Positions 1 to 64,000 of a stretch of DNA of 64,000 bases are shown piece by piece (the first letter of the stretch is position 1; the number at the start of each line of letters is the position of its first letter). This stretch comes from Salana multivorans. GTDB lineage: Bacteria > Actinomycetota > Actinomycetes > Actinomycetales > Beutenbergiaceae. A program made the position numbers and the translations under genes. The DNA is taken from the NCBI RefSeq assembly GCF_003751805.1, contig NZ_RKHQ01000002.1:310001-374000 (forward strand), in the 5' to 3' direction. Under the pieces are notes generated by a model. It worked only from the letters and a program-made list of their open reading frames with translations. It ran no database searches and was not told the DNA's origin.

Positions 1-155
1 GCGATCGTGAGCTCCAGCCGGCTGAGCATGCGGACGTCGCCGTGGTACACGCCCTGGGCTCCGCTCGCGCGGAGCTGGCCGTCCGTCGCGGTCCACACCT
101 GGGTCGGCGCCGCCGCGACGGGGCGGAGGTCGTGAAGGAACGGCTGGAGCGACAT
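1..155 (-). CDS. Glycogen debranching enzyme-type protein, N-terminal fragment
   Basis: Only the first 51 codons lie in the window; the gene continues beyond position 1. The ATG at 155-153 is preceded by AAGGAGT, a good ribosome binding site. The peptide runs from a Pro-rich N-terminus to GVYHGDVRMLSRLEL. This matches the conserved 'G-hydrophobic-Y-x-x-D-x-R-h-L-S-x-x-E-L' signature of the N-terminal bis domain of amylo-alpha-1,6-glucosidase/glycogen debranching enzymes (GDE_N_bis). It is divergent from a LacI-type regulator and a sugar ABC transporter, which fits a maltooligosaccharide or related glucan catabolic role. The family call rests on one motif, and the catalytic part is out of view. 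Confidence 0.65.
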   Translation of the reverse strand, partial: MSLQPFLHDLRPVAAAPTQVWTATDGQLRASGAQGVYHGDVRMLSRLELTI

Positions 156-216
156 CGGGCGGGACTCCTTCGGCGCGGGCGTCGGTGACGCTTCGGTAAC
201 GCTGTGGCCGATGCAC

Positions 217-265
217 TTGACACGCTCTCACGGGTCGGGCAATCTCAAGCCACTTGATCGATCAA
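217..265 (+). promoter_or_regulatory. Promoter and palindromic operator of the LacI-type regulator gene
   Basis: A consensus -35 TTGACA (217-222) is followed after 17 nt by a -10-like CAATCT (240-245). Just downstream of the predicted transcription start lies the perfect 12-bp palindrome TTGATCGATCAA (254-265). It has the central CG typical of LacI-family operators. The position suggests autorepression by roadblock and possibly control of the divergent debranching gene, whose ATG is about 100 bp away. The palindrome is seen; its binding by the adjacent regulator is inferred. Confidence 0.6.
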
Positions 266-381
266 ACCAGAACCACCGTAGCGGACCGGGGCGTCGATGC
301 AACAGTCTCCCGGAGCAGATGGCGGGGGCGGGTCGACCGGCGCGGGTGCCGACGACGAGAACACCAGGGGAGGAGGTCGAC

Positions 382-1440
382 GTGACCGAGAAGCGTCCGA
401 CGCTCGCGAGCGTCGCGGCCCAGGCCGGGGTGTCCCGGCAGACGGTCTCGAACGTGCTCAACGCGCCCGACCTCGTGCTGCCCGACACCCGCCGCCGCGT
501 GCTCGAGGCGATCGAGGCGAGCGGCTACCGCCGCAACCACGCCGCGCGCCAGCTCCGGACCCGCCGGTCCAACCAGATCGGTCTCGCCGTGCGCCCCGCC
601 GGCGACGGCGCCTCCCGCCAGGTGCTCGACCAGTTCCTCCACGCGCTCGTCGAGGAGGCGCAGCGCCTGGAGTACCGCGTCGTCATGTTCTCGGTCGAGG
701 ACGACGCGGCCGAGATCGAGGCCTTCGCCTCCCTCATGGCGACCTCGGACATCGACGGCTTCGTCCTCACCGACACCGACGACGACGACCCGCGCACCGC
801 CTGGCTGACCGAGCGCGACGTGCCGTTCGTCGCGTTCGGCCGCCCCTGGGGCAACGCGGACGCGGCCCACGCCTGGATCGACGTCGACGGCGCCGCCGGT
901 GAGCGCGACGCGACGACCCACCTCGCCGACCTCGGCTACCGCCGGATCGCCTTCCTCGGCTGGACCGAGGGCGGGTCCGGCCGCGACCGGCGCGCCGGCT
1001 GGCTCGCGGCCCTGAGCGAGCGCGGCCTGGCCGGCGACCCGCTCGAGCGGTTCGTCGACGGCGACTCGACCGCCGGCGCCGCGAGCGCCGCGCGGGAGCT
1101 GTTCGACGCCGGAGCCGACGCAGTCGTGTGCGCGTCGGACGCCCTCGCCATCGGGGCGCTCGTCACCGCCCGCGAGCGGATCGCCCGGGGCACGCTCCGC
1201 GCGCCGATCGGACTGGTCGGGTTCGACGACTCACCGGTCGCGCAGGCGCTCGGGCTGTCCAGCGTCGCCCAGCCGATCCGGACCGTCGCGCAGCTCGCCG
1301 TCCGCTCGCTCCTCGACCAGCTCGCCGGCCTCGACGTCGCCCAGGTCCACGAGCTGGTCGCGCCGGTGCTCCGGCCGCGGGCCAGCTCGCGGTTCCGCCT
1401 CGACGAGAACGACGACGAGGAGGCCCCGGCGGCTCCCTGA
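382..1440 (+). CDS. LacI-family transcriptional regulator
   Basis: A 352-residue repressor of the LacI/GalR family. The helix-turn-helix sits at residues 7-27 (TLASVAAQAGVSRQTVSNVLN). It is followed by a hinge region and a periplasmic-binding-protein-like effector domain to the C-terminus. GTG at 382 was chosen as start because AGGAGG lies at 371-376 and the family normally begins just before the HTH. An ATG at 211 is in frame but would add 57 low-quality residues overlapping the promoter and operator. It sits directly upstream of a CUT1 sugar ABC transporter and divergent from a debranching-type enzyme. It probably senses a sugar derived from glucan breakdown and represses these genes. The ligand cannot be told from sequence. 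Confidence 0.9.
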   Translation: MTEKRPTLASVAAQAGVSRQTVSNVLNAPDLVLPDTRRRVLEAIEASGYRRNHAARQLRTRRSNQIGLAVRPAGDGASRQVLDQFLHALVEEAQRLEYRVVMFSVEDDAAEIEAFASLMATSDIDGFVLTDTDDDDPRTAWLTERDVPFVAFGRPWGNADAAHAWIDVDGAAGERDATTHLADLGYRRIAFLGWTEGGSGRDRRAGWLAALSERGLAGDPLERFVDGDSTAGAASAARELFDAGADAVVCASDALAIGALVTARERIARGTLRAPIGLVGFDDSPVAQALGLSSVAQPIRTVAQLAVRSLLDQLAGLDVAQVHELVAPVLRPRASSRFRLDENDDEEAPAAP

Positions 1441-1564
1441 CGCGTCGGCGCCGCTCCCGGCCGGCCGACCAGCCCACCCGTCCACCCACCGACCAACCCC
1501 GATCGACAACCTCTGAACGACGGCCGGTCCCTCAGCCGGTCGCCCTCGATGAATGGAGACACCG

Positions 1565-2848
1565 ATGTCCACCACCAACCGACGTCTCGGCCTCGCGGTC
1601 ACCGCGACCGCCGTCGCGCTCGTCCTCGCCGCCTGCGGTGGCGGCGGCTTCGACGACGACGGCGGGTCGACCGACGCCGCCACCGACTCCACGGCAACGA
1701 CCGACGGGGGCGACTCCGGGACGGACGAGGGCTCGGGCTCCGGCCTCGACATCCTCATCGCGTCCTCCGGCGACGCGGAGACCGCGGCGGTCCAGGACGC
1801 CGTCGCCGCCTGGTCCGCGTCCTCGGGCGTCGAGGCCTCCGTGCGCGTGGCCTCCGACCTCAACCAGGAGCTCGCGCAGGGCTTCGCGGCGGGGACCCCG
1901 GCCGACATCTTTTACGTGAGCACCGACGCGTTCCCTGGTCTGGCCGCGAATGGATCGATCAAAGCGTACTTCGACGAGCTCGGGAACAAGGCCGACTTCT
2001 ACCCCACGCTCGTGGACTCCTTCACCTACGACGGCACGCCGTACTGTGCCCCGAAGGACTTCTCGACGCTCGCTCTCGTCATCAACGACGACCAGTGGGC
2101 GGCGGCCGGCCTCACCGAGGCCGACTACCCGACCGACTGGGCGAGCCTCAAGACCGTCGCCGAGAAGCTCGCGACCGGCGAGTCGACCGCGCTGAGCTTC
2201 GGCCCGGAGTGGCAGCGGATCGGCACGTTCATGGCCCAGGCGGGCGGCACGCTCGTCGAGGACGGCGCCGCCGTCGTCGACTCGCCCGCGAACACGGAGG
2301 CGCTGACCTACGTCAAGGACCTCATGTCGGCCGGCCTGGTCAGGTACCCGGCGGACATCGGCGCCGGCTGGGGTGGCGAGGCGTTCGGAACGGGTGCGGC
2401 GGCCATGACGATCGAGGGCAACTGGATCGTCGGCGCCATGAAGGCCAACTACCCGGACGTGAGCTGGACGGCGATCGAGCTGCCGTCCGGCGCGGCCGGC
2501 AAGGGCACGCTCCAGTTCACCAACTGCTGGGGCATCGCGACCGACTCCGACCAGCAGGCCGACGCGGTCGAGCTGGTCGAGTTCCTGACCTCCGCCGAGC
2601 AGCAGATGGCGTTCGCGAACGCGTTCGGCGTCATGCCGTCGATCTCGACGGTCGCCGACGAGTGGAAGACCGCGTTCCCGGAGCAGGAGGCGTTCCTCGC
2701 GGGCGCCGACTACGCGCAGGGCGTCCCGCCCGTCCAGGGCATCGCCGACGTGCTGTCCGACTTCAACTCCCAGCTCGAGACGCTCAGCTCGACGGACCCG
2801 GCGACCATCCTGACGTCGGTCCAGGGCAACCTCCAGGCGATCCTGTAG
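1565..2848 (+). CDS. Sugar ABC transporter, extracellular solute-binding lipoprotein
   Basis: A 427-residue family 1 extracellular solute-binding protein (MalE-like, CUT1 class). A signal peptide ends in the lipobox L-A-A-C with lipidated Cys24, followed by a Gly/Asp/Ser/Thr-rich linker and a two-lobe binding fold. ATG 1565 is preferred because GGAG (1555-1558) sits six bases upstream; an in-frame ATG at 1553 would lack such a site. It captures the sugar outside the membrane and delivers it to the two permeases encoded next. No ATPase gene is present, as usual for CUT1 systems that share an MsiK-like ATPase encoded elsewhere. Maltodextrin is a plausible substrate from the debranching-gene context, but this is inference. 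Confidence 0.9.
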   Translation: MSTTNRRLGLAVTATAVALVLAACGGGGFDDDGGSTDAATDSTATTDGGDSGTDEGSGSGLDILIASSGDAETAAVQDAVAAWSASSGVEASVRVASDLNQELAQGFAAGTPADIFYVSTDAFPGLAANGSIKAYFDELGNKADFYPTLVDSFTYDGTPYCAPKDFSTLALVINDDQWAAAGLTEADYPTDWASLKTVAEKLATGESTALSFGPEWQRIGTFMAQAGGTLVEDGAAVVDSPANTEALTYVKDLMSAGLVRYPADIGAGWGGEAFGTGAAAMTIEGNWIVGAMKANYPDVSWTAIELPSGAAGKGTLQFTNCWGIATDSDQQADAVELVEFLTSAEQQMAFANAFGVMPSISTVADEWKTAFPEQEAFLAGADYAQGVPPVQGIADVLSDFNSQLETLSSTDPATILTSVQGNLQAIL

Positions 2849-2888
2849 TCGGTCGGGCCCCGGCTCGACCGACCCGGACGGAGTCGAC

Positions 2889-4013
2889 ATGACCGCAACG
2901 ACGCCGACACCGGAGGCGACCAGCGTCGTCGCCCCGCGGCGGGGTGCTCCGGCACCCCGCCGCGGGGGCGGGCGCTCCACCTCCCGGAACCTCGCGGGCT
3001 GGGTGTTCGTCTCACCCATGCTCCTCATCCTCGGGCTGTTCCTCGTGCTCCCGATCGTCATGGCCGCCTGGGTGTCGATCTCCGACTGGGGTGGCCGGGG
3101 CAGCCCGTTCGCCTCCACCGTCGGGTTCGTCGGGGGCGAGAACTACCAGAAGCTCCTCACCGGCGGCGGCCTCGCGCAGAAGGACTTCGCGACGTCGCTG
3201 CGCAACAACGCCTACTACGTGCTCCTCGTGGTGCCGCTGCAGACGGCGCTCTCGCTGGGGCTCGCGGTGCTCGTGAACCGTCGGGCGCTGCGCGGACGGG
3301 GGTTCTTCCGGACGGCCTTCTACTTCCCGTCCGTCACCAGCTCCGTCGCGATCACCGTGGTGTTCCTGTTCCTCTTCACGGCCTCGGGCGCGGTCAATCG
3401 GGTCCTGGCCTGGGTCGGCATCCACGGGCCGAACTGGGTGAACGACCCGCGCGGTGTCATCCACATCGTCCTCGGGGTGTTCGGCGTCGACTCGCCGCCG
3501 CCCGCGCTCCAGTCGGCACCCCTGCTCGGGCTGCCGTGGTGGCAGTGGATCGCGGGACCGAGCGTGTCGATGTGCGTGTTCATCTTCATGGCGATCTTCA
3601 CGACCTCCGGGACGTTCATGCTGCTGTTCATCGCGGCGCTGCAGAACATCTCTGGCGAGATCGACGAGGCCGCCCAGGTGGACGGAGCGAACGGCCGGCA
3701 GCGGCTGTTCCGCGTCACGATCCCGATGCTCCGCCCGACCATCTTCACCGTCGTGACGCTCGGGCTCATCGGCACCTGGCAGGTGTTCGACCAGATCTAC
3801 ACCGGGACCCAGGGCGGCCCGGCGAAGACCACGCTGACGCCGGCGTTCCTGTCCTACCAGACGTCGTTCATCAGCCAGAACTGGGGTCAGGGCGCCGCGA
3901 TCGCGTTCATCCTGTTCGCGATCATCGTCGCCCTGACGGTGCTGCAGCGGTTCGCGCTGCGCGAGCGGGGCGTCCCGCGTCGCAAGCGGTTCACGAAGGG
4001 AGACGCGGCATGA
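2889..4013 (+). CDS. Sugar ABC transporter permease (MalF-like)
   Basis: A 374-residue inner-membrane permease of the binding-protein-dependent family. After a Pro/Arg-rich cytoplasmic N-terminus come several hydrophobic segments, the first at about residues 37-63. The ATPase-coupling EAA loop is at 260-266 (EAA-x3-G). An extracytoplasmic insert with many Pro and Trp lies around 180-220. The stop overlaps the ATG of the next permease by 4 bp (ATGA), so the two are translationally coupled. It pairs with that gene to form the membrane channel for the substrate bound by the preceding lipoprotein. Confidence 0.9.
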   Translation: MTATTPTPEATSVVAPRRGAPAPRRGGGRSTSRNLAGWVFVSPMLLILGLFLVLPIVMAAWVSISDWGGRGSPFASTVGFVGGENYQKLLTGGGLAQKDFATSLRNNAYYVLLVVPLQTALSLGLAVLVNRRALRGRGFFRTAFYFPSVTSSVAITVVFLFLFTASGAVNRVLAWVGIHGPNWVNDPRGVIHIVLGVFGVDSPPPALQSAPLLGLPWWQWIAGPSVSMCVFIFMAIFTTSGTFMLLFIAALQNISGEIDEAAQVDGANGRQRLFRVTIPMLRPTIFTVVTLGLIGTWQVFDQIYTGTQGGPAKTTLTPAFLSYQTSFISQNWGQGAAIAFILFAIIVALTVLQRFALRERGVPRRKRFTKGDAA

Positions 4014-4900
4014 GCGCCGTCCAGACGGTCGACGCCCCGGTGCAGCGGACGGAGCGGACGCGGGTCGTGTCGCCGGGGGTCATGGCGGCGACGTCGCTGA
4101 CGTACGCACTGCTGGTGGTCCTCGCCATCATCTACGTGTTCCCGTTCCTCATCTCCGTCGCGACGTCGTTCAAGCCCGATGCCGAGGCGACCCAGAGCCC
4201 GCTCTCGCTCATCCCCGAGACGTTCACGACCGCGGCCTACGAGCGGCTGTTCCTCAACTCGGACTTCCCGCTGTGGTTCCGCAACTCGGTCATCGTGGCG
4301 ATCGTCGTGACGGCGGGGCGGATCTTCTTCAACTCCCTCGCGGGGTACGCGCTGGCGCGGATCCCGTTCAAGGGGCGGGGGATCATCTTCGGCGCCCTCG
4401 TGGCCGTCATGGCGGTGCCCGGCGTCGTGCTGCTCATCCCGAAGTTCCTCGTCATCAAGCAGCTCGGGATCTACAACTCCTTCGCCGGCCTCATCATCCC
4501 GCTGCTCGCCGACGCGGCCGGCATCTTCATCATGAAGAACTTCTTCGAGTCGATCCCGCCGTCCGTCGAGGAGGCGGCCCGGCTCGACGGCGCCGGCACG
4601 TTCCGCACGTTCTGGTCCGTCGTGCTCCCGATGGCCGTCCCGGCGCTCGTCACGATCTCGATCCTGTCCTTCCAGGGGTCGTGGAACGAGCTGTCGCACT
4701 TCATCATCGCGTCGCAGTCGCCCGACCTCGTCACGCTGACGAAGGGTGTCGCGCAGCTCTCGTCCGGCACGCTCGGGCAGGGGACGCAGTACCCGCTCAA
4801 GCTCGGGGCGGCGGTCATCATGACGATCCCCGTCGCGATCCTGTTCTTCGTCTTCCAGAAGCGGATCATGAACGCGTCGGCTGGGGCCGTGAAGGAGTAG
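4010..4900 (+). CDS. Sugar ABC transporter permease (MalG-like)
   Basis: A 296-residue permease of the MalG class. The first transmembrane segment is at about 27-50, followed by the SFKPDAE-type turn seen in this class. The EAA loop is at 188-194 (EAA-R-L-D-G). Further helices run to a short Lys/Arg-containing C-terminus. The ATG at 4010 overlaps the previous stop. A longer open frame upstream is an artefact of GC bias. It forms a heterodimeric channel with the preceding gene. Transcription of the operon probably ends at the nested inverted repeat just downstream. Confidence 0.92.
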   Translation: MSAVQTVDAPVQRTERTRVVSPGVMAATSLTYALLVVLAIIYVFPFLISVATSFKPDAEATQSPLSLIPETFTTAAYERLFLNSDFPLWFRNSVIVAIVVTAGRIFFNSLAGYALARIPFKGRGIIFGALVAVMAVPGVVLLIPKFLVIKQLGIYNSFAGLIIPLLADAAGIFIMKNFFESIPPSVEEAARLDGAGTFRTFWSVVLPMAVPALVTISILSFQGSWNELSHFIIASQSPDLVTLTKGVAQLSSGTLGQGTQYPLKLGAAVIMTIPVAILFFVFQKRIMNASAGAVKE

Positions 4901-4905
4901 GGAGC

Positions 4906-4957
4906 CCTCCCGCGCGTGAGGCGCGCGCGTGAGGCGCGCCTCCGGGGGTGCGGGAGG
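4906..4957 (+). terminator. Nested hairpin after the ABC operon
   Basis: The inner stem GAGGCGCGC (4918-4926) pairs with GCGCGCCTC (4934-4942) around a 7-nt loop. An outer stem CCTCCCGC (4906-4913) pairs with GCGGGAGG (4950-4957). There is no T run, as is common in GC-rich actinobacteria. The outer arm contains the GGGAGG that would serve as ribosome binding site for the next gene, so it could also attenuate translation. Confidence 0.55.
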
Positions 4958-4965
4958 ATGGTGGC

Positions 4966-5322
4966 GTGAGCGAGTACCGGGACCTGGTCGACGCCGTCCG
5001 GGAGTTCAGCGAGGAGCGCGGGTGGACGCCGGTCCAGACGCCGAAGAACCTCGCCATGGCGATCTGCGGCGAGGCGGGTGAGCTCGCGGCCGAGCTGCAG
5101 TGGGTCGAGAGCTCCGAGAGCGTCGACCTCCTCGCGGCCGACCCCGAGCTGCGCCGCCGGGTCGCCGACGAGATGGCCGACGTCCTCATCTACCTCACCC
5201 GGATGGAGAGCGTCACGGGGATCGACCTCGTCGCGGCCGCCGAGGCCAAGCTCGCGCGCAACCGGGAGCGGTTCCCCGTCGGGGCGCCCTACCGCCTGCG
5301 ATCCGATCGCCACAGCTCCTGA
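4966..5322 (+). CDS. MazG-like nucleotide pyrophosphohydrolase
   Basis: A 118-residue all-alpha NTP pyrophosphatase of the MazG/DCTPP1 type. The metal-binding motif is EAGEL at 36-40 (ICGEAGELAAELQW), with the second motif DEMADV at 68-73. Single-domain length and the ELQW sequence favour the dCTPase-like subgroup that removes non-canonical dNTPs. GTG 4966 is chosen over an upstream in-frame GTG because GGGAGG (4952-4957) is correctly spaced; a GAGGAT -10-like element also ends six bases before it. It stands alone between the sugar transporter and a cupin gene, so a house-cleaning role is inferred. Confidence 0.85.
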   Translation: MSEYRDLVDAVREFSEERGWTPVQTPKNLAMAICGEAGELAAELQWVESSESVDLLAADPELRRRVADEMADVLIYLTRMESVTGIDLVAAAEAKLARNRERFPVGAPYRLRSDRHSS

Positions 5323-5469
5323 GTCCGCGTCGTCGTGCCGCGTCCCGGCGCGTCTCCTGGTTCGCCTCCTGGCGCGCGTGCGCCGCTCCCGCCGGTGCCC
5401 TTGCGCGCCGCGGGAGGATGGACGTGACGAGGGCACGACGGAGCTGGTGACGGGACGGAGGTCGGGGCC

Positions 5470-5811
5470 ATGGCAGACATCGCGGGACTGACGACGACGG
5501 CGCTGGAGGCCGCCCGCGTCCATCCGCACGGACGGCACGCCGAGCTGGTGGCGCACGACGGGGAGCTGCGCCAGACCCTGCTCGCGCTCGTGGCGGGCGC
5601 CACGCTCGGTGAGCACAACTCCCCGCACGCGGCGACGATGTTCGTGCTGCGCGGGCGCGTCCGCGTCCTGGTCGACGAGCGGGTCCAGGCCGAGCTCGGC
5701 GAGGGCGAGCTGTGGGTGCTGACGCACGAGCGGCACGCCGTGGCGGCGCCGGAGGACGCGGTGTTCCTGCTGACGACCGTGACCGGTGTCGGCGAGCCGT
5801 CCCACGGGTAG
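5470..5811 (+). CDS. Cupin-domain protein
   Basis: A 113-residue single cupin barrel. The first cupin motif is represented by G-x5-H-x2-PH followed by the hydrophobic strand and RG (EHNSPHAATMFVLRGRVRV). A second conserved strand region contains GELWVLTHERHA. ATG 5470 follows a GGAGG-containing leader. Such small cupins bind metal or small ligands. There is no catalytic partner nearby, so the substrate is unknown. It might be a sensor or isomerase of small sugars, but nothing here shows that. Confidence 0.75.
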   Translation: MADIAGLTTTALEAARVHPHGRHAELVAHDGELRQTLLALVAGATLGEHNSPHAATMFVLRGRVRVLVDERVQAELGEGELWVLTHERHAVAAPEDAVFLLTTVTGVGEPSHG

Positions 5812-5975
5812 CTCGTGGCGACGGGCGCGGTGCCGGTCGGGCGGCTCGGGAGCCGAGGTCGGCTGCGGCCGCGCGGGGACGCGTGGTGGTCACCACGGAA
5901 ATGCCTGGTCAGGAGCGCCCCGGTGGGCGATGCTCGAGACGAGGGCCGCGCCGGCGGCCAGGAGAGGAGCTGGTC

Positions 5976-6200
5976 ATGACCGAGAGCTCGAACCCGGAGA
6001 CGACGAAGCCCGCCGACGGCGAGGCGGCTGAGTCCGCCGAGACGCCCCAGGACGCGAAGGCGAAGTTCCGCGCGGCCCTCGAGGCGAAGAAGGCGCGCCA
6101 GGCCGGCTCGCCCGACGGCGGACGCGCGGGCGGGGCCTCGTCGGCGCACGCGCACGGTGCCGCCGGCGGACAGAAGATGTTCCGGCGCAAGTCGGGCTGA
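5976..6200 (+). CDS. DUF5302-like small protein
   Basis: A 74-residue hydrophilic protein rich in Ala, Glu and Lys. The central helix is KAKFRAALEAKKARQ, and a Gly/Ser/Ala/His-rich tail ends in QKMFRRKSG. This helix plus basic FRRK(S/A)G end is characteristic of the actinobacterial DUF5302 family of unknown function. ATG 5976 has a strong AGGAGAGGAG upstream (5959-5968). It probably stands as its own transcription unit. Confidence 0.75.
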   Translation: MTESSNPETTKPADGEAAESAETPQDAKAKFRAALEAKKARQAGSPDGGRAGGASSAHAHGAAGGQKMFRRKSG

Positions 6201-6222
6201 CGCGCCGGGAGGGACTGACCCC

Positions 6223-6228
6223 TAGACT
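6223..6228 (+). promoter_or_regulatory. -10 element for a leaderless start
   Basis: TAGACT ends 8 nt before the GTG at 6237, so transcription would begin at or next to the start codon. No ribosome binding site is present. Confidence 0.55.
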
Positions 6229-6236
6229 GACGGCCC

Positions 6237-6950
6237 GTGACTACTCCAGCCATTCAGCAGCACCTGTCGACGCCCGAGGGTTTCGCGAAGTCCGTCGCCG
6301 CCCGGCGACCCATCCAGGGGGCCGCGCTGGCCTGCCTCGCGCTGGGGATCGGCGGCATCGCGATGAACCTGTTCCAGCTCGGCAGCGCGAGCGACTGGGA
6401 CTGGAGCCTCATGATGCGCTTCTTCTGGGACGCGCAGGCGATCGAGTTCACGGGCTCGCGGTCCGGTCGTGCCGAGGCGTGGCGGTACGCCTACGTCTAC
6501 GGGCCGATCGTGCTGCTCCCGCTGGGGCTGATCCTGCTCGGCATCCACCTCGCGACGAGGTCGAAGTCCGCCGCGGGCCTCTACGAGGCCTACCGCGAGC
6601 GGGGCTGGGTCGGACGTCAGTGGGCCGTGGGGCTCACGGTGCCGAACGGCAACGCGAAGGTCGCGATCGCCTTCGTCTCGCACCCGAGCGTGCCCGACGC
6701 CGCCTTCGAGGCGGCCGGCCACCGCTACGCGGCCTACCTCGACTCGCTCGACAAGAAGGCGCGCAAGGCCGCGACCACCGCGGCGGTCAAGGCCGGCGTG
6801 CTCACGGGCGTCAGCGCCGCCGCGCTGCTGCCCGACCTCGATCCGGCGATCCTCGCGGCGCCGCTCCAGCCCAAGGGGGACTTCGTCGTCGTCGTACCCC
6901 CGGCCGCGGGCGGCAAGGGCGCGACGCAGGTGCTCCCGATCCGGGAGTAG
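6237..6950 (+). CDS. Conserved actinobacterial membrane protein, unknown function
   Basis: A 237-residue protein that I do not recognise. It has two clear hydrophobic segments (about 25-45 and 85-102). Between them is a region rich in Trp and Asp, and after them a soluble C-terminal domain of about 130 residues with alternating Ala/Lys and a final hydrophobic strand. The GTG at 6237 lacks a ribosome binding site but has a -10-like TAGACT 8 nt upstream, so a leaderless transcript is likely. Its stop abuts the stop of the convergent lipoprotein gene with no gap. Confidence 0.7.
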   Translation: MTTPAIQQHLSTPEGFAKSVAARRPIQGAALACLALGIGGIAMNLFQLGSASDWDWSLMMRFFWDAQAIEFTGSRSGRAEAWRYAYVYGPIVLLPLGLILLGIHLATRSKSAAGLYEAYRERGWVGRQWAVGLTVPNGNAKVAIAFVSHPSVPDAAFEAAGHRYAAYLDSLDKKARKAATTAAVKAGVLTGVSAAALLPDLDPAILAAPLQPKGDFVVVVPPAAGGKGATQVLPIRE

Positions 6951-7739
6951 TCAGGGGCAGCGCTCGGCCACGTGGGCCGCGTCGCCCGAGGGGGCGAGGA
7001 GCCGGTCGCGCAGCACCGACCGCTCGGGCAGGATCCCGGCCGCGCACATCGCCCGGTACGCCGCCGGCTCGACGTACTCGACGTCGAGCACGACGTCGTA
7101 GACCGCCTCGTACGTCGCGCACTCCTCGTACTGGCCGCACTCCTCGGCCAGGACGAGGTCGAAGCCGGCCGCGCGCCCTCGCTCGGCGAGCTCGGCGGCG
7201 TTCTTCTGCGCGACCGCGAGCCCGTGTCCGTGCGCGACGTCGATGAGCAACCGGGCCAGGGCGAGGTTGTCCTCCGGCGTGAGTGCCCCGTCCGAGCGCA
7301 GGTAGGAGTCGAGGTTGTCGAGCTCGACGGCATCGAACCCCGCCTCCGCGCAGTGAGCGACGAGCCGGGCCTGCCGGTCGGCGATCCGCTCGCGGTTCTC
7401 GGCCGTCGACGTGTCGAGGATGCGCTCGTCGGGCCAGCCGGGATCGACGAGCTGCTCGCCGTCGTCGTCGAGGACGAGGAGGCCGGCCCAGCTGTCGGCC
7501 TCGCCGGGCTGGGTCTGGAACCCGTTGACGTAGCAGACGTTGTAGCGGCCGTCGGCGACCGGGTCTCCGCTGTCGCGCACCACGATCGCGACGTCGGGCG
7601 CCGGTTCGTACGCGCCGCCGAGCTGGTAGTCGAAGCCGCCGGTCGCGGGCGGCAGGCGCGGGGACGTGGCCGACGCGGCGCAGCCGGACAGGAGCGCCAG
7701 CGCGCCGCACAGGGCGAGAACGCGGGGGGCGACGGCCAT
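6951..7739 (-). CDS. GH114-like (endo-alpha-1,4-polygalactosaminidase family) lipoprotein
   Basis: A 262-residue exported lipoprotein with lipobox L-S-G-C at its N-terminus. The mature part starts with a Y-Q-L-GG-x-Y motif. It continues with a TIM-barrel series: CYVNGFQTQPG, ILDT, a central GFDAVELDNLDSY where family members carry acidic catalytic residues, VAQKNAAEL, LAEECGQY and VLDVEY. These fit the GH114/DUF297-like family related to polygalactosaminidase and the TM1410 fold. Substrate is unknown; cell-wall or capsular galactosamine polymers are typical for characterised members. No ribosome binding site is seen, and TAGGGT lies 6 nt before the ATG. Confidence 0.8.
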   Translation of the reverse strand: MAVAPRVLALCGALALLSGCAASATSPRLPPATGGFDYQLGGAYEPAPDVAIVVRDSGDPVADGRYNVCYVNGFQTQPGEADSWAGLLVLDDDGEQLVDPGWPDERILDTSTAENRERIADRQARLVAHCAEAGFDAVELDNLDSYLRSDGALTPEDNLALARLLIDVAHGHGLAVAQKNAAELAERGRAAGFDLVLAEECGQYEECATYEAVYDVVLDVEYVEPAAYRAMCAAGILPERSVLRDRLLAPSGDAAHVAERCP

Positions 7740-7745
7740 CGGGCC

Positions 7746-7751
7746 ACCCTA
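7746..7751 (-). promoter_or_regulatory. -10 element for a leaderless start
   Basis: On the minus strand TAGGGT ends exactly 6 nt before the ATG at 7739. This is the same spacing seen at many other genes in the window. Confidence 0.55.
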
Positions 7752-7779
7752 GCCCCGGGCCCGGAGGTGCTGCGGGGCA

Positions 7780-10317
7780 TCATGCGGCGCCGAGCGCGGC
7801 CCTCGCCTCCTCGACCTCCGCGCCGCCGGACTGCGCGAACGCCTCGACGCACGCCGCCAGCAGCCCCGCCCGCTCGCTCCCCGCGGCGTGACGACCCAGC
7901 CGGAGCAGGGCGCGGGCCTGCTCGTAGGTGAACGAGGCGCGCGCCGCGACGTCGAGTGCCCGTCGCCAGGCCCGCCCGGCGCCGTCGCGGTCACCGTTCG
8001 CCTCGAGGGCATCCCCGAGCGCGAGCAGCAGCGTCGCCCGCTGGCTGGGGTCGAGGCTCTCGTCCTCGTGCTCCCGGGCCGAGCGCAGCAGGGCGAGCGC
8101 GCCGTCGACGTCGTCACGAGCGAGCGCGACCAGCGCGAGAGCCGTCAGCGCCTGCGTGACGACGCGCTCGCTCCGTCCCTCGGCGAGTGCCAGCCCCTCC
8201 CGCGCCGCGGCCTCGGCGCCGTCGAGGTCGCCGAGCGCGAGGAGCGGGTCGGCGAGGTTGGCACAGGCGACGGCGGTCACCGGGACGGGGACCTGGCCCG
8301 AGGCGCGGGCGAGCTCGATCGCCTCGCGATGCTCGCGGACGGCGCCCGCGTGGTCGCCGAGACGGTGCCGGGCGATCGCGGCGTTGTCGCGGACGACGAC
8401 GCGGATCATGTCCGCGTCCGGCACGTCGGCTGCGCCGCGGGCGACGTCGAAGAACGCCTCGCGCGCCCCGGCGAGGTCGCCCGCCCGACCCCGCACGATG
8501 CCGATGGAGTTCTTCGCGCCCAGCACCATCCGGGGCAGGCCGGCTGCCTCGGCGTGCGCGAGGACCGTGTGGAGCGTCGGCATCGCCTCGGGGCTGCCGA
8601 CCGCGACGAGCGCCTGGACGAGGAAGCCGTGCGTCACCGCGAGGGCGCCGGCGTCGCCGAGCTGCTCGGCCGTGGCCACGGCGTCGCGGAAGAACGCCTC
8701 CGAGAAGGCGAGCGACGTCTGCTCCTGGACGAACCGGCCCACGGCCTCGGTGACGTCGACGACGAAGCCGGGCGCGCGCGGTCGCAGCGCGCGGACGACG
8801 TCGACGAGGTGGCCCAGCTCGGAGCGCAGCCACGCCGTCCCCTCCGGGCCCGTCATCTCCCGGACCGTGCGGGTCGGCGTGCGCGAGCGGAGCACGGCTC
8901 CGGCGTAGACGGCCTCCGTCGCGCTCCACGCCTGCTCCAGCATCTCCGCGGCGAGGCGGTCGAGCGCGTGGTCGCGCTGCGCCTGCGCGTCCTCCTCCCA
9001 CGACCGCGCCGAGGCGAAGGAGCGCACGAGCACGTGCAGGCCGATCCGGTCCGGTGCCGGTCGTCCCGCGCAGTGCAGCCGCAGGAGCTCGTCCGTCGTC
9101 CGCCTCGTCGCCTCGGGGCTCTCGTCGAGCAGCGCGGCGACCTGGACGAGCGACAGGTCCTCGCACGGCTGGGTCGCGAGCAGCCGCAGCGCACGGCGTG
9201 CCCCCGGCGAGAGCGAGGTGTAGGAGCCGGCGATCGCGTCCTGGACGACGAGGTCGAGCTGGATCGTGTCGCCGCGGCGGCGCAGGGCCTCGCGGTGGTC
9301 GGCGAGCGACCAGGTCGGCTCGGCCGAGACCCGCGCCGCGACGAGGCTCGCGGCCAGGGGGAGCCCCCCGGTCAGGCCGACGATGTCGGCGGCGGCCTCG
9401 GGCTCGGCGTCCACCCGCTCGTCGCCGACTCGGGCGCGCAGGAGGGTCAGCCCGTCGTCCGGGTCCCAGGCGCCGAGCTCGAGCACGCGGACGGTCGCGG
9501 CCGGCGGCAGCGCGGAGGACGGCGACGCGAGGATCCCGGTCAGCGGCAGCGTGACCCGGCTCGTCATGATGATCGGCGCGCGGGGGCACCAGCGGACGAG
9601 GTCGGCGACCTGCTCCTTGGTCGCGACGTCGTCGAGAAAGAGGCCGATCCGGCGGGCGGTCAGCGCGTCCGAGATGCGGCCGATCCGCAGCCGCGGCGTG
9701 CGCTCCGTCCCGACCAGGCCGAGCGCCCGCTCGATCGACTCGACGATGGCGGTGAGGCTCGCGGGGCGGGCGGTGTCGGTACCGCGGACGTCGACGGTGA
9801 CGACGTCGGTGATCTCGCGCCGCGCCACGAGGCGGTCGATGGCCTGGCAGGCCAGCCGCGTCTTGCCCGCGCCGCCCATGCCCGCGATGAGGAGGCGACG
9901 GGCTCCGACGACGAAGCCGAGGTCCTCCTCGCGGCCGACGAACGGGTCGGAGAAGGTGGACGTGCCGAGGTGGGCCGAGACGACCGCGTCCGACTGGGCC
10001 AGCCGCGGCAGGTCCTCGCACCACAGCTTCCACGTGCGGACCTCGTCCTCGTCGGCGCCGAGCGCGCGGACGATGTCGGCCACGAGGTCGGCGTCGATGC
10101 GCCGTCGTCCGCTGCGGAAGCAGTCGTAGACCGTGACGCGGCCGGGCAGGCGGACGGACGGGGCGACGCCGCGGGCCTCGCGGAGGGCGCCGACGCGACG
10201 GGCGAGCTCGGTGTACGTGGGGGAGCCCGCCTGCTCCCGCCGCGTGCGCAACCGGACGGCGAGGTCGTCGAGGGTGGCGGGGGCGTCCAGGGTGTCGGGG
10301 CGCCGGGCGTGCTCCAT
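7780..10317 (-). CDS. STAND (NB-ARC-like) ATPase with N-terminal HTH and C-terminal TPR-like repeats
   Basis: An 845-residue multidomain regulator. Residues 15-100 form a Xre-like helical DNA-binding region (YTELARRVGALRE, followed by TVYDCFRSGRRRID). FVGRE at 126-130 leads into a STAND NTPase with Walker A GMGGAGKT (146-153), Walker B LFLDD and a sensor motif ending MTSR. The last 400 residues are Ala/Arg/Leu-rich helical repeats of TPR type (for example GDLAGAREAFFDVARGAAD, GDLDGAEAAAREGLALAEG). Such proteins are signal-gated switches in regulation or defence. GGAGG lies 5-9 nt before the ATG. It is divergent from a large repeat surface protein, so that gene is a candidate target. The ligand is unknown. 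Confidence 0.85.
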   Translation of the reverse strand: MEHARRPDTLDAPATLDDLAVRLRTRREQAGSPTYTELARRVGALREARGVAPSVRLPGRVTVYDCFRSGRRRIDADLVADIVRALGADEDEVRTWKLWCEDLPRLAQSDAVVSAHLGTSTFSDPFVGREEDLGFVVGARRLLIAGMGGAGKTRLACQAIDRLVARREITDVVTVDVRGTDTARPASLTAIVESIERALGLVGTERTPRLRIGRISDALTARRIGLFLDDVATKEQVADLVRWCPRAPIIMTSRVTLPLTGILASPSSALPPAATVRVLELGAWDPDDGLTLLRARVGDERVDAEPEAAADIVGLTGGLPLAASLVAARVSAEPTWSLADHREALRRRGDTIQLDLVVQDAIAGSYTSLSPGARRALRLLATQPCEDLSLVQVAALLDESPEATRRTTDELLRLHCAGRPAPDRIGLHVLVRSFASARSWEEDAQAQRDHALDRLAAEMLEQAWSATEAVYAGAVLRSRTPTRTVREMTGPEGTAWLRSELGHLVDVVRALRPRAPGFVVDVTEAVGRFVQEQTSLAFSEAFFRDAVATAEQLGDAGALAVTHGFLVQALVAVGSPEAMPTLHTVLAHAEAAGLPRMVLGAKNSIGIVRGRAGDLAGAREAFFDVARGAADVPDADMIRVVVRDNAAIARHRLGDHAGAVREHREAIELARASGQVPVPVTAVACANLADPLLALGDLDGAEAAAREGLALAEGRSERVVTQALTALALVALARDDVDGALALLRSAREHEDESLDPSQRATLLLALGDALEANGDRDGAGRAWRRALDVAARASFTYEQARALLRLGRHAAGSERAGLLAACVEAFAQSGGAEVEEARAALGAA

Positions 10318-10371
10318 GGACCTCCGATCTCGCGAGCCCCCTGCGCGGATGTAGGGATGCTAGGCCACCGC

Positions 10372-10419
10372 GTTCGGCGTTCGGAGGACGCGCCCCGCGT
10401 TCGGGGCGTTCGGGTTCGG
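10372..10419. promoter_or_regulatory. GTTCGG repeat cluster between STAND regulator and surface protein
   Basis: Five copies of GTTCGG start at 10372, 10379, 10399, 10408 and 10414 within the 190-bp divergent intergenic region. Short clustered direct repeats in a shared promoter region suggest an operator array, possibly for the adjacent HTH protein. This is inference; no binding data exist. Confidence 0.35.
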
Positions 10420-10507
10420 CGGCCGCGCGGGAACTCGGATCGGCCCGTCAGCACACTGAGTCCCACCCGGTCACCCGGGTGCTCAGACGTGTCGACAGGA
10501 GACCTCC

Positions 10508-12688
10508 GTGAACAAGACGAAAGACCAGCGCGGACGCGCGTCCGACCGCGGACGGCTCGGGCCGGGGCGGTCCGGGCGGGGACGACCGGCGTCGCTCGGG
10601 CGACTGGGTCGGGCGATGGCAGCTGCCTCGGCCGCGATCCTGGCCGGCGCCGGGATCGTCATCGGCGCGCGCGCCGCCTCCGCGGCGCCCGCCGCGCCCG
10701 TCGGTCACTACTCGGGGACCATCACGAACGGCGGCGGGCGGACGGTCGACTTCGACCTCACGGCCGCCGGCACCATCGCGCAGTTCACCGCCAACACCTG
10801 GCTGTACTGCGGTGGGTTCCCGGCGTCGACGCCGTGGCCGTGGGACGCGGCGCCCGCGATCCCCGTGGCCGACGACGGCACGTGGGACCGGGAGTGGACC
10901 TTCACCGACCCGGCCGACCCCAGCATCTACTTCCAGGTGTCCGAGCAGGGGGTGGTCAACGCCGACGGCACGGCGAGCGGGACCAACCTGATGGAGCTGC
11001 GCTGGAGCGACGGGTCGCTGTTCTGCGGGGGCGAGACGTTCAGCTGGACCGCGCAGGTCGAGGGTGCGGTCTACGACCCGGAGGTGTCGGTGACTCCTGC
11101 CTCGGTGACGGTGTCGGGGCTTGCGAGCCCGGGCGTCACCGTTGCGGGCAGTGGCTACCCGGGGAACACGTCGGTGACGGTGTCGCTGGACGGGACGACG
11201 GCGGGGACGGTGACGACGAACGCGTCGGGCGCGTTCACGTACACGCTGACCCGGGCCGGTGTGGCGGCCGGCGCTCACACGGTGCGCGCCACGGACGGGA
11301 CGAACGAGGCGCAGGCCACGCTCACGGTGACGGAGGACCCGGTCGTCTACGACCCCGAGGTGTCGGTGACTCCGGCCTCGGTGACGGTGTCGGGGCTGGC
11401 GAGCCCGGGCGTCACCGTCGCAGGCTCGGGCTACCCGGCCAACACCTCCGTCACCGTGTCGCTGGACGGGACGACGGCCGGCACCGCGACGACGAACGCG
11501 TCGGGCGCGTTCACCTACACGCTGACCAGCCCCGGTGTCGCTCCCGGCGCTCACACGGTCCGTGCGACGGACGGCACGAACGAGGCCTCGGCGACCCTGA
11601 CCGTCACGGAAGACCCCGTGGTCTACGACCCGGAGGTCACCCTCACGCCGTCGAGCGTCACGGTGTCCGGGCTGGCGAGCCCGGGCGTCACCGTCGCAGG
11701 CTCGGGCTACCCGGCCAACACCTCCGTCACCGTCTCGCTGGACGGCACGACGGCCGGCACCGCGACGACGAACGCGTCGGGCGCGTTCACCTACACGCTG
11801 ACCAGCCCCGGTGTCGCTCCCGGCGCTCACACGGTGCGCGCCACGGACGGGACCAACGAGGCCTCGGCGACCCTGACCGTGACGGAGGACCCGGTCGTCT
11901 ACGACCCCGAGGTGTCGGTGACTCCGGCCTCGGTGACGGTGTCGGGGCTGGCGAGCCCGGGCGTCACCGTCGCAGGCTCGGGCTATCCGGCCAACACCTC
12001 CGTCACCGTGTCGCTGGACGGGACGACGGCCGGCACCGCGACGACGAACGCGTCGGGCGCGTTCACCTACACGCTGACCAGCCCCGGTGTCGCTCCCGGC
12101 GCTCACACGGTCCGTGCGACGGACGGCACGAACGAGGCCTCGGCGACCCTGACCGTCACCGAGGACCCCGTGGTCCCGGACCCGCCGTCGGTCAAGCCCG
12201 AGCAGGACACGATCTCGGCGGGCGACCTCGCGGGGACCGGGCTGCTGTTCTCGGGTGAGGGCTTCCCGCCGGGAGCCGCGGTGATCGTCCTGCTCGACGG
12301 CGCGGAGGTCGGCACCGCGACCGCGAACGCCGACGGCGCGTTCGAGTACCGGCTGGTGCGCGCGGACGTGGCGGCCGGCGTGCACGTGCTGGCGGCTGTG
12401 TCGGGCGATCTGCGGGTCGAGACCGAGTTCGCGGTCACGGCGGACGAGGAGCCCACCCCGGAGCCGTCGGACACGGGCTCACCGACGCCGTCCCCGACCT
12501 CGAGCGCGACGTCGTCCCCGACCTCGACGTCCTCCCCGACGACCACGCCGAGCCCGACGAGGTCGGGTGAGGAGCTGGCGAGCTCCGGCGCGGACGGCAG
12601 CGGCCTGTCCGTCGCCCTCGGCGTGGCCACCCTGGCCGTCGCCGCCGGCGGTGCCCTGCTCCGGGCGCGCCGTCGTCGCCTGGCCTGA
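10508..12688 (+). CDS. Cell-wall-anchored repeat protein with Ig-like repeats and LAxTG-like sorting signal
   Basis: A 726-residue surface protein. A long Arg/Gly-rich N-region precedes a hydrophobic signal segment ending in A-S-A-A-P (about residues 35-60). A globular domain (about 65-188) contains two Cys. Four tandem 92-residue repeats (189-556) begin YDPEV and carry the core GSGYP-x-NTSVTVSLDGTTAGT. A fifth diverged repeat (557-646) and a Pro/Ser/Thr stalk follow. The end is LASSG, a hydrophobic helix and RARRRR, resembling a class E sortase LAxTG signal. The repeats look like Ig-like beta-sandwich modules. GTG 10508 follows AGGAGA; an ATG at 10616 is a less likely start. Confidence 0.85.
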   Translation: MNKTKDQRGRASDRGRLGPGRSGRGRPASLGRLGRAMAAASAAILAGAGIVIGARAASAAPAAPVGHYSGTITNGGGRTVDFDLTAAGTIAQFTANTWLYCGGFPASTPWPWDAAPAIPVADDGTWDREWTFTDPADPSIYFQVSEQGVVNADGTASGTNLMELRWSDGSLFCGGETFSWTAQVEGAVYDPEVSVTPASVTVSGLASPGVTVAGSGYPGNTSVTVSLDGTTAGTVTTNASGAFTYTLTRAGVAAGAHTVRATDGTNEAQATLTVTEDPVVYDPEVSVTPASVTVSGLASPGVTVAGSGYPANTSVTVSLDGTTAGTATTNASGAFTYTLTSPGVAPGAHTVRATDGTNEASATLTVTEDPVVYDPEVTLTPSSVTVSGLASPGVTVAGSGYPANTSVTVSLDGTTAGTATTNASGAFTYTLTSPGVAPGAHTVRATDGTNEASATLTVTEDPVVYDPEVSVTPASVTVSGLASPGVTVAGSGYPANTSVTVSLDGTTAGTATTNASGAFTYTLTSPGVAPGAHTVRATDGTNEASATLTVTEDPVVPDPPSVKPEQDTISAGDLAGTGLLFSGEGFPPGAAVIVLLDGAEVGTATANADGAFEYRLVRADVAAGVHVLAAVSGDLRVETEFAVTADEEPTPEPSDTGSPTPSPTSSATSSPTSTSSPTTTPSPTRSGEELASSGADGSGLSVALGVATLAVAAGGALLRARRRRLA
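11072..12175 (+). repeat. Four tandem 276-bp in-gene repeats
   Basis: Units begin at 11072, 11348, 11624 and 11900, all exactly 276 bp (92 codons) apart. Copies 2, 3 and 4 share long near-identical nucleotide stretches including synonymous positions; copy 1 differs more. A fifth protein-level repeat starting at 12176 is strongly diverged. This points to recent amplification or gene conversion, and copy number is likely to vary between strains. Confidence 0.92.
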
Positions 12689-12717
12689 GTGAGCGCGAGA
12701 CCCGGCGCACTCAAGTA

Positions 12718-12786
12718 GGTCGTGGACCCCACTCCCGTGTCCACGACCCACCGGAAGGGCCCCGCCGCACCAGGCGGGGCCCTTCC
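12718..12786 (+). terminator. Terminator of the surface protein gene (two hairpins)
   Basis: A strong hairpin has a perfect 14-bp stem (12753-12766 with 12773-12786) and a 6-nt loop. It is preceded by a 10-bp inverted repeat GGTCGTGGAC/GTCCACGACC (12718-12727 and 12739-12748). No T tract follows. Confidence 0.8.
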
Positions 12787-12819
12787 GCTGCCGGAGGCAC
12801 GCGGGACGCTCCGGCTGCC

Positions 12820-12825
12820 TAGGCT
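12820..12825 (+). promoter_or_regulatory. -10 element for a leaderless start
   Basis: TAGGCT is followed by exactly 6 nt and the GTG start at 12832, directly after the terminator of the previous gene. Confidence 0.55.
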
Positions 12826-12831
12826 GGTCGG

Positions 12832-13701
12832 GTGGAGAGGGGAGCGGCGGGCCGGTCGGTGCTCGCGGCCGGTCGTCGGCACTCGGTCGCCGTCCGGTGG
12901 GACGGCACGGTGGTGGCGGTGGGTGACAGCCGGGCCGGTGAGTGCGACGTGGATCGCTGGGACGGGGTCGTCGCCGTAGCGGCGGGCAACGTCCACACGG
13001 CGCCGAACACCGGCAGGTCCCACACCGTCGGCCTGCGCGTCGACGGCACCGTCCTCGCGACGGGGTGGAACGGCGATCGGCAGTGCGAGGTCCGTGGCTG
13101 GCGCGGCGTCGTCGAGGTCGCGGCGGGCTGGCGTCGGACCCTCGGGCTGCTCGCGGACGGCACCGTGCTCGCGACCGGTCGTGCCGCCGAGGGGGCGTGC
13201 GACGTGGCGGCATGGCGCGACATCGCCGCGATCTCCTGCGGAGACTGGCACTCGGTCGGTCTGCGGAGCGACGGCACGGCGGTCGGGGTGGGGAACGGCG
13301 GCCGCGGACAGTGCGCCGTCGGGAGCTGGGACGACCTGGTCGCGATCGCCGCCGGCTCCGTCCACACGGTCGGGCTGAGAGCCGACGGCCGGGTCGTCGC
13401 CACGGGTGCCGCGTCCAGCGGAGCGACCGCGGTCGACCGGTGGCGAGACGTGGTGGCGATCGTCGCCGGCAGCCACCACACCGTCGCGATCGACGCCTCG
13501 GGTCGCGTGCGCGCGACGGGCGACGACGGCCACGGGCAGTGCGCCGTCGAGGACTGGACCGACGTCGTCGCCGTCGCCGCGGGATCCACCCACACGCTCG
13601 GCCTGCGCGCCGACGGCACCGTCCTGAGCGCCGGCGACGACGCCGACGGCAGGCGCGACGTCGCGTCGTGGTCGGGTCTGCTCCGCCCCACGACGGGGTG
13701 A
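12832..13701 (+). CDS. RCC1-repeat (beta-propeller) protein
   Basis: A 289-residue protein built almost wholly of RCC1-type repeats of about 38-40 residues. Each carries the pattern 'G-x-x-H-T/S-V-G-L-R-x-D-G-T-V-x-A-T/V-G' followed by 'G-Q-C-x-V-x-x-W-x-D-V-V-A-V/I-A-A-G'. At least six units can be counted, enough for a 7-bladed propeller with one degenerate blade. There is no signal peptide or extra domain. In bacteria such proteins are usually of unknown function, probably protein-interaction scaffolds. TAGGCT (12820-12825) lies 6 nt before GTG 12832 and no ribosome binding site is present. Confidence 0.85.
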   Translation: MERGAAGRSVLAAGRRHSVAVRWDGTVVAVGDSRAGECDVDRWDGVVAVAAGNVHTAPNTGRSHTVGLRVDGTVLATGWNGDRQCEVRGWRGVVEVAAGWRRTLGLLADGTVLATGRAAEGACDVAAWRDIAAISCGDWHSVGLRSDGTAVGVGNGGRGQCAVGSWDDLVAIAAGSVHTVGLRADGRVVATGAASSGATAVDRWRDVVAIVAGSHHTVAIDASGRVRATGDDGHGQCAVEDWTDVVAVAAGSTHTLGLRADGTVLSAGDDADGRRDVASWSGLLRPTTG

Positions 13702-13772
13702 GGCTGGCGAGCGGTGAGCGCGCCGACCCCGGCCTTCTCGCCGAGCACCCGCGATGGTGGCAGTCTGTGGCC

Positions 13773-14246
13773 ATGACGTCGACGTCGCCGCGCCCCGCGC
13801 CTCGGGTCTCCGCCCTCGTGCTGGCCGCCGCGGCGCTGGTCGCGTCGCTCGGCGCCTGCGCCGACGACGAGGCCGGGCTGGGCCTCCCGACCCTCTCGCC
13901 CGACGAGGCCGACGCTCTGGTCGGGACCTCCGTCGAGAACGCGACCGGGGCGCTCCACGTCGAGAGCAACGGCTGCTTCAGCTGGCGAGCCGGTGACGCG
14001 GCGGCCGACGCCGACGCGCCCTGGATCGTCTGGCCCGAGGGGTTCGAGCAGGACGACGACGGCGTGCTCCTCGCGGGCGGCGGCCGCGCGGCGGAGGGGA
14101 CCGCGATGACCGTGTCCGGCGTGCTCGTCCCCCTGGACGCGCTGCCGGACGGGGCGACCCCCGACTCCTACCTCGGCTCGTTCGGACGCTTCTGCCACGC
14201 GGACGAGCGCGGCGTCATCGTCCTCACCGACGCGACCCTGCGGTAG
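13773..14246 (+). CDS. Small lipoprotein, unknown function
   Basis: A 157-residue predicted lipoprotein. The signal peptide ends with S-L-G-A-C, and an acidic linker (ADDEAG) leads into a compact domain. That domain has two further Cys (NGCFSW and GRFCHAD) which could form a disulfide outside the membrane. I do not recognise the family. CAGTCT ends 6 nt before ATG 13773 and there is no ribosome binding site. Its stop is 6 bp from the convergent DUF2252 stop. Confidence 0.7.
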   Translation: MTSTSPRPAPRVSALVLAAAALVASLGACADDEAGLGLPTLSPDEADALVGTSVENATGALHVESNGCFSWRAGDAAADADAPWIVWPEGFEQDDDGVLLAGGGRAAEGTAMTVSGVLVPLDALPDGATPDSYLGSFGRFCHADERGVIVLTDATLR

Positions 14247-14252
14247 CCGCCC

Positions 14253-15722
14253 TCACGGCCGGAAGGCCGACCCCGTCGCCGACTCGTCGACGGGCAGCTC
14301 GCCGGCCCGGACCGCCGCCACCATGACCGCGTGGTCGGCCTCGGTCTGGTCTGCGTAGCCGCGGGCGAAGGACGCGAACGCCTCCGCGGCCGCGTCGTCG
14401 GTGCCGAGATAGCCGCTGATCATGCTCGCCCCCGACGTCCTCGCGTGACCCTTGGCCAGGAGGCTCCCGACGATGCCCGCGTAGTCGATCAGCGCGCCGG
14501 CGTCGAGCCCGTCCAGGGGAACCGTGCCCTTCATGTTCCGGAACGTCCGGACGTAGTACTGGTGCCCGCCGAAGGACGTCCAGCCCAGCAGCGGGTCGGA
14601 CACCGTCTGCAGCGCCTGCTGCGACTCGACGACGCGCTGACCCTGGTGGTCGTGCCAGGCGTGCTCGCCGTGGACGTACCGGGCCAGCACGCTGCGCCGC
14701 GCCTGCTTGAGCTGCAGGAACAGCACGTCGTCGGGGCTCGTGCCCTGCAGCAGCGCGACGTACGCGCGAAGCCCGACGCTGCCGACTCCGACGACCTTGT
14801 GCGCCACGTCGACCAGCTCGTACCACGCCATGACGCGACGCCACTGGGCGGGCAGCGTCGTCAGGTACTCGTCCAGCCCCTGGGCCACCTGCTCGGCGAC
14901 GTCGTCGTCCAGCCGCTCGATGAGGGGCGGCTCGGCCACGATGCGCCGGCCGGACCCCGCCGCGCCGTCTCCGTCGGCGTCGTCGGTCGCGGACGTGAAA
15001 CGGGGCAGCGCGCGGTCGCTCGTCCGCTTGCGGGCCGCGCGGGCCGCCCGGCGGATCGCGGCCTGGAGCGTCGGGTCGTGCGCCGTCTCGGTGAGCTGGG
15101 TGACGTCCATCCGCTCGTAGAACCGTGAGATCAGCGGCTCGTCCGCGAGGCGGACCACCTCGTCCCGGTAGGCGGTGACGCAGGCGAGGACGGCGTCGCG
15201 GCACGTGTCGTCGGTCTGGGAGTTCTCCCGCCCCGCGACCCAGATGCTCGCCGTGAGCCGCGCGAGGTCCCACTCCCAGGCGCCGACGTGCGCCTCGTCG
15301 AAGTCGTTGATGTCGATGACCTGCTCACCCTCGGGGGAGCGGTAGAAGCCGAAGTTGCCCAGGTGCGCGTCGCCGCCGACGACGGGCGTGATGCCGGTGA
15401 CGGGGAGGCGTGCGACGTCGTCGGCCATGACGACGGCGCTGCCGCGCAGGAACCCGTACGGTGAGCCGATCATGCGGCCGACCCGGATGCCGATGAGGTG
15501 CTCCAGCCGGCCCTCGTGCGACGCGTTGATGAGCCGCATGACCTGCGGGCGGTCGCGCTCGACGCGCCAGGGGGCGAGCGCCGACACGGGCCGCGTCGTG
15601 CGCAGCGTCCGTCCGATCTCGAACCGCTCCTCCCGGCTGACCAGCCGGGAGCGCAGGCTCAGCGTTCCCTGCGCCGGGTCGGCGCCGGCGATGGGGCGAA
15701 GCAGGCGGGTGAACTGGGGCAT
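14253..15722 (-). CDS. DUF2252 family protein
   Basis: A 489-residue cytoplasmic protein with the DUF2252 signatures: a MxxSPYGFLRG-like segment (MIGSPYGFLRGSA), then GDAHLGNFG, a kinase-like D-x-N-D-F-D-E loop (INDFDEAHVGAWEWDLARL), HKVVGVGSVG, LQLKQA and GWTSFGGHQYYVRTFRNMKG. The GDxHxxNFG and NDFD pair resembles the catalytic and metal-binding motifs of protein-kinase-like phosphotransferases. The family has no established biochemical role. The ATG at 15722 has GGAGCACC (15725-15732) upstream. It is monocistronic and convergent with a lipoprotein gene. Confidence 0.9.
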   Translation of the reverse strand: MPQFTRLLRPIAGADPAQGTLSLRSRLVSREERFEIGRTLRTTRPVSALAPWRVERDRPQVMRLINASHEGRLEHLIGIRVGRMIGSPYGFLRGSAVVMADDVARLPVTGITPVVGGDAHLGNFGFYRSPEGEQVIDINDFDEAHVGAWEWDLARLTASIWVAGRENSQTDDTCRDAVLACVTAYRDEVVRLADEPLISRFYERMDVTQLTETAHDPTLQAAIRRAARAARKRTSDRALPRFTSATDDADGDGAAGSGRRIVAEPPLIERLDDDVAEQVAQGLDEYLTTLPAQWRRVMAWYELVDVAHKVVGVGSVGLRAYVALLQGTSPDDVLFLQLKQARRSVLARYVHGEHAWHDHQGQRVVESQQALQTVSDPLLGWTSFGGHQYYVRTFRNMKGTVPLDGLDAGALIDYAGIVGSLLAKGHARTSGASMISGYLGTDDAAAEAFASFARGYADQTEADHAVMVAAVRAGELPVDESATGSAFRP

Positions 15723-15848
15723 CGGTGCTCCTCCGGGGCTGCGCGTCCCCGCGAGTCTAGGGCCGGCCGCGTCCGGCCTGGTCATCGCGGGTCGGGTTTG
15801 CCATGCTCGAGACAGACGCCGCGCCCGCGGCGCGGAACGGAGACGGCC

Positions 15849-16031
15849 ATGGCCAAGCTGACCAACCCGAACGAGGCGCCAGCCGACGAGACGCACGACG
15901 CGACCGACGGCGGCACCGACACGGGCACGGGCGCCGGCACCGGCGGCACGTGCGACGAGAAGGGCGAGGCGGGCGGCCAGAGCCAGGACGAGAACGACAC
16001 CGACGACGACGCGACCGGCACCGAGCGGTAG
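15849..16031 (+). CDS. Small acidic low-complexity protein
   Basis: A 60-residue protein of mainly Asp, Glu, Gly and Thr after a short MAKLTNPNEAP start, probably disordered. GGAG lies 8-11 nt before ATG 15849. A strong inverted-repeat terminator follows directly, which together with the ribosome site supports a real gene despite low complexity. Function unknown. Confidence 0.5.
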   Translation: MAKLTNPNEAPADETHDATDGGTDTGTGAGTGGTCDEKGEAGGQSQDENDTDDDATGTER

Positions 16032-16046
16032 CGGTCGGTCGAGCGC

Positions 16047-16080
16047 TGACGCCGAGGCGGCCCCGGCCGCCTCGGCGTCA
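16047..16080. terminator. Bidirectional terminator between convergent genes
   Basis: A perfect 16-bp inverted repeat (16047-16062 with 16065-16080) leaves only a 2-nt centre, so the real loop is formed by the central C/G bases. It lies between the small acidic protein gene and the convergent NUDIX gene and includes that gene's stop codon. Confidence 0.75.
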
Positions 16081-16824
16081 CCCGCCCGTCTCGGGGCGCC
16101 GGAACGGCGGCTCGATCGGGGTGAGGTCGGCGCCGGCACGCGAGCCGCGTCGGCGCCGGCGATAGAGAGCCGCGGGCCGGCCGCGACCGGCCGACCGGAC
16201 GTCGCCCCCGTCCCCGCCCTCGACCCGCTCGAAGACGGGCGCGATCTTCCGCTGGAAGTTCCCCGGATCGAGCTCCACCCCCCACACCGTCTCGTAGACC
16301 CGGCGGACGTCGGCGATGGTGAACGGCTCCGGCACGAACGACGCCGCGATGTCCGTGTACTCCAGCTTCGCCCGCGCCCGCTCGACCGCGTCGCGCAGGA
16401 TCTCGTCGTGGTCGAAGGCGAGCGGGGCGGCCAGCGCGTCCTCGACGGGGTACCAGTCGGCCGACGCTGCGTCGGAGCCGGCGCGCAGGTCGCCGTGGAT
16501 CGGCCCGAGGGCGAGCCAGGCGACGGTGACGACCTCCTGCCGCGGGTCGCGTCCGCGTCTCCAGTACGTCTTGACCTGTTCCAGGTGCACCTCGTCGGGC
16601 TCGATGCCCGTCTCCTCCCGCAGCTCCCGCAGCGCGGTCTCCTCGAGGGTGTCGTCGAGGCCGTGCCGGCTGACGAAGCCGCCCGGGAGCGCGAGCCGGC
16701 CAGCGTACGGCTCGTCCCTGCGCCGCACGAGCGCGACGCACAGCCGGCCCTCCCGCACGGCGAGGACGACGAGGTCGGCGGTCACGCCGAAGGCCGGGTA
16801 CTCGGGCCGTGCGTCGGAGGTCAT
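16078..16824 (-). CDS. NrtR-like NUDIX transcriptional regulator
   Basis: A 248-residue protein with an N-terminal NUDIX domain. The NUDIX box is close to consensus: G-G-F-V then L-x-E-T-A-L-R-E-L-R-E-E-T-G. A C-terminal winged-helix-like region follows (FTIADVRRVYETVWGVELDPGNFQRKI), the arrangement of NrtR regulators that sense ADP-ribose or NAD metabolites. The FQRKI helix is a hallmark of that C-terminal domain. It is divergent from an ADP-ribosylglycohydrolase gene with a palindrome between them, so control of ADP-ribose turnover is likely. The basic C-terminal tail is unusual in length. TAGAGT ends 6 nt before the ATG; no ribosome site is seen. Confidence 0.85.
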   Translation of the reverse strand: MTSDARPEYPAFGVTADLVVLAVREGRLCVALVRRRDEPYAGRLALPGGFVSRHGLDDTLEETALRELREETGIEPDEVHLEQVKTYWRRGRDPRQEVVTVAWLALGPIHGDLRAGSDAASADWYPVEDALAAPLAFDHDEILRDAVERARAKLEYTDIAASFVPEPFTIADVRRVYETVWGVELDPGNFQRKIAPVFERVEGGDGGDVRSAGRGRPAALYRRRRRGSRAGADLTPIEPPFRRPETGG

Positions 16825-16830
16825 GCCGTC

Positions 16831-16836
16831 ACTCTA
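16831..16836 (-). promoter_or_regulatory. -10 element for a leaderless start of the NUDIX regulator
   Basis: Minus-strand TAGAGT ends 6 nt upstream of the ATG at 16824 and overlaps the region bounded by the divergent operator. Confidence 0.55.
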
Positions 16837-16873
16837 GTGTCACATTGACAAGAATGACGCCCGGTTCGTAAGT

Positions 16874-16888
16874 TTGTCGTGACGACAA
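16874..16888. promoter_or_regulatory. Palindromic operator in the NUDIX/ADP-ribosylglycohydrolase divergent region
   Basis: TTGTCGT-G-ACGACAA is a perfect 7-bp inverted repeat around one central base. It lies 27 bp before the glycohydrolase ATG and about 50 bp before the regulator's start. A degenerate copy (TGTCACATTGACAA) occurs near 16849. The placement suits a site bound by the NrtR-like protein; binding is inferred. Confidence 0.55.
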
Positions 16889-16914
16889 TAACTAGTGACG
16901 GAGAGGTCGAACCC

Positions 16915-17889
16915 ATGAATGAGCAGCTCGACCGGGCCGGCGGCGTCCTGCTCGGCGCGGCGGTCGGCGACGCGCTCGGCGTCCCCTACGAGTTCGCCCC
17001 GCCGTTCGACGGTGAGCCGCGGATGATCGGTGGCGGCCTGGGCCCGTACGCGCCGGGGGAGTACTCCGACGACACGCAGATGGCCGTCTGCATCGCCGAG
17101 GTGGCCGCGACCGGTGCCGACCTCACGAGCCCGGGGACGCTGGAGGCGATCGCGGACCGGTTCATCGAGTGGTCTCGTCGCGGCGCCTCGGACATCGGCG
17201 TCTCGACCCGCGCGGTGCTGGGCGAGGTGGAGCCGGGCCCGGGCTCGGGTGCCCGGCTCGCGGAGGCCGCCTCCCGCTACCTCGCGCGCACCGGCCGCGG
17301 CGGCGGGAACGGCGGGCTGATGCGAACCGGCGTCGTCGCGCTCGCCTCGCTCGACGACCGCGACCACACCGCTCGCGCGGCTCGCGCCGTGTGCGAGCTG
17401 ACCCATGCCGACCCGGTCGCGGGGGACTCGTGCGTGCTGTGGTGCGAGGCCGTCCGCGTCGCCGTGCTGGAGGGTCGGTTCGACCTGGTGGGCGGGCTCG
17501 ACCTCCTGCCCGCCGAGCGCCGCGCGGCCTGGACCGACTGGATCGAGCGGGCGACGAGTGCCGCGCCGTCGTCGTTCGGGCGCAACGGCGGCAGCGTCAA
17601 GGCGCTGCAGGCGGCCTGGGCCGCCATCACGTCGACGATCGACGACGAGGCACGCGGGCTCGGCGGGGACCACCTGCGGGACGCGCTGGTCGCCGCGGTC
17701 CACGCCGGCGACGACACGGACACGGTCGCCGCGATCGCCGGTGCGCTGCTCGGGGCGCGGTGGGGCGCCTCGTCCGTTCCCGAGGAGTACCGCGCGGCGG
17801 TGCACGGCTGGCCCGGGCTCGCCGGGGACGACCTGGTCGGGCTCGGTGAGCTCACCGTTCGTCGAGCGCGACCCCGCTCCGGTCGATGA
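16915..17889 (+). CDS. ADP-ribosylglycohydrolase family protein
   Basis: A 324-residue ARH-fold enzyme. Motifs in order: GAAVGDALG near the N-terminus; YSDDTQM with metal-binding Asp52 and Asp53; a GNGGLMRTG loop; SGGSVKALQ-like NGGSVKAL; and the C-terminal GDDTDTVAAIAGALLGARWG supplying the second metal ligands. These enzymes remove ADP-ribose from proteins, nucleic acids or small molecules using two Mg ions. ATG 16915 has GGAGAGG (16900-16906). The pairing with an NrtR-like regulator suggests induction by NAD or ADP-ribose derivatives. Its 3' end overlaps the convergent MFS gene by 38 bp. Confidence 0.9.
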   Translation: MNEQLDRAGGVLLGAAVGDALGVPYEFAPPFDGEPRMIGGGLGPYAPGEYSDDTQMAVCIAEVAATGADLTSPGTLEAIADRFIEWSRRGASDIGVSTRAVLGEVEPGPGSGARLAEAASRYLARTGRGGGNGGLMRTGVVALASLDDRDHTARAARAVCELTHADPVAGDSCVLWCEAVRVAVLEGRFDLVGGLDLLPAERRAAWTDWIERATSAAPSSFGRNGGSVKALQAAWAAITSTIDDEARGLGGDHLRDALVAAVHAGDDTDTVAAIAGALLGARWGASSVPEEYRAAVHGWPGLAGDDLVGLGELTVRRARPRSGR

Positions 17890-19258
17890 GGCCCCACGTC
17901 GCGATCGCGGCGACGACGAAGAACCCGGCGAACACGGAGAAGGCGAGCCCCGCGCCGCCGGCCCGCAGCATGACGGGGACGAGCAGCGGCGCGAGGATCG
18001 AGGCGATCCGCCCGAAGCCGGCCGCCCAGCCGGCGCCGGTGCCGCGCAGCGACGTCGGGTACAGCTCGGGGGTGACGGCGTAGAGCGCGCCCCAGGCGCC
18101 GAGGTTGAAGAACGAGAGGAGCATGCCGGCGGCGATGATCGTCCCCTCGCTCTGCGCCATGCCGAAGAAGACCGCCGACCCGGCCGAGCCGACGAGGAAC
18201 ACCGACAGGGTCGCTCGCCGTCCCCAGACCTCGATCAGCCACGCGGCGACCGCGTAGCCGGGGAGCTGGGCGAGCGTGATGATGAGCGTGAAGCCGAACG
18301 AGCGCACGAGGGAGAACCCGGCGTCGACGAGGATGCTCGGGATCCAGATGAACGCCCCGTAGTAGGCGAAGTTGACGCAGAACCACACGAGCCAGATCGA
18401 GAGCGTGCGGCCGCGGAACTCCGTCGACCACAGCGCGGCGAGCCGGTCGCGGGCCGTCGTGGCGAGGGGTGCGCCGGTCGGCTCGGACGGGGCGGTCGGC
18501 GCGGTCGGCTCGGCGTCCCGCGGCGCGGCAGTCGGCGCGGAGGCGAGGGGGCCGCGGGTGAGCGCACGCTCGGCGTCGGCCTCGAAGGACGCGACGATCC
18601 GGTCCGCCTCCTCCAGCCGGCCGCGGCCGGCGAGCCAGCGCGGCGACTCCGGCAGCCCCCAGCGGACGGTGAGTGCGTAGAGGGCCGGCACCGCGCCGAT
18701 GACGAAGGCCCAGCGCCAGCCGTTCTCGCCGACGGGCACCACGAAGTAGCCGACGAGGGCGCTGACGGTCCAGCCGATCGCCCAGAACGCCTCGAGGATG
18801 ACGATGACGCGGCCGCGCATCCGGGCCGGGGCGAGCTCGCTCACGTAGGTCGAGGCGACGGGCAGCTCGGCCCCCAGCCCCAGACCCGCGAGGAACCGCA
18901 GCACGAGCAGAGCGGCGATGCCGCCGACGAGCGCGCTGGCACCGGTCGCGATGCCGAACACCAGCAGCGTCAGGGCGAACACCTGACGACGGCCGAGCCG
19001 GTCCGCGAGCAGGCCGCCGACGCTCGCGCCGATCGCCATCCCGGCGAAGCCGACCGATGCGATCAGCCCGGTCTCACCGCGGTCGAGACCCCAGTGCTGC
19101 GCGAGCGCGGCGATGATGAAAGAGATGAGCCCGACGTCCATGGCGTCCAGCGCCCACCCCAAGCCCGAGCCGAAGAGGACACGGCCGTGCTTGCGGGTGA
19201 ACGGGAGGCGGTCGAGTCGGGCGGAGACCTGCAGTCGCGGCTCGGGCACGAGCGCCAT
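17852..19258 (-). CDS. MFS transporter, sugar/aromatic-acid porter type
   Basis: A 468-residue major facilitator with 12 predicted membrane segments. The first carries the G-W-x-x-D-A-M-D signature (GWALDAMDVGLISFIIAAL). The loop 2-3 motif GGLLADRLGRRQVF and the GLGLGAELPVASTYVSELAPARMRGR stretch are typical of the sugar/aromatic acid porter group. An Ala/Pro/Thr-rich central cytoplasmic loop separates the two halves. Start choice is uncertain: ATG 19258 lies just before the conserved part, while an in-frame ATG at 19348 would add 30 residues; neither has a clear ribosome site. Substrate unknown. Confidence 0.85.
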   Translation of the reverse strand: MALVPEPRLQVSARLDRLPFTRKHGRVLFGSGLGWALDAMDVGLISFIIAALAQHWGLDRGETGLIASVGFAGMAIGASVGGLLADRLGRRQVFALTLLVFGIATGASALVGGIAALLVLRFLAGLGLGAELPVASTYVSELAPARMRGRVIVILEAFWAIGWTVSALVGYFVVPVGENGWRWAFVIGAVPALYALTVRWGLPESPRWLAGRGRLEEADRIVASFEADAERALTRGPLASAPTAAPRDAEPTAPTAPSEPTGAPLATTARDRLAALWSTEFRGRTLSIWLVWFCVNFAYYGAFIWIPSILVDAGFSLVRSFGFTLIITLAQLPGYAVAAWLIEVWGRRATLSVFLVGSAGSAVFFGMAQSEGTIIAAGMLLSFFNLGAWGALYAVTPELYPTSLRGTGAGWAAGFGRIASILAPLLVPVMLRAGGAGLAFSVFAGFFVVAAIATWGLIDRSGVALDER

Positions 19259-19545
19259 CGTAGGGGGCAGGGGTGTGCGCCCGTCGGCTCGTCTCAGGTG
19301 CGGCGCAGTTGGGAATCGCGCGCGATCGGTGGCGTTGATGGTGAGCATTCCGTTCGTCGGGTCATTTGAACGAGCCATGGGCGGCAGGCCTACTTGTCTG
19401 GGTTGCGGCGGGTCACTGCGTTGAGGCCTTGGTTCATCCCGGTCGCGCGCAAACCTGGGGTGCCGATGACGGGCTACGTGGAGCTGGAGAAGGGTGAGGG
19501 GCTTTGACGGGTGGGTATCCGCCAGGCGGACGCGCTATCAATCGA

Positions 19546-20088
19546 TTAAGCTCGAAGTAGGTCCTTCAAGCCGAGGTCGACCGTCAGTAGGTAGTCGCGC
19601 CCCGCACAGTACGAAAGACGCGCGGTTTCCCTGCCCAGCACCATTGAAGTTCCCTTAAGGTAAATATCGAGGTAGCGTTTGAGATCTCGCTCTTTAGCCA
19701 GCATGAAGGTCACTTGTTCTCTCAGTTGTTGATCGGTCAGAGAGCCACTCCCGTGCGCCAAGGCGTTCCTTGCGAAGATGACAGCATCGAACCTGCTCCC
19801 AACGTCATCGATTCGAAGGTCTATTCCAAAAGCGCTAGAAAGCGCATGTTGTCGGTCGCTCCACGTCCGCGAAATATCGCGAGCATGCTTCGAGAGCAAG
19901 AAGTGAGTCAGAGGATCTGCCTTAGCCTTCGATTTGTTGGTCGCCTCTATCAGCATCTCGTCGATTCGCAACTCGACGATCGAGGCGACACTGAGGATCG
20001 TGGCGCTAGCACCAGAAGATGTCGATAACGTTTGCGAAAGGCGCCGGACCGCTAGCTCTGTGTCGGCCGTTACTGACGCTCCTATCAT
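19546..20088 (-). CDS. HEPN-motif protein, small partner of the RT (AbiA small-subunit-like)
   Basis: A 180-residue helical protein. Its central part contains F-A-R-N-A-L-A-H-G, giving the R-x4-H motif (Arg107, His112) of HEPN ribonuclease domains, followed by a G-S-G-S-L turn. The rest is predicted alpha-helical with Lys/Arg-rich helices. The ATG overlaps the reverse transcriptase stop by 4 bp (ATGA), so the two are co-translated. In lactococcal AbiA an RT domain and helical repeats are followed by a HEPN domain in one chain; here the HEPN part appears as a separate gene. GC content is far below that of neighbours, indicating acquisition. Identification rests on the motif and the linkage. 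Confidence 0.6.
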   Translation of the reverse strand: MIGASVTADTELAVRRLSQTLSTSSGASATILSVASIVELRIDEMLIEATNKSKAKADPLTHFLLSKHARDISRTWSDRQHALSSAFGIDLRIDDVGSRFDAVIFARNALAHGSGSLTDQQLREQVTFMLAKERDLKRYLDIYLKGTSMVLGRETARLSYCAGRDYLLTVDLGLKDLLRA

Positions 20089-21557
20089 GGCTTCTCGGCA
20101 CCCCAGCGATAAGCTATGCGGTTGAGCGCAGATTCGTCTCGTAATGCCTGTCCGACTGATGAGCTGTGACCTCCGTCCAGTGTTCCGACGGTGCCAGCGA
20201 GGGCTAGGCGAGTAACACCACTGGCGCGGACGTATAGTTGGGCGATCTTTTCGACTTTTACGCGGTGGTGGAGGGCTAGAAGTGCGGCGGCTTCGGCGCG
20301 CACCGTCTCGAGTGGGGATTCGAGTTGGCTGACTGCCCAGTCAAGCAACGGCTTCGACTGCCTTCCTTTTGGTCTTGGAAGTGTTGCTGCTGTCGATAGT
20401 ATCCATATTCTCGACCAGGGTCCGAGCCGCTCAAGTTTTGTCAGGCGCGACAGGGTCTTCCAGTTCTCGGCCACTTCGCCCTCACGTGTAGAAACATACT
20501 TTGCGACCGCGGGGAGTCGTATCGGGTCGCGTTCTAGAACGCCAATCAGGAGCTCATCTTCGAGCCGCTTCTCGGCGGCGGTGAGAATATGCAGCGCAAG
20601 TGCCACAAGGCGCGGGCGAACAGAACTGATTTCCTTGCTCTCCCCCACCCACTCTTCGATTATTGTTCGAAGGGCCTGAGCGTCGACCTCAACGTCTCCA
20701 GCGTCGACCTCCTCGAGGTCGAGATCATCATACCCGGTTTGGATGAATTCGATAGTTCGAAGGGTATCTGCCGCTCGAGCCTTGTGGTCGTCAAAAAGAG
20801 CCTCTTTGGCCCTTTCGTCCTCGCGAATCTGCCGGGCGGACCGTATGTTCACCTTCCCCTCGGCTAGGGCTAGGCCTACAGAGCGTGCCTCTGTGGAGAG
20901 TTGTTCGATTGCTTGATGAGCATCTGTCCAGTTGCTACAAACAATCCGGAAGTCATCGGCGTACCGATGGACGGGTCGTCCTGTACGAGCGATCGCTCTC
21001 TCCAGGCGTGCGAGATAGGCGTCTGCTAGTAGGTGACTTCCCTCGAGAGCCTGTGGAATTCCGACCTGACGTTGAGAGATTGCATTGAGGAAGGAATGGA
21101 GAAGTTCTACCAATTCATAAGGGGCGCCCTGTAAGACTAGTTCTTCCGCGAGCGTCGGGTGGGAGATGTACTCGTAGCAGGCTGCGATGTCTGCGTCTAC
21201 GATGCGCTGTTCTTCGGTACTTACTGGTCCAGATCCGAAGGCAGTGTGTTCTGTGAACGGGGTGGCGCGAGATGGAGACTCCAACCAGGCCGTAGTGCCT
21301 TTGGCGAGGGCCTCGTAGTATGTTCGAGCGCAAGGTTCTAGGATAGTGAGCGGGCGGGTGCCATATGTTTTTCTGGGCATTCCTATGACTTCTACTGCCC
21401 ACGGCATGGCGGTGGCCAATCTCTGCTCCGTGGCCAACGCCAAGGCTTCCTCCTGGTCTACAAGGGTTCGTTCGGAGGCCAAGACTGGAAGTTGATGAAG
21501 CGGTTCTTTGAGTACGCGCTTTGCCGTTTCCTTTAGTTCGAGATCGGCAGTACTCAT
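20085..21557 (-). CDS. Abi-type reverse transcriptase (AbiA large-subunit-like)
   Basis: A 490-residue protein with an RT palm. Motif A is V-D-A-D-I-A-A-C-Y-E-Y-I (Asp121, Asp123), motif B is GIPQALEGSHLLADAYL (166-182), and the catalytic Y-A-D-D is at 199-202. After about residue 250 it becomes a helical-repeat region (for example LVALALHILTAAEKRLEDELL and AEAAALLALHHRV) resembling the HEAT-like domain of AbiA/AbiK-group polymerases. There is no maturase, integrase or protease domain, so it is neither a group II intron nor a retroviral-type element. GGAGAG precedes the ATG by 8 nt. It is followed by an overlapping HEPN gene. Known Abi RTs make untemplated DNA and abort phage infection; that role is inferred. 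Confidence 0.8.
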   Translation of the reverse strand: MSTADLELKETAKRVLKEPLHQLPVLASERTLVDQEEALALATEQRLATAMPWAVEVIGMPRKTYGTRPLTILEPCARTYYEALAKGTTAWLESPSRATPFTEHTAFGSGPVSTEEQRIVDADIAACYEYISHPTLAEELVLQGAPYELVELLHSFLNAISQRQVGIPQALEGSHLLADAYLARLERAIARTGRPVHRYADDFRIVCSNWTDAHQAIEQLSTEARSVGLALAEGKVNIRSARQIREDERAKEALFDDHKARAADTLRTIEFIQTGYDDLDLEEVDAGDVEVDAQALRTIIEEWVGESKEISSVRPRLVALALHILTAAEKRLEDELLIGVLERDPIRLPAVAKYVSTREGEVAENWKTLSRLTKLERLGPWSRIWILSTAATLPRPKGRQSKPLLDWAVSQLESPLETVRAEAAALLALHHRVKVEKIAQLYVRASGVTRLALAGTVGTLDGGHSSSVGQALRDESALNRIAYRWGAEKP

Positions 21558-21893
21558 GGGTGTCGCTCTCCGCTCCTACGTCCCTATTAAGGCGTGCTGA
21601 TGGACTGTACCATGCCCGGTCGGTATCTCGGGCTGATCTTGACTGACCGTTGCCTCCCAGTCTTGGCATCGCAGAGATAGGTGCTCTGCCGTGCCAAACT
21701 CCCAGGGCGGATCGGGTGGATATCATAGAGAGTGATCTTGTGCTGCCGCATTATCTCGTTTGCTAGAGGTAGGCGGGAAGGCCGTGACGTGGTGATCCGA
21801 TGTCCGTTTCGCTGTTCGAAGTGGCAAAAACGTGTACTGGCGGCCTCTTTTGCGAGTCGAGGGTGGTCGTGTTTCTAGTCCAAGGGCGCCCGC
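21558..21893. other. Low-GC intergenic stretch upstream of the RT operon
   Basis: These 336 bp separate the RT start from the stop of the SNF2 gene and share the lower GC of the RT operon. I see no convincing gene. On the minus strand a TACAGT and a TTAATAG lie 40-60 bp before the RT start and could belong to its promoter. A non-coding RNA partner cannot be excluded, but no strong stem-loop stands out. Confidence 0.4.
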
Positions 21894-24791
21894 TCACTGT
21901 CCAGATGTATCAGCGTTGGATTCTCGCTCGCCGTGGTCGCCCACCCTCGCGTCGTCGGCCTGCACCGCGGCCGCTGCATTCATCGGGTCCACCGCGTCCT
22001 CCGTCGCCGACACGGCGACCACCCCGCTCCCGGCCAACCGCAGCTGCTCCGCCTCGACCACCTCGCGCATGATCGCGGCATCGGACACGTCGAACGCCTC
22101 CGGTGCCGCCTCCGCCGTGTCCGAGACGGCCGCGAACTCCGCGAAGAGCGCCCGCTTCCGAGCCAGGATCTCGACCACTCGCGCGTCCACGCCCTCCTCG
22201 GACAGCAGCCGGTGCACCTGGACGGACCGGAGCTGCCCCATCCGCCTCGCCCGCGCGATCGCCTGCCACTCCGTGGTCGGCTTGAGCTGTGGTTCGCAGA
22301 TCACCACGACCGACGCCGCCTGGATGTTCAGCCCGACGCCGCCGGCCACGATCTGCGCGACGAGCGCGGCACCGGCGTCCGCGACGGTGAACGCGTCCAC
22401 CATCTCCTGGCGTCGCGCGGCCGGCACGGCCCCGGTCAGCGGACCGATGACATAGCCGGGCAACGTCCGCGCCACCGCGTCGAGCACGTCGAGGTAGTTC
22501 GAGAACACGAGGACCTTGCGCCCGTTGTCCTCGGCCTCCTCGACGATCTCCACGAGTCGCTGCACCTTCTCCGACGCCTCGCCCTGCAGCATCGCCGCCT
22601 GCCGCATCGCCTGGAAGTTGCCCGACCGCACCGCGTCCCCGTACGCCGCGGCATCGGCGTCGGACAGCGGCATCCACTCCTCGACCTCGACCAGCTCGGG
22701 CAGCTCGCCGAGCACGTCCTCCTGGCTGCGTCGCAGGTAGGCGGGAGCTACCTGTCGGCGGAACAGGCGCGGGCGCAGGTCGCTCCCGTCGACCACGAGG
22801 TCGGGCCGCACGTACCCGACCAGCTCCCGGAACTCCCCGACGCGGTTCTCCAGCGGCGTCCCGGTGAGCAGGATCGCGCGCTCGGCACGCTCGATCAGCC
22901 GTGCGCTGCGCCGCGACCGCTTCGCGGCCGGGTTCTTGATGTAGTGCGCCTCGTCGACGACGACGCAGGCGGGCGCCTCCTCCTCGGCCTGCCGTTCCAG
23001 CCACCCGAGCATGTCGTAGGTCGTGACCGCGACGCCGCCGTCGCGCCGCCAGGCCAGCAGCGCCTCGTCGCGATCCTGGCCGTGCAGCCGGTGGGCGGGC
23101 AGGGAGGACTTCGCCTCGACCTCCCGCACCCAGTTCGTCACCACGGCGGCGGGGCACACGACGAGGAACCGCCGCGCCCCCTGCGCCCACAGGTGCGCGA
23201 GGACCGCGAGCGCCTCGACGGTCTTCCCGAGCCCCATCTCGTCCCCGATGACGACCTTGCGCTGGACCAGCGCGAACCGCGCGGCGAAGCCCTGGTACCC
23301 GCGCAGCGACACCGTGAGGTGGTCGGTGCGCAGCTCGCACCGGCGCACGGCCGCCACGACCTCGTCGGGCAGACCGCCCTGCGCTGCCTCCTCGCTCGAC
23401 GTCGCGAGGCCGAGCTCCTCCAGCAGCGTGAGGTAGTCGGCGGGACGCGCGAGGAAGTCGGCCCAGGGGTCGGCCGGGACGGGACGCGGGGCGGTGCGCG
23501 CGATCTGGGGCGCGCGCTCGACGACGGCGGCGACCGCGGCCAGCAGACCCTCCGGGTCGTCCCCGAGGACGACGATCCGCGTGACGTCGCCGGTGAGCAC
23601 CACGGCGAGCGGCGCGAGGGCCCGCGTCCGCACGACGACCCGTCCGGGGTTGCGCGTCCGACGTCCGCTGTCCCACGCCGCAAGGCGGCGCACGAGGTCG
23701 TGCGTGCCCCGCGACGGCGACGCCGCGTCGATCCGGATGGTCGTCTCCTCGAACGTCGTGTGGCGCAGGGTCTCCGCCGCCCCGACGATCCGCCGCGCCG
23801 TCATCGGGCCGAGGCCCGGAAGGGTCGCGAGCCGCTCGCCGTTGACCAGAACGTCGTGCACCGACGTGATGCCGGCATCCGTGAGCGGCCGGACGAGGAG
23901 GCGCTCGCGGGTCGCGTCCCGGAGCCGGTCGACCGGCATCCCGGCGACGACCACGTCGGTCTCCGCCGCACGCAGCGCGGTCGCGGCGTCGAGGGCGCTC
24001 CGCCGCAGCGGCTCCTCCTCCGCGAGTGCGGCGAGGATGATCGCGGTCGCGCGCGGGAGTTGGTCGACGACGACGGGGGTGCCCTCCAGCAGGTGTGCGT
24101 CGGCGGAGTCCGGCAGTCGCCGGGTCAGGCCGACGCCCGGGGCGAGGGCGTGCTCGACGGGGACGCGCCCGACTGGGATCGCGGTGTCGTCGAGACGGTC
24201 GAGGGTGGCGTCCACGCCCGCCGAGCTGCCCCAGGCCTCGTACTCCAGCAGGAACCGCGCGGCCCGCTCGCTCGCCTCGCGGGCCTTGGCGCCGCGGAAG
24301 AAGCGGCGCAGGCCGAAGCCCGACCGCACGTCGCGCAGCACCCGGGGGATCTCGGTCGTGAGCTGGTCGAGCACCGCGGCCTCGCCCGGGCGCAGGGGCG
24401 GAAGGGCGACCTGCCGGGCGAGGCGGCCGAGAGTGTGACCGTCGGCGTCGCGCAGGGGGAGGACCGCCCAGCGGCCCTCGTCCTCGATCGCGACGTCCAC
24501 GATCCGCGCCCGCAGCTCGACGAAGGCCGCGTCCGCCTCCGCGGTGACGCGCGCCCGGTGCCGCGCGACGACGCCGGCGCGATCGACCCAGTCGACGACG
24601 CGGGCCGCGGCGGTGCGGACGCGTTGCGGGTCCTCCCGGTTCACGGCCGCCTCCGTGGCGACGAGGACGGCTCCGAGCGGGGGCGCGACGCGTCCGACCC
24701 CGGTGGCCCCGGCCGCCGCGGTGTGGTCGGCCCCTGCATCCTCGTCATCGCTCCCGTCGCTGCGTCGGCGCTGCTGCACATCGAGGCCCAT
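21894..24791 (-). CDS. SNF2-family helicase/ATPase
   Basis: A 965-residue DNA-dependent ATPase. The first 480 residues are poorly conserved but include a helix-hairpin-helix motif (LPGLGPMTARRIVGA, near 323). The SNF2 core follows: motif I DEMGLGKT (near 517), motif Ia VVCPAAVVTNW, motif II DEAH (near 612), motif III LLTGTPLENR, then the helicase C lobe with VFSNYLDVLD, and motif VI Q-A-I-A-R-A-R-R-M-G-Q. Such proteins remodel nucleoprotein or displace bound proteins. It lies 43 bp after an esterase gene on the same strand. GC is typical of the chromosome, so it is probably native and not part of the adjacent RT island. Confidence 0.9.
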   Translation of the reverse strand: MGLDVQQRRRSDGSDDEDAGADHTAAAGATGVGRVAPPLGAVLVATEAAVNREDPQRVRTAAARVVDWVDRAGVVARHRARVTAEADAAFVELRARIVDVAIEDEGRWAVLPLRDADGHTLGRLARQVALPPLRPGEAAVLDQLTTEIPRVLRDVRSGFGLRRFFRGAKAREASERAARFLLEYEAWGSSAGVDATLDRLDDTAIPVGRVPVEHALAPGVGLTRRLPDSADAHLLEGTPVVVDQLPRATAIILAALAEEEPLRRSALDAATALRAAETDVVVAGMPVDRLRDATRERLLVRPLTDAGITSVHDVLVNGERLATLPGLGPMTARRIVGAAETLRHTTFEETTIRIDAASPSRGTHDLVRRLAAWDSGRRTRNPGRVVVRTRALAPLAVVLTGDVTRIVVLGDDPEGLLAAVAAVVERAPQIARTAPRPVPADPWADFLARPADYLTLLEELGLATSSEEAAQGGLPDEVVAAVRRCELRTDHLTVSLRGYQGFAARFALVQRKVVIGDEMGLGKTVEALAVLAHLWAQGARRFLVVCPAAVVTNWVREVEAKSSLPAHRLHGQDRDEALLAWRRDGGVAVTTYDMLGWLERQAEEEAPACVVVDEAHYIKNPAAKRSRRSARLIERAERAILLTGTPLENRVGEFRELVGYVRPDLVVDGSDLRPRLFRRQVAPAYLRRSQEDVLGELPELVEVEEWMPLSDADAAAYGDAVRSGNFQAMRQAAMLQGEASEKVQRLVEIVEEAEDNGRKVLVFSNYLDVLDAVARTLPGYVIGPLTGAVPAARRQEMVDAFTVADAGAALVAQIVAGGVGLNIQAASVVVICEPQLKPTTEWQAIARARRMGQLRSVQVHRLLSEEGVDARVVEILARKRALFAEFAAVSDTAEAAPEAFDVSDAAIMREVVEAEQLRLAGSGVVAVSATEDAVDPMNAAAAVQADDARVGDHGERESNADTSGQ

Positions 24792-24834
24792 CGTGCCCGA
24801 GCCGGCGGCCCACAGGGTGTCACGTCCCGGTCGC

Positions 24835-25839
24835 TCACAGGAGGCGGTAGGAGAACTCCCGGATGCGGTTCAGCACGGCGTCGCTCTCCTCCAGCCAGCT
24901 GACGCACACGGGGAAGACGTGGCCGAGCGTCACGCCGGGGGCCGGGGCCCAGTCCTGGATCTCGAACCGCTTGCCCGCGCGGGCGAGGGCGGCACCGAGG
25001 AGGAGGCTGTCGGCCTCCAGGAAGTCGTCGCTGCTCGTGCACAGGTAGATCGGTGGGAGGTCGAGCTCGGCGACCATCGCGGCGTAGTCACGGAAGCGGG
25101 GCTCGAGCGAGCGGAAGTGCTCGTCCCAGAACACGGGTGCGAGCGCGGTGAGGAAGGTGGCGGGGCCGTCCGCCGAGCCGTCGAGGAGCGGCGCGAGGTC
25201 GTAGAGACCGCTGACGAGGGCGGCCCCTCGCGGGCGCAGTCCCCAGTCGGGGATGCCGGCGGCGCGGGCGGCATCCGGGTTGCACGCCAGCGCCGTGGCG
25301 TAGAAGCCGAGTGCGCCGCCGGCCGAGTCACCGGTGACGAAGACGGCCTCGCGGCTCACGGGGTAGTCCGCGAGGTGGCCGGCGATCCAGCGGAACGCGG
25401 CCGCGACGTCCTCGAGCTGCTCCAGGAACGTGACCGTCGGCAGGAGCCGGTAGTTGAGGGAGAAGACCGCGAAGCCCTTGGCCGCGAGGTGCTGGCAAAA
25501 GCTGCGGTTCAGCTCCTTGGAGCCGTAGGTGAAGCCGCCGCCGTGGATGTCGACGTAGACGGGCAGCGTGGTTCCGCCGCGCAGCACCGCGTCGTGCGGG
25601 AGGAAGAGGTCGAGCCGGTGGAACACGCTGTCGTCGTCGAGATAGGGCAGGTCGAGGTGGGCGTCGACACCCTCGACGTCGGCCCAGTGGTGGCTGCGCG
25701 CGAGGTCAGCGGCGCCCGTCGCGAGGCGGACCTCCCGGCAGAGCCGGGCGACGTCGTCCGCGACGCCGACGAGATCCTCGTCGATGGGGGTCCAGGTGCG
25801 GATCCGGTCGAGGTCGGCGGGGGAGAGGTCGTGCGGCAT
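24835..25839 (-). CDS. Alpha/beta hydrolase, hormone-sensitive-lipase family esterase
   Basis: A 334-residue esterase of bacterial family IV type. The oxyanion-hole motif HGGG is at 99-102, the nucleophile in GDSAGG (Ser172), with a later acidic residue near SSDDFLEAD and the His in LGHVFPV near the C-terminus. No signal peptide is present, so it acts in the cytoplasm on short acyl esters or similar substrates. It is the middle of a minus-strand series; a 15-bp tandem repeat lies just upstream. Confidence 0.9.
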   Translation of the reverse strand: MPHDLSPADLDRIRTWTPIDEDLVGVADDVARLCREVRLATGAADLARSHHWADVEGVDAHLDLPYLDDDSVFHRLDLFLPHDAVLRGGTTLPVYVDIHGGGFTYGSKELNRSFCQHLAAKGFAVFSLNYRLLPTVTFLEQLEDVAAAFRWIAGHLADYPVSREAVFVTGDSAGGALGFYATALACNPDAARAAGIPDWGLRPRGAALVSGLYDLAPLLDGSADGPATFLTALAPVFWDEHFRSLEPRFRDYAAMVAELDLPPIYLCTSSDDFLEADSLLLGAALARAGKRFEIQDWAPAPGVTLGHVFPVCVSWLEESDAVLNRIREFSYRLL

Positions 25840-25888
25840 GGCGGTCCCATCGTCGGTGGTGGCCGCTCCATCGTCGTCGGCCCGCCGG

Positions 25889-25948
25889 GTGCGTTCAAGC
25901 CGCGCGCGGTCAAGCCGCGTGCGTTCGAGCCGCGTGCGTTCGAGCGGG
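25889..25948. repeat. Four tandem 15-bp repeats
   Basis: Four contiguous units (25889, 25904, 25919, 25934) follow the pattern GTGCGTTCGAGCCGC with one to four changes per copy. They fill the gap between the end of the subtilisin-like gene and the start of the esterase gene. Such an array is prone to slippage and could also influence read-through. Confidence 0.75.
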
Positions 25949-25965
25949 ACCGCCCCGGCTCCGCC

Positions 25966-27516
25966 CTACAGGCGGATGCCCGTGAGATCGACCGGCAGCC
26001 CGCGCGGGTTGGCTGCGACGAGGTCGTCCGGCGCGGGAAGCGAGGCCCAGCGTCCCGTCCGATAGTCGAGCCGGAGGGTGGGGCCGGTGACCCGGACGGC
26101 GCCCGCGAGATGGACCAGCCCGTCGGGGTCGAAGGGGCGCAGCGCCAGGAGGTGCTCGTCGTCGGGCCGGGGACCGTGACCGAACCACGCCCACAGGTCG
26201 GCGACCGTCAGCGACGCGAGCCGCTCGATCACCAGCGGCTCGTCGACGAACCCGGCACCCGCGCAGCTCGCGTCGGCCCCCGGCACCGGCCGCGCGGCGG
26301 AGAGGAGCACCTCCCGCATGATGGCCGGTGTCGTCCGGACTCGGAGCGAGGCACCGGTGGTCGCCGCGATCGTCGCGGCGACGTCCGGCCGGACGCCGAC
26401 GAGGGGCAGCGCCTGGATGCCGGCGCCCGCCGCGGGGGAGTCCCAGATCTCGTCCGTGAAGGAGTCGATGATCGCGAACCCGACCGCCGGCACGCCGACC
26501 GCGGGTTCACCGCGCGCCGCCATGAGCTCACGACCCAGCTCGCAGAACGCCGCGACCACGAGCCGGGCGAGCGCCGAGACCCGCGGCGCCGCGAACGACG
26601 TTCCCACCTTCGCCTCGTTGAGCGCCGACGCGCCGTAGGCCACGAGGTCGGGACCCGGGCCACCGCGGCTGGAGTAGTCCGCCACGACCGTGCCGGCCTC
26701 GTCCCGCGTCGCGCCGACGCTCAGCACCCAGTCCGGCCGGGCCCACGCCGACATCGTGTCGCCGGTCGCGGCGTCGTCGGCTGCCGCGCCGCAGTTCCCG
26801 GCGGCGATCACGACCAGGACGTGGGCGCTCGCGGCCGCCGTCGCGAGGTTGACGATGTCGTTCGGCGCCGTCGGGTAGGGGACGCGGGTCGTCCCGATGC
26901 TCACGTTGACGACGGGGACGAGCGCGGGCGGGGTCGGCAGGTCGATCGACGGGTCGAGATCGACGACGGGACGGTCCCCGTCCGTCCGGATCACCGGGTA
27001 GCCGATCCCGGGGTGGTGCCGGTAGAAGGCGTCGGGGTCGCCGGCCTGCCGTTCCGCGAACGCGCACACGGCGCCGAGGCCGACGACGATGCCCCGCGCG
27101 GTGCCCACCGTCGCCCAGGCGGGGACGACGCCGACGACGCCCGGGACGGGCGGGGGAGGCGGGTCGGGCTTGCCGTGCCTGCCGGGTGCCGGCTGGCTCT
27201 GGGGACGGTCGACCTCGGCGAGCCGGAGCCCGCGGTAGAGCCACCGGACGTGGCCGATCCGGCCGAGGCGCGCGAGGAGCTGGTCCGCGTCGTCGTCGAC
27301 GTCGTTCGCGGCCTCGAGGCTCGGCTCGTATGCGACGAGCACCCGACCGGGCAGGGGCTCGAGGGCCCGTGGATCGGGCGGCGCGCAGCGGCCGACGGGC
27401 TCACCGTCGTCCAGGAGGTCGATGGTGAGGGGAGCGACCAGGTCGGGGAAGACCGGGTCGTCACCCCGGATCCCCGGTTCCCCCTCGTCCGGGTCAGACG
27501 AGGGCTTCGATGGCAT
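25966..27516 (-). CDS. Subtilisin-like (S8) protein with incomplete catalytic triad
   Basis: A 516-residue protein whose core matches S8 peptidases. The Ser block is VGTSFAAPRVSAL (near 305), the oxyanion Asn sits in VVIAAGNCG (near 239), and the strand PVVNVSIGTT matches the usual 'N-x-S-x-G' element. The expected Asp block (D-T/S-G) and His block (H-G-T-x-V) cannot be found upstream; the corresponding region reads VVGVVPAWATVGTARGIVV. It may be a pseudoprotease or use displaced residues. There is no signal peptide. Its start overlaps the end of the preceding gene by 23 bp, suggesting translational coupling, though a later start is possible. Confidence 0.7.
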   Translation of the reverse strand: MPSKPSSDPDEGEPGIRGDDPVFPDLVAPLTIDLLDDGEPVGRCAPPDPRALEPLPGRVLVAYEPSLEAANDVDDDADQLLARLGRIGHVRWLYRGLRLAEVDRPQSQPAPGRHGKPDPPPPPVPGVVGVVPAWATVGTARGIVVGLGAVCAFAERQAGDPDAFYRHHPGIGYPVIRTDGDRPVVDLDPSIDLPTPPALVPVVNVSIGTTRVPYPTAPNDIVNLATAAASAHVLVVIAAGNCGAAADDAATGDTMSAWARPDWVLSVGATRDEAGTVVADYSSRGGPGPDLVAYGASALNEAKVGTSFAAPRVSALARLVVAAFCELGRELMAARGEPAVGVPAVGFAIIDSFTDEIWDSPAAGAGIQALPLVGVRPDVAATIAATTGASLRVRTTPAIMREVLLSAARPVPGADASCAGAGFVDEPLVIERLASLTVADLWAWFGHGPRPDDEHLLALRPFDPDGLVHLAGAVRVTGPTLRLDYRTGRWASLPAPDDLVAANPRGLPVDLTGIRL

Positions 27517-28549
27517 GGAACCCGCTCCAGACCTGGAGGGCGACGAAGCCGAGCACGGCGGCGACGAGCGCCGCGAACCCGAGCTGCGCCGCGGCGGGCG
27601 CCACCCCGACGGCGGCCGACACGAGCGCGTCGTACTTCTCGACGACCTTCCTGCCCGTCGTGACCCAGCCGATGCGCGCGGTGTGGGCGGCCACCGTCGT
27701 CGGCAGCCGGCCCTCCGCCTCGGTGAGGTCGCCCGATCCCGCGGCCTCCTGCCACGCGGCCTCGACGCCGCCGCGGCCGAGCAGCCGGCCGTAGAGGTCG
27801 GTCGCGATGTCGGCGACGCCCTCGTCGATCTTCTTCTGGATCGTCTCGACCAGCTCGTCGAGCTTCTCGGCGAGCGCCTCCGGGAGCAGTGACTTCACCT
27901 TCTCCACGACCCACTCGGTCAGCTGCACGACGCCGCGCTTGAGCGCCGCCCACCAGCCGCTGAGCCGGTCCTTCAGCGCGGCGTAGGCCGCGGCGGCGGC
28001 ACCCTTGAGGACGCCGTCGAGGCCGCTGACAAGGGCGCCGCCGGCCAGTTTGCCGACGCTCCCGGACAGGACGGCGAAGGACTCGGTCGCTCCCGCAGCC
28101 TGCATGTCGTCGAGGTTCTTGGCGAGCGAGTCGGGGGTCGCGACGACGGAGGCGGTGGCCGCGACGATCGCCCGGGTCTCGGTGAAGGACACCGCCCGGC
28201 CCTCGTCGACGCTCAGGCCGGCGAACGCCCCCTCGTCCGTCGTGTCGGCGAGCAGGAGGCTGTCCGCGAGCGCGAGCGTCGTCGACAGGAGCGACGCGGC
28301 CTGGAAGCTCCCCTCGAGGGAGCCGTCGGCGGCGGCCTCGAGGGTGCGCCACGTGCTCTCCGCACCGGCGAGCACGTCCTCGACGGAGGCGTCGATGCGT
28401 TCGGCGTCGGCCGTGCGTTCGGCGTCCGCCCCCAGCTCCCCGAACGGACCCGGGTCCAGCGGCCCGACCCGTTCGGCCTCGGTCAGCAGGCGGTCGGCGG
28501 CGGCCTGCCACTGGGCGGCGGCCGAAGCCAGCGTGGTGCTCGTGTACAT
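27494..28549 (-). CDS. Helical protein with C-terminal membrane segment, partner of the S8-like gene
   Basis: A 351-residue Ala-rich protein I cannot assign to a family. Residues 1-100 form heptad-like helices recalling WXG-type or coiled-coil proteins. A Gly/Ala-rich stretch (about 160-190) precedes a striking amphipathic section with clustered Trp, Lys and Glu (GWWAALKRGVVQLTEWVVEKV and on to about 250). The C-terminus has a hydrophobic segment near 318-342. This is consistent with membrane association or pore formation on activation. Its stop overlaps the start of the subtilisin-like gene, so the two probably form one functional unit; cleavage or recruitment by the S8-like protein is a possible mechanism. 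Confidence 0.6.
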   Translation of the reverse strand: MYTSTTLASAAAQWQAAADRLLTEAERVGPLDPGPFGELGADAERTADAERIDASVEDVLAGAESTWRTLEAAADGSLEGSFQAASLLSTTLALADSLLLADTTDEGAFAGLSVDEGRAVSFTETRAIVAATASVVATPDSLAKNLDDMQAAGATESFAVLSGSVGKLAGGALVSGLDGVLKGAAAAAYAALKDRLSGWWAALKRGVVQLTEWVVEKVKSLLPEALAEKLDELVETIQKKIDEGVADIATDLYGRLLGRGGVEAAWQEAAGSGDLTEAEGRLPTTVAAHTARIGWVTTGRKVVEKYDALVSAAVGVAPAAAQLGFAALVAAVLGFVALQVWSGFHAIEALV

Positions 28550-28668
28550 GGGCGGTCCCCCTCGGCGAGTCCAGGGGCTCCGTCGGCCCTGGTGGGCCGC
28601 ACGCTACTCCGCCGGTACGACACGCGGCCAGGCCCGAACGTGCAGTCTTCGCTGGGGGACGGGCTCGG

Positions 28669-30600
28669 TCACCCGAGCGACGGGGCCACCGCGCGGAGCA
28701 TCTCCTGGGTCTCCGGGTCCGTGGAGTAGAGGACCGTCCCCTTCATGCCGCGCGTGAGCAGCACCTTGTAGATGTTCCGGATGAGCCGGTCGAAGGTCGC
28801 GGCGTCGACGGCGTTGCGACCACGGAAGGCGGGATCCCTCGACTCCTCGCGCTGGGCGACCCAGTGGTCCGTCCGCCACACGAGGTCGGGTCCGAGGATG
28901 AGGCCGTTCCAGTCGTACTCGAACCCCTGGGCCGTGTAGACGCAGCCGACCTGCTCGAACCCGCCCGGCTCCGTCGCCCACAGGTGCGACGGCGGGGCGT
29001 CGCCGACGCTCCGGTCGGCCTTGACGTTCCACGGTCGCGACCACTCGCCGATCCGCACGTCCGGGACCAGGCCGCCGGACGGGGTCGGGTCGGACCACGG
29101 CCAGCAGTAGCCGGCGGTGATCCGAGCCGAGTCGCCGTCCGCCAGACGGTCGCGGAGGAAGGCCTCGAGCTGGTGGGGGGAGTCGGCGACGGCCAGACCG
29201 TAGCGGTCGTCGCCCCGCCATGTCGCCGGGAGGGCGGCGCCACCGGTGTCGTCCTCGCCGTGCACCACCTCGCCGACGCCGGGGACGATCTCGAGCCCGA
29301 GCAGGCCGAGGACCCACTCGACGTACACCTGCGACCCGCCGGCGCGGAACTGCCCGTTGAGGTCGACGTGCTCGACCTCGATCCCGAGCGCCGCGGCCCG
29401 CTTCCGGATGAGGTCGACCGTCCCGCTCTCGCCGGGACGGACCACCTGGTGCTCGTCGAGGAGGAAGACGGGGACGCGGGAGGCCGCCAGCAGCTCGTCG
29501 ATCTGGGGCCGGGCCCGGTCCCGGATCTCCTTGCGGGTGTAGCGGTCGACGGAGGTCTCCCGGATGCGATGCGCCTCGTCGAGGACGAGCACGTCCAGGT
29601 CGTTCGGGATCGCGTCCATGAACTGGTTGAAGTACCGGAACAGCTGCTGCGTCTCGCGCGAGCGGTGGCCGGCGACCTTGCGCAGCGTCTGGGTGAACGA
29701 GCGCGACCCCGTCGCGTGGAGCGCGCTGCGTCCCTCGCGCCACAGCTGTCCGAGGAGGGAGAGCGCAATGACGCTCTTGCCCGAGCCCGGACCTCCCGTG
29801 ACGATGACGGCGGTCTTGGTGCTGGCACCCCGTCCACGTCGGACCGCCTCGACGACCATCCGGTAGGCGATCTCCTGCTCGTCGAGGAGCTGGAACTGCT
29901 CCCGGTCGCGGATCTCGGCTGCCGCGTGCGCCAGAAGCTGCTTGCTCGGGCCGATCTTGGAGGTCAGGAGGAGGTCGGCGGCGTCGGCCCCCGACTCGTC
30001 CGCGAAGTGCTCGGCGAGGAACTCCAGCCATCGACCGCGCCGCGCTCCCGTGTAGAGCGGCGCGGCCTCGATCCCCTCGGGAGACGCGAGGAGCGGGGCG
30101 ACGCCGTCGTCGCTCGCGTTGTGAAGGTAGGCGACGCCGCTCAGCGACGCCCGTGCGGGCCCGAGCGCCAGCGTGAAGTCGCGCAGGTAGTCCGCGTAGT
30201 GACGGACCTGGAGGCTCGGGTGGAGGGAGGGTCGGTAGCGGGCGCCGTCGACGTCGAACAGCGTGGTCGAGTCCGGCCAGGGTGTGACGCGCGACCACTG
30301 CTTGAGCTCGACGACGAGGTAGGAGGGCCGGCTGGTCCGCGGGTGCACGCCGGCGAGGACGACATCCGTCCGCTTGCTGCTGAGCGGCAGCCTGTGCTCG
30401 AGCAGCACCTCGACGCGGCCGAGCCCGGCGTCGGCGAGGTCGCGGGCAAGGACGGGGAGCGAGCCCCGCCACGAGGCGGCCTCACCGTGGCTCACGGCGG
30501 TCCCCTGGTAGAGCAGGTGGTGGCGCAGTGCCGTGAACTGCAGGTCGACCGCCGCCGTCTCCAGCAGTGAACGTGCCGACAATCGATAGGTCGAGACCAC
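28669..30600 (-). CDS. PD-(D/E)xK nuclease-DUF2075 helicase fusion
   Basis: A 643-residue protein with two parts. The N-terminal 110 residues hold a PD-(D/E)xK nuclease core: Asp79 in KRTDVVLAG and E98-x-K100 in YLVVELKQW. A superfamily 1 helicase of DUF2075 type follows, with Walker A GGPGSGKS (near 271), Walker B LVLDEAHRIRE (near 342), an LLDEHQVVRPGE motif, and a late YTAQGFEYDWNGLILG element typical of UvrD-like helicase ends. GTG 30600 is chosen because AGGGGGAA precedes it; a TTG at 30627 is possible. The layout resembles nuclease-helicase immunity (Nhi)-type antiphage proteins. GC is normal, so it may be an older acquisition or core gene. Defence is inferred. Confidence 0.8.
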   Translation of the reverse strand: MVSTYRLSARSLLETAAVDLQFTALRHHLLYQGTAVSHGEAASWRGSLPVLARDLADAGLGRVEVLLEHRLPLSSKRTDVVLAGVHPRTSRPSYLVVELKQWSRVTPWPDSTTLFDVDGARYRPSLHPSLQVRHYADYLRDFTLALGPARASLSGVAYLHNASDDGVAPLLASPEGIEAAPLYTGARRGRWLEFLAEHFADESGADAADLLLTSKIGPSKQLLAHAAAEIRDREQFQLLDEQEIAYRMVVEAVRRGRGASTKTAVIVTGGPGSGKSVIALSLLGQLWREGRSALHATGSRSFTQTLRKVAGHRSRETQQLFRYFNQFMDAIPNDLDVLVLDEAHRIRETSVDRYTRKEIRDRARPQIDELLAASRVPVFLLDEHQVVRPGESGTVDLIRKRAAALGIEVEHVDLNGQFRAGGSQVYVEWVLGLLGLEIVPGVGEVVHGEDDTGGAALPATWRGDDRYGLAVADSPHQLEAFLRDRLADGDSARITAGYCWPWSDPTPSGGLVPDVRIGEWSRPWNVKADRSVGDAPPSHLWATEPGGFEQVGCVYTAQGFEYDWNGLILGPDLVWRTDHWVAQREESRDPAFRGRNAVDAATFDRLIRNIYKVLLTRGMKGTVLYSTDPETQEMLRAVAPSLG

Positions 30601-30656
30601 GACGGGGTTCCCCCTGGGCGCGCGCAAGAGTGCGCGGCGGGGGACATGTCGGGCCG

Positions 30657-30684
30657 GACCACCGGCTGTCGCGATCCGGTGGTC
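30657..30684. terminator. Hairpin between RibD-like and nuclease-helicase genes
   Basis: A 9-bp inverted repeat GACCACCGG/CCGGTGGTC (30657-30665 with 30676-30684) has a 10-nt loop. It lies about 110 bp downstream of the RibD-like stop on the minus strand. It may terminate that transcript before the nuclease-helicase gene. Confidence 0.4.
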
Positions 30685-30794
30685 GGGCCGCTCGCGGGGT
30701 GGTCAGGAGCGAAGTCCGTCGGATGCCGCTGATGACCCGAACACCGTAGCCGAGGAAGCTCGTCCCGCGTGCGTCAGGACGAGCCGCGCTCCCT

Positions 30795-31424
30795 CTACTG
30801 GCTGCCCATGGTCGTCATGTCGCCGGTGCCGGGGACGGTGTCGGCGAGGGCGTAGCGCAGGAACACCGTGCCCTTCTCGCTCGCCAGCGGGGGCTGGAGC
30901 AGGGTCACGCTGGCCGGGACGGCGCCGCCGTCGAACACCTTCTTGCCCGTGCCGAGGATGATCGGGTGCACCCACAGGTCGAGCCGGTCGAAGAGCCGCT
31001 CCCGCAGGAGCGACTGCACCAGGTTGAGGCTCCCGACCACGCGGACGTTCTCGTGCCGCTCCCGGAGCTCGCGCACCTCGGCGGCGAGGTCGGGGCCGAG
31101 CTGGGTCGACCCCGCCCACGACAGGTCGACCCGCCCCCGGGAGGCGACGTACTTCGGGATGCCGTTGAACAGCGTGGAGAAGCCGCCGTCCGGCCCGCTG
31201 CGCTGCTGGGGCCAGTACGCGGCGAAGATCTCGTAGGTGCGCCGGCCGAGCAGGAGGGCGTCGCACCCCTCGTACGCCGCGGCGACCCACTCGCCGGACA
31301 GGTCGTCGAGCAGCGGGGCCTGCCAGCCGCCGAACGGGAACCCGACCGGGTCCTCCTCGGGGCCGCCGGGTGCCTGCGCGACGAGGTCGAGGGTGGTGAA
31401 CAGCTCGATCTGGATGAGGCCCAT
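30795..31424 (-). CDS. RibD/dihydrofolate-reductase-like domain protein
   Basis: A 209-residue protein of the RibD C-terminal reductase family. It begins MGLIQIELFTTLDLVAQAPGG, contains the G-x-x-P-F-G-G-W segment, and has the nucleotide-binding parts LLLGRRTYEIFAAYWP and VVGSLNLVQSLL. The typical HPIILGTGKKVFDGG motif appears near the C-terminus. The ATG at 31424 has GGGAGCA upstream; an earlier in-frame start would only add Pro-rich sequence. These proteins are stand-alone NAD(P)H-dependent reductases of uncertain substrate, distinct from folate DHFR in sequence. Confidence 0.88.
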   Translation of the reverse strand: MGLIQIELFTTLDLVAQAPGGPEEDPVGFPFGGWQAPLLDDLSGEWVAAAYEGCDALLLGRRTYEIFAAYWPQQRSGPDGGFSTLFNGIPKYVASRGRVDLSWAGSTQLGPDLAAEVRELRERHENVRVVGSLNLVQSLLRERLFDRLDLWVHPIILGTGKKVFDGGAVPASVTLLQPPLASEKGTVFLRYALADTVPGTGDMTTMGSQ

Positions 31425-31535
31425 GCGTGCTCCCGAGGTCGTGGGTGGTGATGCCTGCAGAGGAGGACCGCCTGGCGGCCCGGGACTCATCGGTCCGTCC
31501 CGGTAGCCGGTGCTCGATGAGGGCAGGCCCGTCGC

Positions 31536-32294
31536 CTACATCGCCCACTCGGTGAACAGCACGGCGTTCCGAGCGCCGAGCGCCCGCCCACCCGCCGTCG
31601 TCATCTCGGTGAGCATGTCCCGGGGCGCCGGGTGCCAGGGCAGCGCGGCGAGGTAGGCCCGGTGCGCCTCGAGCGAGGCGATCCCGCGCTCGAGCGGACG
31701 ACCGGTGACGTCGACGCCGGCCGTCGGCTCCGCGCCGCCGGCGACGAGGAGCCGGCCGGCCTTCCACGGCTCCAGCCCGGCCGCCGCGAGCTCCGGGTGG
31801 ACCCACGGGTTGTCGGCGTCGCGGATCGCGTCGACGGTCGCGATGCCGCAGGCGCGGTGGTCGGCGTGGTTGAGTCCCCACGGCACCACCAGCTCCCACG
31901 CGCTCACGACGACGACGTCCGGTCGCACCTGCCGGATCGTCCGGGCGATCTCGCGGCGCAGCGCCACATCGGCCACGACGACACCGTCCGGGAGGTCGAG
32001 GAAGCGCACGTCCGTCACGCCGACGGCCGCGCACCCGTCGATCTGCTCCCCGGTGCGCAGGGGCCCGCACGTCTCGGGCGGCAGGTCGCGGATGCCGGCC
32101 TCGCCGCGGGTGAGGAGGAGATAGGTGACGTCGATGCCGGCCTGGGTCCAGGCCGCGACGGCGCAGGAGATCCCGTACTCGGCATCGTCGGGGTGGGCGA
32201 CGACGACGAGCATGCGTCCGACGCCGTCGAGGTCGAGGCCGGGAAGCGTGCCGGGGGTGTCGCCGGCGGTGTCGGTCGTCTCCGTCGAGTCCAT
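31536..32294 (-). CDS. PIG-L/LmbE-family deacetylase
   Basis: A 252-residue zinc-dependent deacetylase-like protein. The metal motif A-H-P-D-D-A-E (residues 34-40) has the classical His and Asp-Asp ligands, and the third ligand is in L-N-H-A-D-H-R. The family includes MshB and Mca of the mycothiol pathway and GlcNAc-PI deacetylases. The N-terminal extension of about 25 Thr/Asp/Gly residues is not conserved in the family. The organism makes mycothiol (mshC is in this window), but this gene is not linked to it, so the substrate stays open. TAGCGT ends 6 nt before the ATG, suggesting a leaderless mRNA. Confidence 0.85.
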   Translation of the reverse strand: MDSTETTDTAGDTPGTLPGLDLDGVGRMLVVVAHPDDAEYGISCAVAAWTQAGIDVTYLLLTRGEAGIRDLPPETCGPLRTGEQIDGCAAVGVTDVRFLDLPDGVVVADVALRREIARTIRQVRPDVVVVSAWELVVPWGLNHADHRACGIATVDAIRDADNPWVHPELAAAGLEPWKAGRLLVAGGAEPTAGVDVTGRPLERGIASLEAHRAYLAALPWHPAPRDMLTEMTTAGGRALGARNAVLFTEWAM

Positions 32295-32300
32295 CAGGCC

Positions 32301-32306
32301 ACGCTA
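32301..32306 (-). promoter_or_regulatory. -10 element for a leaderless start of the PIG-L gene
   Basis: Minus-strand TAGCGT is separated by 6 nt from the ATG at 32294 and no ribosome binding site is present. Confidence 0.55.
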
Positions 32307-32480
32307 CGCCGAGGGTGTCCGCTCTCCGCGGACGGAGCACACCTCCGGGCGGCTCCGTGTGTGACGGAAGGCTCTGACCTGCGTGAACGCTCCGGGTCGC
32401 GGCGGTGGCGGCGAGTCGATCCGCGCGGGGCGGACGGGGCGGACGGGTGGAGACCAGAGACGCAGGCTGACTGACCCCGC

Positions 32481-32846
32481 CTAGCGCATCAGCGTCAGTC
32501 CGAGGACCTGGGCGATTCCCGCGTCGACGGTGCGCATGAGATCGCCGGGCACGCGCCCGACGGGCGGCAGCTCTAGGTCGTAGCGGTTGAGGGTCGCGAG
32601 GGACGTGACGTTGACGACGCTGTCGCGCGGCAGTCCGGTCGCGTCCGCGCGGAGGAGGGTGTTCCCCGGGAGGTCGGCCGCATCGACCCTCGAGGTGAGG
32701 ACCGCCACGATGACGGTGGCCAGACGAGAGGCGTTGTAGGCGTCGGACTGGATGACCAGGACGGGCCGGCGCTTGGCGGGGCGGTGGTCACCGTCCGTCG
32801 CGGGACCGAGGTCGACCCAGTGCACGTCGCCTCGTTCGATCACCAC
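32481..32846 (-). CDS. MazF-like endoribonuclease toxin
   Basis: A 121-residue toxin of the MazF/PemK (CcdB-fold) family. It shows the signature RGDVHWVDLGPA, then R-R-P-V-L-V-I-Q-S-D, the A-T-V-I-V-A-V-L-T-S strand carrying the conserved Thr/Ser, and D-S-V-V-N-V-T-S-L-A-T-L for the active-site face. MazF enzymes cut mRNA at short specific sites and stop growth. It overlaps the upstream antitoxin gene by 7 bp, the normal type II order (antitoxin first). Length is standard. Confidence 0.9.
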   Translation of the reverse strand: MVIERGDVHWVDLGPATDGDHRPAKRRPVLVIQSDAYNASRLATVIVAVLTSRVDAADLPGNTLLRADATGLPRDSVVNVTSLATLNRYDLELPPVGRVPGDLMRTVDAGIAQVLGLTLMR

Positions 32847-33106
32847 TCCTCGCCCTCGGTCGCTGCGAGACGAGCGCGGGAGTGACGGGTGACGTCCTGG
32901 ATGAGGTCGTCGTCGGCGCCCGCGGTGGCCTCGCTCCGGCGATCGAGGTAGGCGTCGATCGCCTGCGTCAGCTCACCGACCTCGAGGTCAGCGGCGAGCC
33001 TCACCCCGGCGGCCCGGAAGAACTCCGAGCGGTTGAGGCCCGCGCGTGCGGCCACCGAGTCGAAGTGCTCGAGCAGGTCGAGCGGGAGGGAGATCGCCAC
33101 CTTCAT
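32840..33106 (-). CDS. Ribbon-helix-helix antitoxin (MazE-type)
   Basis: An 88-residue antitoxin. The N-terminal ribbon-helix-helix reads MKVAISLPLDLLEHFDSVAARAG-LNRSEFFRAAG (split here), with the alternating strand and conserved Gly-Leu-Asn-Arg-Ser-Glu turn used for DNA binding. The acidic C-terminal tail (DDDLIQDVTRHSRARLAATEGEEW) would wrap the toxin. ATG 33106 is preferred by homology of the strand; an in-frame ATG at 33127 would add seven residues. It neutralises the toxin and probably autorepresses at repeats just upstream. Confidence 0.88.
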   Translation of the reverse strand: MKVAISLPLDLLEHFDSVAARAGLNRSEFFRAAGVRLAADLEVGELTQAIDAYLDRRSEATAGADDDLIQDVTRHSRARLAATEGEEW

Positions 33107-33129
33107 CCCTGGATCATACCGAGTCATAC
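33107..33129 (-). promoter_or_regulatory. Putative operator of the toxin-antitoxin pair
   Basis: On the minus strand two direct copies of GGTATGA start 11 bp apart immediately before the antitoxin ATG. The spacing of one helical turn suits two RHH dimers binding side by side. This is inferred from position and pattern. Confidence 0.4.
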
Positions 33130-33324
33130 CTGCGTGTGACAGGTGGGGGAGCCGGGTGCGGGCGTCTGGTGCTCGGGTCGAAAGGCTGCGATGAGGTCGG
33201 CATGACGGCCAGGGTGGCACCGTGTCGAGCGCCCGTCCGACGTGCTGCGGATCGACGTGCGTCGGGGTCGCGCGTGAGCAGTCGTCGGCGCGGGACGACC
33301 CTCACCCTCCGGATGAACCTCGCG

Positions 33325-33381
33325 TTGACAGGTCGATGTCGTACCCGTGTACTAGAACTCTCGTATCGAACACATGTGCGA
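33325..33381 (+). promoter_or_regulatory. SOS promoter with LexA box for the mutasome operon
   Basis: A consensus -35 TTGACA (33325-33330) is followed by a -10 region around TGTACT (33348-33353). Next comes TCGAACACATGTGCGA (33366-33381), one mismatch from the actinobacterial LexA consensus TCGAAC-N4-GTTCGA. The box would lie just downstream of the transcription start, 14 bp before the imuA' ATG. LexA binding is strongly suggested by box sequence and gene content. Confidence 0.8.
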
Positions 33382-33395
33382 GAGGGTGAGGGTGC

Positions 33396-34349
33396 ATGAC
33401 GGCGACCGCGGTCCTTGCGGACCCCGACGACGTCGCGATCGGCGGCGACGACCGGGTCGAGCGGCTCGAGCGCGTCCGCAGCGCCCTCCGCCGGGCCGAG
33501 ACCGCGGCGGGGGTGCGGCCCGTCGACTGGGCGAGCGTCGAGCCCCCGCGCGGCGCCGGCATGACGTCCCCGGCATCGGAGACTGCAGCCCCCTCGACGT
33601 CCCCGGCATCGGCACCCCCGGCCCCCCTGGCCTCCCGCGCCGCCGCCGCACCCCCGGAGCCCATCGCGCTCCACGCGCAGCCCGCGACCGCCGCCCCCGT
33701 CGTCTCCCGGGTCGAGCTCGGCGGGGACGGGGCGTGGCTGCCCGCACCCCCCGCGCTCGCCCCGCTCCTGCCGTACGGCGCCATCCGGCGGGGCAGCGCG
33801 ATCGAGGCGACGGGCTCGACCGCGGTCCTGCTCCACCTCGTGGCCGCGCTCGCGGGGGCGGAGGCGTGGACCGTCGTCGTCGCCCGCCCCGACCTCGGGC
33901 TCGCGGCAGCGCTCGCGGCCGGGATCGACCCCGGCCGGCTCGTCCTCGTCCCCGACCCCGGGCCGACGGCCGGGTCGGTGCTCGGTGCCCTGGTCGACGG
34001 GTTCGACGTCGTGGTCATCGGCGAGTGCGCTGCCCTCTCGGCCCGTGACCGTCGCTCGCTCGCCCAGCGGGTGCGCCACCGCGGCGCTGTCCTGCTCAGC
34101 TCCGCGCCCTGGCCCGAGGCCACCCTGCACGTGGCCGCCGCCGAGCGGTCCAGCGCCGGCCTCGTCGACCGGGGACGCCTGACGTCGGCCGGCATCGTCG
34201 TCGACGTCAGCGGTCGCGGCGGCGATCGACGACGACGGGGCCGCGTCGACCTCACGCCCGCCGGCCTGGTGCCGGCCCCCGGGGAAGGAACGCGGGCAGC
34301 AGGCCCGTCGAGCCTCCCCCAGCCGTCGATCGAGCTGGAGGCCGGCTGA
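33396..34349 (+). CDS. imuA': ImuA'-type mutasome protein
   Basis: A 317-residue RecA-like fold protein without clear Walker motifs. An N-terminal helix (VERLERVRSALRRAE) precedes an Ala/Pro-rich linker (50-95). A domain follows with the pattern L-P-Y-G-x-I-x-R-G-S-x-x-x-x-x-G-S-T and predicted strand-helix repeats. Sequence alone is weakly conserved; the call comes mainly from its position directly before imuB and dnaE2 and under a LexA box. In mycobacteria ImuA' and ImuB are accessory factors that connect DnaE2 to the replication clamp for damage-induced mutagenesis. It overlaps imuB by 1 bp (TGATG). Confidence 0.82.
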   Translation: MTATAVLADPDDVAIGGDDRVERLERVRSALRRAETAAGVRPVDWASVEPPRGAGMTSPASETAAPSTSPASAPPAPLASRAAAAPPEPIALHAQPATAAPVVSRVELGGDGAWLPAPPALAPLLPYGAIRRGSAIEATGSTAVLLHLVAALAGAEAWTVVVARPDLGLAAALAAGIDPGRLVLVPDPGPTAGSVLGALVDGFDVVVIGECAALSARDRRSLAQRVRHRGAVLLSSAPWPEATLHVAAAERSSAGLVDRGRLTSAGIVVDVSGRGGDRRRRGRVDLTPAGLVPAPGEGTRAAGPSSLPQPSIELEAG

Positions 34350-36055
34350 TGAGCGCCACCAGCGCCACCCCCGCGCCCGCCACCCCCGCCGCACCCGGCC
34401 CGCGCACCGCCGCCGACTCCCCGCGCCTCGGCATCCTCTGGGTGCCGGACTGGCCGGTCGCCGCCGCGAGCACCGAGCAGCGCATCCCGATGGACCTGCC
34501 CGTCGCCGTCCACGACCCCCAGGCCGTCCTCGCCGCCTCGGCCCCCGCGCGCCGCGCCGGCGTGCGCCGCGGGATGCGCCGCCGCACCGCCCAGCAGCTC
34601 TGCCCCGAGCTGGTCCTCGTCCCCGCCGACACCGCCCGGGACGTGCGCGCGTTCGAGCCGGTGGTCCAGGCCGTCGAGCACGTGGTCGCGGACGTCGAGG
34701 TGGTCCGCCCCGGCATGATCCTGTTCGCGGCGGCCGGTCCCGCGCGCTACCTCGGCGGCGAGGAGAAGGTGGCCGAGGACCTGGTCGGGATCATCGCGGA
34801 CGAGGCGGGCGTCGAGTGCCAGGTCGGGATGGCCGAGGGCTACCTCGCGGCCGTGCTCGCCGCGCGCGAGGGGATCGTCGTCCCGCCCGGGACGTCCGCC
34901 GAGTTCCTCGCCGACCGCGACGTCCGCAGCCTCCTGCACGCCGCGACGACGCGGGAGGCGAGCGCCGCGTGGGCCGACCTCGTCGACCTCCTGCGCCGCC
35001 TCGGCCTGCGCCGGCTCGGGGACGTCGCCGTCCTGCGCACGAGCGACGTCGCCGCCCGCTTCGCCGACCTCGGCCTCCAGGCCCACCGCCTCGCCCGCGG
35101 TCTCGACGCGCGCCGCCCGAGCGTGCACCGCCCCGACCCGGACATCGCCGTCGGCGCCGAGCTCGACCCGCCCGCCGCCCGCATCGACACCGCCGCGTTC
35201 GTCGCGCGCCGCATCGCCGAGGACCTGCACACCCGGCTCCTGCGCCGCGGCGCGGTGTGCGCGCGGCTCGTCGTGATCGCCCGCACCACCACCGAGGCCG
35301 AGCTCGTCCGCACCTGGCGCATCGAGGGGGCGCTGACCGCGGGGGAGCTGACCGACCGCGTCCGCTGGCAGCTCGAGGGGTGGCTGTCGGGACGCAGCGG
35401 CCGTCCGCCGGCCGCGCCGCTGCGTCACCTGGAGCTGGTGGCGCAGGAGGTCTCCCCGGCCGGAGCGGCGCAGGAGGGGCTGTGGGGGCGTCGCGCCCGC
35501 GGCGAGGTCCAGGCCGCCCGCGCCGCGACCCGCGTCCAGGGCATGATCGGCCCCGACCGCGTGCTCGTGCCCGTCCCCGAGGGCGGGCGCGCGCCGCGCG
35601 ACCGCGTCCGGCTCGTGGCCTGGGGGGACGACGCCACGCCCCGCCGCCCCGCCGACGCCCCGTGGCCGGGGGCCGTCCCGCCGCCGCTGCCCACCGTCCT
35701 GCCCATCACGCCGCCGGCCGTCCACCTGCTCGACGCGGGCGGCGAGGCCGTCGTCGTCGACGACCGGGGGCTGATGTCGACGACGGACGGTGCCCCGGCC
35801 GAGCTGATCGTCCCGCGCGGGGAGGGGCTGGCCTGGCTCGTGCCCGGGCGGCACCGTGTGCTCGCGTGGGCCGGGCCGTGGCCGATGACGCAGCACTGGT
35901 GGACCCCGGGCGGGGTCCGGGGGAGCTGGTTGCAGGTGCAGGTGGCGGTCGGGGGCGAGCCGGGGGGAGAGGGCGACGCCGGCCCGGCGAGCAGCGGCGT
36001 CGTGCTGCTCCTGCGCCGCGACGACGCCTGGTGGGTCGAGGGGGTGGTGGACTGA
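34349..36055 (+). CDS. imuB: ImuB, Y-family polymerase-like mutasome protein
   Basis: A 568-residue Y-family polymerase homolog. The N-terminal palm begins LGILWVPDWPVAAAS, where an active polymerase would have Asp-x-D/FF; the catalytic acidic residues are absent, as expected for ImuB. Conserved features include AVLAASAPARRAGVRRGMRRRTAQQLCP, GLRRLGDVA (helix-hairpin-helix) and the little-finger region. The C-terminal 150 residues are ImuB specific and end in a Trp-rich tail (QHWWTPGG, DDAWWVEGVVD). It is thought to act as a scaffold that binds the beta clamp, ImuA' and DnaE2. It overlaps both neighbours by 1 bp. Confidence 0.93.
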   Translation: MSATSATPAPATPAAPGPRTAADSPRLGILWVPDWPVAAASTEQRIPMDLPVAVHDPQAVLAASAPARRAGVRRGMRRRTAQQLCPELVLVPADTARDVRAFEPVVQAVEHVVADVEVVRPGMILFAAAGPARYLGGEEKVAEDLVGIIADEAGVECQVGMAEGYLAAVLAAREGIVVPPGTSAEFLADRDVRSLLHAATTREASAAWADLVDLLRRLGLRRLGDVAVLRTSDVAARFADLGLQAHRLARGLDARRPSVHRPDPDIAVGAELDPPAARIDTAAFVARRIAEDLHTRLLRRGAVCARLVVIARTTTEAELVRTWRIEGALTAGELTDRVRWQLEGWLSGRSGRPPAAPLRHLELVAQEVSPAGAAQEGLWGRRARGEVQAARAATRVQGMIGPDRVLVPVPEGGRAPRDRVRLVAWGDDATPRRPADAPWPGAVPPPLPTVLPITPPAVHLLDAGGEAVVVDDRGLMSTTDGAPAELIVPRGEGLAWLVPGRHRVLAWAGPWPMTQHWWTPGGVRGSWLQVQVAVGGEPGGEGDAGPASSGVVLLLRRDDAWWVEGVVD

Positions 36056-39000
36056 TGCCGTACGTCCCCTACGCCGAGCTGCACGCCCACTCGGCCTTCA
36101 GCTTCCTCGACGGCGCCAGCGAGCCGGGGGAGCTCGTGGACGAGGCGGCGCGGCTCGGCCTGGACGCGCTCGCTCTCACGGACCACGACGGCCTCCCGGG
36201 CGTCGTCGCCTTCTGGCGGGCGGCCAAGGCGGTGGGGCTGCCCGTCGTCGTCGGCGCCGAGCTGAGCCTCGACGCGCGCACCCCCCGGACCGGCGAGATG
36301 GACCCCGACGCGACCCACCTCCCCGTGCTCGCCCGCGGCAAGGAGGGGTACGCGCGGCTCTCGCGCGCCATCGCGACGGCCCACCTGGTCACCGGTCGCA
36401 AGGGCGAGCGCGACTACGGCCGCGGCGTCGGGCTGGACCCGCTCGAGGTGCTCGCGGAGCAGGGCGGCGGCCCGGACGGGCACTGGCTCGTCCTGACCGG
36501 CGGTCGCAAGGGCCCGCTGCGCCGCGCGCTCGAGCCGGGTGCGGGGACGGGGCGAGCCCCCGTCTTCGACGTCCCAGCCGCCCGCGCCGTGCTGGGACGC
36601 ATGACGGACCTGTTCGGGCGCGAGGGGCTCGCCGTCGAGCTCACGAACCTGGGCTACGCCTACGACGTCGAGCGCTGCGACGTGCTCGCCGAGCTGGCCC
36701 GCGAGGCCGGCGTGCCGGCGGTCGCGACGGGGAACGTCCATGCCGCGACGCCGCGCGACGCTGACCTCGTCGACGTCCTCGCCGCCGTCCGGGCCAGGGC
36801 CAGCCTGGAGGAGATCGACCCGTGGCTGCCGGCCGTGTCGCGGCACCTCGTGTCGGGGAAGGAGATGCTGGCGCGCCACCACCGCCACCCCGAGGCGGTG
36901 GCCGCGGCCTCCCGCCTGGGTCGGGAGTGCGCGTTCGATCTCGACCTCGTGGCCCCGGGCCTGCCGCCCCACCCCGTGCCGGACGGGCACACCGAGGCGA
37001 CGTGGCTCCGCGAGCTCACGATGGCGGGGGCGCTGGAGAAGTACGGGCCGCGCTCGGCCCCGCGCTCGGCCGAGGCCTACCCGACGCTGGAGCGCGAGCT
37101 CGAGCTCATCGTCCGGCTGGAGTTCCCGGGGTACTTCCTCGTGATCACGCGGATCATCGACTTCTGCCGGCGGAACGGGATCCTCTGCCAGGGCCGGGGG
37201 AGCGCGGCCAACTCGGCCGTCTGCTATGCGCTCGGCATCACGGCCGTCGACGCGGTCGAGCACAAGCTCCTGTTCGAGCGCTTCCTCTCCGACGGCCGCA
37301 CCGGTCCGCCCGACATCGACCTCGACATCGAGTCGAGCCGCCGCGAGGAGGTCATCCAGTTCGTCTACGACACCTACGGCCGCGAGTACGCCGCACAGGT
37401 CGCCAACGTCATCTCCTACCGTCCGCGCTCCGCCGTGCGGGACGCCGCCCACGCCTTCGGCTACGACCTCGGTCAGCGCGACGCCTGGTCCAAGGGTCTG
37501 GAGCGCTGGGCCGGCCTGCGCGGCGAGTCCCCGACGCGGCCGTGGTGGCAGGGCAGCGCCGAGGAGCTGCGGGACCCGGACGAGGACCCCGAGCCGGGGC
37601 CGTCGGGCGAGGACGGCCCGCCGAGCGCCGAGCGGGAGGCCGAGCTGCGCGCCCAGCGGGCCGCGCGGGCCGCCAGGCGAGCCGCCGAGCGCGGCACTCA
37701 GCGGGGCGTCGACCGCCACGACCCCGCCCCGCCCCGCCACCTGCCACCGGCGGCCGACCAGGTGGCGGACATCCCGACCCACGTCGTCGACATGGCCGAG
37801 CGCATGCTGCGGCTGCCGCGCCACCTCGGGATCCACTCGGGCGGGATGGTCATGTGCAACCGGCCCGTCATCGAGGTGTGCCCCGTGGAGTGGGCGACGA
37901 TGCCGGAGCGCACCGTCCTGCAGTGGGACAAGGAGTCGTGCGCCGACGCGGGCCTCGTCAAGTTCGACCTGCTCGGCCTCGGGATGCTCACGGCCCTGCG
38001 GCTGGCGTTCGAGCACGTCGCCGAGAGCGAGGGGATCCGGCTCGCGCTGCACTCGCTGCCGCAGGAGGACCCGCGCGTCTACGAGCTGCTGCAGGCGGCC
38101 GACACGGTGGGGGTGTTCCAGGTGGAGTCGCGCGCGCAGATCGCGACGCTGCCGCGGCTCAAGCCAGAGAGGTTCTACGACATCGTCGTCGAGGTCGCGC
38201 TCATCCGTCCCGGCCCGATCCAGGGGAACTCGGTGCACCCGTACATCCGGCGCCGGAACCACCGGGGAAAGATCCCGGACGACGAGCTGTACCCGCACCC
38301 CCTGCTCAAGCCAGCGCTGGAGAAGACGTTCGGAGTCCCGCTCTTCCAGGAGCAGCTCATGCAGATCGCGATCGACGCCGCCGACTTCTCGGCGTCGGAG
38401 GCCGACCTGCTGCGCCGCGCGATGGGGTCCAAGCGGTCACGCGACCGGATGGAGGCCCTGCGCGCACGGCTGCTGCGGGGCATGACGAGGAAGGGCATCC
38501 CCGACGACGTGGCCGAGACGATCTACGACAAGCTCGTGGCGTTCGCGGACTTCGGGTTCCCCGAGTCGCACGCGTTCTCCTTCGCCTACCTCGTCTACGC
38601 CTCCTCCTACCTCAAGTGCTATCACCCGGAGGCGTTCTTCGCCGGGCTGCTCGGGGCGCAGCCGATGGGGTTCTACTCGCCGGCGTCGCTCGTCGCGGAC
38701 GCCCGGCGGCACGGGCTCGTGGTGCGGCGCGCCTGCGTCGACCGCTCGCGCGTGCAGGCGCACGTCGAGGTGATCGGGTCGGGAGCTGGGGAGCGCGGCC
38801 TGCGTCCGCGCCCGACGTTCGCCGAGGAGACCTGGCTCGAGGACCGCGCGCGGATCGAGGGGCGAGTGGCCGAGGGCGTGGCCGGGGTCGAGCGGCCCTG
38901 GGCGCACCCCGAGGACGTGGACGATGACGACGACGAGGATGCGGCCGACGCGGGGGCGGGTGCGGCCGCGTCGCCGCGCGCGGACGCCGGGGCCTACGGG

Positions 39001-39786
39001 GACGGCGACGACGCGGCCGCGCCGGCGGCCCCGGCCACTGCGCGGCGGGCACTCGCGATCCGGCTGGGGCTCGCGGCGATCCGTGGCGTGGGGGAGAAGG
39101 CCGCGGAGCGGATCGTGACGGCGCGCGAGACGGCGCCGTTCGCCGACGCGGCCGACCTCGCGCGGCGGGCACGACTCAGCCGGGCGCAGCTCGAGGCGCT
39201 CGCGACCGCGGGAGCGCTGCGCTGCTTCGGCGGGAGCCGGCGGCAGGCGCTGTGGACGGCGGGTGCCGTGGCGGGGGAGGCGGGCCGCTCGCACGGGACG
39301 TCGCAGGGGATCTGGGTCCAGGACGTGCTCGTCGGGACCGGGGTGGGCGCACAGGCGCCGACGCTGCCGGAGATGGGGCCGATCGAGACGGCGGCGGCCG
39401 ACGTCTGGGCCAGCGGCCTCTCGCCCGACCACCACCCGATGCACTTCCACCGCGCGGCGCTCGCGGCGTCCGGGGTCCTGCCGGTGAGCCAGCTCGTCAC
39501 GATCGACGACGGCATCCGGGTGCGGGTCGGCGGGGTCGTGACGCATCGTCAGCGACCCGGGACGGCGCAGGGCGTGACGTTCCTGTCGCTGGAGGACGAG
39601 ACGGGGATGCTCAACGTCGTGTGCTCGGCGGGCCTGTGGGCCATGCACCGGAACGTGGCGCTGCGCAGCCGCGGGCTGGTGGTGCGCGGGATGATCGAGC
39701 GCACCGACGGCGTCGTCAACCTGCTCGCCGACGGGATGCGGCACCTGCCGCTCCACGTCGCCACCACCTCGCGCGACTTCCAGTGA
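36055..39786 (+). CDS. dnaE2: Error-prone DNA polymerase DnaE2
   Basis: A 1243-residue C-family polymerase. The N-terminal PHP domain starts with AELHAHSAFSFLDGASEPGELV. The polymerase core includes GRGSAANSAVCYALGIT, D-I-D-L-D-I-E (catalytic Asp pair), F-D-L-L-G-L-G-M-L, and the QEQLMQIAIDAADFSASEADLLRRAM helix. A tandem HhH region (GLAAIRGVGEKAAERIV) and a C-terminal OB-fold (VRVGGVVTHRQRPGTAQGVTFLSLEDETGMLNVV) follow. Two low-complexity charged inserts (near 500-560 and 960-1000) exceed the usual length. The ATG overlaps the imuB stop by 1 bp. It carries out translesion, mutagenic synthesis after SOS induction. Confidence 0.95.
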   Translation: MPYVPYAELHAHSAFSFLDGASEPGELVDEAARLGLDALALTDHDGLPGVVAFWRAAKAVGLPVVVGAELSLDARTPRTGEMDPDATHLPVLARGKEGYARLSRAIATAHLVTGRKGERDYGRGVGLDPLEVLAEQGGGPDGHWLVLTGGRKGPLRRALEPGAGTGRAPVFDVPAARAVLGRMTDLFGREGLAVELTNLGYAYDVERCDVLAELAREAGVPAVATGNVHAATPRDADLVDVLAAVRARASLEEIDPWLPAVSRHLVSGKEMLARHHRHPEAVAAASRLGRECAFDLDLVAPGLPPHPVPDGHTEATWLRELTMAGALEKYGPRSAPRSAEAYPTLERELELIVRLEFPGYFLVITRIIDFCRRNGILCQGRGSAANSAVCYALGITAVDAVEHKLLFERFLSDGRTGPPDIDLDIESSRREEVIQFVYDTYGREYAAQVANVISYRPRSAVRDAAHAFGYDLGQRDAWSKGLERWAGLRGESPTRPWWQGSAEELRDPDEDPEPGPSGEDGPPSAEREAELRAQRAARAARRAAERGTQRGVDRHDPAPPRHLPPAADQVADIPTHVVDMAERMLRLPRHLGIHSGGMVMCNRPVIEVCPVEWATMPERTVLQWDKESCADAGLVKFDLLGLGMLTALRLAFEHVAESEGIRLALHSLPQEDPRVYELLQAADTVGVFQVESRAQIATLPRLKPERFYDIVVEVALIRPGPIQGNSVHPYIRRRNHRGKIPDDELYPHPLLKPALEKTFGVPLFQEQLMQIAIDAADFSASEADLLRRAMGSKRSRDRMEALRARLLRGMTRKGIPDDVAETIYDKLVAFADFGFPESHAFSFAYLVYASSYLKCYHPEAFFAGLLGAQPMGFYSPASLVADARRHGLVVRRACVDRSRVQAHVEVIGSGAGERGLRPRPTFAEETWLEDRARIEGRVAEGVAGVERPWAHPEDVDDDDDEDAADAGAGAAASPRADAGAYGDGDDAAAPAAPATARRALAIRLGLAAIRGVGEKAAERIVTARETAPFADAADLARRARLSRAQLEALATAGALRCFGGSRRQALWTAGAVAGEAGRSHGTSQGIWVQDVLVGTGVGAQAPTLPEMGPIETAAADVWASGLSPDHHPMHFHRAALAASGVLPVSQLVTIDDGIRVRVGGVVTHRQRPGTAQGVTFLSLEDETGMLNVVCSAGLWAMHRNVALRSRGLVVRGMIERTDGVVNLLADGMRHLPLHVATTSRDFQ

Positions 39787-39835
39787 GCCGCGCGACGTGG
39801 AGGAGCGGACGAACGGTTCCCCGAGCGCTCGCGGC

Positions 39836-41137
39836 TCAGGAGTCCTCGGCGTCCCGGACGTCCTCGGGGGTCGGGTCGGACTTCCGCTCGATCTCCTCGG
39901 CCTTGCGCTCGGCCTCCTCGACCTTTCTCCTGGCCTCGGCCTCGCGACGCTCCTTGCGTGCGGCGAGCAGGTTGAGCCGACGCTCGGCGTTGATCGCGGC
40001 GCGCTGCGTCGCCGCCTGGGCCAGCTCCGGCTCGACGATCTCCTTGACGGTGGGCAGCGGCGCCGTCATCGGCGGGTCGACGGTGCGCAGCCGCGAGTAG
40101 ACGGCCCACGTCACGGCGAGGATCGGGATGGCGACGACGGCGCCCAGCAGCCCGCCGAGGAACGTGCCGGCCGTGACGCCGAGCGCCACGACGACGGGGT
40201 GCAGCGACACCTGCCGGCCCATGATGAGCGGCTGCAGCACGTGCCCCTCGAGCTGACCGATCCCGGCGATGCCGATGGTCACGATGAGCGCCGGCACCAG
40301 CCCGTTCGCGGCGAGCGCCACCACGGCCGCGATGATCATGGCGGCCGGGGCACCGACGAGGGGGATGAACGCACCGATGAAGACGAGCACGGCCAGGGGG
40401 GCGGCGAGCGGGACGCCGACGATCGTCAGGAGGACGTAGGCGAGGATCCCGTCGATGAGCGCGATGATGACGGTGCCGCGCGCGTACCCGGAGAACGTGT
40501 ACCAGCCGGCGGCGGCCGCCGAGTGCATCCGCAGGCGGGACCGGGAGGGGATCTGGTCGAGGAACCAGATCCACATCTTCTGCCCCGATGCCAGGAAGAA
40601 GATCGTCGTGAAGAAGCTCAGCGCCATGATGGTGAAGACCTCGAACACGCCGCCGACGTTGGCGAAGACCGTGCCGGCGATGTCACCCGAGTGCGAGATC
40701 AGCCAGCGCTGCCCCTCGGCGATCCAGTCCTTGATGTCGTCGCTCGTCACCGTGAACGGCAGCGGGCCGTGCTCGAGCCAGTCGAGGATCTGCGTGATGC
40801 CGTCGTTGAACTGCGTCGCCAGCCCGCGGGCCTGCTGCGACACCGAGTACACGACGTACGTGAGCAGCCCGCCGAACACCGCGAAGGACAGGATGAGCGA
40901 GAGCACGGTGGCGAGCCAGCGCGGCATCACCTTCTCGAGCCACGCGACGAGCTTCTCGAGCACCGACGTCACGACGAGGGCGAGGAAGACCGCGATGAGG
41001 ACGATCTTGACCTGCAGCGCGCCGTAGACGACCACGACGACGGCCAGGAGCACGACGAGGAACCGCCACGAGTAGCCGCCGGCGGTGCGGAGCCAGTCCG
41101 GCGTGCCGTCCGTCGGTCTCGGGGGTGCGATGGCCAT
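39836..41137 (-). CDS. AI-2E family transporter
   Basis: A 433-residue membrane protein of the AI-2E/UPF0118 family. An N-terminal pair of hydrophobic segments (WRFLVVLLAVVVVVYGALQV...) is followed by a long soluble section, then five or more helices including the conserved GVPLAAPLAVLVFIGAFIPLVGAPAAM and the GHVLQPLIMGRQVSLHPVVVALGV motif. A highly charged helical tail (RKERREAEARRKVEEAERKAEE) extends the C-terminus. Members export small signals or ions. ATG 41137 starts just before the first conserved part; a longer open frame upstream has no support. It is convergent with dnaE2. Confidence 0.9.
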   Translation of the reverse strand: MAIAPPRPTDGTPDWLRTAGGYSWRFLVVLLAVVVVVYGALQVKIVLIAVFLALVVTSVLEKLVAWLEKVMPRWLATVLSLILSFAVFGGLLTYVVYSVSQQARGLATQFNDGITQILDWLEHGPLPFTVTSDDIKDWIAEGQRWLISHSGDIAGTVFANVGGVFEVFTIMALSFFTTIFFLASGQKMWIWFLDQIPSRSRLRMHSAAAAGWYTFSGYARGTVIIALIDGILAYVLLTIVGVPLAAPLAVLVFIGAFIPLVGAPAAMIIAAVVALAANGLVPALIVTIGIAGIGQLEGHVLQPLIMGRQVSLHPVVVALGVTAGTFLGGLLGAVVAIPILAVTWAVYSRLRTVDPPMTAPLPTVKEIVEPELAQAATQRAAINAERRLNLLAARKERREAEARRKVEEAERKAEEIERKSDPTPEDVRDAEDS

Positions 41138-41281
41138 GGGCTTCTCGGAGATCGAGGCGCGTCGGCGGACCGCCGCGCTCCACTGGGGGTCGCGTCGAGG
41201 TCGGGCTGCACGTGGTGTTGGCACGGGACGAACCTAACCCGAGCGACCGACATTGGCACCGGTGCGCGCGGAACTCGCCCG

Positions 41282-42265
41282 TCAGACGCGCCGGTAGGCC
41301 TCGTGCCACACCCGGGTCTCGCCCCACTGACGGGCGAGGTCGAGCCACTCCGCCGACGAGGCGGTGCGCGCGTCCCGCGGCACGAGGTCGGTCAGCCACA
41401 GCGTGCTCTCCAGACGCCGGACGAACGACCAGCCGGCGATCGCCCGCGCCGTCGTGCCCAGCAGCGGCGCGACGAGCGACGCGCGCTCGAGCAGCTCGGC
41501 GGCCGGGTCGGCGGCGTCGAACGGGTCGGGCTCGACCTGCTCGAGCAGCGGCCAGGGGTCGAACGCCGCGTCCCCGACCAGGGCCTTCGGGTCGATGGCG
41601 CACCAGCGCAGCCGGCCCTCCTCCTCGGAGGCGAGGACGTTGCCCGGGTTCGCGTCGCCGTGCAGCAGCACGCGTCGGTGCGGGGTGGCGGTCAGCTCCT
41701 CGGCCACCCGGTCCCACTCCGCGACGAGCTCTGCGTCGGTCGGGGCCCACGTGTGCTGCTCCGCGCGTCGGTGCAGGAGGTCGCCCCACCAGGCGATGGT
41801 CGCCTCGAGCGTCGGGAACTCGCCCTCGGCCGGGACGGGCGCAGCGTGCAGCTCGGCGATGACGCGGGCACCGGCGCGCAGCGCGCGCTCCGTCGTCATC
41901 GACGAGGCCGACAGCGGCGTGCCGGGAGCGAGCGCGCGCATGAGGAGGGCCCAGTCGTCGGGGTCGTGGTCGACGAGCCGCGGGGCCCCGTGCCCCTGCC
42001 AGTGCAGGAGCGCGTCGGCCTCGTGCGCCGCCTCCTCGTGCGGGAACGAGATCTTGAGCACGAGCGGCCAGCGCGTGTCGCCGTCACGGTGGCGCGCCAG
42101 GCACGTCCACCCCGCCGACCCGCCGGTGAACGGCGCCGCGAGGTCGAGGTCCCAGCGTTCCGTCGCGCGCGCGACGAGGTCGGGCAGCCGGGTCAGCCAG
42201 GCGCGCCCGTCGGGCGCGAGCGCGAGGTGGCGCAGGCTCTCGGGGAGGCTGGCGGGCAGCGTCAC
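41282..42265 (-). CDS. APH(6)/hydroxyurea-kinase-type aminoglycoside phosphotransferase homolog
   Basis: A 327-residue kinase-fold protein. It has a lobe with GGSAGWTCLARHRDG and the ATP-Lys region (PLVLKISFPHEEAAHEADAL), the catalytic loop V-L-L-H-G-D-A-N-P-G-N-V-L, and the metal-binding I-D-P-K-A-L-V-G-D-A-A-F-D. This pattern fits the APH_6_hur family (streptomycin 6-phosphotransferase and hydroxyurea kinase). Chromosomal homologs are common in actinobacteria and often of unknown substrate, so resistance must not be assumed. The GTG at 42265 lies 7 bp after the TrmL stop, suggesting an operon. Confidence 0.85.
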   Translation of the reverse strand: MTLPASLPESLRHLALAPDGRAWLTRLPDLVARATERWDLDLAAPFTGGSAGWTCLARHRDGDTRWPLVLKISFPHEEAAHEADALLHWQGHGAPRLVDHDPDDWALLMRALAPGTPLSASSMTTERALRAGARVIAELHAAPVPAEGEFPTLEATIAWWGDLLHRRAEQHTWAPTDAELVAEWDRVAEELTATPHRRVLLHGDANPGNVLASEEEGRLRWCAIDPKALVGDAAFDPWPLLEQVEPDPFDAADPAAELLERASLVAPLLGTTARAIAGWSFVRRLESTLWLTDLVPRDARTASSAEWLDLARQWGETRVWHEAYRRV

Positions 42266-42272
42266 GTCGGTC

Positions 42273-42791
42273 TCACACCCCGCCGACGTACCCGTGCCGG
42301 CGCCACAGCTCGTACACCGCGATCGTCGCGGCGTTCGCGAGGTTGAGCGAGCGCAGGCCCGGGCGCATGGGGATCCGCACGCGCGCGTCGACCCGGGGGT
42401 CGGCGAGCACCTCCTCGGGCAGCCCCGTCGGCTCGGGGCCGAACAGGAGCACGTCGCCGAGCGCGAGGTCGACGTCGTCGAGCGTCACGTCGCCGCTCCC
42501 GGTGAACGCGAGGACGCGGGAGGACGGGGCGTGGGTGCGGGCGGCGTCGAGCGCGGCGTCGAGGTCGGGCTGGACGGCGACGTGCGCGAGGTCGTGGTAG
42601 TCCAGCCCGGCGCGGCGCAGCTTGGCCTCGTCCATGTCGAACCCGAGCGGCTCGACGAGATGGAGCATCGCGCCCGTCAGCGCGGCGAGCCGGATCGCCG
42701 CGCCGGAGTTGCCGGGGATGCACGGCGCGTAGAACACGACGTGCGCGATCGGGTCGGCGGGACGCTCGGGGGAGGCGGAGGGAAGCGACAT
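42273..42791 (-). CDS. trmL: tRNA (cytidine(34)-2'-O)-methyltransferase TrmL
   Basis: A 172-residue SPOUT methyltransferase. It has the three knotted-fold motifs: I-P-G-N-S-G-A-A-I-R-L-A near the N-terminus, FGPEPTGLPEEVL, and the C-terminal IPMRPGLRSLNLANAATIAVYELWRR. The LNLANAA loop with SAM-binding backbone is diagnostic. It methylates the ribose of the wobble base of tRNA-Leu isoacceptors. TACGAT lies 9 nt before the ATG, so the transcript has at most a very short leader. The downstream kinase gene follows after 7 bp. Confidence 0.93.
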   Translation of the reverse strand: MSLPSASPERPADPIAHVVFYAPCIPGNSGAAIRLAALTGAMLHLVEPLGFDMDEAKLRRAGLDYHDLAHVAVQPDLDAALDAARTHAPSSRVLAFTGSGDVTLDDVDLALGDVLLFGPEPTGLPEEVLADPRVDARVRIPMRPGLRSLNLANAATIAVYELWRRHGYVGGV

Positions 42792-42842
42792 GAGGACTCG
42801 ATCGTACGGTGGGTCGGCCGCCCGAACCGGGCCGCGGGCCGG

Positions 42843-44030
42843 TTACCGGCTCGGCCAGACCCAGGCGGGCGCGTCGAACGGGCCACGCCCCGGGACGACC
42901 GTCTCGCCGAGCTCCTTCGTCAGCTCGACCCGCGCGGCGCCGACCTCCGCCAGCGCCGCGGCCAGCGGCTCGGCGTGCGTCACGACGAGCACCTGGGTCC
43001 GGCGCGCCGCCCCCGCGATGAGCTGGGCGAGGGCGGGCAGCAGCCGGGAGTGGAGGCTGGTCTCGGGCTCGTTGACGACGAGCAGCTCCGGCATCCGCGG
43101 GGCGAGGAGCGCGGCGCAGAGCAGGAGGTAGCGCAGCGTCCCCTCGGACAGCTCGGGGCCGCTGACCGGCCGGAGCAGGCCGGGCTGGTGCAGCAGCACG
43201 TCCATGACGCCGACGGCTCCCTGCTCGCCGACCGCCGTCTCGCGCACCTCGACGCGGGAGTCGAGCCCGTCGGCGACGGCGTCGTCCAGGTCCCGGCCGT
43301 AGCCCTGCTCGACGATCGTGGCGAGCGCCGGGGCGAGGTCGGCCCCGTCGTCCGCGAGGGCCCAGGTGCGCGTCGCGACCTGCGGCCGGCGTGCCGGCGC
43401 CTCGGGGTCGGCGCGGAGCGCGTCGTAGAACCGCCAGCTCTCCAGCATCCGCCGCACGCCGACGACCTCGGGCGTCGTCCGCGGGTCGACCAGCTCCGCG
43501 AGGATCGAGCGGTCGGCGGAGATGGGCGCCGCCAGCGTCTCCCAGCCGCGGCCGCCGCCCGCGCCGCGCTGCCGGACGCGGGGGCCGGTGCGCTCCAGCA
43601 GCACCGACGCCGGCCTCGGGTGCGTCCCGGCGAACACGGCCTCGGCCTTGATCTCCGGGTCGTTCGGGAACCGGCTCGTGCCGTCCGGCTGCGGGAGCCC
43701 GAGATCGACGGCGTACCCGAGCTCCTCGCTCGCGACGCCCAGGAGCAGCCGGACGGGCTCCCGGCGCCGCGTCCCCGTGACCGGCACCTCGCCGCGGCGC
43801 ATCGCGCGCGACGGCTGCTCGGGTCCGGCCCAGCGCAGCGCGGCGAGCCCGCCGGACCGGGCGACGTCGGCGACGAGCGAGCCGCGCCCCGCGCTCGCGA
43901 GCAGCCGCAGTCCGCGGTAGAGGTTGGACTTCCCGACGCCGTTCGCGCCGCTCACCACCGTCAGCGGTGCCAGCGGCACCACGACGTCGCGCAGCGACCG
44001 GTACCCGCTGACGGCGACGGTGGTGAGCAT
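42843..44030 (-). CDS. RecF-like AAA ATPase (SMC-type, DUF2813-like)
   Basis: A 395-residue ABC-class ATPase. The N-terminal part is MLTTVAVSGYRSLRDVVVPLAPLTVVSGANGVGKSNL, where GANGVGKS is the Walker A. The C-terminal part has LSEGTLRYLLLCAAL (signature-like motif), LLVVNEPETSLH (Walker B) and LVVTHAEPLAAAL. It lacks the long coiled coil of true SMC proteins. Relatives occur both as stand-alone repair-type ATPases and in OLD-like defence systems; no TOPRIM domain is present here. It lies alone between trmL and VKOR genes. Confidence 0.85.
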   Translation of the reverse strand: MLTTVAVSGYRSLRDVVVPLAPLTVVSGANGVGKSNLYRGLRLLASAGRGSLVADVARSGGLAALRWAGPEQPSRAMRRGEVPVTGTRRREPVRLLLGVASEELGYAVDLGLPQPDGTSRFPNDPEIKAEAVFAGTHPRPASVLLERTGPRVRQRGAGGGRGWETLAAPISADRSILAELVDPRTTPEVVGVRRMLESWRFYDALRADPEAPARRPQVATRTWALADDGADLAPALATIVEQGYGRDLDDAVADGLDSRVEVRETAVGEQGAVGVMDVLLHQPGLLRPVSGPELSEGTLRYLLLCAALLAPRMPELLVVNEPETSLHSRLLPALAQLIAGAARRTQVLVVTHAEPLAAALAEVGAARVELTKELGETVVPGRGPFDAPAWVWPSR

Positions 44031-44076
44031 AGCGACCGGGGTGTCCTGGGCGATCCGGGCGGGGTGGCGTCGCCGG

Positions 44077-44775
44077 TCAGGAGTTGATGATCTGGATGCC
44101 GTACTTGAGCATGATCATGACGGCGAGCGTCGTGAGCAGCAGCGCCGGCACGATGACGTCGAGGTGCCACTCGATCGCCCGCTCCAGGCCACGCTGCGCC
44201 CGCGGCGGCAGGTAGAGCGTCTTCTCGATCGCGCTGATGTGCAGGAGCGTGAAGAACGTGATCGTGGTGAACACCGTGATGATGAGGCACCACGGGCACA
44301 GCGCCCCGATGTAGAAGAACGACTGCACGAACAGCCAGTACGCGAAGATCAGCGCGAGCCCGTACGCCACCTGCGCGCAGAACAGGAACCAGCGCGGGAA
44401 CCGCGTGCTGCAGAAGCCGAGGATCGCGATGGTCAGCACGACCGGCTCGCTGGCCAGCCCGATGAAGGCGTTCGGGAACCCGAAGAACGTCGCCTGCCAC
44501 GACTGCGCGACCGTCCCGCACGAGATCGCCGCGTTGATGTCGCAGCTCAGCACGGCCTTCGGGTTGAGAGCCAGGTGGTAGGACTCGATCGAGAGCACGG
44601 CCGAGGCGACGATGCAGAAGATCGCCGAGATGCCCATGAGCGCGTAGAGGAACCGGAGCGAGTGGCGTCCGGTCCCGCGCGCGAGGGGCGAGCCGGGCTC
44701 GTCGTCGAAGGTCTCCTCGTCGGACGCGTCGATGTCGTCGACGACGTCGGACGCGTCAGGGGCCTGGCTGCTCAC
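44077..44775 (-). CDS. Vitamin K epoxide reductase (VKOR) family protein
   Basis: A 232-residue membrane thiol oxidoreductase. After an acidic cytoplasmic N-terminus (VDDIDASDEETFDDE) come about five hydrophobic helices. Cysteines match the family: the loop pair Cys78 and Cys86 and the quinone-proximal C-P-W-C (160-163). It re-oxidises a DsbA-like partner and passes electrons to quinone, enabling disulfide formation in exported proteins. Several lipoproteins in this window have paired Cys that may be clients. The GTG at 44775 follows CATGCT by 6 nt; longer open frames upstream lie antisense to the hydrolase gene and are not supported. Confidence 0.9.
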   Translation of the reverse strand: MSSQAPDASDVVDDIDASDEETFDDEPGSPLARGTGRHSLRFLYALMGISAIFCIVASAVLSIESYHLALNPKAVLSCDINAAISCGTVAQSWQATFFGFPNAFIGLASEPVVLTIAILGFCSTRFPRWFLFCAQVAYGLALIFAYWLFVQSFFYIGALCPWCLIITVFTTITFFTLLHISAIEKTLYLPPRAQRGLERAIEWHLDVIVPALLLTTLAVMIMLKYGIQIINS

Positions 44776-44844
44776 GGGACAAGCATGCCGTACGCCGCCT
44801 GAGAGTCTCCTGGGAAGTCGGTCCCGGGGTGCCAGAATCGCGGC

Positions 44845-45576
44845 ATGACGCAGCGCAGCGACCACACGATCGTCCCGGTGCCCGTCGACGGCGGCGAGCT
44901 CCCCGTCCGGCTCCACCTGCCCGAGGGCGGCAGCGGTCCGGGGCTCGTGCTCGTCCAGGAGATCTTTGGCGTCTCGCGGTACGTCGAGGCACGGGCTGAC
45001 GACCTGGCCGCGCTCGGCTACGTCGTGGCGGTGCCGGAGCTGTACTGGCGGGTGGGGCTTGCCGCGACGCCCGAGGACGGGCCGATCGACGAGGTGCTCG
45101 CCGCCGGCATGGCGGCCTCGCGGGAGCTCGGGATCGACCGCGCGATCGACGACGTCGTCGCCGCGCTCGAGTGGCTGCCGACGGTGGCGGAGGTGACGGG
45201 GCCGGTCGGCGTCATCGGGTTCTGCTTCGGCGGTGGGGTCGCGTTCGCCGCGACCGCGCGGCTGGAGGGCTCCGACTCGCCGGCGACGCTGGTGTCGTAC
45301 TACGGCTCGGCGCTGCCCGCGCTGGTGGACCGGGCGGCGCACGTCCGGGTGCCGAGCCTGCACCACTGGGGGAGCGCGGACACGTTCATCCCGGTCGAGG
45401 CGCAGGAGAGGGTCCGCGCGGCGTGCGAGGCGCACGCGGAGGTCGAGTGGTTCACCTACGACGGCGCCGGCCACGCGTTCGACAACCCGCACCCCGCCTT
45501 CCACGACGCGGACGCCTCGCGGCTCGCCTGGGAGCGGACCGTCGACTTCCTGCGTCGACACCTGCCGACCGGCTGA
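44845..45576 (+). CDS. Dienelactone hydrolase family protein
   Basis: A 243-residue alpha/beta hydrolase. Diagnostic points are the V-L-V-Q-E-I-F-G start of the fold, the nucleophile elbow I-G-F-C-F-G-G-G with catalytic Cys near residue 129, the Asp in HWGSADTFIP, and the His in DGAGHAFDN. The Cys-Asp-His triad is typical of dienelactone hydrolases, although most homologs have broader ester-cleaving roles. CAGAAT lies 6 nt before the ATG and no ribosome site is visible. The divergent VKOR gene shares a 69-bp promoter region with it. Confidence 0.92.
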   Translation: MTQRSDHTIVPVPVDGGELPVRLHLPEGGSGPGLVLVQEIFGVSRYVEARADDLAALGYVVAVPELYWRVGLAATPEDGPIDEVLAAGMAASRELGIDRAIDDVVAALEWLPTVAEVTGPVGVIGFCFGGGVAFAATARLEGSDSPATLVSYYGSALPALVDRAAHVRVPSLHHWGSADTFIPVEAQERVRAACEAHAEVEWFTYDGAGHAFDNPHPAFHDADASRLAWERTVDFLRRHLPTG

Positions 45577-45588
45577 GGACGCGCCGAC

Positions 45589-45621
45589 GAGGCGGGCTCG
45601 GCCGTCAGCCGAGCCCGCCTC
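45589..45621. terminator. Bidirectional terminator containing the RtcB-remnant stop codon
   Basis: A perfect 14-bp stem (45589-45602 with 45608-45621) closes a 5-nt loop. The stop codon of the minus-strand RtcB remnant lies in the loop, and the stop of the dienelactone hydrolase gene is just to its left. Confidence 0.8.
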
Positions 45622-45901
45622 TCAGGCCGGGACGCGCGTGCGCGCGCACACCGTTCATGCCGCAGCCGATGTCGACCCCGACGGCGTTGGGGGAGACTGC
45701 GTCGCGCATGGCGATGACGGAGCCGACGGTCGCGCCCTTGCCGAGGTGGACGTCGGGCATGACGCGCACGCCGTGCACCCACGGGAGCGCGGCGATGGTG
45801 CGGAGCTGCTGGAGCGCCTGCGGCTCGATCTCGTCCTCGCGCGCCCACATGAGGGTGGGGGCCGCGGTCCCGGTCAGCTGGGTCGGGAGCTCTGTGTGCA
45901 T
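45605..45901 (-). pseudogene. Truncated RNA ligase RtcB (N-terminal quarter only)
   Basis: A 98-codon frame whose first 85 residues match the N-terminus of RtcB. It has V-M-P-D-V-H-L-G-K-G-A-T-V-G-S-V-I-A and the metal-binding A-V-G-V-D-I-G-C-G-M-N. Full-length RtcB has about 400 residues; here the frame ends right after this block, inside a terminator hairpin, so histidine-guanylation and most metal ligands are missing. The start has an excellent AAGGAGGA site, so a short peptide may still be made. It is best explained as a deletion remnant of an RNA-repair ligase. Confidence 0.75.
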
Positions 45902-45974
45902 GGCGTCCTCCTTCGGTACGTGTGCCATGGCGGGGTGCGCTGGTGCGCGTGGCGGTGCTCGGCGGGCAACGAGA

Positions 45975-46003
45975 AGGCCACCGGGGTGGTCTCCCGGTGG
46001 CCT
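45975..46003 (-). terminator. Hairpin downstream of the 40-aa ORF
   Basis: An 11-bp stem AGGCCACCGGG/CCCGGTGGCCT (45975-45985 with 45993-46003) has a 7-nt loop. On the minus strand it is followed by TTCTCGTT, fitting a terminator for the small upstream ORF. Confidence 0.6.
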
Positions 46004-46032
46004 GTGCCTGCGCTCGTGGGCGGATCGGCCCG

Positions 46033-46155
46033 TCAGCCGTCGTCGTCGGTGGCGCCCGGGGGTGCGTGGTCGTCTCGCTCGCACGGGAGCACGGGCAGCA
46101 CGACCTGGGCCGGGGAGGGATTCCCGACCGCGATCTGCTGGTAGCCGTGCTGCAC
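46033..46155 (-). CDS. Possible 40-residue small protein upstream of the RtcB remnant
   Basis: GTG at 46155 opens a 40-codon frame, VQHGYQQIAVGNPSPAQVV..., ending in an acidic DDDG. Support comes from three signs: a TACGGT -10-like element 7 nt before the GTG (the window's leaderless pattern), a compositionally sensible peptide, and a hairpin terminator 30 bp after the stop. No family is recognised. It could be a leader peptide linked to the former RtcB gene. Confidence 0.35.
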   Translation of the reverse strand: MQHGYQQIAVGNPSPAQVVLPVLPCERDDHAPPGATDDDG

Positions 46156-46214
46156 GGAGTCGACCGTAGTCGAACCGCCTCACCGGGCGTCAAGGGGCTT
46201 TCCGGTGTGAGTCG

Positions 46215-46454
46215 ACCGGGGCGGGAAAAGCTAAGGGCCTGGAATCCTGTGGGATTCCGGGCTCCGAACGCGACCCGGCAACCCACGAATCGGCATCTCT
46301 TGAACGACAGCTCTCCGGCGGCGAACGCTGCATCGCTGAAGATCATGGTGCCTGCGGCGAAGTGCGAGGAGTGGAACGGACACCGCAACCCAGATGATGA
46401 CGTCCACGACGACGCCTCGCTCGCCTGATGCTCTGTCCGTCGCGACGGCGACAA
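46215..46454 (-). pseudogene. Remnant of a pentapeptide-like repeat protein
   Basis: One minus-strand frame contains SSHFAAGTMIFSDAAF then AAGELSFKRCRFVGCRVAF. This shows the every-fifth-residue Phe/Leu periodicity of actinobacterial 'F-x-G-G-x-V-x-F-x-x-A' repeat proteins. Only about 45 residues fit before the frame becomes Pro/Ser/Arg-rich, and no good start or partner domain is present. It looks like a fragment left in a decaying region. Confidence 0.35.
46236..46263 (-). terminator. Hairpin in the decayed intergenic region
   Basis: GGAATCC (46241-46247) pairs with GGATTCC (46252-46258) across a TGTG loop, and the stem extends outward with GC and GU pairs. On the minus strand it is followed by TTAGCTTTT, so it would act as a terminator for leftward transcription. 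Confidence 0.5.
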
Positions 46455-46694
46455 CGTGGCAACGCGGCGATGTGCTCCGCAGTGCGGTTCGGTCGCTGAC
46501 TATCCCTGCGCCCTTGCTCGACTTCGCGGGCCGGAGAAGGAGGCATCCGGAAGAACGGCAGGATCGAGTAAAGACTCGTGTCACACAAGACCGCCACAAG
46601 CTGCTCTCGTGATTCCCTCCTGATCCGGGCCCGCGCGCTGCTACCGTGCCGACCAGTATCTCCGGAACCGGGCTGAGACGCGAAGGAGCGCATC
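46455..46694. other. Intergenic region before the lipoprotein gene
   Basis: About 240 bp of moderate GC with no convincing gene on either strand. It probably contains the promoter of the lipoprotein gene at 46695; no consensus -35/-10 pair stands out. Confidence 0.4.
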
Positions 46695-47657
46695 GTGAGA
46701 CGACGCACACCGTTGGTCCTGATCTGCGCGGCGCTTCTCGCGGCCTGCTCCTCCGGGCCGAGCGTCGAGCTGGGCGAGGGTTCGATGGAGCGCCTGGACT
46801 CCTCGCCGTTGTCGGAGTTCTACACCTCGGTCTACGGCGAGGTGACCCTGACTCAGGACGAGGAGGCCGTCCAGCAGCGCTCCCGGCAGCTGCGCGAGGC
46901 CGATCTCACGGCCGAGTGCATGGCCGCTCAGGGCTTCTCCGATTACGTCCCCTGGTTCCCCGGCATGGGTCTGACCGCCACCACTCCAGAGGAGGACCCG
47001 TCACTTGATCCGCTGGAACGAGCCACGCAGTGGGGATACGGGGTCTTCACCAGTACCGCTCCCATCGTTGAGAATCCCGACGCCTACATCGATCCCAACC
47101 AGGCGGTCATGCAGCAGATGTCGGATGCCGAACGGTCCGCTTTCTGGCGTGCACTGGTCGAGGGTGATGGCAGTGGCCCCGGCGCGAATGGGCGGCTCGA
47201 TCAGGCCGATGGATGCGTACCCTGGGCCAGCGAAGAGGTCAACGAGATCGACCCTCGGTGGGAGCGTGGCGCCAGCGCCTTCTCCGACCCCCGGTTCGCC
47301 GAACTGGACAGAGCGATCCAGGACATTTCCACGACGGTTGCGGAGTCGACGGCTCTGGCGGACGCGAACCGGGCATGGTCGGACTGCATGGGCCAAGACG
47401 GCTACGACTACGCCTCCCCGGAGGCTGCCGAAGCACACTTCACGATCCTCGGCGGCGAGATCGAGTCCCGGACCAGCGACGAGGCGAAGGCAGTTGCCGC
47501 CGACGAGATCGCCACCGCCGTGTCTGACCAGCAGTGCCGCTCGGACACCAACTACGACGAGACGGTCCAACAGATCACATGGAACGCGGAGCAGCAGATC
47601 CTGGATCTCTACGCCGACGATATCACCGCCCTGCTCGGCGCCATTCAGGCGAACTAG
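46695..47657 (+). CDS. Conserved lipoprotein (related to the one at 48299)
   Basis: A 320-residue predicted lipoprotein with lipobox L-A-A-C (about residue 19). The mature part is acidic and mostly helical, with spaced Cys residues in the contexts LTAECMAAQGF, QADGCVPWA, WSDCMGQDGY and DQQCRSDTNYD. The 'C-M-x-x-Q/D-G-Y/F' element repeats twice and is typical of actinobacterial lipoproteins of unknown function. Four Cys could form two disulfides. GAAGGAG precedes the GTG start at 46695. It lies beside a secreted inhibitor and a second similar lipoprotein. Confidence 0.75.
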   Translation: MRRRTPLVLICAALLAACSSGPSVELGEGSMERLDSSPLSEFYTSVYGEVTLTQDEEAVQQRSRQLREADLTAECMAAQGFSDYVPWFPGMGLTATTPEEDPSLDPLERATQWGYGVFTSTAPIVENPDAYIDPNQAVMQQMSDAERSAFWRALVEGDGSGPGANGRLDQADGCVPWASEEVNEIDPRWERGASAFSDPRFAELDRAIQDISTTVAESTALADANRAWSDCMGQDGYDYASPEAAEAHFTILGGEIESRTSDEAKAVAADEIATAVSDQQCRSDTNYDETVQQITWNAEQQILDLYADDITALLGAIQAN

Positions 47658-47843
47658 CACACGAGCCGCGGTCCTGCCAGTTCTGCCGCCCCTCATGCAG
47701 GTGGCCCACGTCCGAAATCACCACCAGTTTCCAGCATCTGCCTAGACTCACGGATCATTCAGGAGGCAGATCCATGTGGCGACTGGTACGTTTCCCGGAC
47801 CCCGGGTACATCCGAGTGCCTCGGGACACTCGACGAGGAGTTG

Positions 47844-48290
47844 ATGATGATGGGAACCAAGACGCGCAGGGTCATTGCGCAGGCCGCTGCAGCGGCGCTG
47901 CTTGTGGGCGGTGGGGTCGTTCTCGCTAGCCCCGCACAGGCGGCCAGCTCCCACTGCAGCGTGGGGTACTTCTGCATCTGGCGAGACAAGGACTTCCAGA
48001 CCGACGGTGTGGGCACGAGCCTCAAGTCGATCTACTACTCGCTGGCCAACTACGCGGGCTCCTACTATTCGGGGACCAGCTTCAGTGCGAACGACAGCGC
48101 GAGCTCGTTCTGGAACCGGAGCGGGACCAGCCAGTCCGTGTACATCTACAAGTACGCGGACGCCGGCGGCGTCTCCTTCAAGGTTCCGGCTGGTTCGGGT
48201 CGCAACAACCTCGCGACTTCGCTCGACCCCGCCCTGTGGAACGACACGATCTCGTCGGCCTACTTCCAGGCCTACGACCCGCACCACTGA
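47844..48290 (+). CDS. Secreted peptidase inhibitor family I36-like protein
   Basis: A 148-residue secreted protein. The signal peptide ends A-S-P-A-Q-A-A. The mature part begins S-H-C-S-V-G-Y-F-C-I-W-R-D, matching the I36 (beta-gamma-crystallin-like) inhibitor domain, with the second module Y-x-S-G-x-S-F-x-x-N-D-x-A-S-S-F-W-N-R-S-G. Two Cys near the start likely form a disulfide. Start may be any of several adjacent ATGs (47841-47850); 47844 is taken. Such proteins inhibit metalloproteases in Streptomyces. It is flanked by two lipoproteins of one type, suggesting a common extracytoplasmic role. Confidence 0.75.
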   Translation: MMMGTKTRRVIAQAAAAALLVGGGVVLASPAQAASSHCSVGYFCIWRDKDFQTDGVGTSLKSIYYSLANYAGSYYSGTSFSANDSASSFWNRSGTSQSVYIYKYADAGGVSFKVPAGSGRNNLATSLDPALWNDTISSAYFQAYDPHH

Positions 48291-48298
48291 GCGCCCGA

Positions 48299-49171
48299 AT
48301 GCGGATCAGCCAGGACGCACTGCGCGTTGCGGCGGGGCTCGCTCTGGTCGCCGGCGTGGTGGGGTGTGCCTCTGCGGTGCACCCCACCTACGTTCCTCCA
48401 GAGCCCGACGAGGACCAGTTCTTCCTCCCGCTCGACGAGTTCAAGGTTCCCGACTACGCGGTCAACTACGCCCGCGACCTCATCACACGCGACTGCTTGA
48501 TGGAGCAGGAGATCGACTACCCGGTGGTGGAGATCAACATCGATGCCCGGGGTCCAGAGACCGCTAACGCCGTCGCCCGTGGCATCTTCAACGCCGAGCT
48601 GGCCGCCAAGTACGGCTACCACGCCGCTCCCACGGATCGGTTCGACCGAGGCCTCGCGATCCAGGTGATCACGGAGGCCGAAGCGGTCGTAGCACAGCAC
48701 CCAGAGTCAGTCGCACAGTGTCAGGACGCGAGTCGGAGAGAAGTTCCCTTCGACGGCACCCCGACGGCAGAGGAGCTTGCCTTCTACATCGACGTCGACC
48801 GCGACGAGGAGATCCTGGCCACGATCGAGAGCTGGCGTTTGTGCATGCTCGCGACTATCCCCGCCGAGTCCGTCGCCGCCTCGCCCAACGAGATGCCCGT
48901 CTCGCAGGATGCCGTGCGATTCGGGATCCGCGAGCTAAACCTCACCCAGCAGCCCCCGGACGTCACCCCAGAGGAGCTCACGCTGGCGATCGTGGACGCC
49001 CACTGCAGAGAGACCTCCGGCTACGCCGCCACCTATTACGCCGCTACCTGGGACCTCCACCTCGAGCTGATCGAAGAGCATTTGGACCAGCTCGTCTCCG
49101 AGAGGGACACAGCGCGGCGCCAGGAGCAGGCGGCCCGCGACATCCTTGCCGGTCGTTCCAGTGACACCTAA
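48299..49171 (+). CDS. Conserved lipoprotein (paralog-like to 46695)
   Basis: A 290-residue predicted lipoprotein with V-V-G-C at the end of the signal peptide. Cys occur in TRDCLMEQEI, VAQCQDAS, SWRLCMLA and DAHCRETSGY. The 'W/N-x-x-C-M' and 'C-R-x-T/D-x-x-Y' contexts and length resemble the lipoprotein at 46695, so both probably belong to one family despite low identity. It starts 9 bp after the I36 gene stop, so the two are likely co-transcribed; no separate ribosome site is obvious. Function unknown. Confidence 0.7.
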   Translation: MRISQDALRVAAGLALVAGVVGCASAVHPTYVPPEPDEDQFFLPLDEFKVPDYAVNYARDLITRDCLMEQEIDYPVVEINIDARGPETANAVARGIFNAELAAKYGYHAAPTDRFDRGLAIQVITEAEAVVAQHPESVAQCQDASRREVPFDGTPTAEELAFYIDVDRDEEILATIESWRLCMLATIPAESVAASPNEMPVSQDAVRFGIRELNLTQQPPDVTPEELTLAIVDAHCRETSGYAATYYAATWDLHLELIEEHLDQLVSERDTARRQEQAARDILAGRSSDT

Positions 49172-49254
49172 TGGTTGGCTTCGGTGTATGAGTCTGGAGC
49201 ACCATCACACGGCAGCGCCCCACGGGGTGAAGGTCTACGAGAACTCCGGCGAGT

Positions 49255-49466
49255 TCAAAGTCGAGCGGCCCGGTCGCCAGTCGGGGGGCATGGGGTAGAG
49301 GGCGACCTGTCTGGGTGGGACGTGGCGAACGGGTTCCTGCTCGCCGATCCCTCCTCGTCGATGGGGCGGAGCTCGTCGACGAAGATCGCGAGCGCGCGGC
49401 CCTCGGGTCGCAGCGCGGTGGCGACGTCCTGGACCATCTCCTCGAGGTCGGGGGAGTCGGCTCGGC
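49255..49466 (-). pseudogene. Partial copy of the neighbouring AAA ATPase gene
   Basis: A 99-bp stretch (49368-49466) aligns with 51435-51545 inside the ATPase gene. It encodes ADSPD-LEEMVQDVATALRPEG and on to IFVDEL, but lacks 12 bp (4 codons). The frame then continues unrelated (RPIDEEGSASRNPF...). The in-frame deletion and many synonymous differences suggest the remnant of a diverged paralog, not a recent duplicate. Confidence 0.7.
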
Positions 49467-49467
49467 T

Positions 49468-50643
49468 CTAGGAGTGGATCAGCTTGGTCACCCAGCTTAG
49501 GAACCGGTCGAGCAGGTCCGCCTCCCTGAAGGCTGGTGTCGAGGCATGGTGGGGTGCGGCCACAATGCTCCCTTGCGGGATGAGTGGGCTGGATGGCGCG
49601 GCGCTGGGGGTGGGACTCGGTTGCGGGGGCGCGGGTTCCGCCTCCTCGAGGGGTCGGTCAACACCTAGCGCTTGCGCAGCGGTGGTGGGTGCCTGCGTGT
49701 CCTCCGGGCTCGTCGCGGAGGGCACCGTCTCGCTTTCGCTGGGGCGGCGTTCGCGTCCGGCCGGGGGATCGATCTCTGTCTCGACCTCGGCGGGTTGAGC
49801 CTGGCGCGACGCAACTGCCACGAGCCGGGCCCGGGCGGCGGACGAACGGGCCTCGCGCAGCACTTCGACATCACTCGCGAGAGCCCACCCCGAGTAGGGG
49901 AAGCCGGTCTCCGTTGGGAACCACTTCCGCGCGCCGGACAACACCTCCCGGAGAAACTCTTTCGCGTCGTAGCTCTGGGCGCTCTCCAACTCCATCCGTT
50001 CGGGTTTGAGCTTCAGGACGGTTGCGCCGACGTACAGGAACGCTTGCCCCGAGAAGCCCGGCTCCCACGGGCGCGCCGGCTTGCGGCTTCCGGCGGCCAG
50101 CACCCGGATGCGGGCCGCCGGTCCCTCGAACAGCGCCGGGGGGACTTTCGTGCCGGTGGCGCTCTCGGTGAGCAACCAGAGCACGTCGGCTCCCGCAGCT
50201 CGTCGCGCCTCCGTTCGCCGCACGAACGTGGTCGGCCAGCGCTGCACCTCGATCGCCAACGGTGTTGCCGCCTCCACCCAGACGTCCGCCCGCGAGGCTG
50301 CGTGCTCCGGGACTGCGGTGTACCCGAGGCTGCGGCAGATGCCGAGGATGCGGTTCTGGATCCATCTGTGCTCCTGCGACATCGGCCCGCCGCCGCGCCC
50401 GTACCCGAAGGCGTGTACACAGTCCTCTGGCTTCCCCTTGTTGCGGAGGAACCGGGTTCCGTTCCCGTTCTGAACCGAATCCAGCGGAAATCGGCACTCT
50501 TCGACGGGGCAGATCAGCTGCCCACCAGAGGCTCGGATGATCTCCCAGTCCTCGGGGTCGTAGACCCACAGTGGGCGAGGAAGCCGCACGCTGCGCAGGT
50601 GCGCGTGCTCTTTCTTGGCTTTTCCTTGGTGGTCGTGTCTCAT
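49468..50643 (-). CDS. CoiA-like nuclease-domain protein
   Basis: A 391-residue protein resembling competence protein CoiA. The N-terminal zinc-finger-like part has ICPVEEC (Cys45, Cys50). A predicted PD-(D/E)xK core follows, with SRADVWVEAATPLAIEVQRW, where Asp120 and E132-x-Q134 match the variant D...ExQ active site of CoiA relatives. The last 120 residues are a disordered Pro/Glu/Thr/Ser tail. CoiA itself aids processing of transformed DNA, but many CoiA-like nucleases lie in mobile or defence regions. It is 153 bp downstream of an ORC-like ATPase on the same strand and may work with it. GC is below the chromosome average. Confidence 0.7.
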   Translation of the reverse strand: MRHDHQGKAKKEHAHLRSVRLPRPLWVYDPEDWEIIRASGGQLICPVEECRFPLDSVQNGNGTRFLRNKGKPEDCVHAFGYGRGGGPMSQEHRWIQNRILGICRSLGYTAVPEHAASRADVWVEAATPLAIEVQRWPTTFVRRTEARRAAGADVLWLLTESATGTKVPPALFEGPAARIRVLAAGSRKPARPWEPGFSGQAFLYVGATVLKLKPERMELESAQSYDAKEFLREVLSGARKWFPTETGFPYSGWALASDVEVLREARSSAARARLVAVASRQAQPAEVETEIDPPAGRERRPSESETVPSATSPEDTQAPTTAAQALGVDRPLEEAEPAPPQPSPTPSAAPSSPLIPQGSIVAAPHHASTPAFREADLLDRFLSWVTKLIHS

Positions 50644-50796
50644 GTCGACACCCTGGCATCGACCACTGACACAATGCCCGAGCCCGCCTGAGCGCCCTCA
50701 CCTTGGGCCAATTCGGACCAGCCCGATGCAAGATCGGGGTAGGAGGGTCGAGCGCGCCGAGGTGGTGTTCGCCTAGAGGTGCGCGACCGGCGTTGC

Positions 50797-51963
50797 CTAG
50801 CGCTGGCGTGCGATGAAGGCGGACATCCCTGGCACGGTGAACTCGATCTGTCCGTGGGCGGGTGCGTAGACCAGTCCCTTCCCGATCAGTGACGCTCGAG
50901 CGGGGCCGAGGCTTGCCGGCTTCTTGCCGAGGCGTCGGGCGATCTCGGCGGTTCGCGATCCGGCGTCGCCGTCCTCCGCCATGGCGGCGAGGAACCGGCG
51001 CTCGGCCGGCGTTGCTCGGTCCCACCGGGAGGGGTAGAAGCCTTGGTCGAGGCGGTCCTGTCCGATCCTGATCGCGGCTTCGGCGTCCGCGGTGGTGAAG
51101 GTCCGTTCGGGGGCGAGGTCCCAGATGGCCTTGCCGTACTCCTGGAGGAAGTAGGGGTAGCCCTGGGTGGCGTCGGTGAGGAGAGCCAGTGCCTCTGGCG
51201 CGTACTGGGCTCCCATCCGCTCGGCGGGGACCTTCAGTGCGTTGGCGGCGGCGGGTGGTGAGAGGGGGCCGATGTGCCGGTACTCGAAGAGTCTCTCGGC
51301 GTAGGAGCGGACGTCGCTGAGGACGGCGGGCAGGTTCGGGAGTCCGGCGCCGATGACGTAGAAGGGCCAGCCTTCCTGTCCGGCGCGGTGCTGAACGGTG
51401 ATGAGGGCGCTCAGGAGCTCCTTGTCGAGGTCTTGGAGTTCGTCGACGAAGATCGCTAGGGCGCGGCCTTCGGGGCGCAGCGCGGTTGCGACGTCCTGGA
51501 CCATCTCCTCGAGGTTGAGGGCGAGATCGGGGGAGTCGGCTCGGCCTGGAGCGAGGGTGAGCCCGAACGAGACGCCGGGCACGCCGAGGGAGGTGGTGAA
51601 CGAGCCGATGCTGGACAGGGCGTCGGCGATGCGCTTGGCGGTGCTCCTGGTCTTGTATTCCCGTGCTGCTTGGACGAGCGCCCGGCCGAGCTTTTTGCGT
51701 ACGGCGTCGTTCCCGGTGGTGCTTCCGCCTGCCTCGACGTGGACGGCGAGCCACTCGTGTTTGTGTGCGAGGCTTCGCAGTTCGTTGAGGAGGACGGTCT
51801 TCCCGACTCCGCGTAGGCCGGAGAGGATGATGCCGCGGTTGGTCAGGCGGTTTCCCGTGCGAGCGATGACTGTGTCGAAGGCTTCCAGCTCTGGCTCGCG
51901 CCCGGTCATCTCGGGTGGTCGTAGTCCTGAGCCGGGCTGGTAGGGGTTGAGGCGGGGCTCCAT
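50797..51963 (-). CDS. AAA/ORC-like ATPase
   Basis: A 388-residue ATPase of the AAA_16/ORC-Cdc6-like (STAND-related) type. The N-terminal motif is GREPELEAFD, with Walker A SGLRGVGKT (Lys55), Walker B A-I-F-V-D-E-L-Q-D-L-D (near 170), and sensor region FYVIGAGLPNLPAVLSD. A lid with GYPYFLQEYGKAIWD follows. The C-terminal 90 residues form a winged helix (SRTAEIARRLGKKPASLGPARASLIGKGLVY). This arrangement is widespread in actinobacterial mobile regions with unknown roles. A nuclease gene follows on the same strand, and a partial copy of this gene lies 2 kb away. The upstream 180 bp holds only a possible promoter. Confidence 0.82.
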   Translation of the reverse strand: MEPRLNPYQPGSGLRPPEMTGREPELEAFDTVIARTGNRLTNRGIILSGLRGVGKTVLLNELRSLAHKHEWLAVHVEAGGSTTGNDAVRKKLGRALVQAAREYKTRSTAKRIADALSSIGSFTTSLGVPGVSFGLTLAPGRADSPDLALNLEEMVQDVATALRPEGRALAIFVDELQDLDKELLSALITVQHRAGQEGWPFYVIGAGLPNLPAVLSDVRSYAERLFEYRHIGPLSPPAAANALKVPAERMGAQYAPEALALLTDATQGYPYFLQEYGKAIWDLAPERTFTTADAEAAIRIGQDRLDQGFYPSRWDRATPAERRFLAAMAEDGDAGSRTAEIARRLGKKPASLGPARASLIGKGLVYAPAHGQIEFTVPGMSAFIARQR

Positions 51964-52143
51964 CTAGCAGATTCTAGTGGTGTCTTGTGATTTCGCTAGA
52001 TGACTGTAGAAGGTTGTAGATCCTCCGCCTGCCTCCGGTCGCTCATCCACACACGTCGCTCGGCTAAGGCTGCCGTCCGTCACTCAGTGTCCTCCGCACA
52101 CTTCTGCGTCAGAGGCACCCACGTCGGGGCAGGAGAGGACATC

Positions 52144-52236
52144 ATGACCACGAGCACCGCGATCCGCCGCCTGGTCTGGGGCGAGCCCGAGACCAGCCTC
52201 GTCGGGCGGGGCACCGGGATGGAGCGCAGGGCCTGA
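52144..52236 (+). CDS. Short ORF (30 aa), probably a broken gene start
   Basis: An ATG with a strong GGAGAGG six bases upstream opens MTTSTAIRRLVWGEPETS... but stops after 30 codons. A protein-like frame continues in another phase from about 52233 (see next entry). A frameshift between them is the simplest explanation. No family is recognised. Confidence 0.35.
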   Translation: MTTSTAIRRLVWGEPETSLVGRGTGMERRA

Positions 52237-52487
52237 GCAACGACCTGCTCGAGGCAGTGGCGGCGTACCGGTCGGCGCTGCCGGGGTTGCAGGTGCGCGG
52301 CCTGGTGTCGGTGCGTAGCGTCGGACGGGTCAGGATCGGGAACCGTGACCGGTGGGACGGGGTGCTGTTCGCGCCGGCGCCGCAGGGTCTGGCGGCTGCG
52401 GTGTCGTGGTTGGCGCAGGCGGAGCGGCCCGAGGCCAGTCGCTTCAGGCTGGCGCGGTGCTACGAGGCGTCGACAGTGCTCGGGTAG
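52233..52487 (+). pseudogene. Continuation of the frameshifted gene, unknown family
   Basis: An 80-codon frame reading LSNDLLEAVAAYRSALPGLQV then RGLVSVRSVGRVRIGNRDRW-DGVLFAPAPQGLAAAV. It has a regular helix-strand character but no start signal of its own, and begins where the short ORF with the good ribosome site stops. Its end overlaps the convergent 119-aa gene by 28 bp. It is likely the body of a disrupted island gene. Confidence 0.35.
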
Positions 52488-52819
52488 CAGGCGGTGTCCG
52501 AGGGCCCGTCGTGTGTCTCAGGCTCGGTCTCGTTCAGGGCTGGACCGGGCCTGCCGAGGCGTGCCTCGATGAGCTCCGTGACGCGCCTCTCGATCTGTTC
52601 GATCTGCTCACGCTGGTAGGCGTTCCACCTCTTGTTCACGTAGTACCCGGCACCGACCACGGTGAGTGCACCGAGCGCGCCCAGCGCGCCTTCGAGCCGA
52701 AGACGCGGGGCGGCCTTTGCCACCGCGTCTGCCCTCTCGTCCCGGAGGTAGGCGGCGACTCCGCCCGCCCGGGCCGCGTCGGTCGTGATCTCCTGGTAGG
52801 CGCCCAAGTTGCCGGTCAT
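52460..52819 (-). CDS. Small protein with one membrane segment and coiled coil
   Basis: A 119-residue protein of unknown family. The N-terminal helix (YQEITTDAARAGGVAAYLRDERADAVAKAA) leads to a single hydrophobic segment (LEGALGALGALTVVGAGYYV, about 42-61). A charged helix (RWNAYQREQIEQIERRVTELIEARL) follows, then a polar tail. GGGAGG six bases before the ATG at 52819 supports translation. A small membrane-anchored helical protein in a mobile region could belong to conjugation or phage-related functions, but nothing specific is seen. Confidence 0.55.
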   Translation of the reverse strand: MTGNLGAYQEITTDAARAGGVAAYLRDERADAVAKAAPRLRLEGALGALGALTVVGAGYYVNKRWNAYQREQIEQIERRVTELIEARLGRPGPALNETEPETHDGPSDTACYPSTVDAS

Positions 52820-52964
52820 CAGTGGCCTCCCTCGTCTCGACGACGTTCCAGGCGGGCTACCGGCGAACCAGGCCCGACGTACACCGATCGTCGGACCAGC
52901 TGGTCAGCCTCGGAGACCGGGAGCGGTCCAGGGGCGCATCCGCTCGGCCTGGCCGGGTGTGAGG

Positions 52965-53681
52965 TGGCGCTCTCGTTACGACCTGCTTCACCCCGGCACC
53001 GGGCGCCCCGTCAAGATGCACCGCAACGGGTGGCGGTTCGCGCCCGAGACCATGGACCGCGTGCTCGCCGAGGGCCGAATCCTCTTCGGGGTCGATGAGA
53101 ACGTCACCGCGACGTACAAGCGCTTCTTGGCGGAGTCCGCGATGTCGGCCGTGAAGCCGGTCATCGCCCAGGACCGCGCGAGCGCGACCCGCCGTCTTGA
53201 CGACCTGCTGGGGGAGAGGCGGTTCGCCAGTCCCAAGGACGAGTACGTGCTGGGGGACTGGATGGACATGGCCGCCGGCCACGACCCCAACGCCGTCGTG
53301 CTGGACTTCTTCGGCGGCTCCAGCTCGACCCTGCACGCCGTGGCCAACCTCAACCTGGCTGACGCAGGCTCACGGCGCTGCATCCTCGTGACCAACAACG
53401 AGGTCTCACCCCAGCGCGCCGGCGAGCTCACCGGTCAGGGCCTCAGCGCGGGCGACCCCGAGTGGGAGGAGTGGGGAGTGTTCACCCGGGTCACCGAGCC
53501 ACGCCTGGACGCCCTCACGTCCGGCCGCCGGCCGGACGGCACCATGCACTCCGGTGGGGTGGTGCCGCTGAACGCAGTGTCCTACGACCTGGTGACGAAC
53601 ATCACCGGGACGCTCGACCAGTGGCAAGCCCTGGGCGCCGGTCAGCGCGAGGAACCGCTGGGGCTGCGTCCCGCCGCATAG
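52965..53681 (+). pseudogene. C-terminal relic of a type III-like (Mod) DNA methyltransferase
   Basis: The frame encodes the C-terminal part of an N4/N6 beta-class methyltransferase. It reads YDLLHPGTGRPVKMHRNGWRF and RVLAEGRILFGVDENVTATYKRFL, the pattern seen after the target-recognition region of type III Mod subunits. The SAM motif AVVLDFFGGSSSTLHAVA and SRRCILVTNNEV follow. The catalytic DPPY block and the N-terminal half are missing; the frame upstream of 52965 is not homologous and no start is evident. No Res subunit gene is adjacent. It marks a lost restriction-modification or orphan methylation system. Confidence 0.8.
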
Positions 53682-53952
53682 TGCTCAGCCGGCGTGGCGG
53701 AGGCTGAACCCCACCTGGTCCTCGATCGAGCGCACCCGCAGCAGCTCGCGCAGCCCTTCGACGGGGGGCGACGATCCAGTGCCCCAACCGCAACCCGGGG
53801 ACGTCGGCGGGGTGGTTCCCCACGCGGTCCCCCATTTTGGTCGCCGCCGAACGATGTCCGATGCCAGACTTGGGGCCGGAAGGAGGATGTGTGGGCGCAA
53901 CTTTCCCGCACCAGATCAACGATCCTGGCGCATACAGTTGCACCCTGTGTTG
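53682..53952. other. Junction region between methyltransferase relic and tRNA gene
   Basis: About 270 bp with no supported gene. I searched for a direct repeat of the tRNA 3' end here and on the left side of the region and did not recognise one. Confidence 0.4.
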
Positions 53953-54037
53953 TGTCCAGAGGGGGACTTGAACCCCCACGCCCTATACGGGCACTAGCAC
54001 CTCAAGCTAGCGCGTCTGCCAATTCCGCCACCTGGAC
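53953..54037 (-). tRNA. tRNA-Leu (anticodon GAG)
   Basis: An 85-nt class II tRNA on the minus strand. The acceptor stem GTCCAGG pairs with TCTGGAC, the D-arm contains GGCGGAATTGGCAGAC, and the anticodon stem CTAGC/GCTAG encloses the loop TTGAGGT, giving anticodon GAG. A long variable arm (CCCGTATAGGGC) and the T-loop GTTCAAGTC with stem GGGGG/CCCCC complete the fold. CCA is not encoded. Its 3' end faces the accessory region, a common integration site for mobile elements. Confidence 0.95.
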
Positions 54038-54248
54038 AGGTGGTCTGTCTGACCCGTTTCCGCGTCAGGCAGCGGGGAAGACACTAGCACGCGGATGACG
54101 GTGTCGACCAATCGGCTCCGGGGTGCGGGCGGAGCCGGTTCTCGCGGGTCGGCCCACCGGTGCCCGCCCGGTCGACCTGCCCGCGAGTCGGGGCGCGAGA
54201 ACCGGCGGGAGGGCGCCAGCCGGAGGTGCGGGGAGGCAAGATGGAGTC

Positions 54249-56396
54249 ATGGCCCTGGACCACACGAATCCCTTCGCCGCGCCGTCCACGCTGGACTACC
54301 AGCTCCCGCCGCTCGCGCAGATCCGCACCGAGCACTTCCTCCCCGCGATCACGGACGGCCTCGAGCAGCAGCGCGCCGAGTGGGAGGCCGTCGCGACGAG
54401 CCCCGAGCCGGCGACGTTCGCCAACACGGTCGAGGCCATCGAGCGCTCCGGCGAGCTGCTGCGTCGCGTCCTGCCGACCTTCTGGATCTACACCTCCTCC
54501 CTCGGTGGGTCCGACCTCGACGCCCTCGACGAGCAGGTGACGCCGCTCCTCACCGAGCACCGCGACGCGTTCCTCCTCGACCCCCGGCTCCTCGCGCGCT
54601 ACGACGCGATCGCCGACGCCGACGCCGACGCCGCCGAGAACGCCGGCACCACCCGCCTCACGGCCGAGCAGTCCCACGTCCTCGGACTCCTGCGCTCCGA
54701 GGCGCGCCGCGCCGGCGTCGGGCTGGACGAGGCCGGAACGGCGCACCTGCGCGAGCTGAACGCGCGGATCTCGGCGCTGGAGACCGCGTTCGGCCAGCGC
54801 GTCGTCGCGGGCATGGCGGCGGCAGCGGTGCCCGTCACCGACGAGGCCGAGCTGGCGGGCATCTCCGACGGCGACCGCGCGTCGTTCCGGCGCAGCGCGC
54901 AGGACCGCGGCGCGGTCGAGCGGGGTGTCGACCACCTCATCACGATGATCCTGCCGACCTCCCAGCCGGTGATCGCCGACGCGGAGAGCCCGGTGCTGCG
55001 CTCGCGGGTCCAGGAGGCCTCGGTCACGCGCGGCGGCGGCCACGACCCCGAGTCGGACACCCGCGGCCTCATCGTCGACCTCGTCCGCGCCAGGGCCGAG
55101 CGCGCGGAGCTGCTCGGCTTCCCGCACCACGCGGCGTACGTCGCGGCGGGTGGCACGGCCGGCACGACGGACGCCGTCATGGACATGCTGACCGGCGTCG
55201 TGCCAGCGGCGACGCGCAACGCCAGGGCCGAGCTCGCGGAGCTCCAGGACCTCGCCGCCCGCACCTCTCCCGAGGAACGCCCCCTCGTCACCGCCGCTGA
55301 CTGGCCCTTCTACGCCCGCCGCGTGCGCCAGGAGCGCTACGACATCGACCTCGCGGAGCTGCGGCCCTACTTCGAGCTGGACCGGGTCGTCGTCGACGGC
55401 GTCCTGTGGACCGCGACCCAGCTCTACGGCCTCACGTTCCGCGAGCGGACGGACCTGCCCGTCTACGCCGACGGCATGCGCGTCTGGGAGGTGTTCGACG
55501 GCGAGCCCGGCGTGGCCGTCGACGCCCCGGACCCGGCCGACGCGCCGGACGGCACCGGGATGGGCCTGTTCATGCTCGACCCGTACGCCCGCGAGGGCAA
55601 GCGGGGCGGCGCGTGGATGACCGGCTTCGTCGACCAGAGCCACCTCCTGGGCACGCGCCCGGTCGTGACGAACACGCTCAACGTCCCGCGGCCTCCGGCG
55701 GGGGAGCCGACGCTGCTCACCTGGGACGAGGTGAACACGCTCTTCCACGAGTTCGGCCACGCGCTGCACGGGCTGCTCTCCGACGTCACCTACCCGTCGT
55801 GGTCGGGCACCGAGGTGCCGCGCGACTTCGTCGAGTACCCATCGCAGGTCAACGAGATGTGGATGACCCACCCCGTCGTGATCGAGCGCTACGCCCGCCA
55901 CCACGAGACCGGCGAGCCGCTGGACCCCGCGATCGTCGAGCGCCTGCGCGAGGCCGACCGGTACGGCGAGGGGTTCGCGACGACGGAGTACCTCGCCGCC
56001 GCTCTCCTCGACCAGGTCTGGCACCAGGTGTCGTTCGCGGACGCGCCGACCGGCGCCGAGGAGGTCCTGGCGTTCGAGACGGCGGCGCTGCTGGACCTCG
56101 GCCTCGACATTCCGCAGGTCCCGCCGCGCTACCGCTCGACGTACTTCAACCACACGTTCGGCGGGGGCTACGATGCCGGGTACTACTCCTACTTCTGGAG
56201 CGAGGTGCTCGACGCGGACACCCAGGCCTGGTTCGAGGAGGGCGAGAACGGCGGGCTCGACCCGGCGCGCGGGCGCCGGTTCCGCGACGTGCTGCTCTCG
56301 CGCGGCCACAGCGGCGACCCGCTCGGCTTCTACCGCGAGCTGCGCGGCCGGGACGCCGACGTCGCGCCGCTGCTGGCGCGCCGCGGGCTGCTGTAG
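54249..56396 (+). CDS. M3-family metallopeptidase (dipeptidyl carboxypeptidase/oligopeptidase type)
   Basis: A 715-residue thimet oligopeptidase-like enzyme. The zinc motif H-E-F-G-H is near residues 500-504 (LFHEFGHALHGLLSD), with the third ligand Glu about 25 residues later in DFVEYPSQVNEMW. The substrate-binding FNHTFGGGYDAGYYSYFWSEVLDADTQAWFEE stretch is highly conserved in peptidyl-dipeptidase Dcp/OpdA types. No signal peptide is present, so it degrades peptides in the cytoplasm. CAAGAT ends 6 nt before the ATG and a GGAG sits 2 nt before it, too close for a normal ribosome site. Confidence 0.93.
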   Translation: MALDHTNPFAAPSTLDYQLPPLAQIRTEHFLPAITDGLEQQRAEWEAVATSPEPATFANTVEAIERSGELLRRVLPTFWIYTSSLGGSDLDALDEQVTPLLTEHRDAFLLDPRLLARYDAIADADADAAENAGTTRLTAEQSHVLGLLRSEARRAGVGLDEAGTAHLRELNARISALETAFGQRVVAGMAAAAVPVTDEAELAGISDGDRASFRRSAQDRGAVERGVDHLITMILPTSQPVIADAESPVLRSRVQEASVTRGGGHDPESDTRGLIVDLVRARAERAELLGFPHHAAYVAAGGTAGTTDAVMDMLTGVVPAATRNARAELAELQDLAARTSPEERPLVTAADWPFYARRVRQERYDIDLAELRPYFELDRVVVDGVLWTATQLYGLTFRERTDLPVYADGMRVWEVFDGEPGVAVDAPDPADAPDGTGMGLFMLDPYAREGKRGGAWMTGFVDQSHLLGTRPVVTNTLNVPRPPAGEPTLLTWDEVNTLFHEFGHALHGLLSDVTYPSWSGTEVPRDFVEYPSQVNEMWMTHPVVIERYARHHETGEPLDPAIVERLREADRYGEGFATTEYLAAALLDQVWHQVSFADAPTGAEEVLAFETAALLDLGLDIPQVPPRYRSTYFNHTFGGGYDAGYYSYFWSEVLDADTQAWFEEGENGGLDPARGRRFRDVLLSRGHSGDPLGFYRELRGRDADVAPLLARRGLL

Positions 56397-56488
56397 CGCC
56401 CGCCGGCGCCACCGGCCCGACCCGACCCGACGAGAACGACCCACCACTCCGACCCCTGACCAGTCCGAGCCCGAGGGAGAGGGACCCC

Positions 56489-57829
56489 ATGACGACGACC
56501 AGCGACGAGTCCGCGGCGCCGAGCCGCGCCGAGGCGGAGGCCGTGCGCATCTGCCGCGAGCTCATCCGGATCGACTCCTCCAACTACGGGGACAACGCGA
56601 CCGGGCCGAAGGAGCGCGCCGCCGCCGAGTACGTCGCGACCGAGCTGAGCAACGCCGGCTACGACCCGGTGCTCGTCGAGTCCGACACGGGTCGCGCCAA
56701 CGTCTTCGTCCGGGTGCCGGGGGCCGACCCGACGCGTCCGGCGCTCGTCGTCCACGGTCACACGGACGTCGTGCCGGCCGAGGCCAGCGACTGGAAGATG
56801 GACCCGTTCGGCGGCGAGGAGATGGACGGCCTCATCTGGGGCCGCGGTGCCGTCGACATGAAGGACATGGACGCGATGATGCTCGCGGTCCTCGGCGACT
56901 TCGCCCGGACGGGGCGGCAGCCCTCCCGGGACCTGTGCGTCGCGTTCTTCGCCGACGAGGAGGCGGGTGGGCGCTACGGCGCGCACTGGGCCGTCGACCA
57001 CCACCCCGAGTGGTTCGAGGGGGCGACCGAGGCGCTGAGCGAGGTCGGCGGCTTCTCCGTCGACATCGACGGTCGTCGCGCGTACCTGCTCCAGACCGCC
57101 GAGAAGGGGCTCGCGTGGCTGCGTCTCGTCGCGGACGGCGTCGCCCAGCACGGCTCGCAGGTGAGCGTCGACAACGCCGTGGTCTCGCTCGCCCAGGCGG
57201 TCGCGCGGATCGGTGCGCACTCCTGGCGGCGGGATCTCACCCCGACGGTGCGCGGCCTGCTCGACGGGGTCGCCGACCTCACCGGCCTGCGCTGGCACGA
57301 GGACGACCCGGCGTCGGTCGACGCGCTGGTGGCCGCCCTCGGCACGACCAGCAAGTTCGTCGGCGCCACGCTCTCGACGACGGCCAACCCCACCCAGCTC
57401 GACGCGGGCTACAAGGCGAACGTCGTGCCGGGGCAGGCGAGCGCCGTCGTCGACGTGCGCTACCTGCCCGGTCGCCGGGACGAGACGATGGCGACGCTGC
57501 GCGAGCTCGCCGGCCCGGCGGTGCGGATCGAGCCGGTGACGGAGGACATCGGGCTCGAGGTGCCCTTCGCCGGGGACCTCGTCGACGCGATGATCGCGGC
57601 GCTCGACGCCGAGGACCCCGGCGCGACCGTGCTGCCGTACATGCTGTCCGGGGGGACCGACAACAAGGCGCTGTCCCGGCTCGGCATCACCGGCTACGGG
57701 TTCGCGCCGCTGCGACTGCCCCCGGAGCTGGACTTCGCCGGGATGTTCCACGGCGTCGACGAGCGCGTCCCGGTCGACGCCGTCCGGTTCGGCACCCGCG
57801 TGCTCGACCGGCTCCTCACGACCGCGTGA
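56489..57829 (+). CDS. M20-family peptidase/dipeptidase
   Basis: A 446-residue metallohydrolase of the M20/M25/M40 group. Metal motifs are V-V-H-G-H-T-D-V-V-P, then G-R-G-A-V-D-M-K-D-M-D, the catalytic Glu pair in FFADEEAGG, and the late FHGVDERVPVDA His. A dimerisation domain separates the halves. It cleaves dipeptides or N-acyl amino acids in the cytoplasm. GAGGGAGAGGG precedes the ATG. It follows the M3 peptidase gene by 92 bp and may complete peptide breakdown with it. Confidence 0.92.
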   Translation: MTTTSDESAAPSRAEAEAVRICRELIRIDSSNYGDNATGPKERAAAEYVATELSNAGYDPVLVESDTGRANVFVRVPGADPTRPALVVHGHTDVVPAEASDWKMDPFGGEEMDGLIWGRGAVDMKDMDAMMLAVLGDFARTGRQPSRDLCVAFFADEEAGGRYGAHWAVDHHPEWFEGATEALSEVGGFSVDIDGRRAYLLQTAEKGLAWLRLVADGVAQHGSQVSVDNAVVSLAQAVARIGAHSWRRDLTPTVRGLLDGVADLTGLRWHEDDPASVDALVAALGTTSKFVGATLSTTANPTQLDAGYKANVVPGQASAVVDVRYLPGRRDETMATLRELAGPAVRIEPVTEDIGLEVPFAGDLVDAMIAALDAEDPGATVLPYMLSGGTDNKALSRLGITGYGFAPLRLPPELDFAGMFHGVDERVPVDAVRFGTRVLDRLLTTA

Positions 57830-57836
57830 ACCGAGC

Positions 57837-57854
57837 CTCGGGCCGGCCCCCGAG
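57837..57854. terminator. Hairpin between M20 and DUF5703 genes
   Basis: CTCGGG (57837-57842) pairs with CCCGAG (57849-57854) in the 58-bp gap between two convergent genes. A direct repeat GGGCCGGCCC flanks it. It may end both transcripts. Confidence 0.4.
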
Positions 57855-57887
57855 CCTCGAGGCACCGCAGGGCCGGCCCGCGGCCCG

Positions 57888-58103
57888 CTAGAGGGTCGAG
57901 GCGACCTTCTGGACGCGGCGGCGCAGCCAGACCCGGCGCGTGCCGCCCACGTAGAGCATCGTGCGCGCGAGCTCCCAGTGGTGGTACTCCGCCTCGGCCG
58001 TCAGGAGGGCTCGCAGGTCCGACCGGGACGTCGCCCGGTCGATCGTGAGGACGCGGAACTCGTACGCCGGCGCCGCTCGTCGCTGCTTGTCCTTCGGGGT
58101 CAC
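57888..58103 (-). CDS. DUF5703 family protein
   Basis: A 71-residue basic protein ending in VWLRRRVQKVASTL with the segment YEFRVLTIDRATSRSDLRALLTAEAEYHHWELART. These are diagnostic of the small actinobacterial DUF5703 family, which often sits near M20 peptidase genes as here. GTG 58103 has a perfect AGGAGGT (58107-58113). Function unknown. Confidence 0.88.
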   Translation of the reverse strand: MTPKDKQRRAAPAYEFRVLTIDRATSRSDLRALLTAEAEYHHWELARTMLYVGGTRRVWLRRRVQKVASTL

Positions 58104-58190
58104 GCCACCTCCTGGGCCGCTGGTCGCGCCGCCCGCGGCGGGCGGCAATCACCGTGCCATTCTGCCCTGGCTGCCGGTACGGTGGTGGGC

Positions 58191-58463
58191 ATGGCTACCG
58201 ACCCGCGCGCCGCGCTCGACCGACTCATCGCCGCGTTCGAGGTGCACCTGGAGGCAGCCCGTGTCGCGTCCGACCCGGACGCCGCCGCCGTGCTCGACGC
58301 CGCGGCAACTCTCGCCGACGCCTTCGACACCTACGACGACGCGCTCTACACCGCGTACGGCGTCGACACCCCGTTCGACGTCTACGACGAGGACGACGAC
58401 GATGACGACGACCTCGAGGACGACGAGGACGACCTCGACTTCGAGGACGACGACGAGGACTGA
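58191..58463 (+). CDS. Small acidic protein (Asp/Glu tail)
   Basis: A 90-residue protein. The first 60 residues are helical (AALDRLIAAFEVHLEAARV, ATLADAFDTYDDALYTAYG). The last 30 are nearly all Asp and Glu. TACGGT lies 7 nt before ATG 58191 and there is no ribosome site, fitting a leaderless start. The helical part is well formed and compositional bias favours this frame. Such acidic tails often mediate electrostatic interactions with basic proteins; the role is unknown. Confidence 0.65.
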   Translation: MATDPRAALDRLIAAFEVHLEAARVASDPDAAAVLDAAATLADAFDTYDDALYTAYGVDTPFDVYDEDDDDDDDLEDDEDDLDFEDDDED

Positions 58464-58481
58464 GCCCTCGAGGAGCGAGCC

Positions 58482-59453
58482 TCAGCGCCGCTCGGGGTAC
58501 CCGAGCGCGGGAGCCGTCACCTCGTCCAGCACCTGCGTGATCGGCTCGGGCAGCTCGAGGTCGAGCGAGTCGAGCAGCTCCGCGAGCTGCGCCGGCGTCC
58601 GCGGCCCGATCAGCGACGTGTCGACGCGCCCGCGCGTCCACGCCAGCGCGACCTGGGCCGGTGACCGGCCGAGCCCCTGAGCCGCCGTCGCCACGGCCTC
58701 GACCACGCGCGACGCGGCGTCGGTGAGGTAGGGCTCGACGAAGCTGCGCAGGTGCGCTGACGCCGCGCGCGAGTCCGCGGGACGCGCGCGCCGGTACTTG
58801 CCCGTGAGGACGCCGCGGCCCAGCGGCGACCACGCCATCGTGCCGAGCCCGAGCGCCGCCGCGGCCGGCAGGAGCTCCCGCTCGGCCCCGCGCTGGAGGA
58901 GCGAGTGCTCCATCTGGACCGCCGTGAGGCCGGTGCCGGCGCCACCGCCCGCTGCGGCGAGCGTCGCGGTCCGCGCGGCCGCCCAGCCCGGGTAGTTCGA
59001 GACGCCGACGTAGCGCACCCGGCCCGATCGCACCGCGACGTCGAGCGCGGAGAGGGTCTCCTCGACGGGGACGTCGGGGTCGAAGACCTGGACCAGCCAG
59101 AGGTCGAGGTGGTCGGTGCCGAGCCGTCGCAGCGACGCGTCGAGCGTGCCGAGCAGCGAGCCGCGCCCGGCGTCGACGCCGGGGCCGGGGGCGCCGTCGA
59201 CCCGGACACCGGCCTTCGAGCAGAGCACGACCTCCTCGCGCGCGACGTGCTCTCCGAGGAGCCGGCCGATCGTCGTCTCGGACGCCCCGGCGGCGTACGA
59301 CGCGGCGGTGTCGAGGAGGAACCCGCCGGCGTCGAGGTAGGCGGTGAGGAGGTCGCGGGCCTCGTGGACGTCGGTGTCGCGTCCCCACGTGAGGGTGCCG
59401 AGGCCGAGGGGCGGCACGTGCAGGCCGCTGGCCCCCAGACGTCGAGACTCCAT
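58482..59453 (-). CDS. Aldo/keto reductase
   Basis: A 323-residue (beta/alpha)8 NADPH-dependent oxidoreductase. It starts MESRRLGASGLHVPPLGLGTLTWG and contains FLLDTAASYAAGASE (Asp and Tyr of the active site). The usual catalytic Lys is in VLCSKAG. HLDLWLVQVFDP lacks the canonical His of the D-x-x-x-x-H stretch (Gln here). The end VDTSLIGPRTPAQL binds cofactor. It belongs to the AKR11-like or related potassium-channel-subunit-like group. It shares a 52-bp promoter region with uppP; TAGCCT lies 7 nt before its ATG. Confidence 0.92.
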   Translation of the reverse strand: MESRRLGASGLHVPPLGLGTLTWGRDTDVHEARDLLTAYLDAGGFLLDTAASYAAGASETTIGRLLGEHVAREEVVLCSKAGVRVDGAPGPGVDAGRGSLLGTLDASLRRLGTDHLDLWLVQVFDPDVPVEETLSALDVAVRSGRVRYVGVSNYPGWAAARTATLAAAGGGAGTGLTAVQMEHSLLQRGAERELLPAAAALGLGTMAWSPLGRGVLTGKYRRARPADSRAASAHLRSFVEPYLTDAASRVVEAVATAAQGLGRSPAQVALAWTRGRVDTSLIGPRTPAQLAELLDSLDLELPEPITQVLDEVTAPALGYPERR

Positions 59454-59470
59454 GCCCGCAAGGCTACGCG

Positions 59471-59487
59471 GACGCCGCGGCGGCGTC
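59471..59487. promoter_or_regulatory. Inverted repeat in the AKR-uppP divergent promoter
   Basis: GACGCCG-CGG-CGGCGTC is a 7-bp inverted repeat lying between the two opposing -10 elements (59461-59466 and 59494-59499). It may be a shared operator or simply a hairpin in a GC-rich stretch. Confidence 0.3.
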
Positions 59488-59493
59488 CGCGTG

Positions 59494-59499
59494 TACCGT
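59494..59499 (+). promoter_or_regulatory. -10 element for a leaderless start of uppP
   Basis: TACCGT is followed by exactly 6 nt and the GTG start at 59506. Confidence 0.55.
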
Positions 59500-59505
59500 G
59501 ACCGG

Positions 59506-60381
59506 GTGAGTTGGTGGGAAGCGATCGTCCTCGGCCTGGTGCAGGGTCTCACCGAGTTCCTGCCCATCTCATCGAGCGCACACCTGCGCATCGTCGGAGC
59601 CCTCATGCTCGACGGCGCCGACGTCGGCGCCACCTTCACGGCCGTCACCCAGATCGGGACCGAGCTCGCCGTCCTCGTGTACTTCCGGCACACGATCGTC
59701 CAGGTGATCCGGCGCTGGTTCGCCACGCTGCCGCAGCTGCGCGAGGGCGGGCGCTGGCACAACCCGTTCGCGCTCGCCGACCCCGACGCGCGGATGGGCT
59801 GGCTCATCATCGTCGGCTCGCTCCCGATCGCCGTGCTCGGCGTGCTGTTCCAGGACGCGATCGAGGGCGCGCTGCGCAACCTCTGGTTCACCGTGTTCAC
59901 GCTCGCGTTCTTCGCCGTGCTGCTGTGGCTCGCCGACCGGTACGGGCGCCGAGCGAAGGACCTGCGCCGCCTCGACGGCCGCGACGGCGTCCTGTACGGA
60001 CTTGCGCAGGCGATGGCCCTCATCCCGGGCGTGTCCCGGTCGGGCGGCACCATCACGGCTGGTCTCGCGATGGGCTACACCCGCGAGGCCGCGGCGCGCT
60101 ACTCGTTCCTGCTGGCCATCCCGGCCGTGCTCGCCTCGGGTCTCTACCAGCTCGCCAAGGCGCTCGGCGGCCACCAGGACACCGCCCTGCCGATCAGCGG
60201 CGGTGCGACGCTCCTCGCCACCGTGACCGCGTTCGTCGTGGGGTTCGGCGTCATCGTCTGGTTCCTGCGCTGGGTCTCCACCCGCAGCTTCCTGCCGTTC
60301 GTCGTCTACCGGCTCGCGCTCGCGCTCCTCATCGCCGGCCTCCTGGTCGGCGGCACGCTGAGCCCCACCGCCGGCGCCTGA
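59506..60381 (+). CDS. uppP: Undecaprenyl-diphosphatase
   Basis: A 291-residue integral membrane phosphatase (UppP/BacA). It has the two signature segments: G-L-V-Q-G-L-T-E-F-L-P-I-S-S-S-A-H-L at residues 10-27 with catalytic Glu and Ser, and the second P-G-V-S-R-S-G-G-T-I containing the catalytic Arg. Hydrophobic helices fill the rest. It converts undecaprenyl diphosphate to the monophosphate, recycling the lipid carrier for peptidoglycan, and overexpression is known to raise bacitracin tolerance. GTG 59506 lacks a ribosome site but follows TACCGT by 6 nt. Confidence 0.95.
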   Translation: MSWWEAIVLGLVQGLTEFLPISSSAHLRIVGALMLDGADVGATFTAVTQIGTELAVLVYFRHTIVQVIRRWFATLPQLREGGRWHNPFALADPDARMGWLIIVGSLPIAVLGVLFQDAIEGALRNLWFTVFTLAFFAVLLWLADRYGRRAKDLRRLDGRDGVLYGLAQAMALIPGVSRSGGTITAGLAMGYTREAAARYSFLLAIPAVLASGLYQLAKALGGHQDTALPISGGATLLATVTAFVVGFGVIVWFLRWVSTRSFLPFVVYRLALALLIAGLLVGGTLSPTAGA

Positions 60382-60423
60382 CCGCGGTTGCGGAACGGCA
60401 CCGTGCTCCGCCGTCGCCTGGCG

Positions 60424-60429
60424 TAATCT
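60424..60429 (+). promoter_or_regulatory. -10 element for a leaderless start of mshC
   Basis: TAATCT, close to consensus, is followed by exactly 6 nt and the GTG start at 60436. Confidence 0.6.
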
Positions 60430-60435
60430 CGACGG

Positions 60436-61725
60436 GTGCTTTCCTGGTCTTCACCATCACGCCCGACCCTGCCGGCTCCCGGCCACCCCCGCACCATCGA
60501 GGTCCGCGACAGCGCGAGCGGTGAGCTCCGCGCGGTCGGCGACGAGAACCGCGGTGCCCTGTACGTCTGCGGCATCACGCCCTACGACGCCACGCACCTC
60601 GGCCACGCCGCGACGTACGTCGCGTTCGACCTCCTGGTGCGCGCCTGGCTCGACGCCGGCATCCCCGTCGCGTACGCGCAGAACGTCACCGACGTCGACG
60701 ACCCGCTCCTCGAGCGCGCCGCCGAGCTGGGGGAGGACTGGCGCCACCTCGCCGAGCGCGAGACCGACCTGTTCCGCTCGGACATGACGGCGCTGCGCGT
60801 CGTGCCGCCGACGTCGTACGTCGGGGCCGTCGAGACCATCCCGGACGTGGCCCGCATCGTCGAGCGGCTCCTCGCCGAGGGGCGCGCCTACCGCGTCGGG
60901 CCCGACGCCGACGGCCGGGGGGACGGCGACGTCTACGCCGACCTGTCGACGGACCCGCGGATCGGGACGGACACCGCCGACCTCGACCGCGAGGCCAACC
61001 TCGTCCGGTTCGCCGAGATGGGCGGCGACCCCGACCGGCTCGGCAAGCGCGACGCCCTCGACCCGCTCCTGTGGCGGGTCGAGCGCGAGCACGACGGCGT
61101 CGGTCAGCAGGAGCCGTCGTGGGACGGCGGCGAGCTCGGCCGCGGGCGCCCCGGCTGGCACATCGAGTGCGCCGTGATCGCCGCGCGCGAGCTCGGTGCC
61201 CCGATCGACGTCCAGGGTGGCGGCGCCGACCTGCGCTACCCCCACCACGCGATGTCCGCGAGCCACCTGCGCGCGATCTCGGGCGTCCACCGTCCCGTCG
61301 GCGCCCACGTCCACGCCGGTCTCGTCGGCTACGACGGGCACAAGATGAGCAAGTCGCGGGGCAACCTCGTGCTCGTCTCCCGGCTCCGCGAGGAGGGCGT
61401 CGACCCGATGGCCGTCCGGCTCGCCCTGCTCGGGCACCACTACGCGACGCCCTGGGAGTACACGGACGCCGACCTCGCGGCGGCGACCGACCGCCTGGCC
61501 CGCTGGCGCGCGGCCGTCGCCCAGCCCGCCGGCCCGGACGCCGCCGACGTGCTCGACGGGGTGCGCGCTGCCCTCGCCGCGGACCTCGACGCGCCGCGCG
61601 CGCTCGCCGTCGTCGACGCGTGGGCCGAGCGAGCGCTCGCCGGCGAGCCGACCGACGAGCTCGACGCGGCGGCGCCGGCGCTCGTGCGCGACGTGGTGGA
61701 CGCGCTCCTCGGCGTCGAGCTGTAG
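60436..61725 (+). CDS. mshC: Cysteine--1-D-myo-inosityl 2-amino-2-deoxy-alpha-D-glucopyranoside ligase
   Basis: A 429-residue class I cysteinyl-tRNA-synthetase paralog. It has the T-H-L-G-H-A motif (HIGH-type, 54-58), zinc/cysteine-binding residues in YVCGITPYD and GWHIECAVIA, LRYPHHAM, and KMSKSRG near 303. MshC is distinguished from CysS by the GITPYD opening and the missing anticodon-binding extension. It joins Cys to glucosaminyl-inositol in mycothiol synthesis, marking an actinobacterium. It lies 55 bp after uppP, an order common in this phylum. Confidence 0.93.
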   Translation: MLSWSSPSRPTLPAPGHPRTIEVRDSASGELRAVGDENRGALYVCGITPYDATHLGHAATYVAFDLLVRAWLDAGIPVAYAQNVTDVDDPLLERAAELGEDWRHLAERETDLFRSDMTALRVVPPTSYVGAVETIPDVARIVERLLAEGRAYRVGPDADGRGDGDVYADLSTDPRIGTDTADLDREANLVRFAEMGGDPDRLGKRDALDPLLWRVEREHDGVGQQEPSWDGGELGRGRPGWHIECAVIAARELGAPIDVQGGGADLRYPHHAMSASHLRAISGVHRPVGAHVHAGLVGYDGHKMSKSRGNLVLVSRLREEGVDPMAVRLALLGHHYATPWEYTDADLAAATDRLARWRAAVAQPAGPDAADVLDGVRAALAADLDAPRALAVVDAWAERALAGEPTDELDAAAPALVRDVVDALLGVEL

Positions 61726-61768
61726 GCGTCGCGCCGGTCCCGGCTGCCGCCGGCCCGTCACCCGGCTC

Positions 61769-61808
61769 ACGAGGCTCCGGGTCCGCCCGCGCGACCGGCG
61801 AGCCTCGT
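61769..61808. repeat. Inverted repeat before the PAC2 gene
   Basis: ACGAGGCTC (61769-61777) and GAGCCTCGT (61800-61808) are perfect 9-bp arms around 22 nt. The right arm touches the -10 element of the PAC2 gene (61808-61813). It may be a terminator for mshC, a regulatory stem, or an operator. Confidence 0.4.
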
Positions 61809-61813
61809 AGGCT
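61808..61813 (+). promoter_or_regulatory. -10 element for a leaderless start of the PAC2 gene
   Basis: TAGGCT is followed by 6 nt and GTG 61820. The alternative GTG at 61817 would have only 3 nt, which argues for 61820. Confidence 0.55.
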
Positions 61814-61819
61814 GGGGTG

Positions 61820-62665
61820 GTGAGCACGAAGAAGCCCCTGGTGATCGCCGCCTTCGAGGGATGGAACGACGCCGGCGACGCCGCGAGCGACGCCGTCGCG
61901 CTCATCGCCTCGACGTGGGGCGCGACGCCGGTGGCGAGCCTCGACCCGGAGCTCTACTACGACTTCCAGGTCAACCGCCCGATCCTCGACCGGGTCGGTG
62001 ACGGGACGACGCTCACCTGGCCGGCGACGCGCATCTCGGTCGCGACCTCGCCGGTGACGGGACGCCAGCTCCTGCTGGTCCAGGGCGTCGAGCCGTCGAT
62101 GCGCTGGCGGCACTACTGCGCGGAGATCCTCGCCGCGACGGCGCCGTGGGAGCCCGAGCTCGTCGTTGGCGTCGGCGCGCTGCTCGCCGACGTCCCGCAC
62201 ACCCGCCCGATCCCGGTGCAGTCGACGTCGGAGCAGGCGGCCGTGCGGGAGCAGTACGGCGTCGAGCAGAGCGAGTACACGGGCCCGGTCGGCATCCTCT
62301 CGGTGCTCGCCCAGGCCGCGGCCGACCGCGGCATCGGCGGCATGTCCGTCTGGGCCGCCGTGCCGCACTACGTCGCGCAGCCGCCGTCGCCCAAGGCGAC
62401 CCTCGCGCTCGTCTCCGCGCTCGAGCAGGTGCTCGGGGAGCCGCTGCCCGTCGCCGACCTGGTGGACGAGTCGCGGGCCTGGCAGCGCGGCGTCGACGAG
62501 CTGGCCGGGGAGGACCCGGAGATATCGGAGTACGTGCGCCAGCTCGAGGAGGCCAAGGACACCGTCGAGCTGCCCGAGGCCAGCGGCGAGGCGATCGCGG
62601 CCGAGTTCGAGCGCTACCTGCGGCGGCGCGACCCGGGCGAGGGACGCGACGCGGGTCCACGCTGA
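61820..62665 (+). CDS. PAC2 (proteasome assembly chaperone-like) family protein
   Basis: A 281-residue protein starting VSTKKPLVIAAFEGWNDAGDAAS, the signature of actinobacterial PAC2-fold proteins. LYYDFQVNRP, PSMRWRHYCAEIL, GALLADVPHTRPIP and a long C-terminal helix (EYVRQLEEAKDTVELPEASGEAIAAEFERYLRRR) follow. Members resemble eukaryotic proteasome assembly chaperone 2, and in actinobacteria the gene lies near the pup-proteasome locus. Start 61820 is chosen from the -10 spacing. A direct role in proteasome assembly in bacteria is not proven. Confidence 0.9.
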   Translation: MSTKKPLVIAAFEGWNDAGDAASDAVALIASTWGATPVASLDPELYYDFQVNRPILDRVGDGTTLTWPATRISVATSPVTGRQLLLVQGVEPSMRWRHYCAEILAATAPWEPELVVGVGALLADVPHTRPIPVQSTSEQAAVREQYGVEQSEYTGPVGILSVLAQAAADRGIGGMSVWAAVPHYVAQPPSPKATLALVSALEQVLGEPLPVADLVDESRAWQRGVDELAGEDPEISEYVRQLEEAKDTVELPEASGEAIAAEFERYLRRRDPGEGRDAGPR

Positions 62666-62702
62666 CTCGGGTCGGGTGGAGCCGGTGGGGGAGAATCGTC
62701 GG

Positions 62703-63503
62703 GTGACTCCTCCCGCCACGGCGTCCGACGCCGCTCGCGCCGACCTGTCCGACCTCACCTCGCCGGCCCCCTCGTCCCTCCCGGCGAGCCGCGGGGAGCT
62801 GCCGGCCGCCGTCCTGTGGGACCTCGACGGGACGCTCGTGGACACCGAGCCGATCTGGATCGCCGCCGAGCGGGAGCTCGTCGCAGCCCACGGCGGCACG
62901 TGGACGCACGAGGACGCCCTCACTCTCGTCGGCAACCCGCTCCTGACGAGCGCGGAGATCCTGCGCGAGCGGGGCGTCGCCCTCCCGCCGGAGGAGATCG
63001 CCGCCTGGCTCATCGAGCGGGTGAACGCGCAGGTGCTCGCCAACGGCCCGACGTGGCGCCCGGGTGCGCGCGAGCTTCTCGCGCAGGCCCGCGCCGCGGG
63101 GATCCCGCAGGCGATCGTCACGATGTCCTACCACCGGCAGGCCCGCGTCGTCGCCGACGCGCTCCCGCCGGGAACCATCGGGGAGATCGTCTCCGGCGAC
63201 ATGGTGACGAACGGCAAGCCGCACCCCGAGGCCTATCTCCGGGCGGCGGAGGTGCTCGGCGTCGAGCCGCGCGACTGCCTCGCGATCGAGGACTCCGCCA
63301 CCGGTGCCCGCTCCGCGCTCGCCGCGGGCACCGCGACGGTCGTGTGCCCCAACGTCGTCCCGGTCCCCGAGCTGCCGGGTCTCGCCCGCGTCGGGACCCT
63401 CGCCGGGGCCGACGTCCGCGACCTGTTCGCGGCCGGTCGCGCCGCGCGAGCGGCCGCGGCCGTCGCCGGCGAGGCGACCGAGCCCGCGCGGGAGCGCGCG
63501 TGA
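62703..63503 (+). CDS. HAD-superfamily hydrolase
   Basis: A 266-residue phosphatase/phosphoglucomutase-like HAD protein. Motif I is W-D-L-D-G-T-L-V-D (Asp40, Asp42), followed by a helical cap. Motif II lies around IVTMSYHRQ, motif III in GKPHPEAYL, and motif IV is A-I-E-D-S-A-T-G. The N-terminal 35 residues are an Ala/Ser/Pro extension. GAGAAT ends 6 nt before GTG 62703. The stop overlaps the M50 protease start by 4 bp (GTGA), so the pair is co-translated. Substrate is likely a small phosphate ester. Confidence 0.92.
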   Translation: MTPPATASDAARADLSDLTSPAPSSLPASRGELPAAVLWDLDGTLVDTEPIWIAAERELVAAHGGTWTHEDALTLVGNPLLTSAEILRERGVALPPEEIAAWLIERVNAQVLANGPTWRPGARELLAQARAAGIPQAIVTMSYHRQARVVADALPPGTIGEIVSGDMVTNGKPHPEAYLRAAEVLGVEPRDCLAIEDSATGARSALAAGTATVVCPNVVPVPELPGLARVGTLAGADVRDLFAAGRAARAAAAVAGEATEPARERA

Positions 63504-64000
63504 CCGAGCGGCGCGCCAGCTCGCCCGGCTGGCGGCTCGGGTCGATCGGCGGTGTCCCCGTCTACCTCGCGCCGAGCTGGCTCGCCGTCGCGGCGATCTT
63601 CACCGTCCTGTTCCTCCCGACGGTCCGCGCGGCGGCGCCCGGCCTGTCGGGACCGATGTCCGTCGTCGCCGCGACCTCGTTCCCGATCCTGCTGTTCGTC
63701 TCGGTGTTCCTCCACGAGCTGGCCCACGGGACGACGGCCCGCGCGCTCGGGGTGCCCGTGCGCGAGTACGTCCTCACCTTCTGGGGCGGGCACACGAGCT
63801 TCTCCGGCGACCTGCGCTCGCCCGGCGTCTCCGCGGCGGTCTCGGCCGCCGGGCCGGCCGCGAACCTCGTCCTCGCCGGCCTCGGCTGGCTGGGGCTGCG
63901 CCAGCTTCCGCCCGGGCTGGTCGCCGTCGTCGTGGCGTCGCTCGTCTACGCGAACCTCGTGGTCGGCGTGTTCAACCTGCTGCCGGGCAGCCCGCTCGAC
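63500..64000 (+). CDS. Site-2 (M50) metalloprotease, N-terminal part
   Basis: 167 codons are visible before the window ends. The protein begins WRLGSIGGVPVYLAPSWL, the usual start of stand-alone M50 proteases. Hydrophobic helices follow, with the zinc motif H-E-L-A-H in FVSVFLHELAHGTTARALG (72-76) inside one of them. Further on are FWGGHTSF, AVSAAGPAANL and NLLPGSPLD, where the last supplies the third zinc ligand. It cleaves membrane-embedded substrates. The gene is translationally coupled to the HAD gene. Confidence 0.92.
   Translation, partial: MTERRASSPGWRLGSIGGVPVYLAPSWLAVAAIFTVLFLPTVRAAAPGLSGPMSVVAATSFPILLFVSVFLHELAHGTTARALGVPVREYVLTFWGGHTSFSGDLRSPGVSAAVSAAGPAANLVLAGLGWLGLRQLPPGLVAVVVASLVYANLVVGVFNLLPGSPLD

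Follow-up and report, generated by a model that had tools for sequence, protein, structure and literature searches.

Positions 28669-30600 (minus strand) of the window analyzed here (a 64,000-nucleotide stretch of the genome of the actinobacterium Salana multivorans) encode a protein, hereinafter NH, whose fold class and conserved motif support its identification as a single-chain nuclease-helicase. The gene is an accessory, patchily distributed gene, preceded by a conserved leader that is predicted to fold into alternative RNA structures and, in many of its relatives, adjoined by a gene for a small nucleotide pyrophosphatase. These observations appear to be best compatible with the hypothesis that NH is a mobile immune nuclease-helicase, gated by RNA and perhaps aimed at DNA containing modified cytosine, with the pyrophosphatase clearing modified dCTP; the probability that we assign to this interpretation as a whole is roughly 0.38. 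An anti-phage role is what we infer for NH from the totality of these features.

Architecture, distribution and affinities of the nuclease-helicase

The open reading frame of NH spans 28669-30627 of the minus strand (652 aa); translation likely starts at the GTG codon at 30600, in front of which there is the sequence AGGGGGA, so that the protein consists of 643 aa, and residues are numbered below from this codon. A Pfam scan of the open reading frame identifies PF09848 (SLFN-g3_helicase, elsewhere annotated as DUF2075) with a score of 265.6 bits, the cut-off being 24. The alignment extends over positions 2-354 of the 354-position profile and residues 272-637 of the 652 in the open reading frame, so that the whole domain is represented. 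According to the Pfam match, the family alignment and the structural matches, this SF1 helicase of the Schlafen group 3 / DUF2075 type occupies approximately residues 231-639 (28684-29910, minus strand); it contains a Walker A motif, GGPGSGKS, with K275, and a DEAH motif at residues 341-344. Structural matches of this part include UvrD (Z 21.9) and SLFN11 (Z 18.9), and also SLFN14 and RecD2.

The N-terminal part of the protein (residues 1-226; 29923-30600, minus strand) is covered by no Pfam family in the same scan but is predicted to be a nuclease of the PD-(D/E)XK type. Residues D79, E98, K100, Q101 and W102 are invariant in the 83 NH sequences of alignment A1, which was derived from the 80 best loci and the window, with four of the 80 (L005, L040, L042 and L083) dropped by a length filter. 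Furthermore, E40, D79 and the motif E98-x-K100-Q-W (with Q101 and W102) are invariant in a set of 54 N-termini that includes Bacillota, Bacteroidota, archaea, one phage record and viral contigs. The AlphaFold model has a pLDDT of 90.9 for the whole protein and 95.3 for the N-terminal domain alone, and the domain combines the core fold of the PD-(D/E)XK nucleases with the D...ExK signature and an upstream acidic residue in a helix. Among the 50 structural matches listed for this domain, nucleases of this type predominate, with modest Z-scores, from 8.6 at best down to about 4. Cdn1 and Can2 come closest (Z 8.6 to 7.3), followed by EndoMS (7.0), Card1 (6.8), BstEII (6.3), SduA (5.8) and HamA (4.3). 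Given that these scores are modest and that a Foldseek search with the domain yields zero matches at E <= 0.001, the nuclease assignment rests on fold class together with the motif. By sequence, solved structures yield no match below E 0.11 to the single protein and none below 0.011 to the profile. Thus, fold and motif agree with the single-chain combination of a PD-(D/E)xK domain and a DUF2075 helicase that the earlier note had read from the sequence, the activity of the nuclease being predicted, and the two residues that it had named as catalytic, D79 and E98, are invariant in both sequence sets.

A scan of species genomes identifies 298 relatives of NH; the best 80 of these, nearly all of them actinobacterial, were taken for the comparisons of loci described here. 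In the phylum, NH is found in 22 of 396 genomes (E <= 1e-30), and in the family in 5 of 24, in one of these only as pieces at contig ends. By contrast, the neighboring gene at 34349-36055, which we take to encode ImuB, is present in 23 of the 24 family genomes. Relatives are also encoded on 27 plasmid records (in 20 of them with a query coverage of 80 percent or more), on 4 phage records and on 5 viral contigs. This patchy presence excludes a housekeeping DUF2075 protein, the case that had been set beforehand as the one that would overturn the defence reading.

NH has features in common with several known defence systems. Nhi, the Staphylococcus nuclease-helicase immunity protein, to which NH had been likened, is also a single-chain nuclease-helicase, and the likeness holds as an analogy. 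At the level of profiles, however, the PADLOC model of Nhi aligns with the helicase part of NH only (26 bits, positions 182-306 of 470), leaving the N-terminus unmatched. The window protein and eight other members all match in the helicase part instead of over the full length, and the neighbor and the leader of NH differ as well; given the outcome of this profile comparison, NH is not filed as Nhi. As described (PMC12904381), Nhi nicks and unwinds DNA and senses phage SSB, and NH may, by analogy, work in a similar way. The AbiO model likewise matches the helicase part of the window NH, with 26 bits. The best PADLOC match is PDC-S41, a candidate single-gene defence family, with only 56 bits distributed over three stretches of the 657-position model, and with 44 to 74 bits in eight other NH members scanned. 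In some distant members, the PDC-S41 model reaches the N-terminal domain (residues 3-313 of L113 and 4-323 of L117), whereas in others (L114 and L115) AbiO or Nhi scores above PDC-S41. A literature search for PDC-S41 found no paper under that name; unlike NH, it is a one-gene candidate without a partner or a leader. Hachiman (HamAB) and Gabija (GajAB) also combine a nuclease and a helicase in defence, and HamA is a weak match among the structural neighbors of the N-terminal domain, but these are two-chain systems, whereas NH is a single chain, often with an adjoining pyrophosphatase.

A structured leader with probable alternative helices

The stretch between the promoter and the start codon of NH is conserved far beyond its surroundings and is predicted to form a structured RNA leader with a long variable loop (30609-30729, minus strand). 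Approximate SOS-box matches upstream of the relatives led to this leader; SOS control of NH itself was considered and rejected, the window containing 2 box matches against 3.9 expected. A covariance model of the leader, R1, was constructed from 63 copies in 58 of the 80 loci and detects the leader in the window at 30610-30727 (33.7 bits, E 1.8e-4). In addition to the window, R1 identifies it in front of NH in 79 of the 80 loci. Of the 22 loci that had no part in building the model, 21 are among these, and the sole miss is the first NH copy of L032. In the 396 genomes, with about 11 candidates per genome scored, all 8 matches at E <= 0.001 are located just 5' of NH copies and come from exactly 6 genomes, those in which the identity of NH is 56 percent or higher. 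In the search of the family, all five genomes with NH are matched, four of them strongly, the E-value of the window itself being 4.5e-4; a match in a genome without NH (G002) is about as weak (5.8e-4). This match and four weaker ones (G013, G021, G001 and G023, 0.03 to 0.06) were treated as chance because the respective loci contain no match to NH, the EVE-like protein or the pyrophosphatase.

In distant NH loci, R1 detects no leader in front of NH; in L103, there is a match (0.44) far from NH. A simple pattern scan of the viral contigs returns 0 matches, although R1 finds one leader there, in L120. An Rfam 15 search leaves positions 30400-31000 of the window unmatched at E <= 1 and the leaders of L020, L026, L036 and L046 unmatched at E <= 0.5, and no description of the NH leader was found in the literature searched. 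Just upstream of the leader, at 30743-30748 (minus strand), there is a likely -10 element, TACGGT. Of 74 leader copies, 72 are preceded by a box of the form TANNNT at a distance of 5-22 nt, whereas a control interval contains such a box in 3 of the 74, so that the leader is probably the entire 5' UTR. Block A of the conserved region is placed by R1 at about 30729 in the window; a candidate for this block near 30691 is the wrong repeat and was discarded.

In the window leader, every hand-placed pair of the helices P0, P1, P2 and P3 is a standard pair. Helix P1 (30717-30714 and 30712-30710 with 30642-30645 and 30649-30651, minus strand) is indicated by covariation among 63 and among 89 copies. 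In a MAFFT alignment of the 63 copies, P1 and P2 together contain 30 doubly changed cells, compared to 5.7 ± 2.0 in shuffled alignments, with none of 500 shuffles reaching the observed value, and slid versions of these helices all score far below the true register. For P0 and P1 together, the corresponding numbers are 44 and 8.3 in an alignment that includes second copies and was fitted to P1; in P0 itself, double changes occur in only one of the four pairs. An interpretation of P0 as a pseudoknot was dropped, given that this helix encloses P1 in a nested manner and is in competition with P2.

A competing helix, P3 (CCCCC at 30643-30639 with GGGGG at 30614-30610, minus strand), combines the C-run of P1 with the GGGGG of the Shine-Dalgarno site and encloses the hairpin P2. 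P3 is part of the minimum-energy fold in all seven leaders that were folded. Its covariation is moderate, and weaker in a second test, in which the observed values are equaled or exceeded in 3 to 44 of 500 shuffles; matching U-A exchanges are found in L068, L076 and L014. P1 and P3 use common bases and largely exclude each other, with partial coexistence in L014. Judging from covariation, which backs P1 strongly and P3 moderately, and from the folding energies that favor P3, the two appear to be alternative helices that would govern the access of the ribosome. In the default fold predicted in silico, the Shine-Dalgarno GGGGG would be paired with the upstream C-run (P3 with the hairpin P2); in the alternative P0/P1 fold, likewise predicted in silico and maintained in evolution, the same C-run would pair further upstream and leave the Shine-Dalgarno site free. 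Because the competing helix that hides this site is the one preferred by energy, the leader is likely to be a translation switch that is masked by default and would be opened through stabilization of P1 by some trigger.

Pyrophosphatase and other neighbors of the gene

The commonest neighbor of NH among the 80 loci encodes a small DCTPP1-like pyrophosphatase of the MazG superfamily. Counted by profile in the available flanks, it is adjacent (within less than 700 bp) in 42 loci, whereas 5 more have it nearby and 33 lack it; when the count is restricted to the 65 loci flanked by 3 kb or more on either side, these numbers become 36, 5 and 24. Among the 42 adjacent pairs, 26 are divergent, 15 have the pyrophosphatase upstream in the same direction and one is convergent with the pyrophosphatase downstream. 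Across all 119 NH-matching loci, a count that takes in duplicates and fragments, the gene is adjacent in 60, near in 8 (the window included) and absent from 51. The association is also apparent at the level of genomes: in the sample of 396, the pyrophosphatase is present in 16 of the 22 genomes with NH, being absent from the other 6, compared to 21 of the 374 remaining genomes (Fisher p 5e-14, or 8e-12 when the 11 genomes of genus g18 are removed). In the 16 genomes where the two co-occur, they are adjacent in 10, separated by 8 to 31 kb on the same contig in 4 and encoded on different contigs in 2. Seven of the 27 plasmid records with NH were examined. In two of these, from Priestia and the archaeon Halalkalicoccus, that is, one from Bacillota and one archaeal, the two genes are side by side; in a record from Hymenobacter, they are 6 kb apart, and the other four contain no pyrophosphatase. 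The pair is also adjacent in the single phage record examined (of 4) and in 4 of the 5 viral contigs.

A profile search started with the pyrophosphatase family identifies dCTP pyrophosphatase 1 (RS21-C6) as the best solved match (E 1.9e-36), and four acidic residues, E42, E45, E75 and D78, are invariant in 41 copies. Thus, the family, including its member in the window, displays both the catalytic acidic residues and the profile match of the DCTPP1 type; the eukaryotic DCTPP1 is a free-standing housekeeping enzyme. In the tree of the family, from which the window row was left out, NH-adjacent and stand-alone copies are intermingled, with 17 label changes compared to 26.5 after shuffling, so that the partner pyrophosphatase is not one clade. 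No description of the NH-pyrophosphatase pair was found in the literature searched. In the DefensePredictor report, MazG is listed among predicted, unvalidated defence domains, several of which, according to that report, had already been predicted by Burroughs et al. 2015, its reference 59 (PMC13092281).

The window gene of this family (4948-5322, plus strand) is the sole match in the genome and is located 23 kb from NH, where it follows a putative ABC permease gene at a distance of 47 bp. Searched alone, it scores 20.5 bits against the Pfam families MazG and MazG-like, under the cut-offs of 22 and 27, and it matches no NCBIfam family. Its closest relative is the copy that adjoins NH in Pseudactinotalea, the source also of the NH most similar to that of the window, and it is possible, from this sequence relationship, that the window gene is a displaced partner of NH. 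In a relative (G001), there is a frame-broken pyrophosphatase gene and no NH. Neither the pyrophosphatase nor the RNA leader figured in the earlier note.

In addition to those preceding the principal NH genes, R1 yields 19 matches in the 80 loci: 5 before tandem NH genes, 10 before genes for EVE-like-HNH proteins (one of these a fragment), 3 without an assigned gene and 1 in antisense overlap. The 12 second leader copies before EVE-like-HNH genes collected in alignment A9 keep P1, with A-U instead of G-C as the outer pair in 11 of them, and apparently lack P2; in L039, the ninth locus of the EVE-like-HNH cluster, the leader core can be recognized by eye as well. The HNH_2 domain scores above the cut-off in 8 of 10 of these proteins scanned. 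The EVE assignment is weak: among 11 proteins scanned against Pfam EVE, one has a match below the cut-off (L082, 21.0 bits against 23), and the other ten have none. The genome of the window contains no full EVE-like-HNH gene. In 8 of the 80 loci, a gene for a protein combining PLD, helicase and DUF3427 domains, which is presumably of the SauUSI type, is located at most three genes from NH. Unlike the EVE-HNH and SauUSI-like enzymes, NH has no recognized modified-base reader of its own. EVE-HNH proteins have been predicted to be modification-dependent restriction enzymes, and MutT homologs that adjoin SauUSI offer an earlier example of such enzymes with a pyrophosphohydrolase as a neighbor (PMC7641849).

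The reverse transcriptase noticed previously is indeed encoded nearby, at 20085-21557, and PADLOC identifies DRT UG22 together with HEPN, as well as a DpdE-like SNF2 protein, close to NH. To this extent, the suggestion in the earlier note that this arm of the chromosome may collect defence genes is partly borne out; among the relatives, the same tendency does not clearly emerge. With 115 of 227 near genes and 115 of 324 far genes sampled, PADLOC families at E <= 1e-15 amount to 106 for the near and 99 for the far genes, that is, without clear enrichment, and among the matches listed, both sets contain real as well as generic defence models. An S8-like gene is present beside NH, at 25966-27516, but the S8-like pair that had been described there is not a recurrent one. 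The S8 protease and the 351-aa neighbor were both rejected as partners of NH, given that neither clusters with genes of the 80 loci.

Possible mechanism and competing explanations

Under the preferred interpretation, that of an RNA-gated immune enzyme, the set represented in the window would comprise NH with its leader and, at a distance of 23 kb, the DCTPP1-like gene. The SF1 helicase of NH would engage foreign nucleic acid and the PD-(D/E)XK-type domain would cut it; NH and, where present, the EVE-like-HNH nuclease would attack DNA with modified cytosine, and the pyrophosphatase would clear modified dCTP so that the host DNA stays unmarked. This logic is suggested by the frequent DCTPP1-like neighbor taken together with the EVE-like-HNH gene that carries the same leader core. 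It may be wrong as a joint scheme given that the two neighbors tend to exclude each other, with 7 of 9 EVE-like-HNH loci devoid of the pyrophosphatase (p 0.029); they may instead be alternative partners of NH. The most far-reaching version of the scheme seems to us a long shot. Here, the leader would be a sensory RNA of a new class that opens the translation of both NH and the EVE-like-HNH protein, perhaps when infection is signaled by a nucleotide, for instance, by dCTP that is modified or depleted. Such an arrangement would amount to an RNA-gated immunity against modified cytosine with the pyrophosphatase protecting the host.

The same neighbors lend themselves to another explanation, possible if rather doubtful, in which NH is gated by nucleotides in the manner of Gabija: NTP and dNTP would restrain the nuclease until phage replication and the pyrophosphatase drain the pool and release it, with the EVE-like protein as an occasional alternative partner. 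The most frequent neighbor is, after all, a nucleotide-cleaving enzyme, the EVE-like gene mostly occurs without it, and GajA is inhibited by NTP and dNTP (PMC8136825). What this explanation does not account for is the leader core that NH has in common with the EVE-like-HNH gene. Besides, the nuclease of GajA is of the OLD type, a fold class different from that of the NH nuclease, and the relatives of DCTPP1 act on dCTP types instead of emptying the nucleotide pool.

The genes near NH in the window that we take to encode an ImuB/DnaE2 mutasome would fit a function outside defence, which we regard as unlikely, namely, that of an accessory nuclease-helicase of repair or recombination accompanied by a pyrophosphatase that sanitizes damaged dCTP. 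Such a role in DNA maintenance is difficult to reconcile with the patchy presence of NH, compared to the near-constant ImuB-like gene (23 of 24), and with SOS boxes that are not above chance. For the sanitizing step, there is a parallel in the mycobacterial MazG, which is reported to remove 5-OH-dCTP (PMC3855555). The EVE-like-HNH and PLD-DUF3427 helicase genes nearby, however, point away from maintenance.

The Schlafen group 3 type of the helicase, with its alignment to SLFN11 and SLFN14, brings up the improbable alternative of an RNA-directed effector that acts like the eukaryotic Schlafens, with the leader as its own substrate or as an antitoxin-like RNA, resulting in autoregulation. In the loci compared, leaders occur before NH and EVE-like genes, apart from three copies without an assigned gene and one antisense overlap, which would be compatible with this possibility. 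Yet the nuclease domain resembles those of the PD-(D/E)XK type, its structural matches being for the most part enzymes that cut DNA, and the likeness to Schlafens is limited to the helicase core, which is common to UvrD and RecD2. No more plausible is the view that there is no RNA switch and that the upstream blocks serve as operators in the DNA, to be bound by a repressor: P2 is a short inverted repeat, as is typical of operators, and the -10 box is located just upstream, but the pairs of P1 are non-palindromic and covary far above shuffled and slid controls, and the blocks lie downstream of the start site inferred for transcription and include the Shine-Dalgarno site.

Weak matches aside, the leader is confined, in the genomes searched, to the NH family and the adjacent gene and hence could serve as a marker for members of this group. 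The recurring link to a DCTPP1-like enzyme, along with a possible reader of modified bases, suggests concrete candidate substrates. Defence genes under the control of a dedicated, conserved, folded leader RNA would raise the question of what turns immunity on.

Duplicated and disrupted copies in relatives

The nuclease-helicase genes stand in tandem at L097 and L098 (loci from genomes G194 and G184, respectively), with a separate copy of the leader, the conserved structured RNA of the 5' UTR, for each gene. At L042, another locus from a relative, the nuclease-helicase gene is split into two reading-frame pieces (9910-11974), and behind it lies an EVE-type leader copy that is not followed by an EVE-like gene, as if both the nuclease-helicase and the EVE-like gene had decayed there. 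At L172, from genome G001, two frames share a split gene for a DCTPP1-like pyrophosphatase; no nuclease-helicase gene was found in this genome.

Genes near the nuclease-helicase

In the window, an overlapping gene pair (25966-28549) encodes a 351-aa protein that no Pfam family matches, together with an S8 protease showing weak likeness to the mycosin of T7SS; the pair shares no cluster with the genes neighboring the nuclease-helicase in relatives. Two gene clusters, presumably PglW-like and PglX-like, are represented near the nuclease-helicase at L013, L032 and L044; their L032 members contain NERD-kinase and Eco57I-type methylase domains according to Pfam. The PglW-like cluster lies at most three genes from the nuclease-helicase only at these three loci among the 80 best of 298 relatives.

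Other genes of the window

A reverse transcriptase of the DRT UG22 type, with an almost full-length match of 461 bits to RT_UG22, and an RT-associated HEPN gene (19546-21557) occupy a part of the window with a low GC of 0.575. The SNF2 helicase (21894-24791) gives a match of 797 bits, covering most of its length, with the PADLOC model PDLC02852, "DpdE", but scores 78 against NCBIfam DpdE, far below the cut-off of 500, so that the DpdE label is doubtful. The protein encoded at 7780-10317 combines NB-ARC and MalT-like TPR domains, with a sub-threshold HTH match, in an NLR-like architecture. A toxin-antitoxin pair of the ribbon-helix-helix and PemK/MazF types (32481-33106) is also present. The region 33396-39786 contains a gene for a 317-aa protein without a Pfam match, followed by genes that, read by eye, are presumably ImuB-like and DnaE2-like. 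The ImuB-like gene was found in 23 of the 24 family genomes, and this region is likely to be a mutasome operon.
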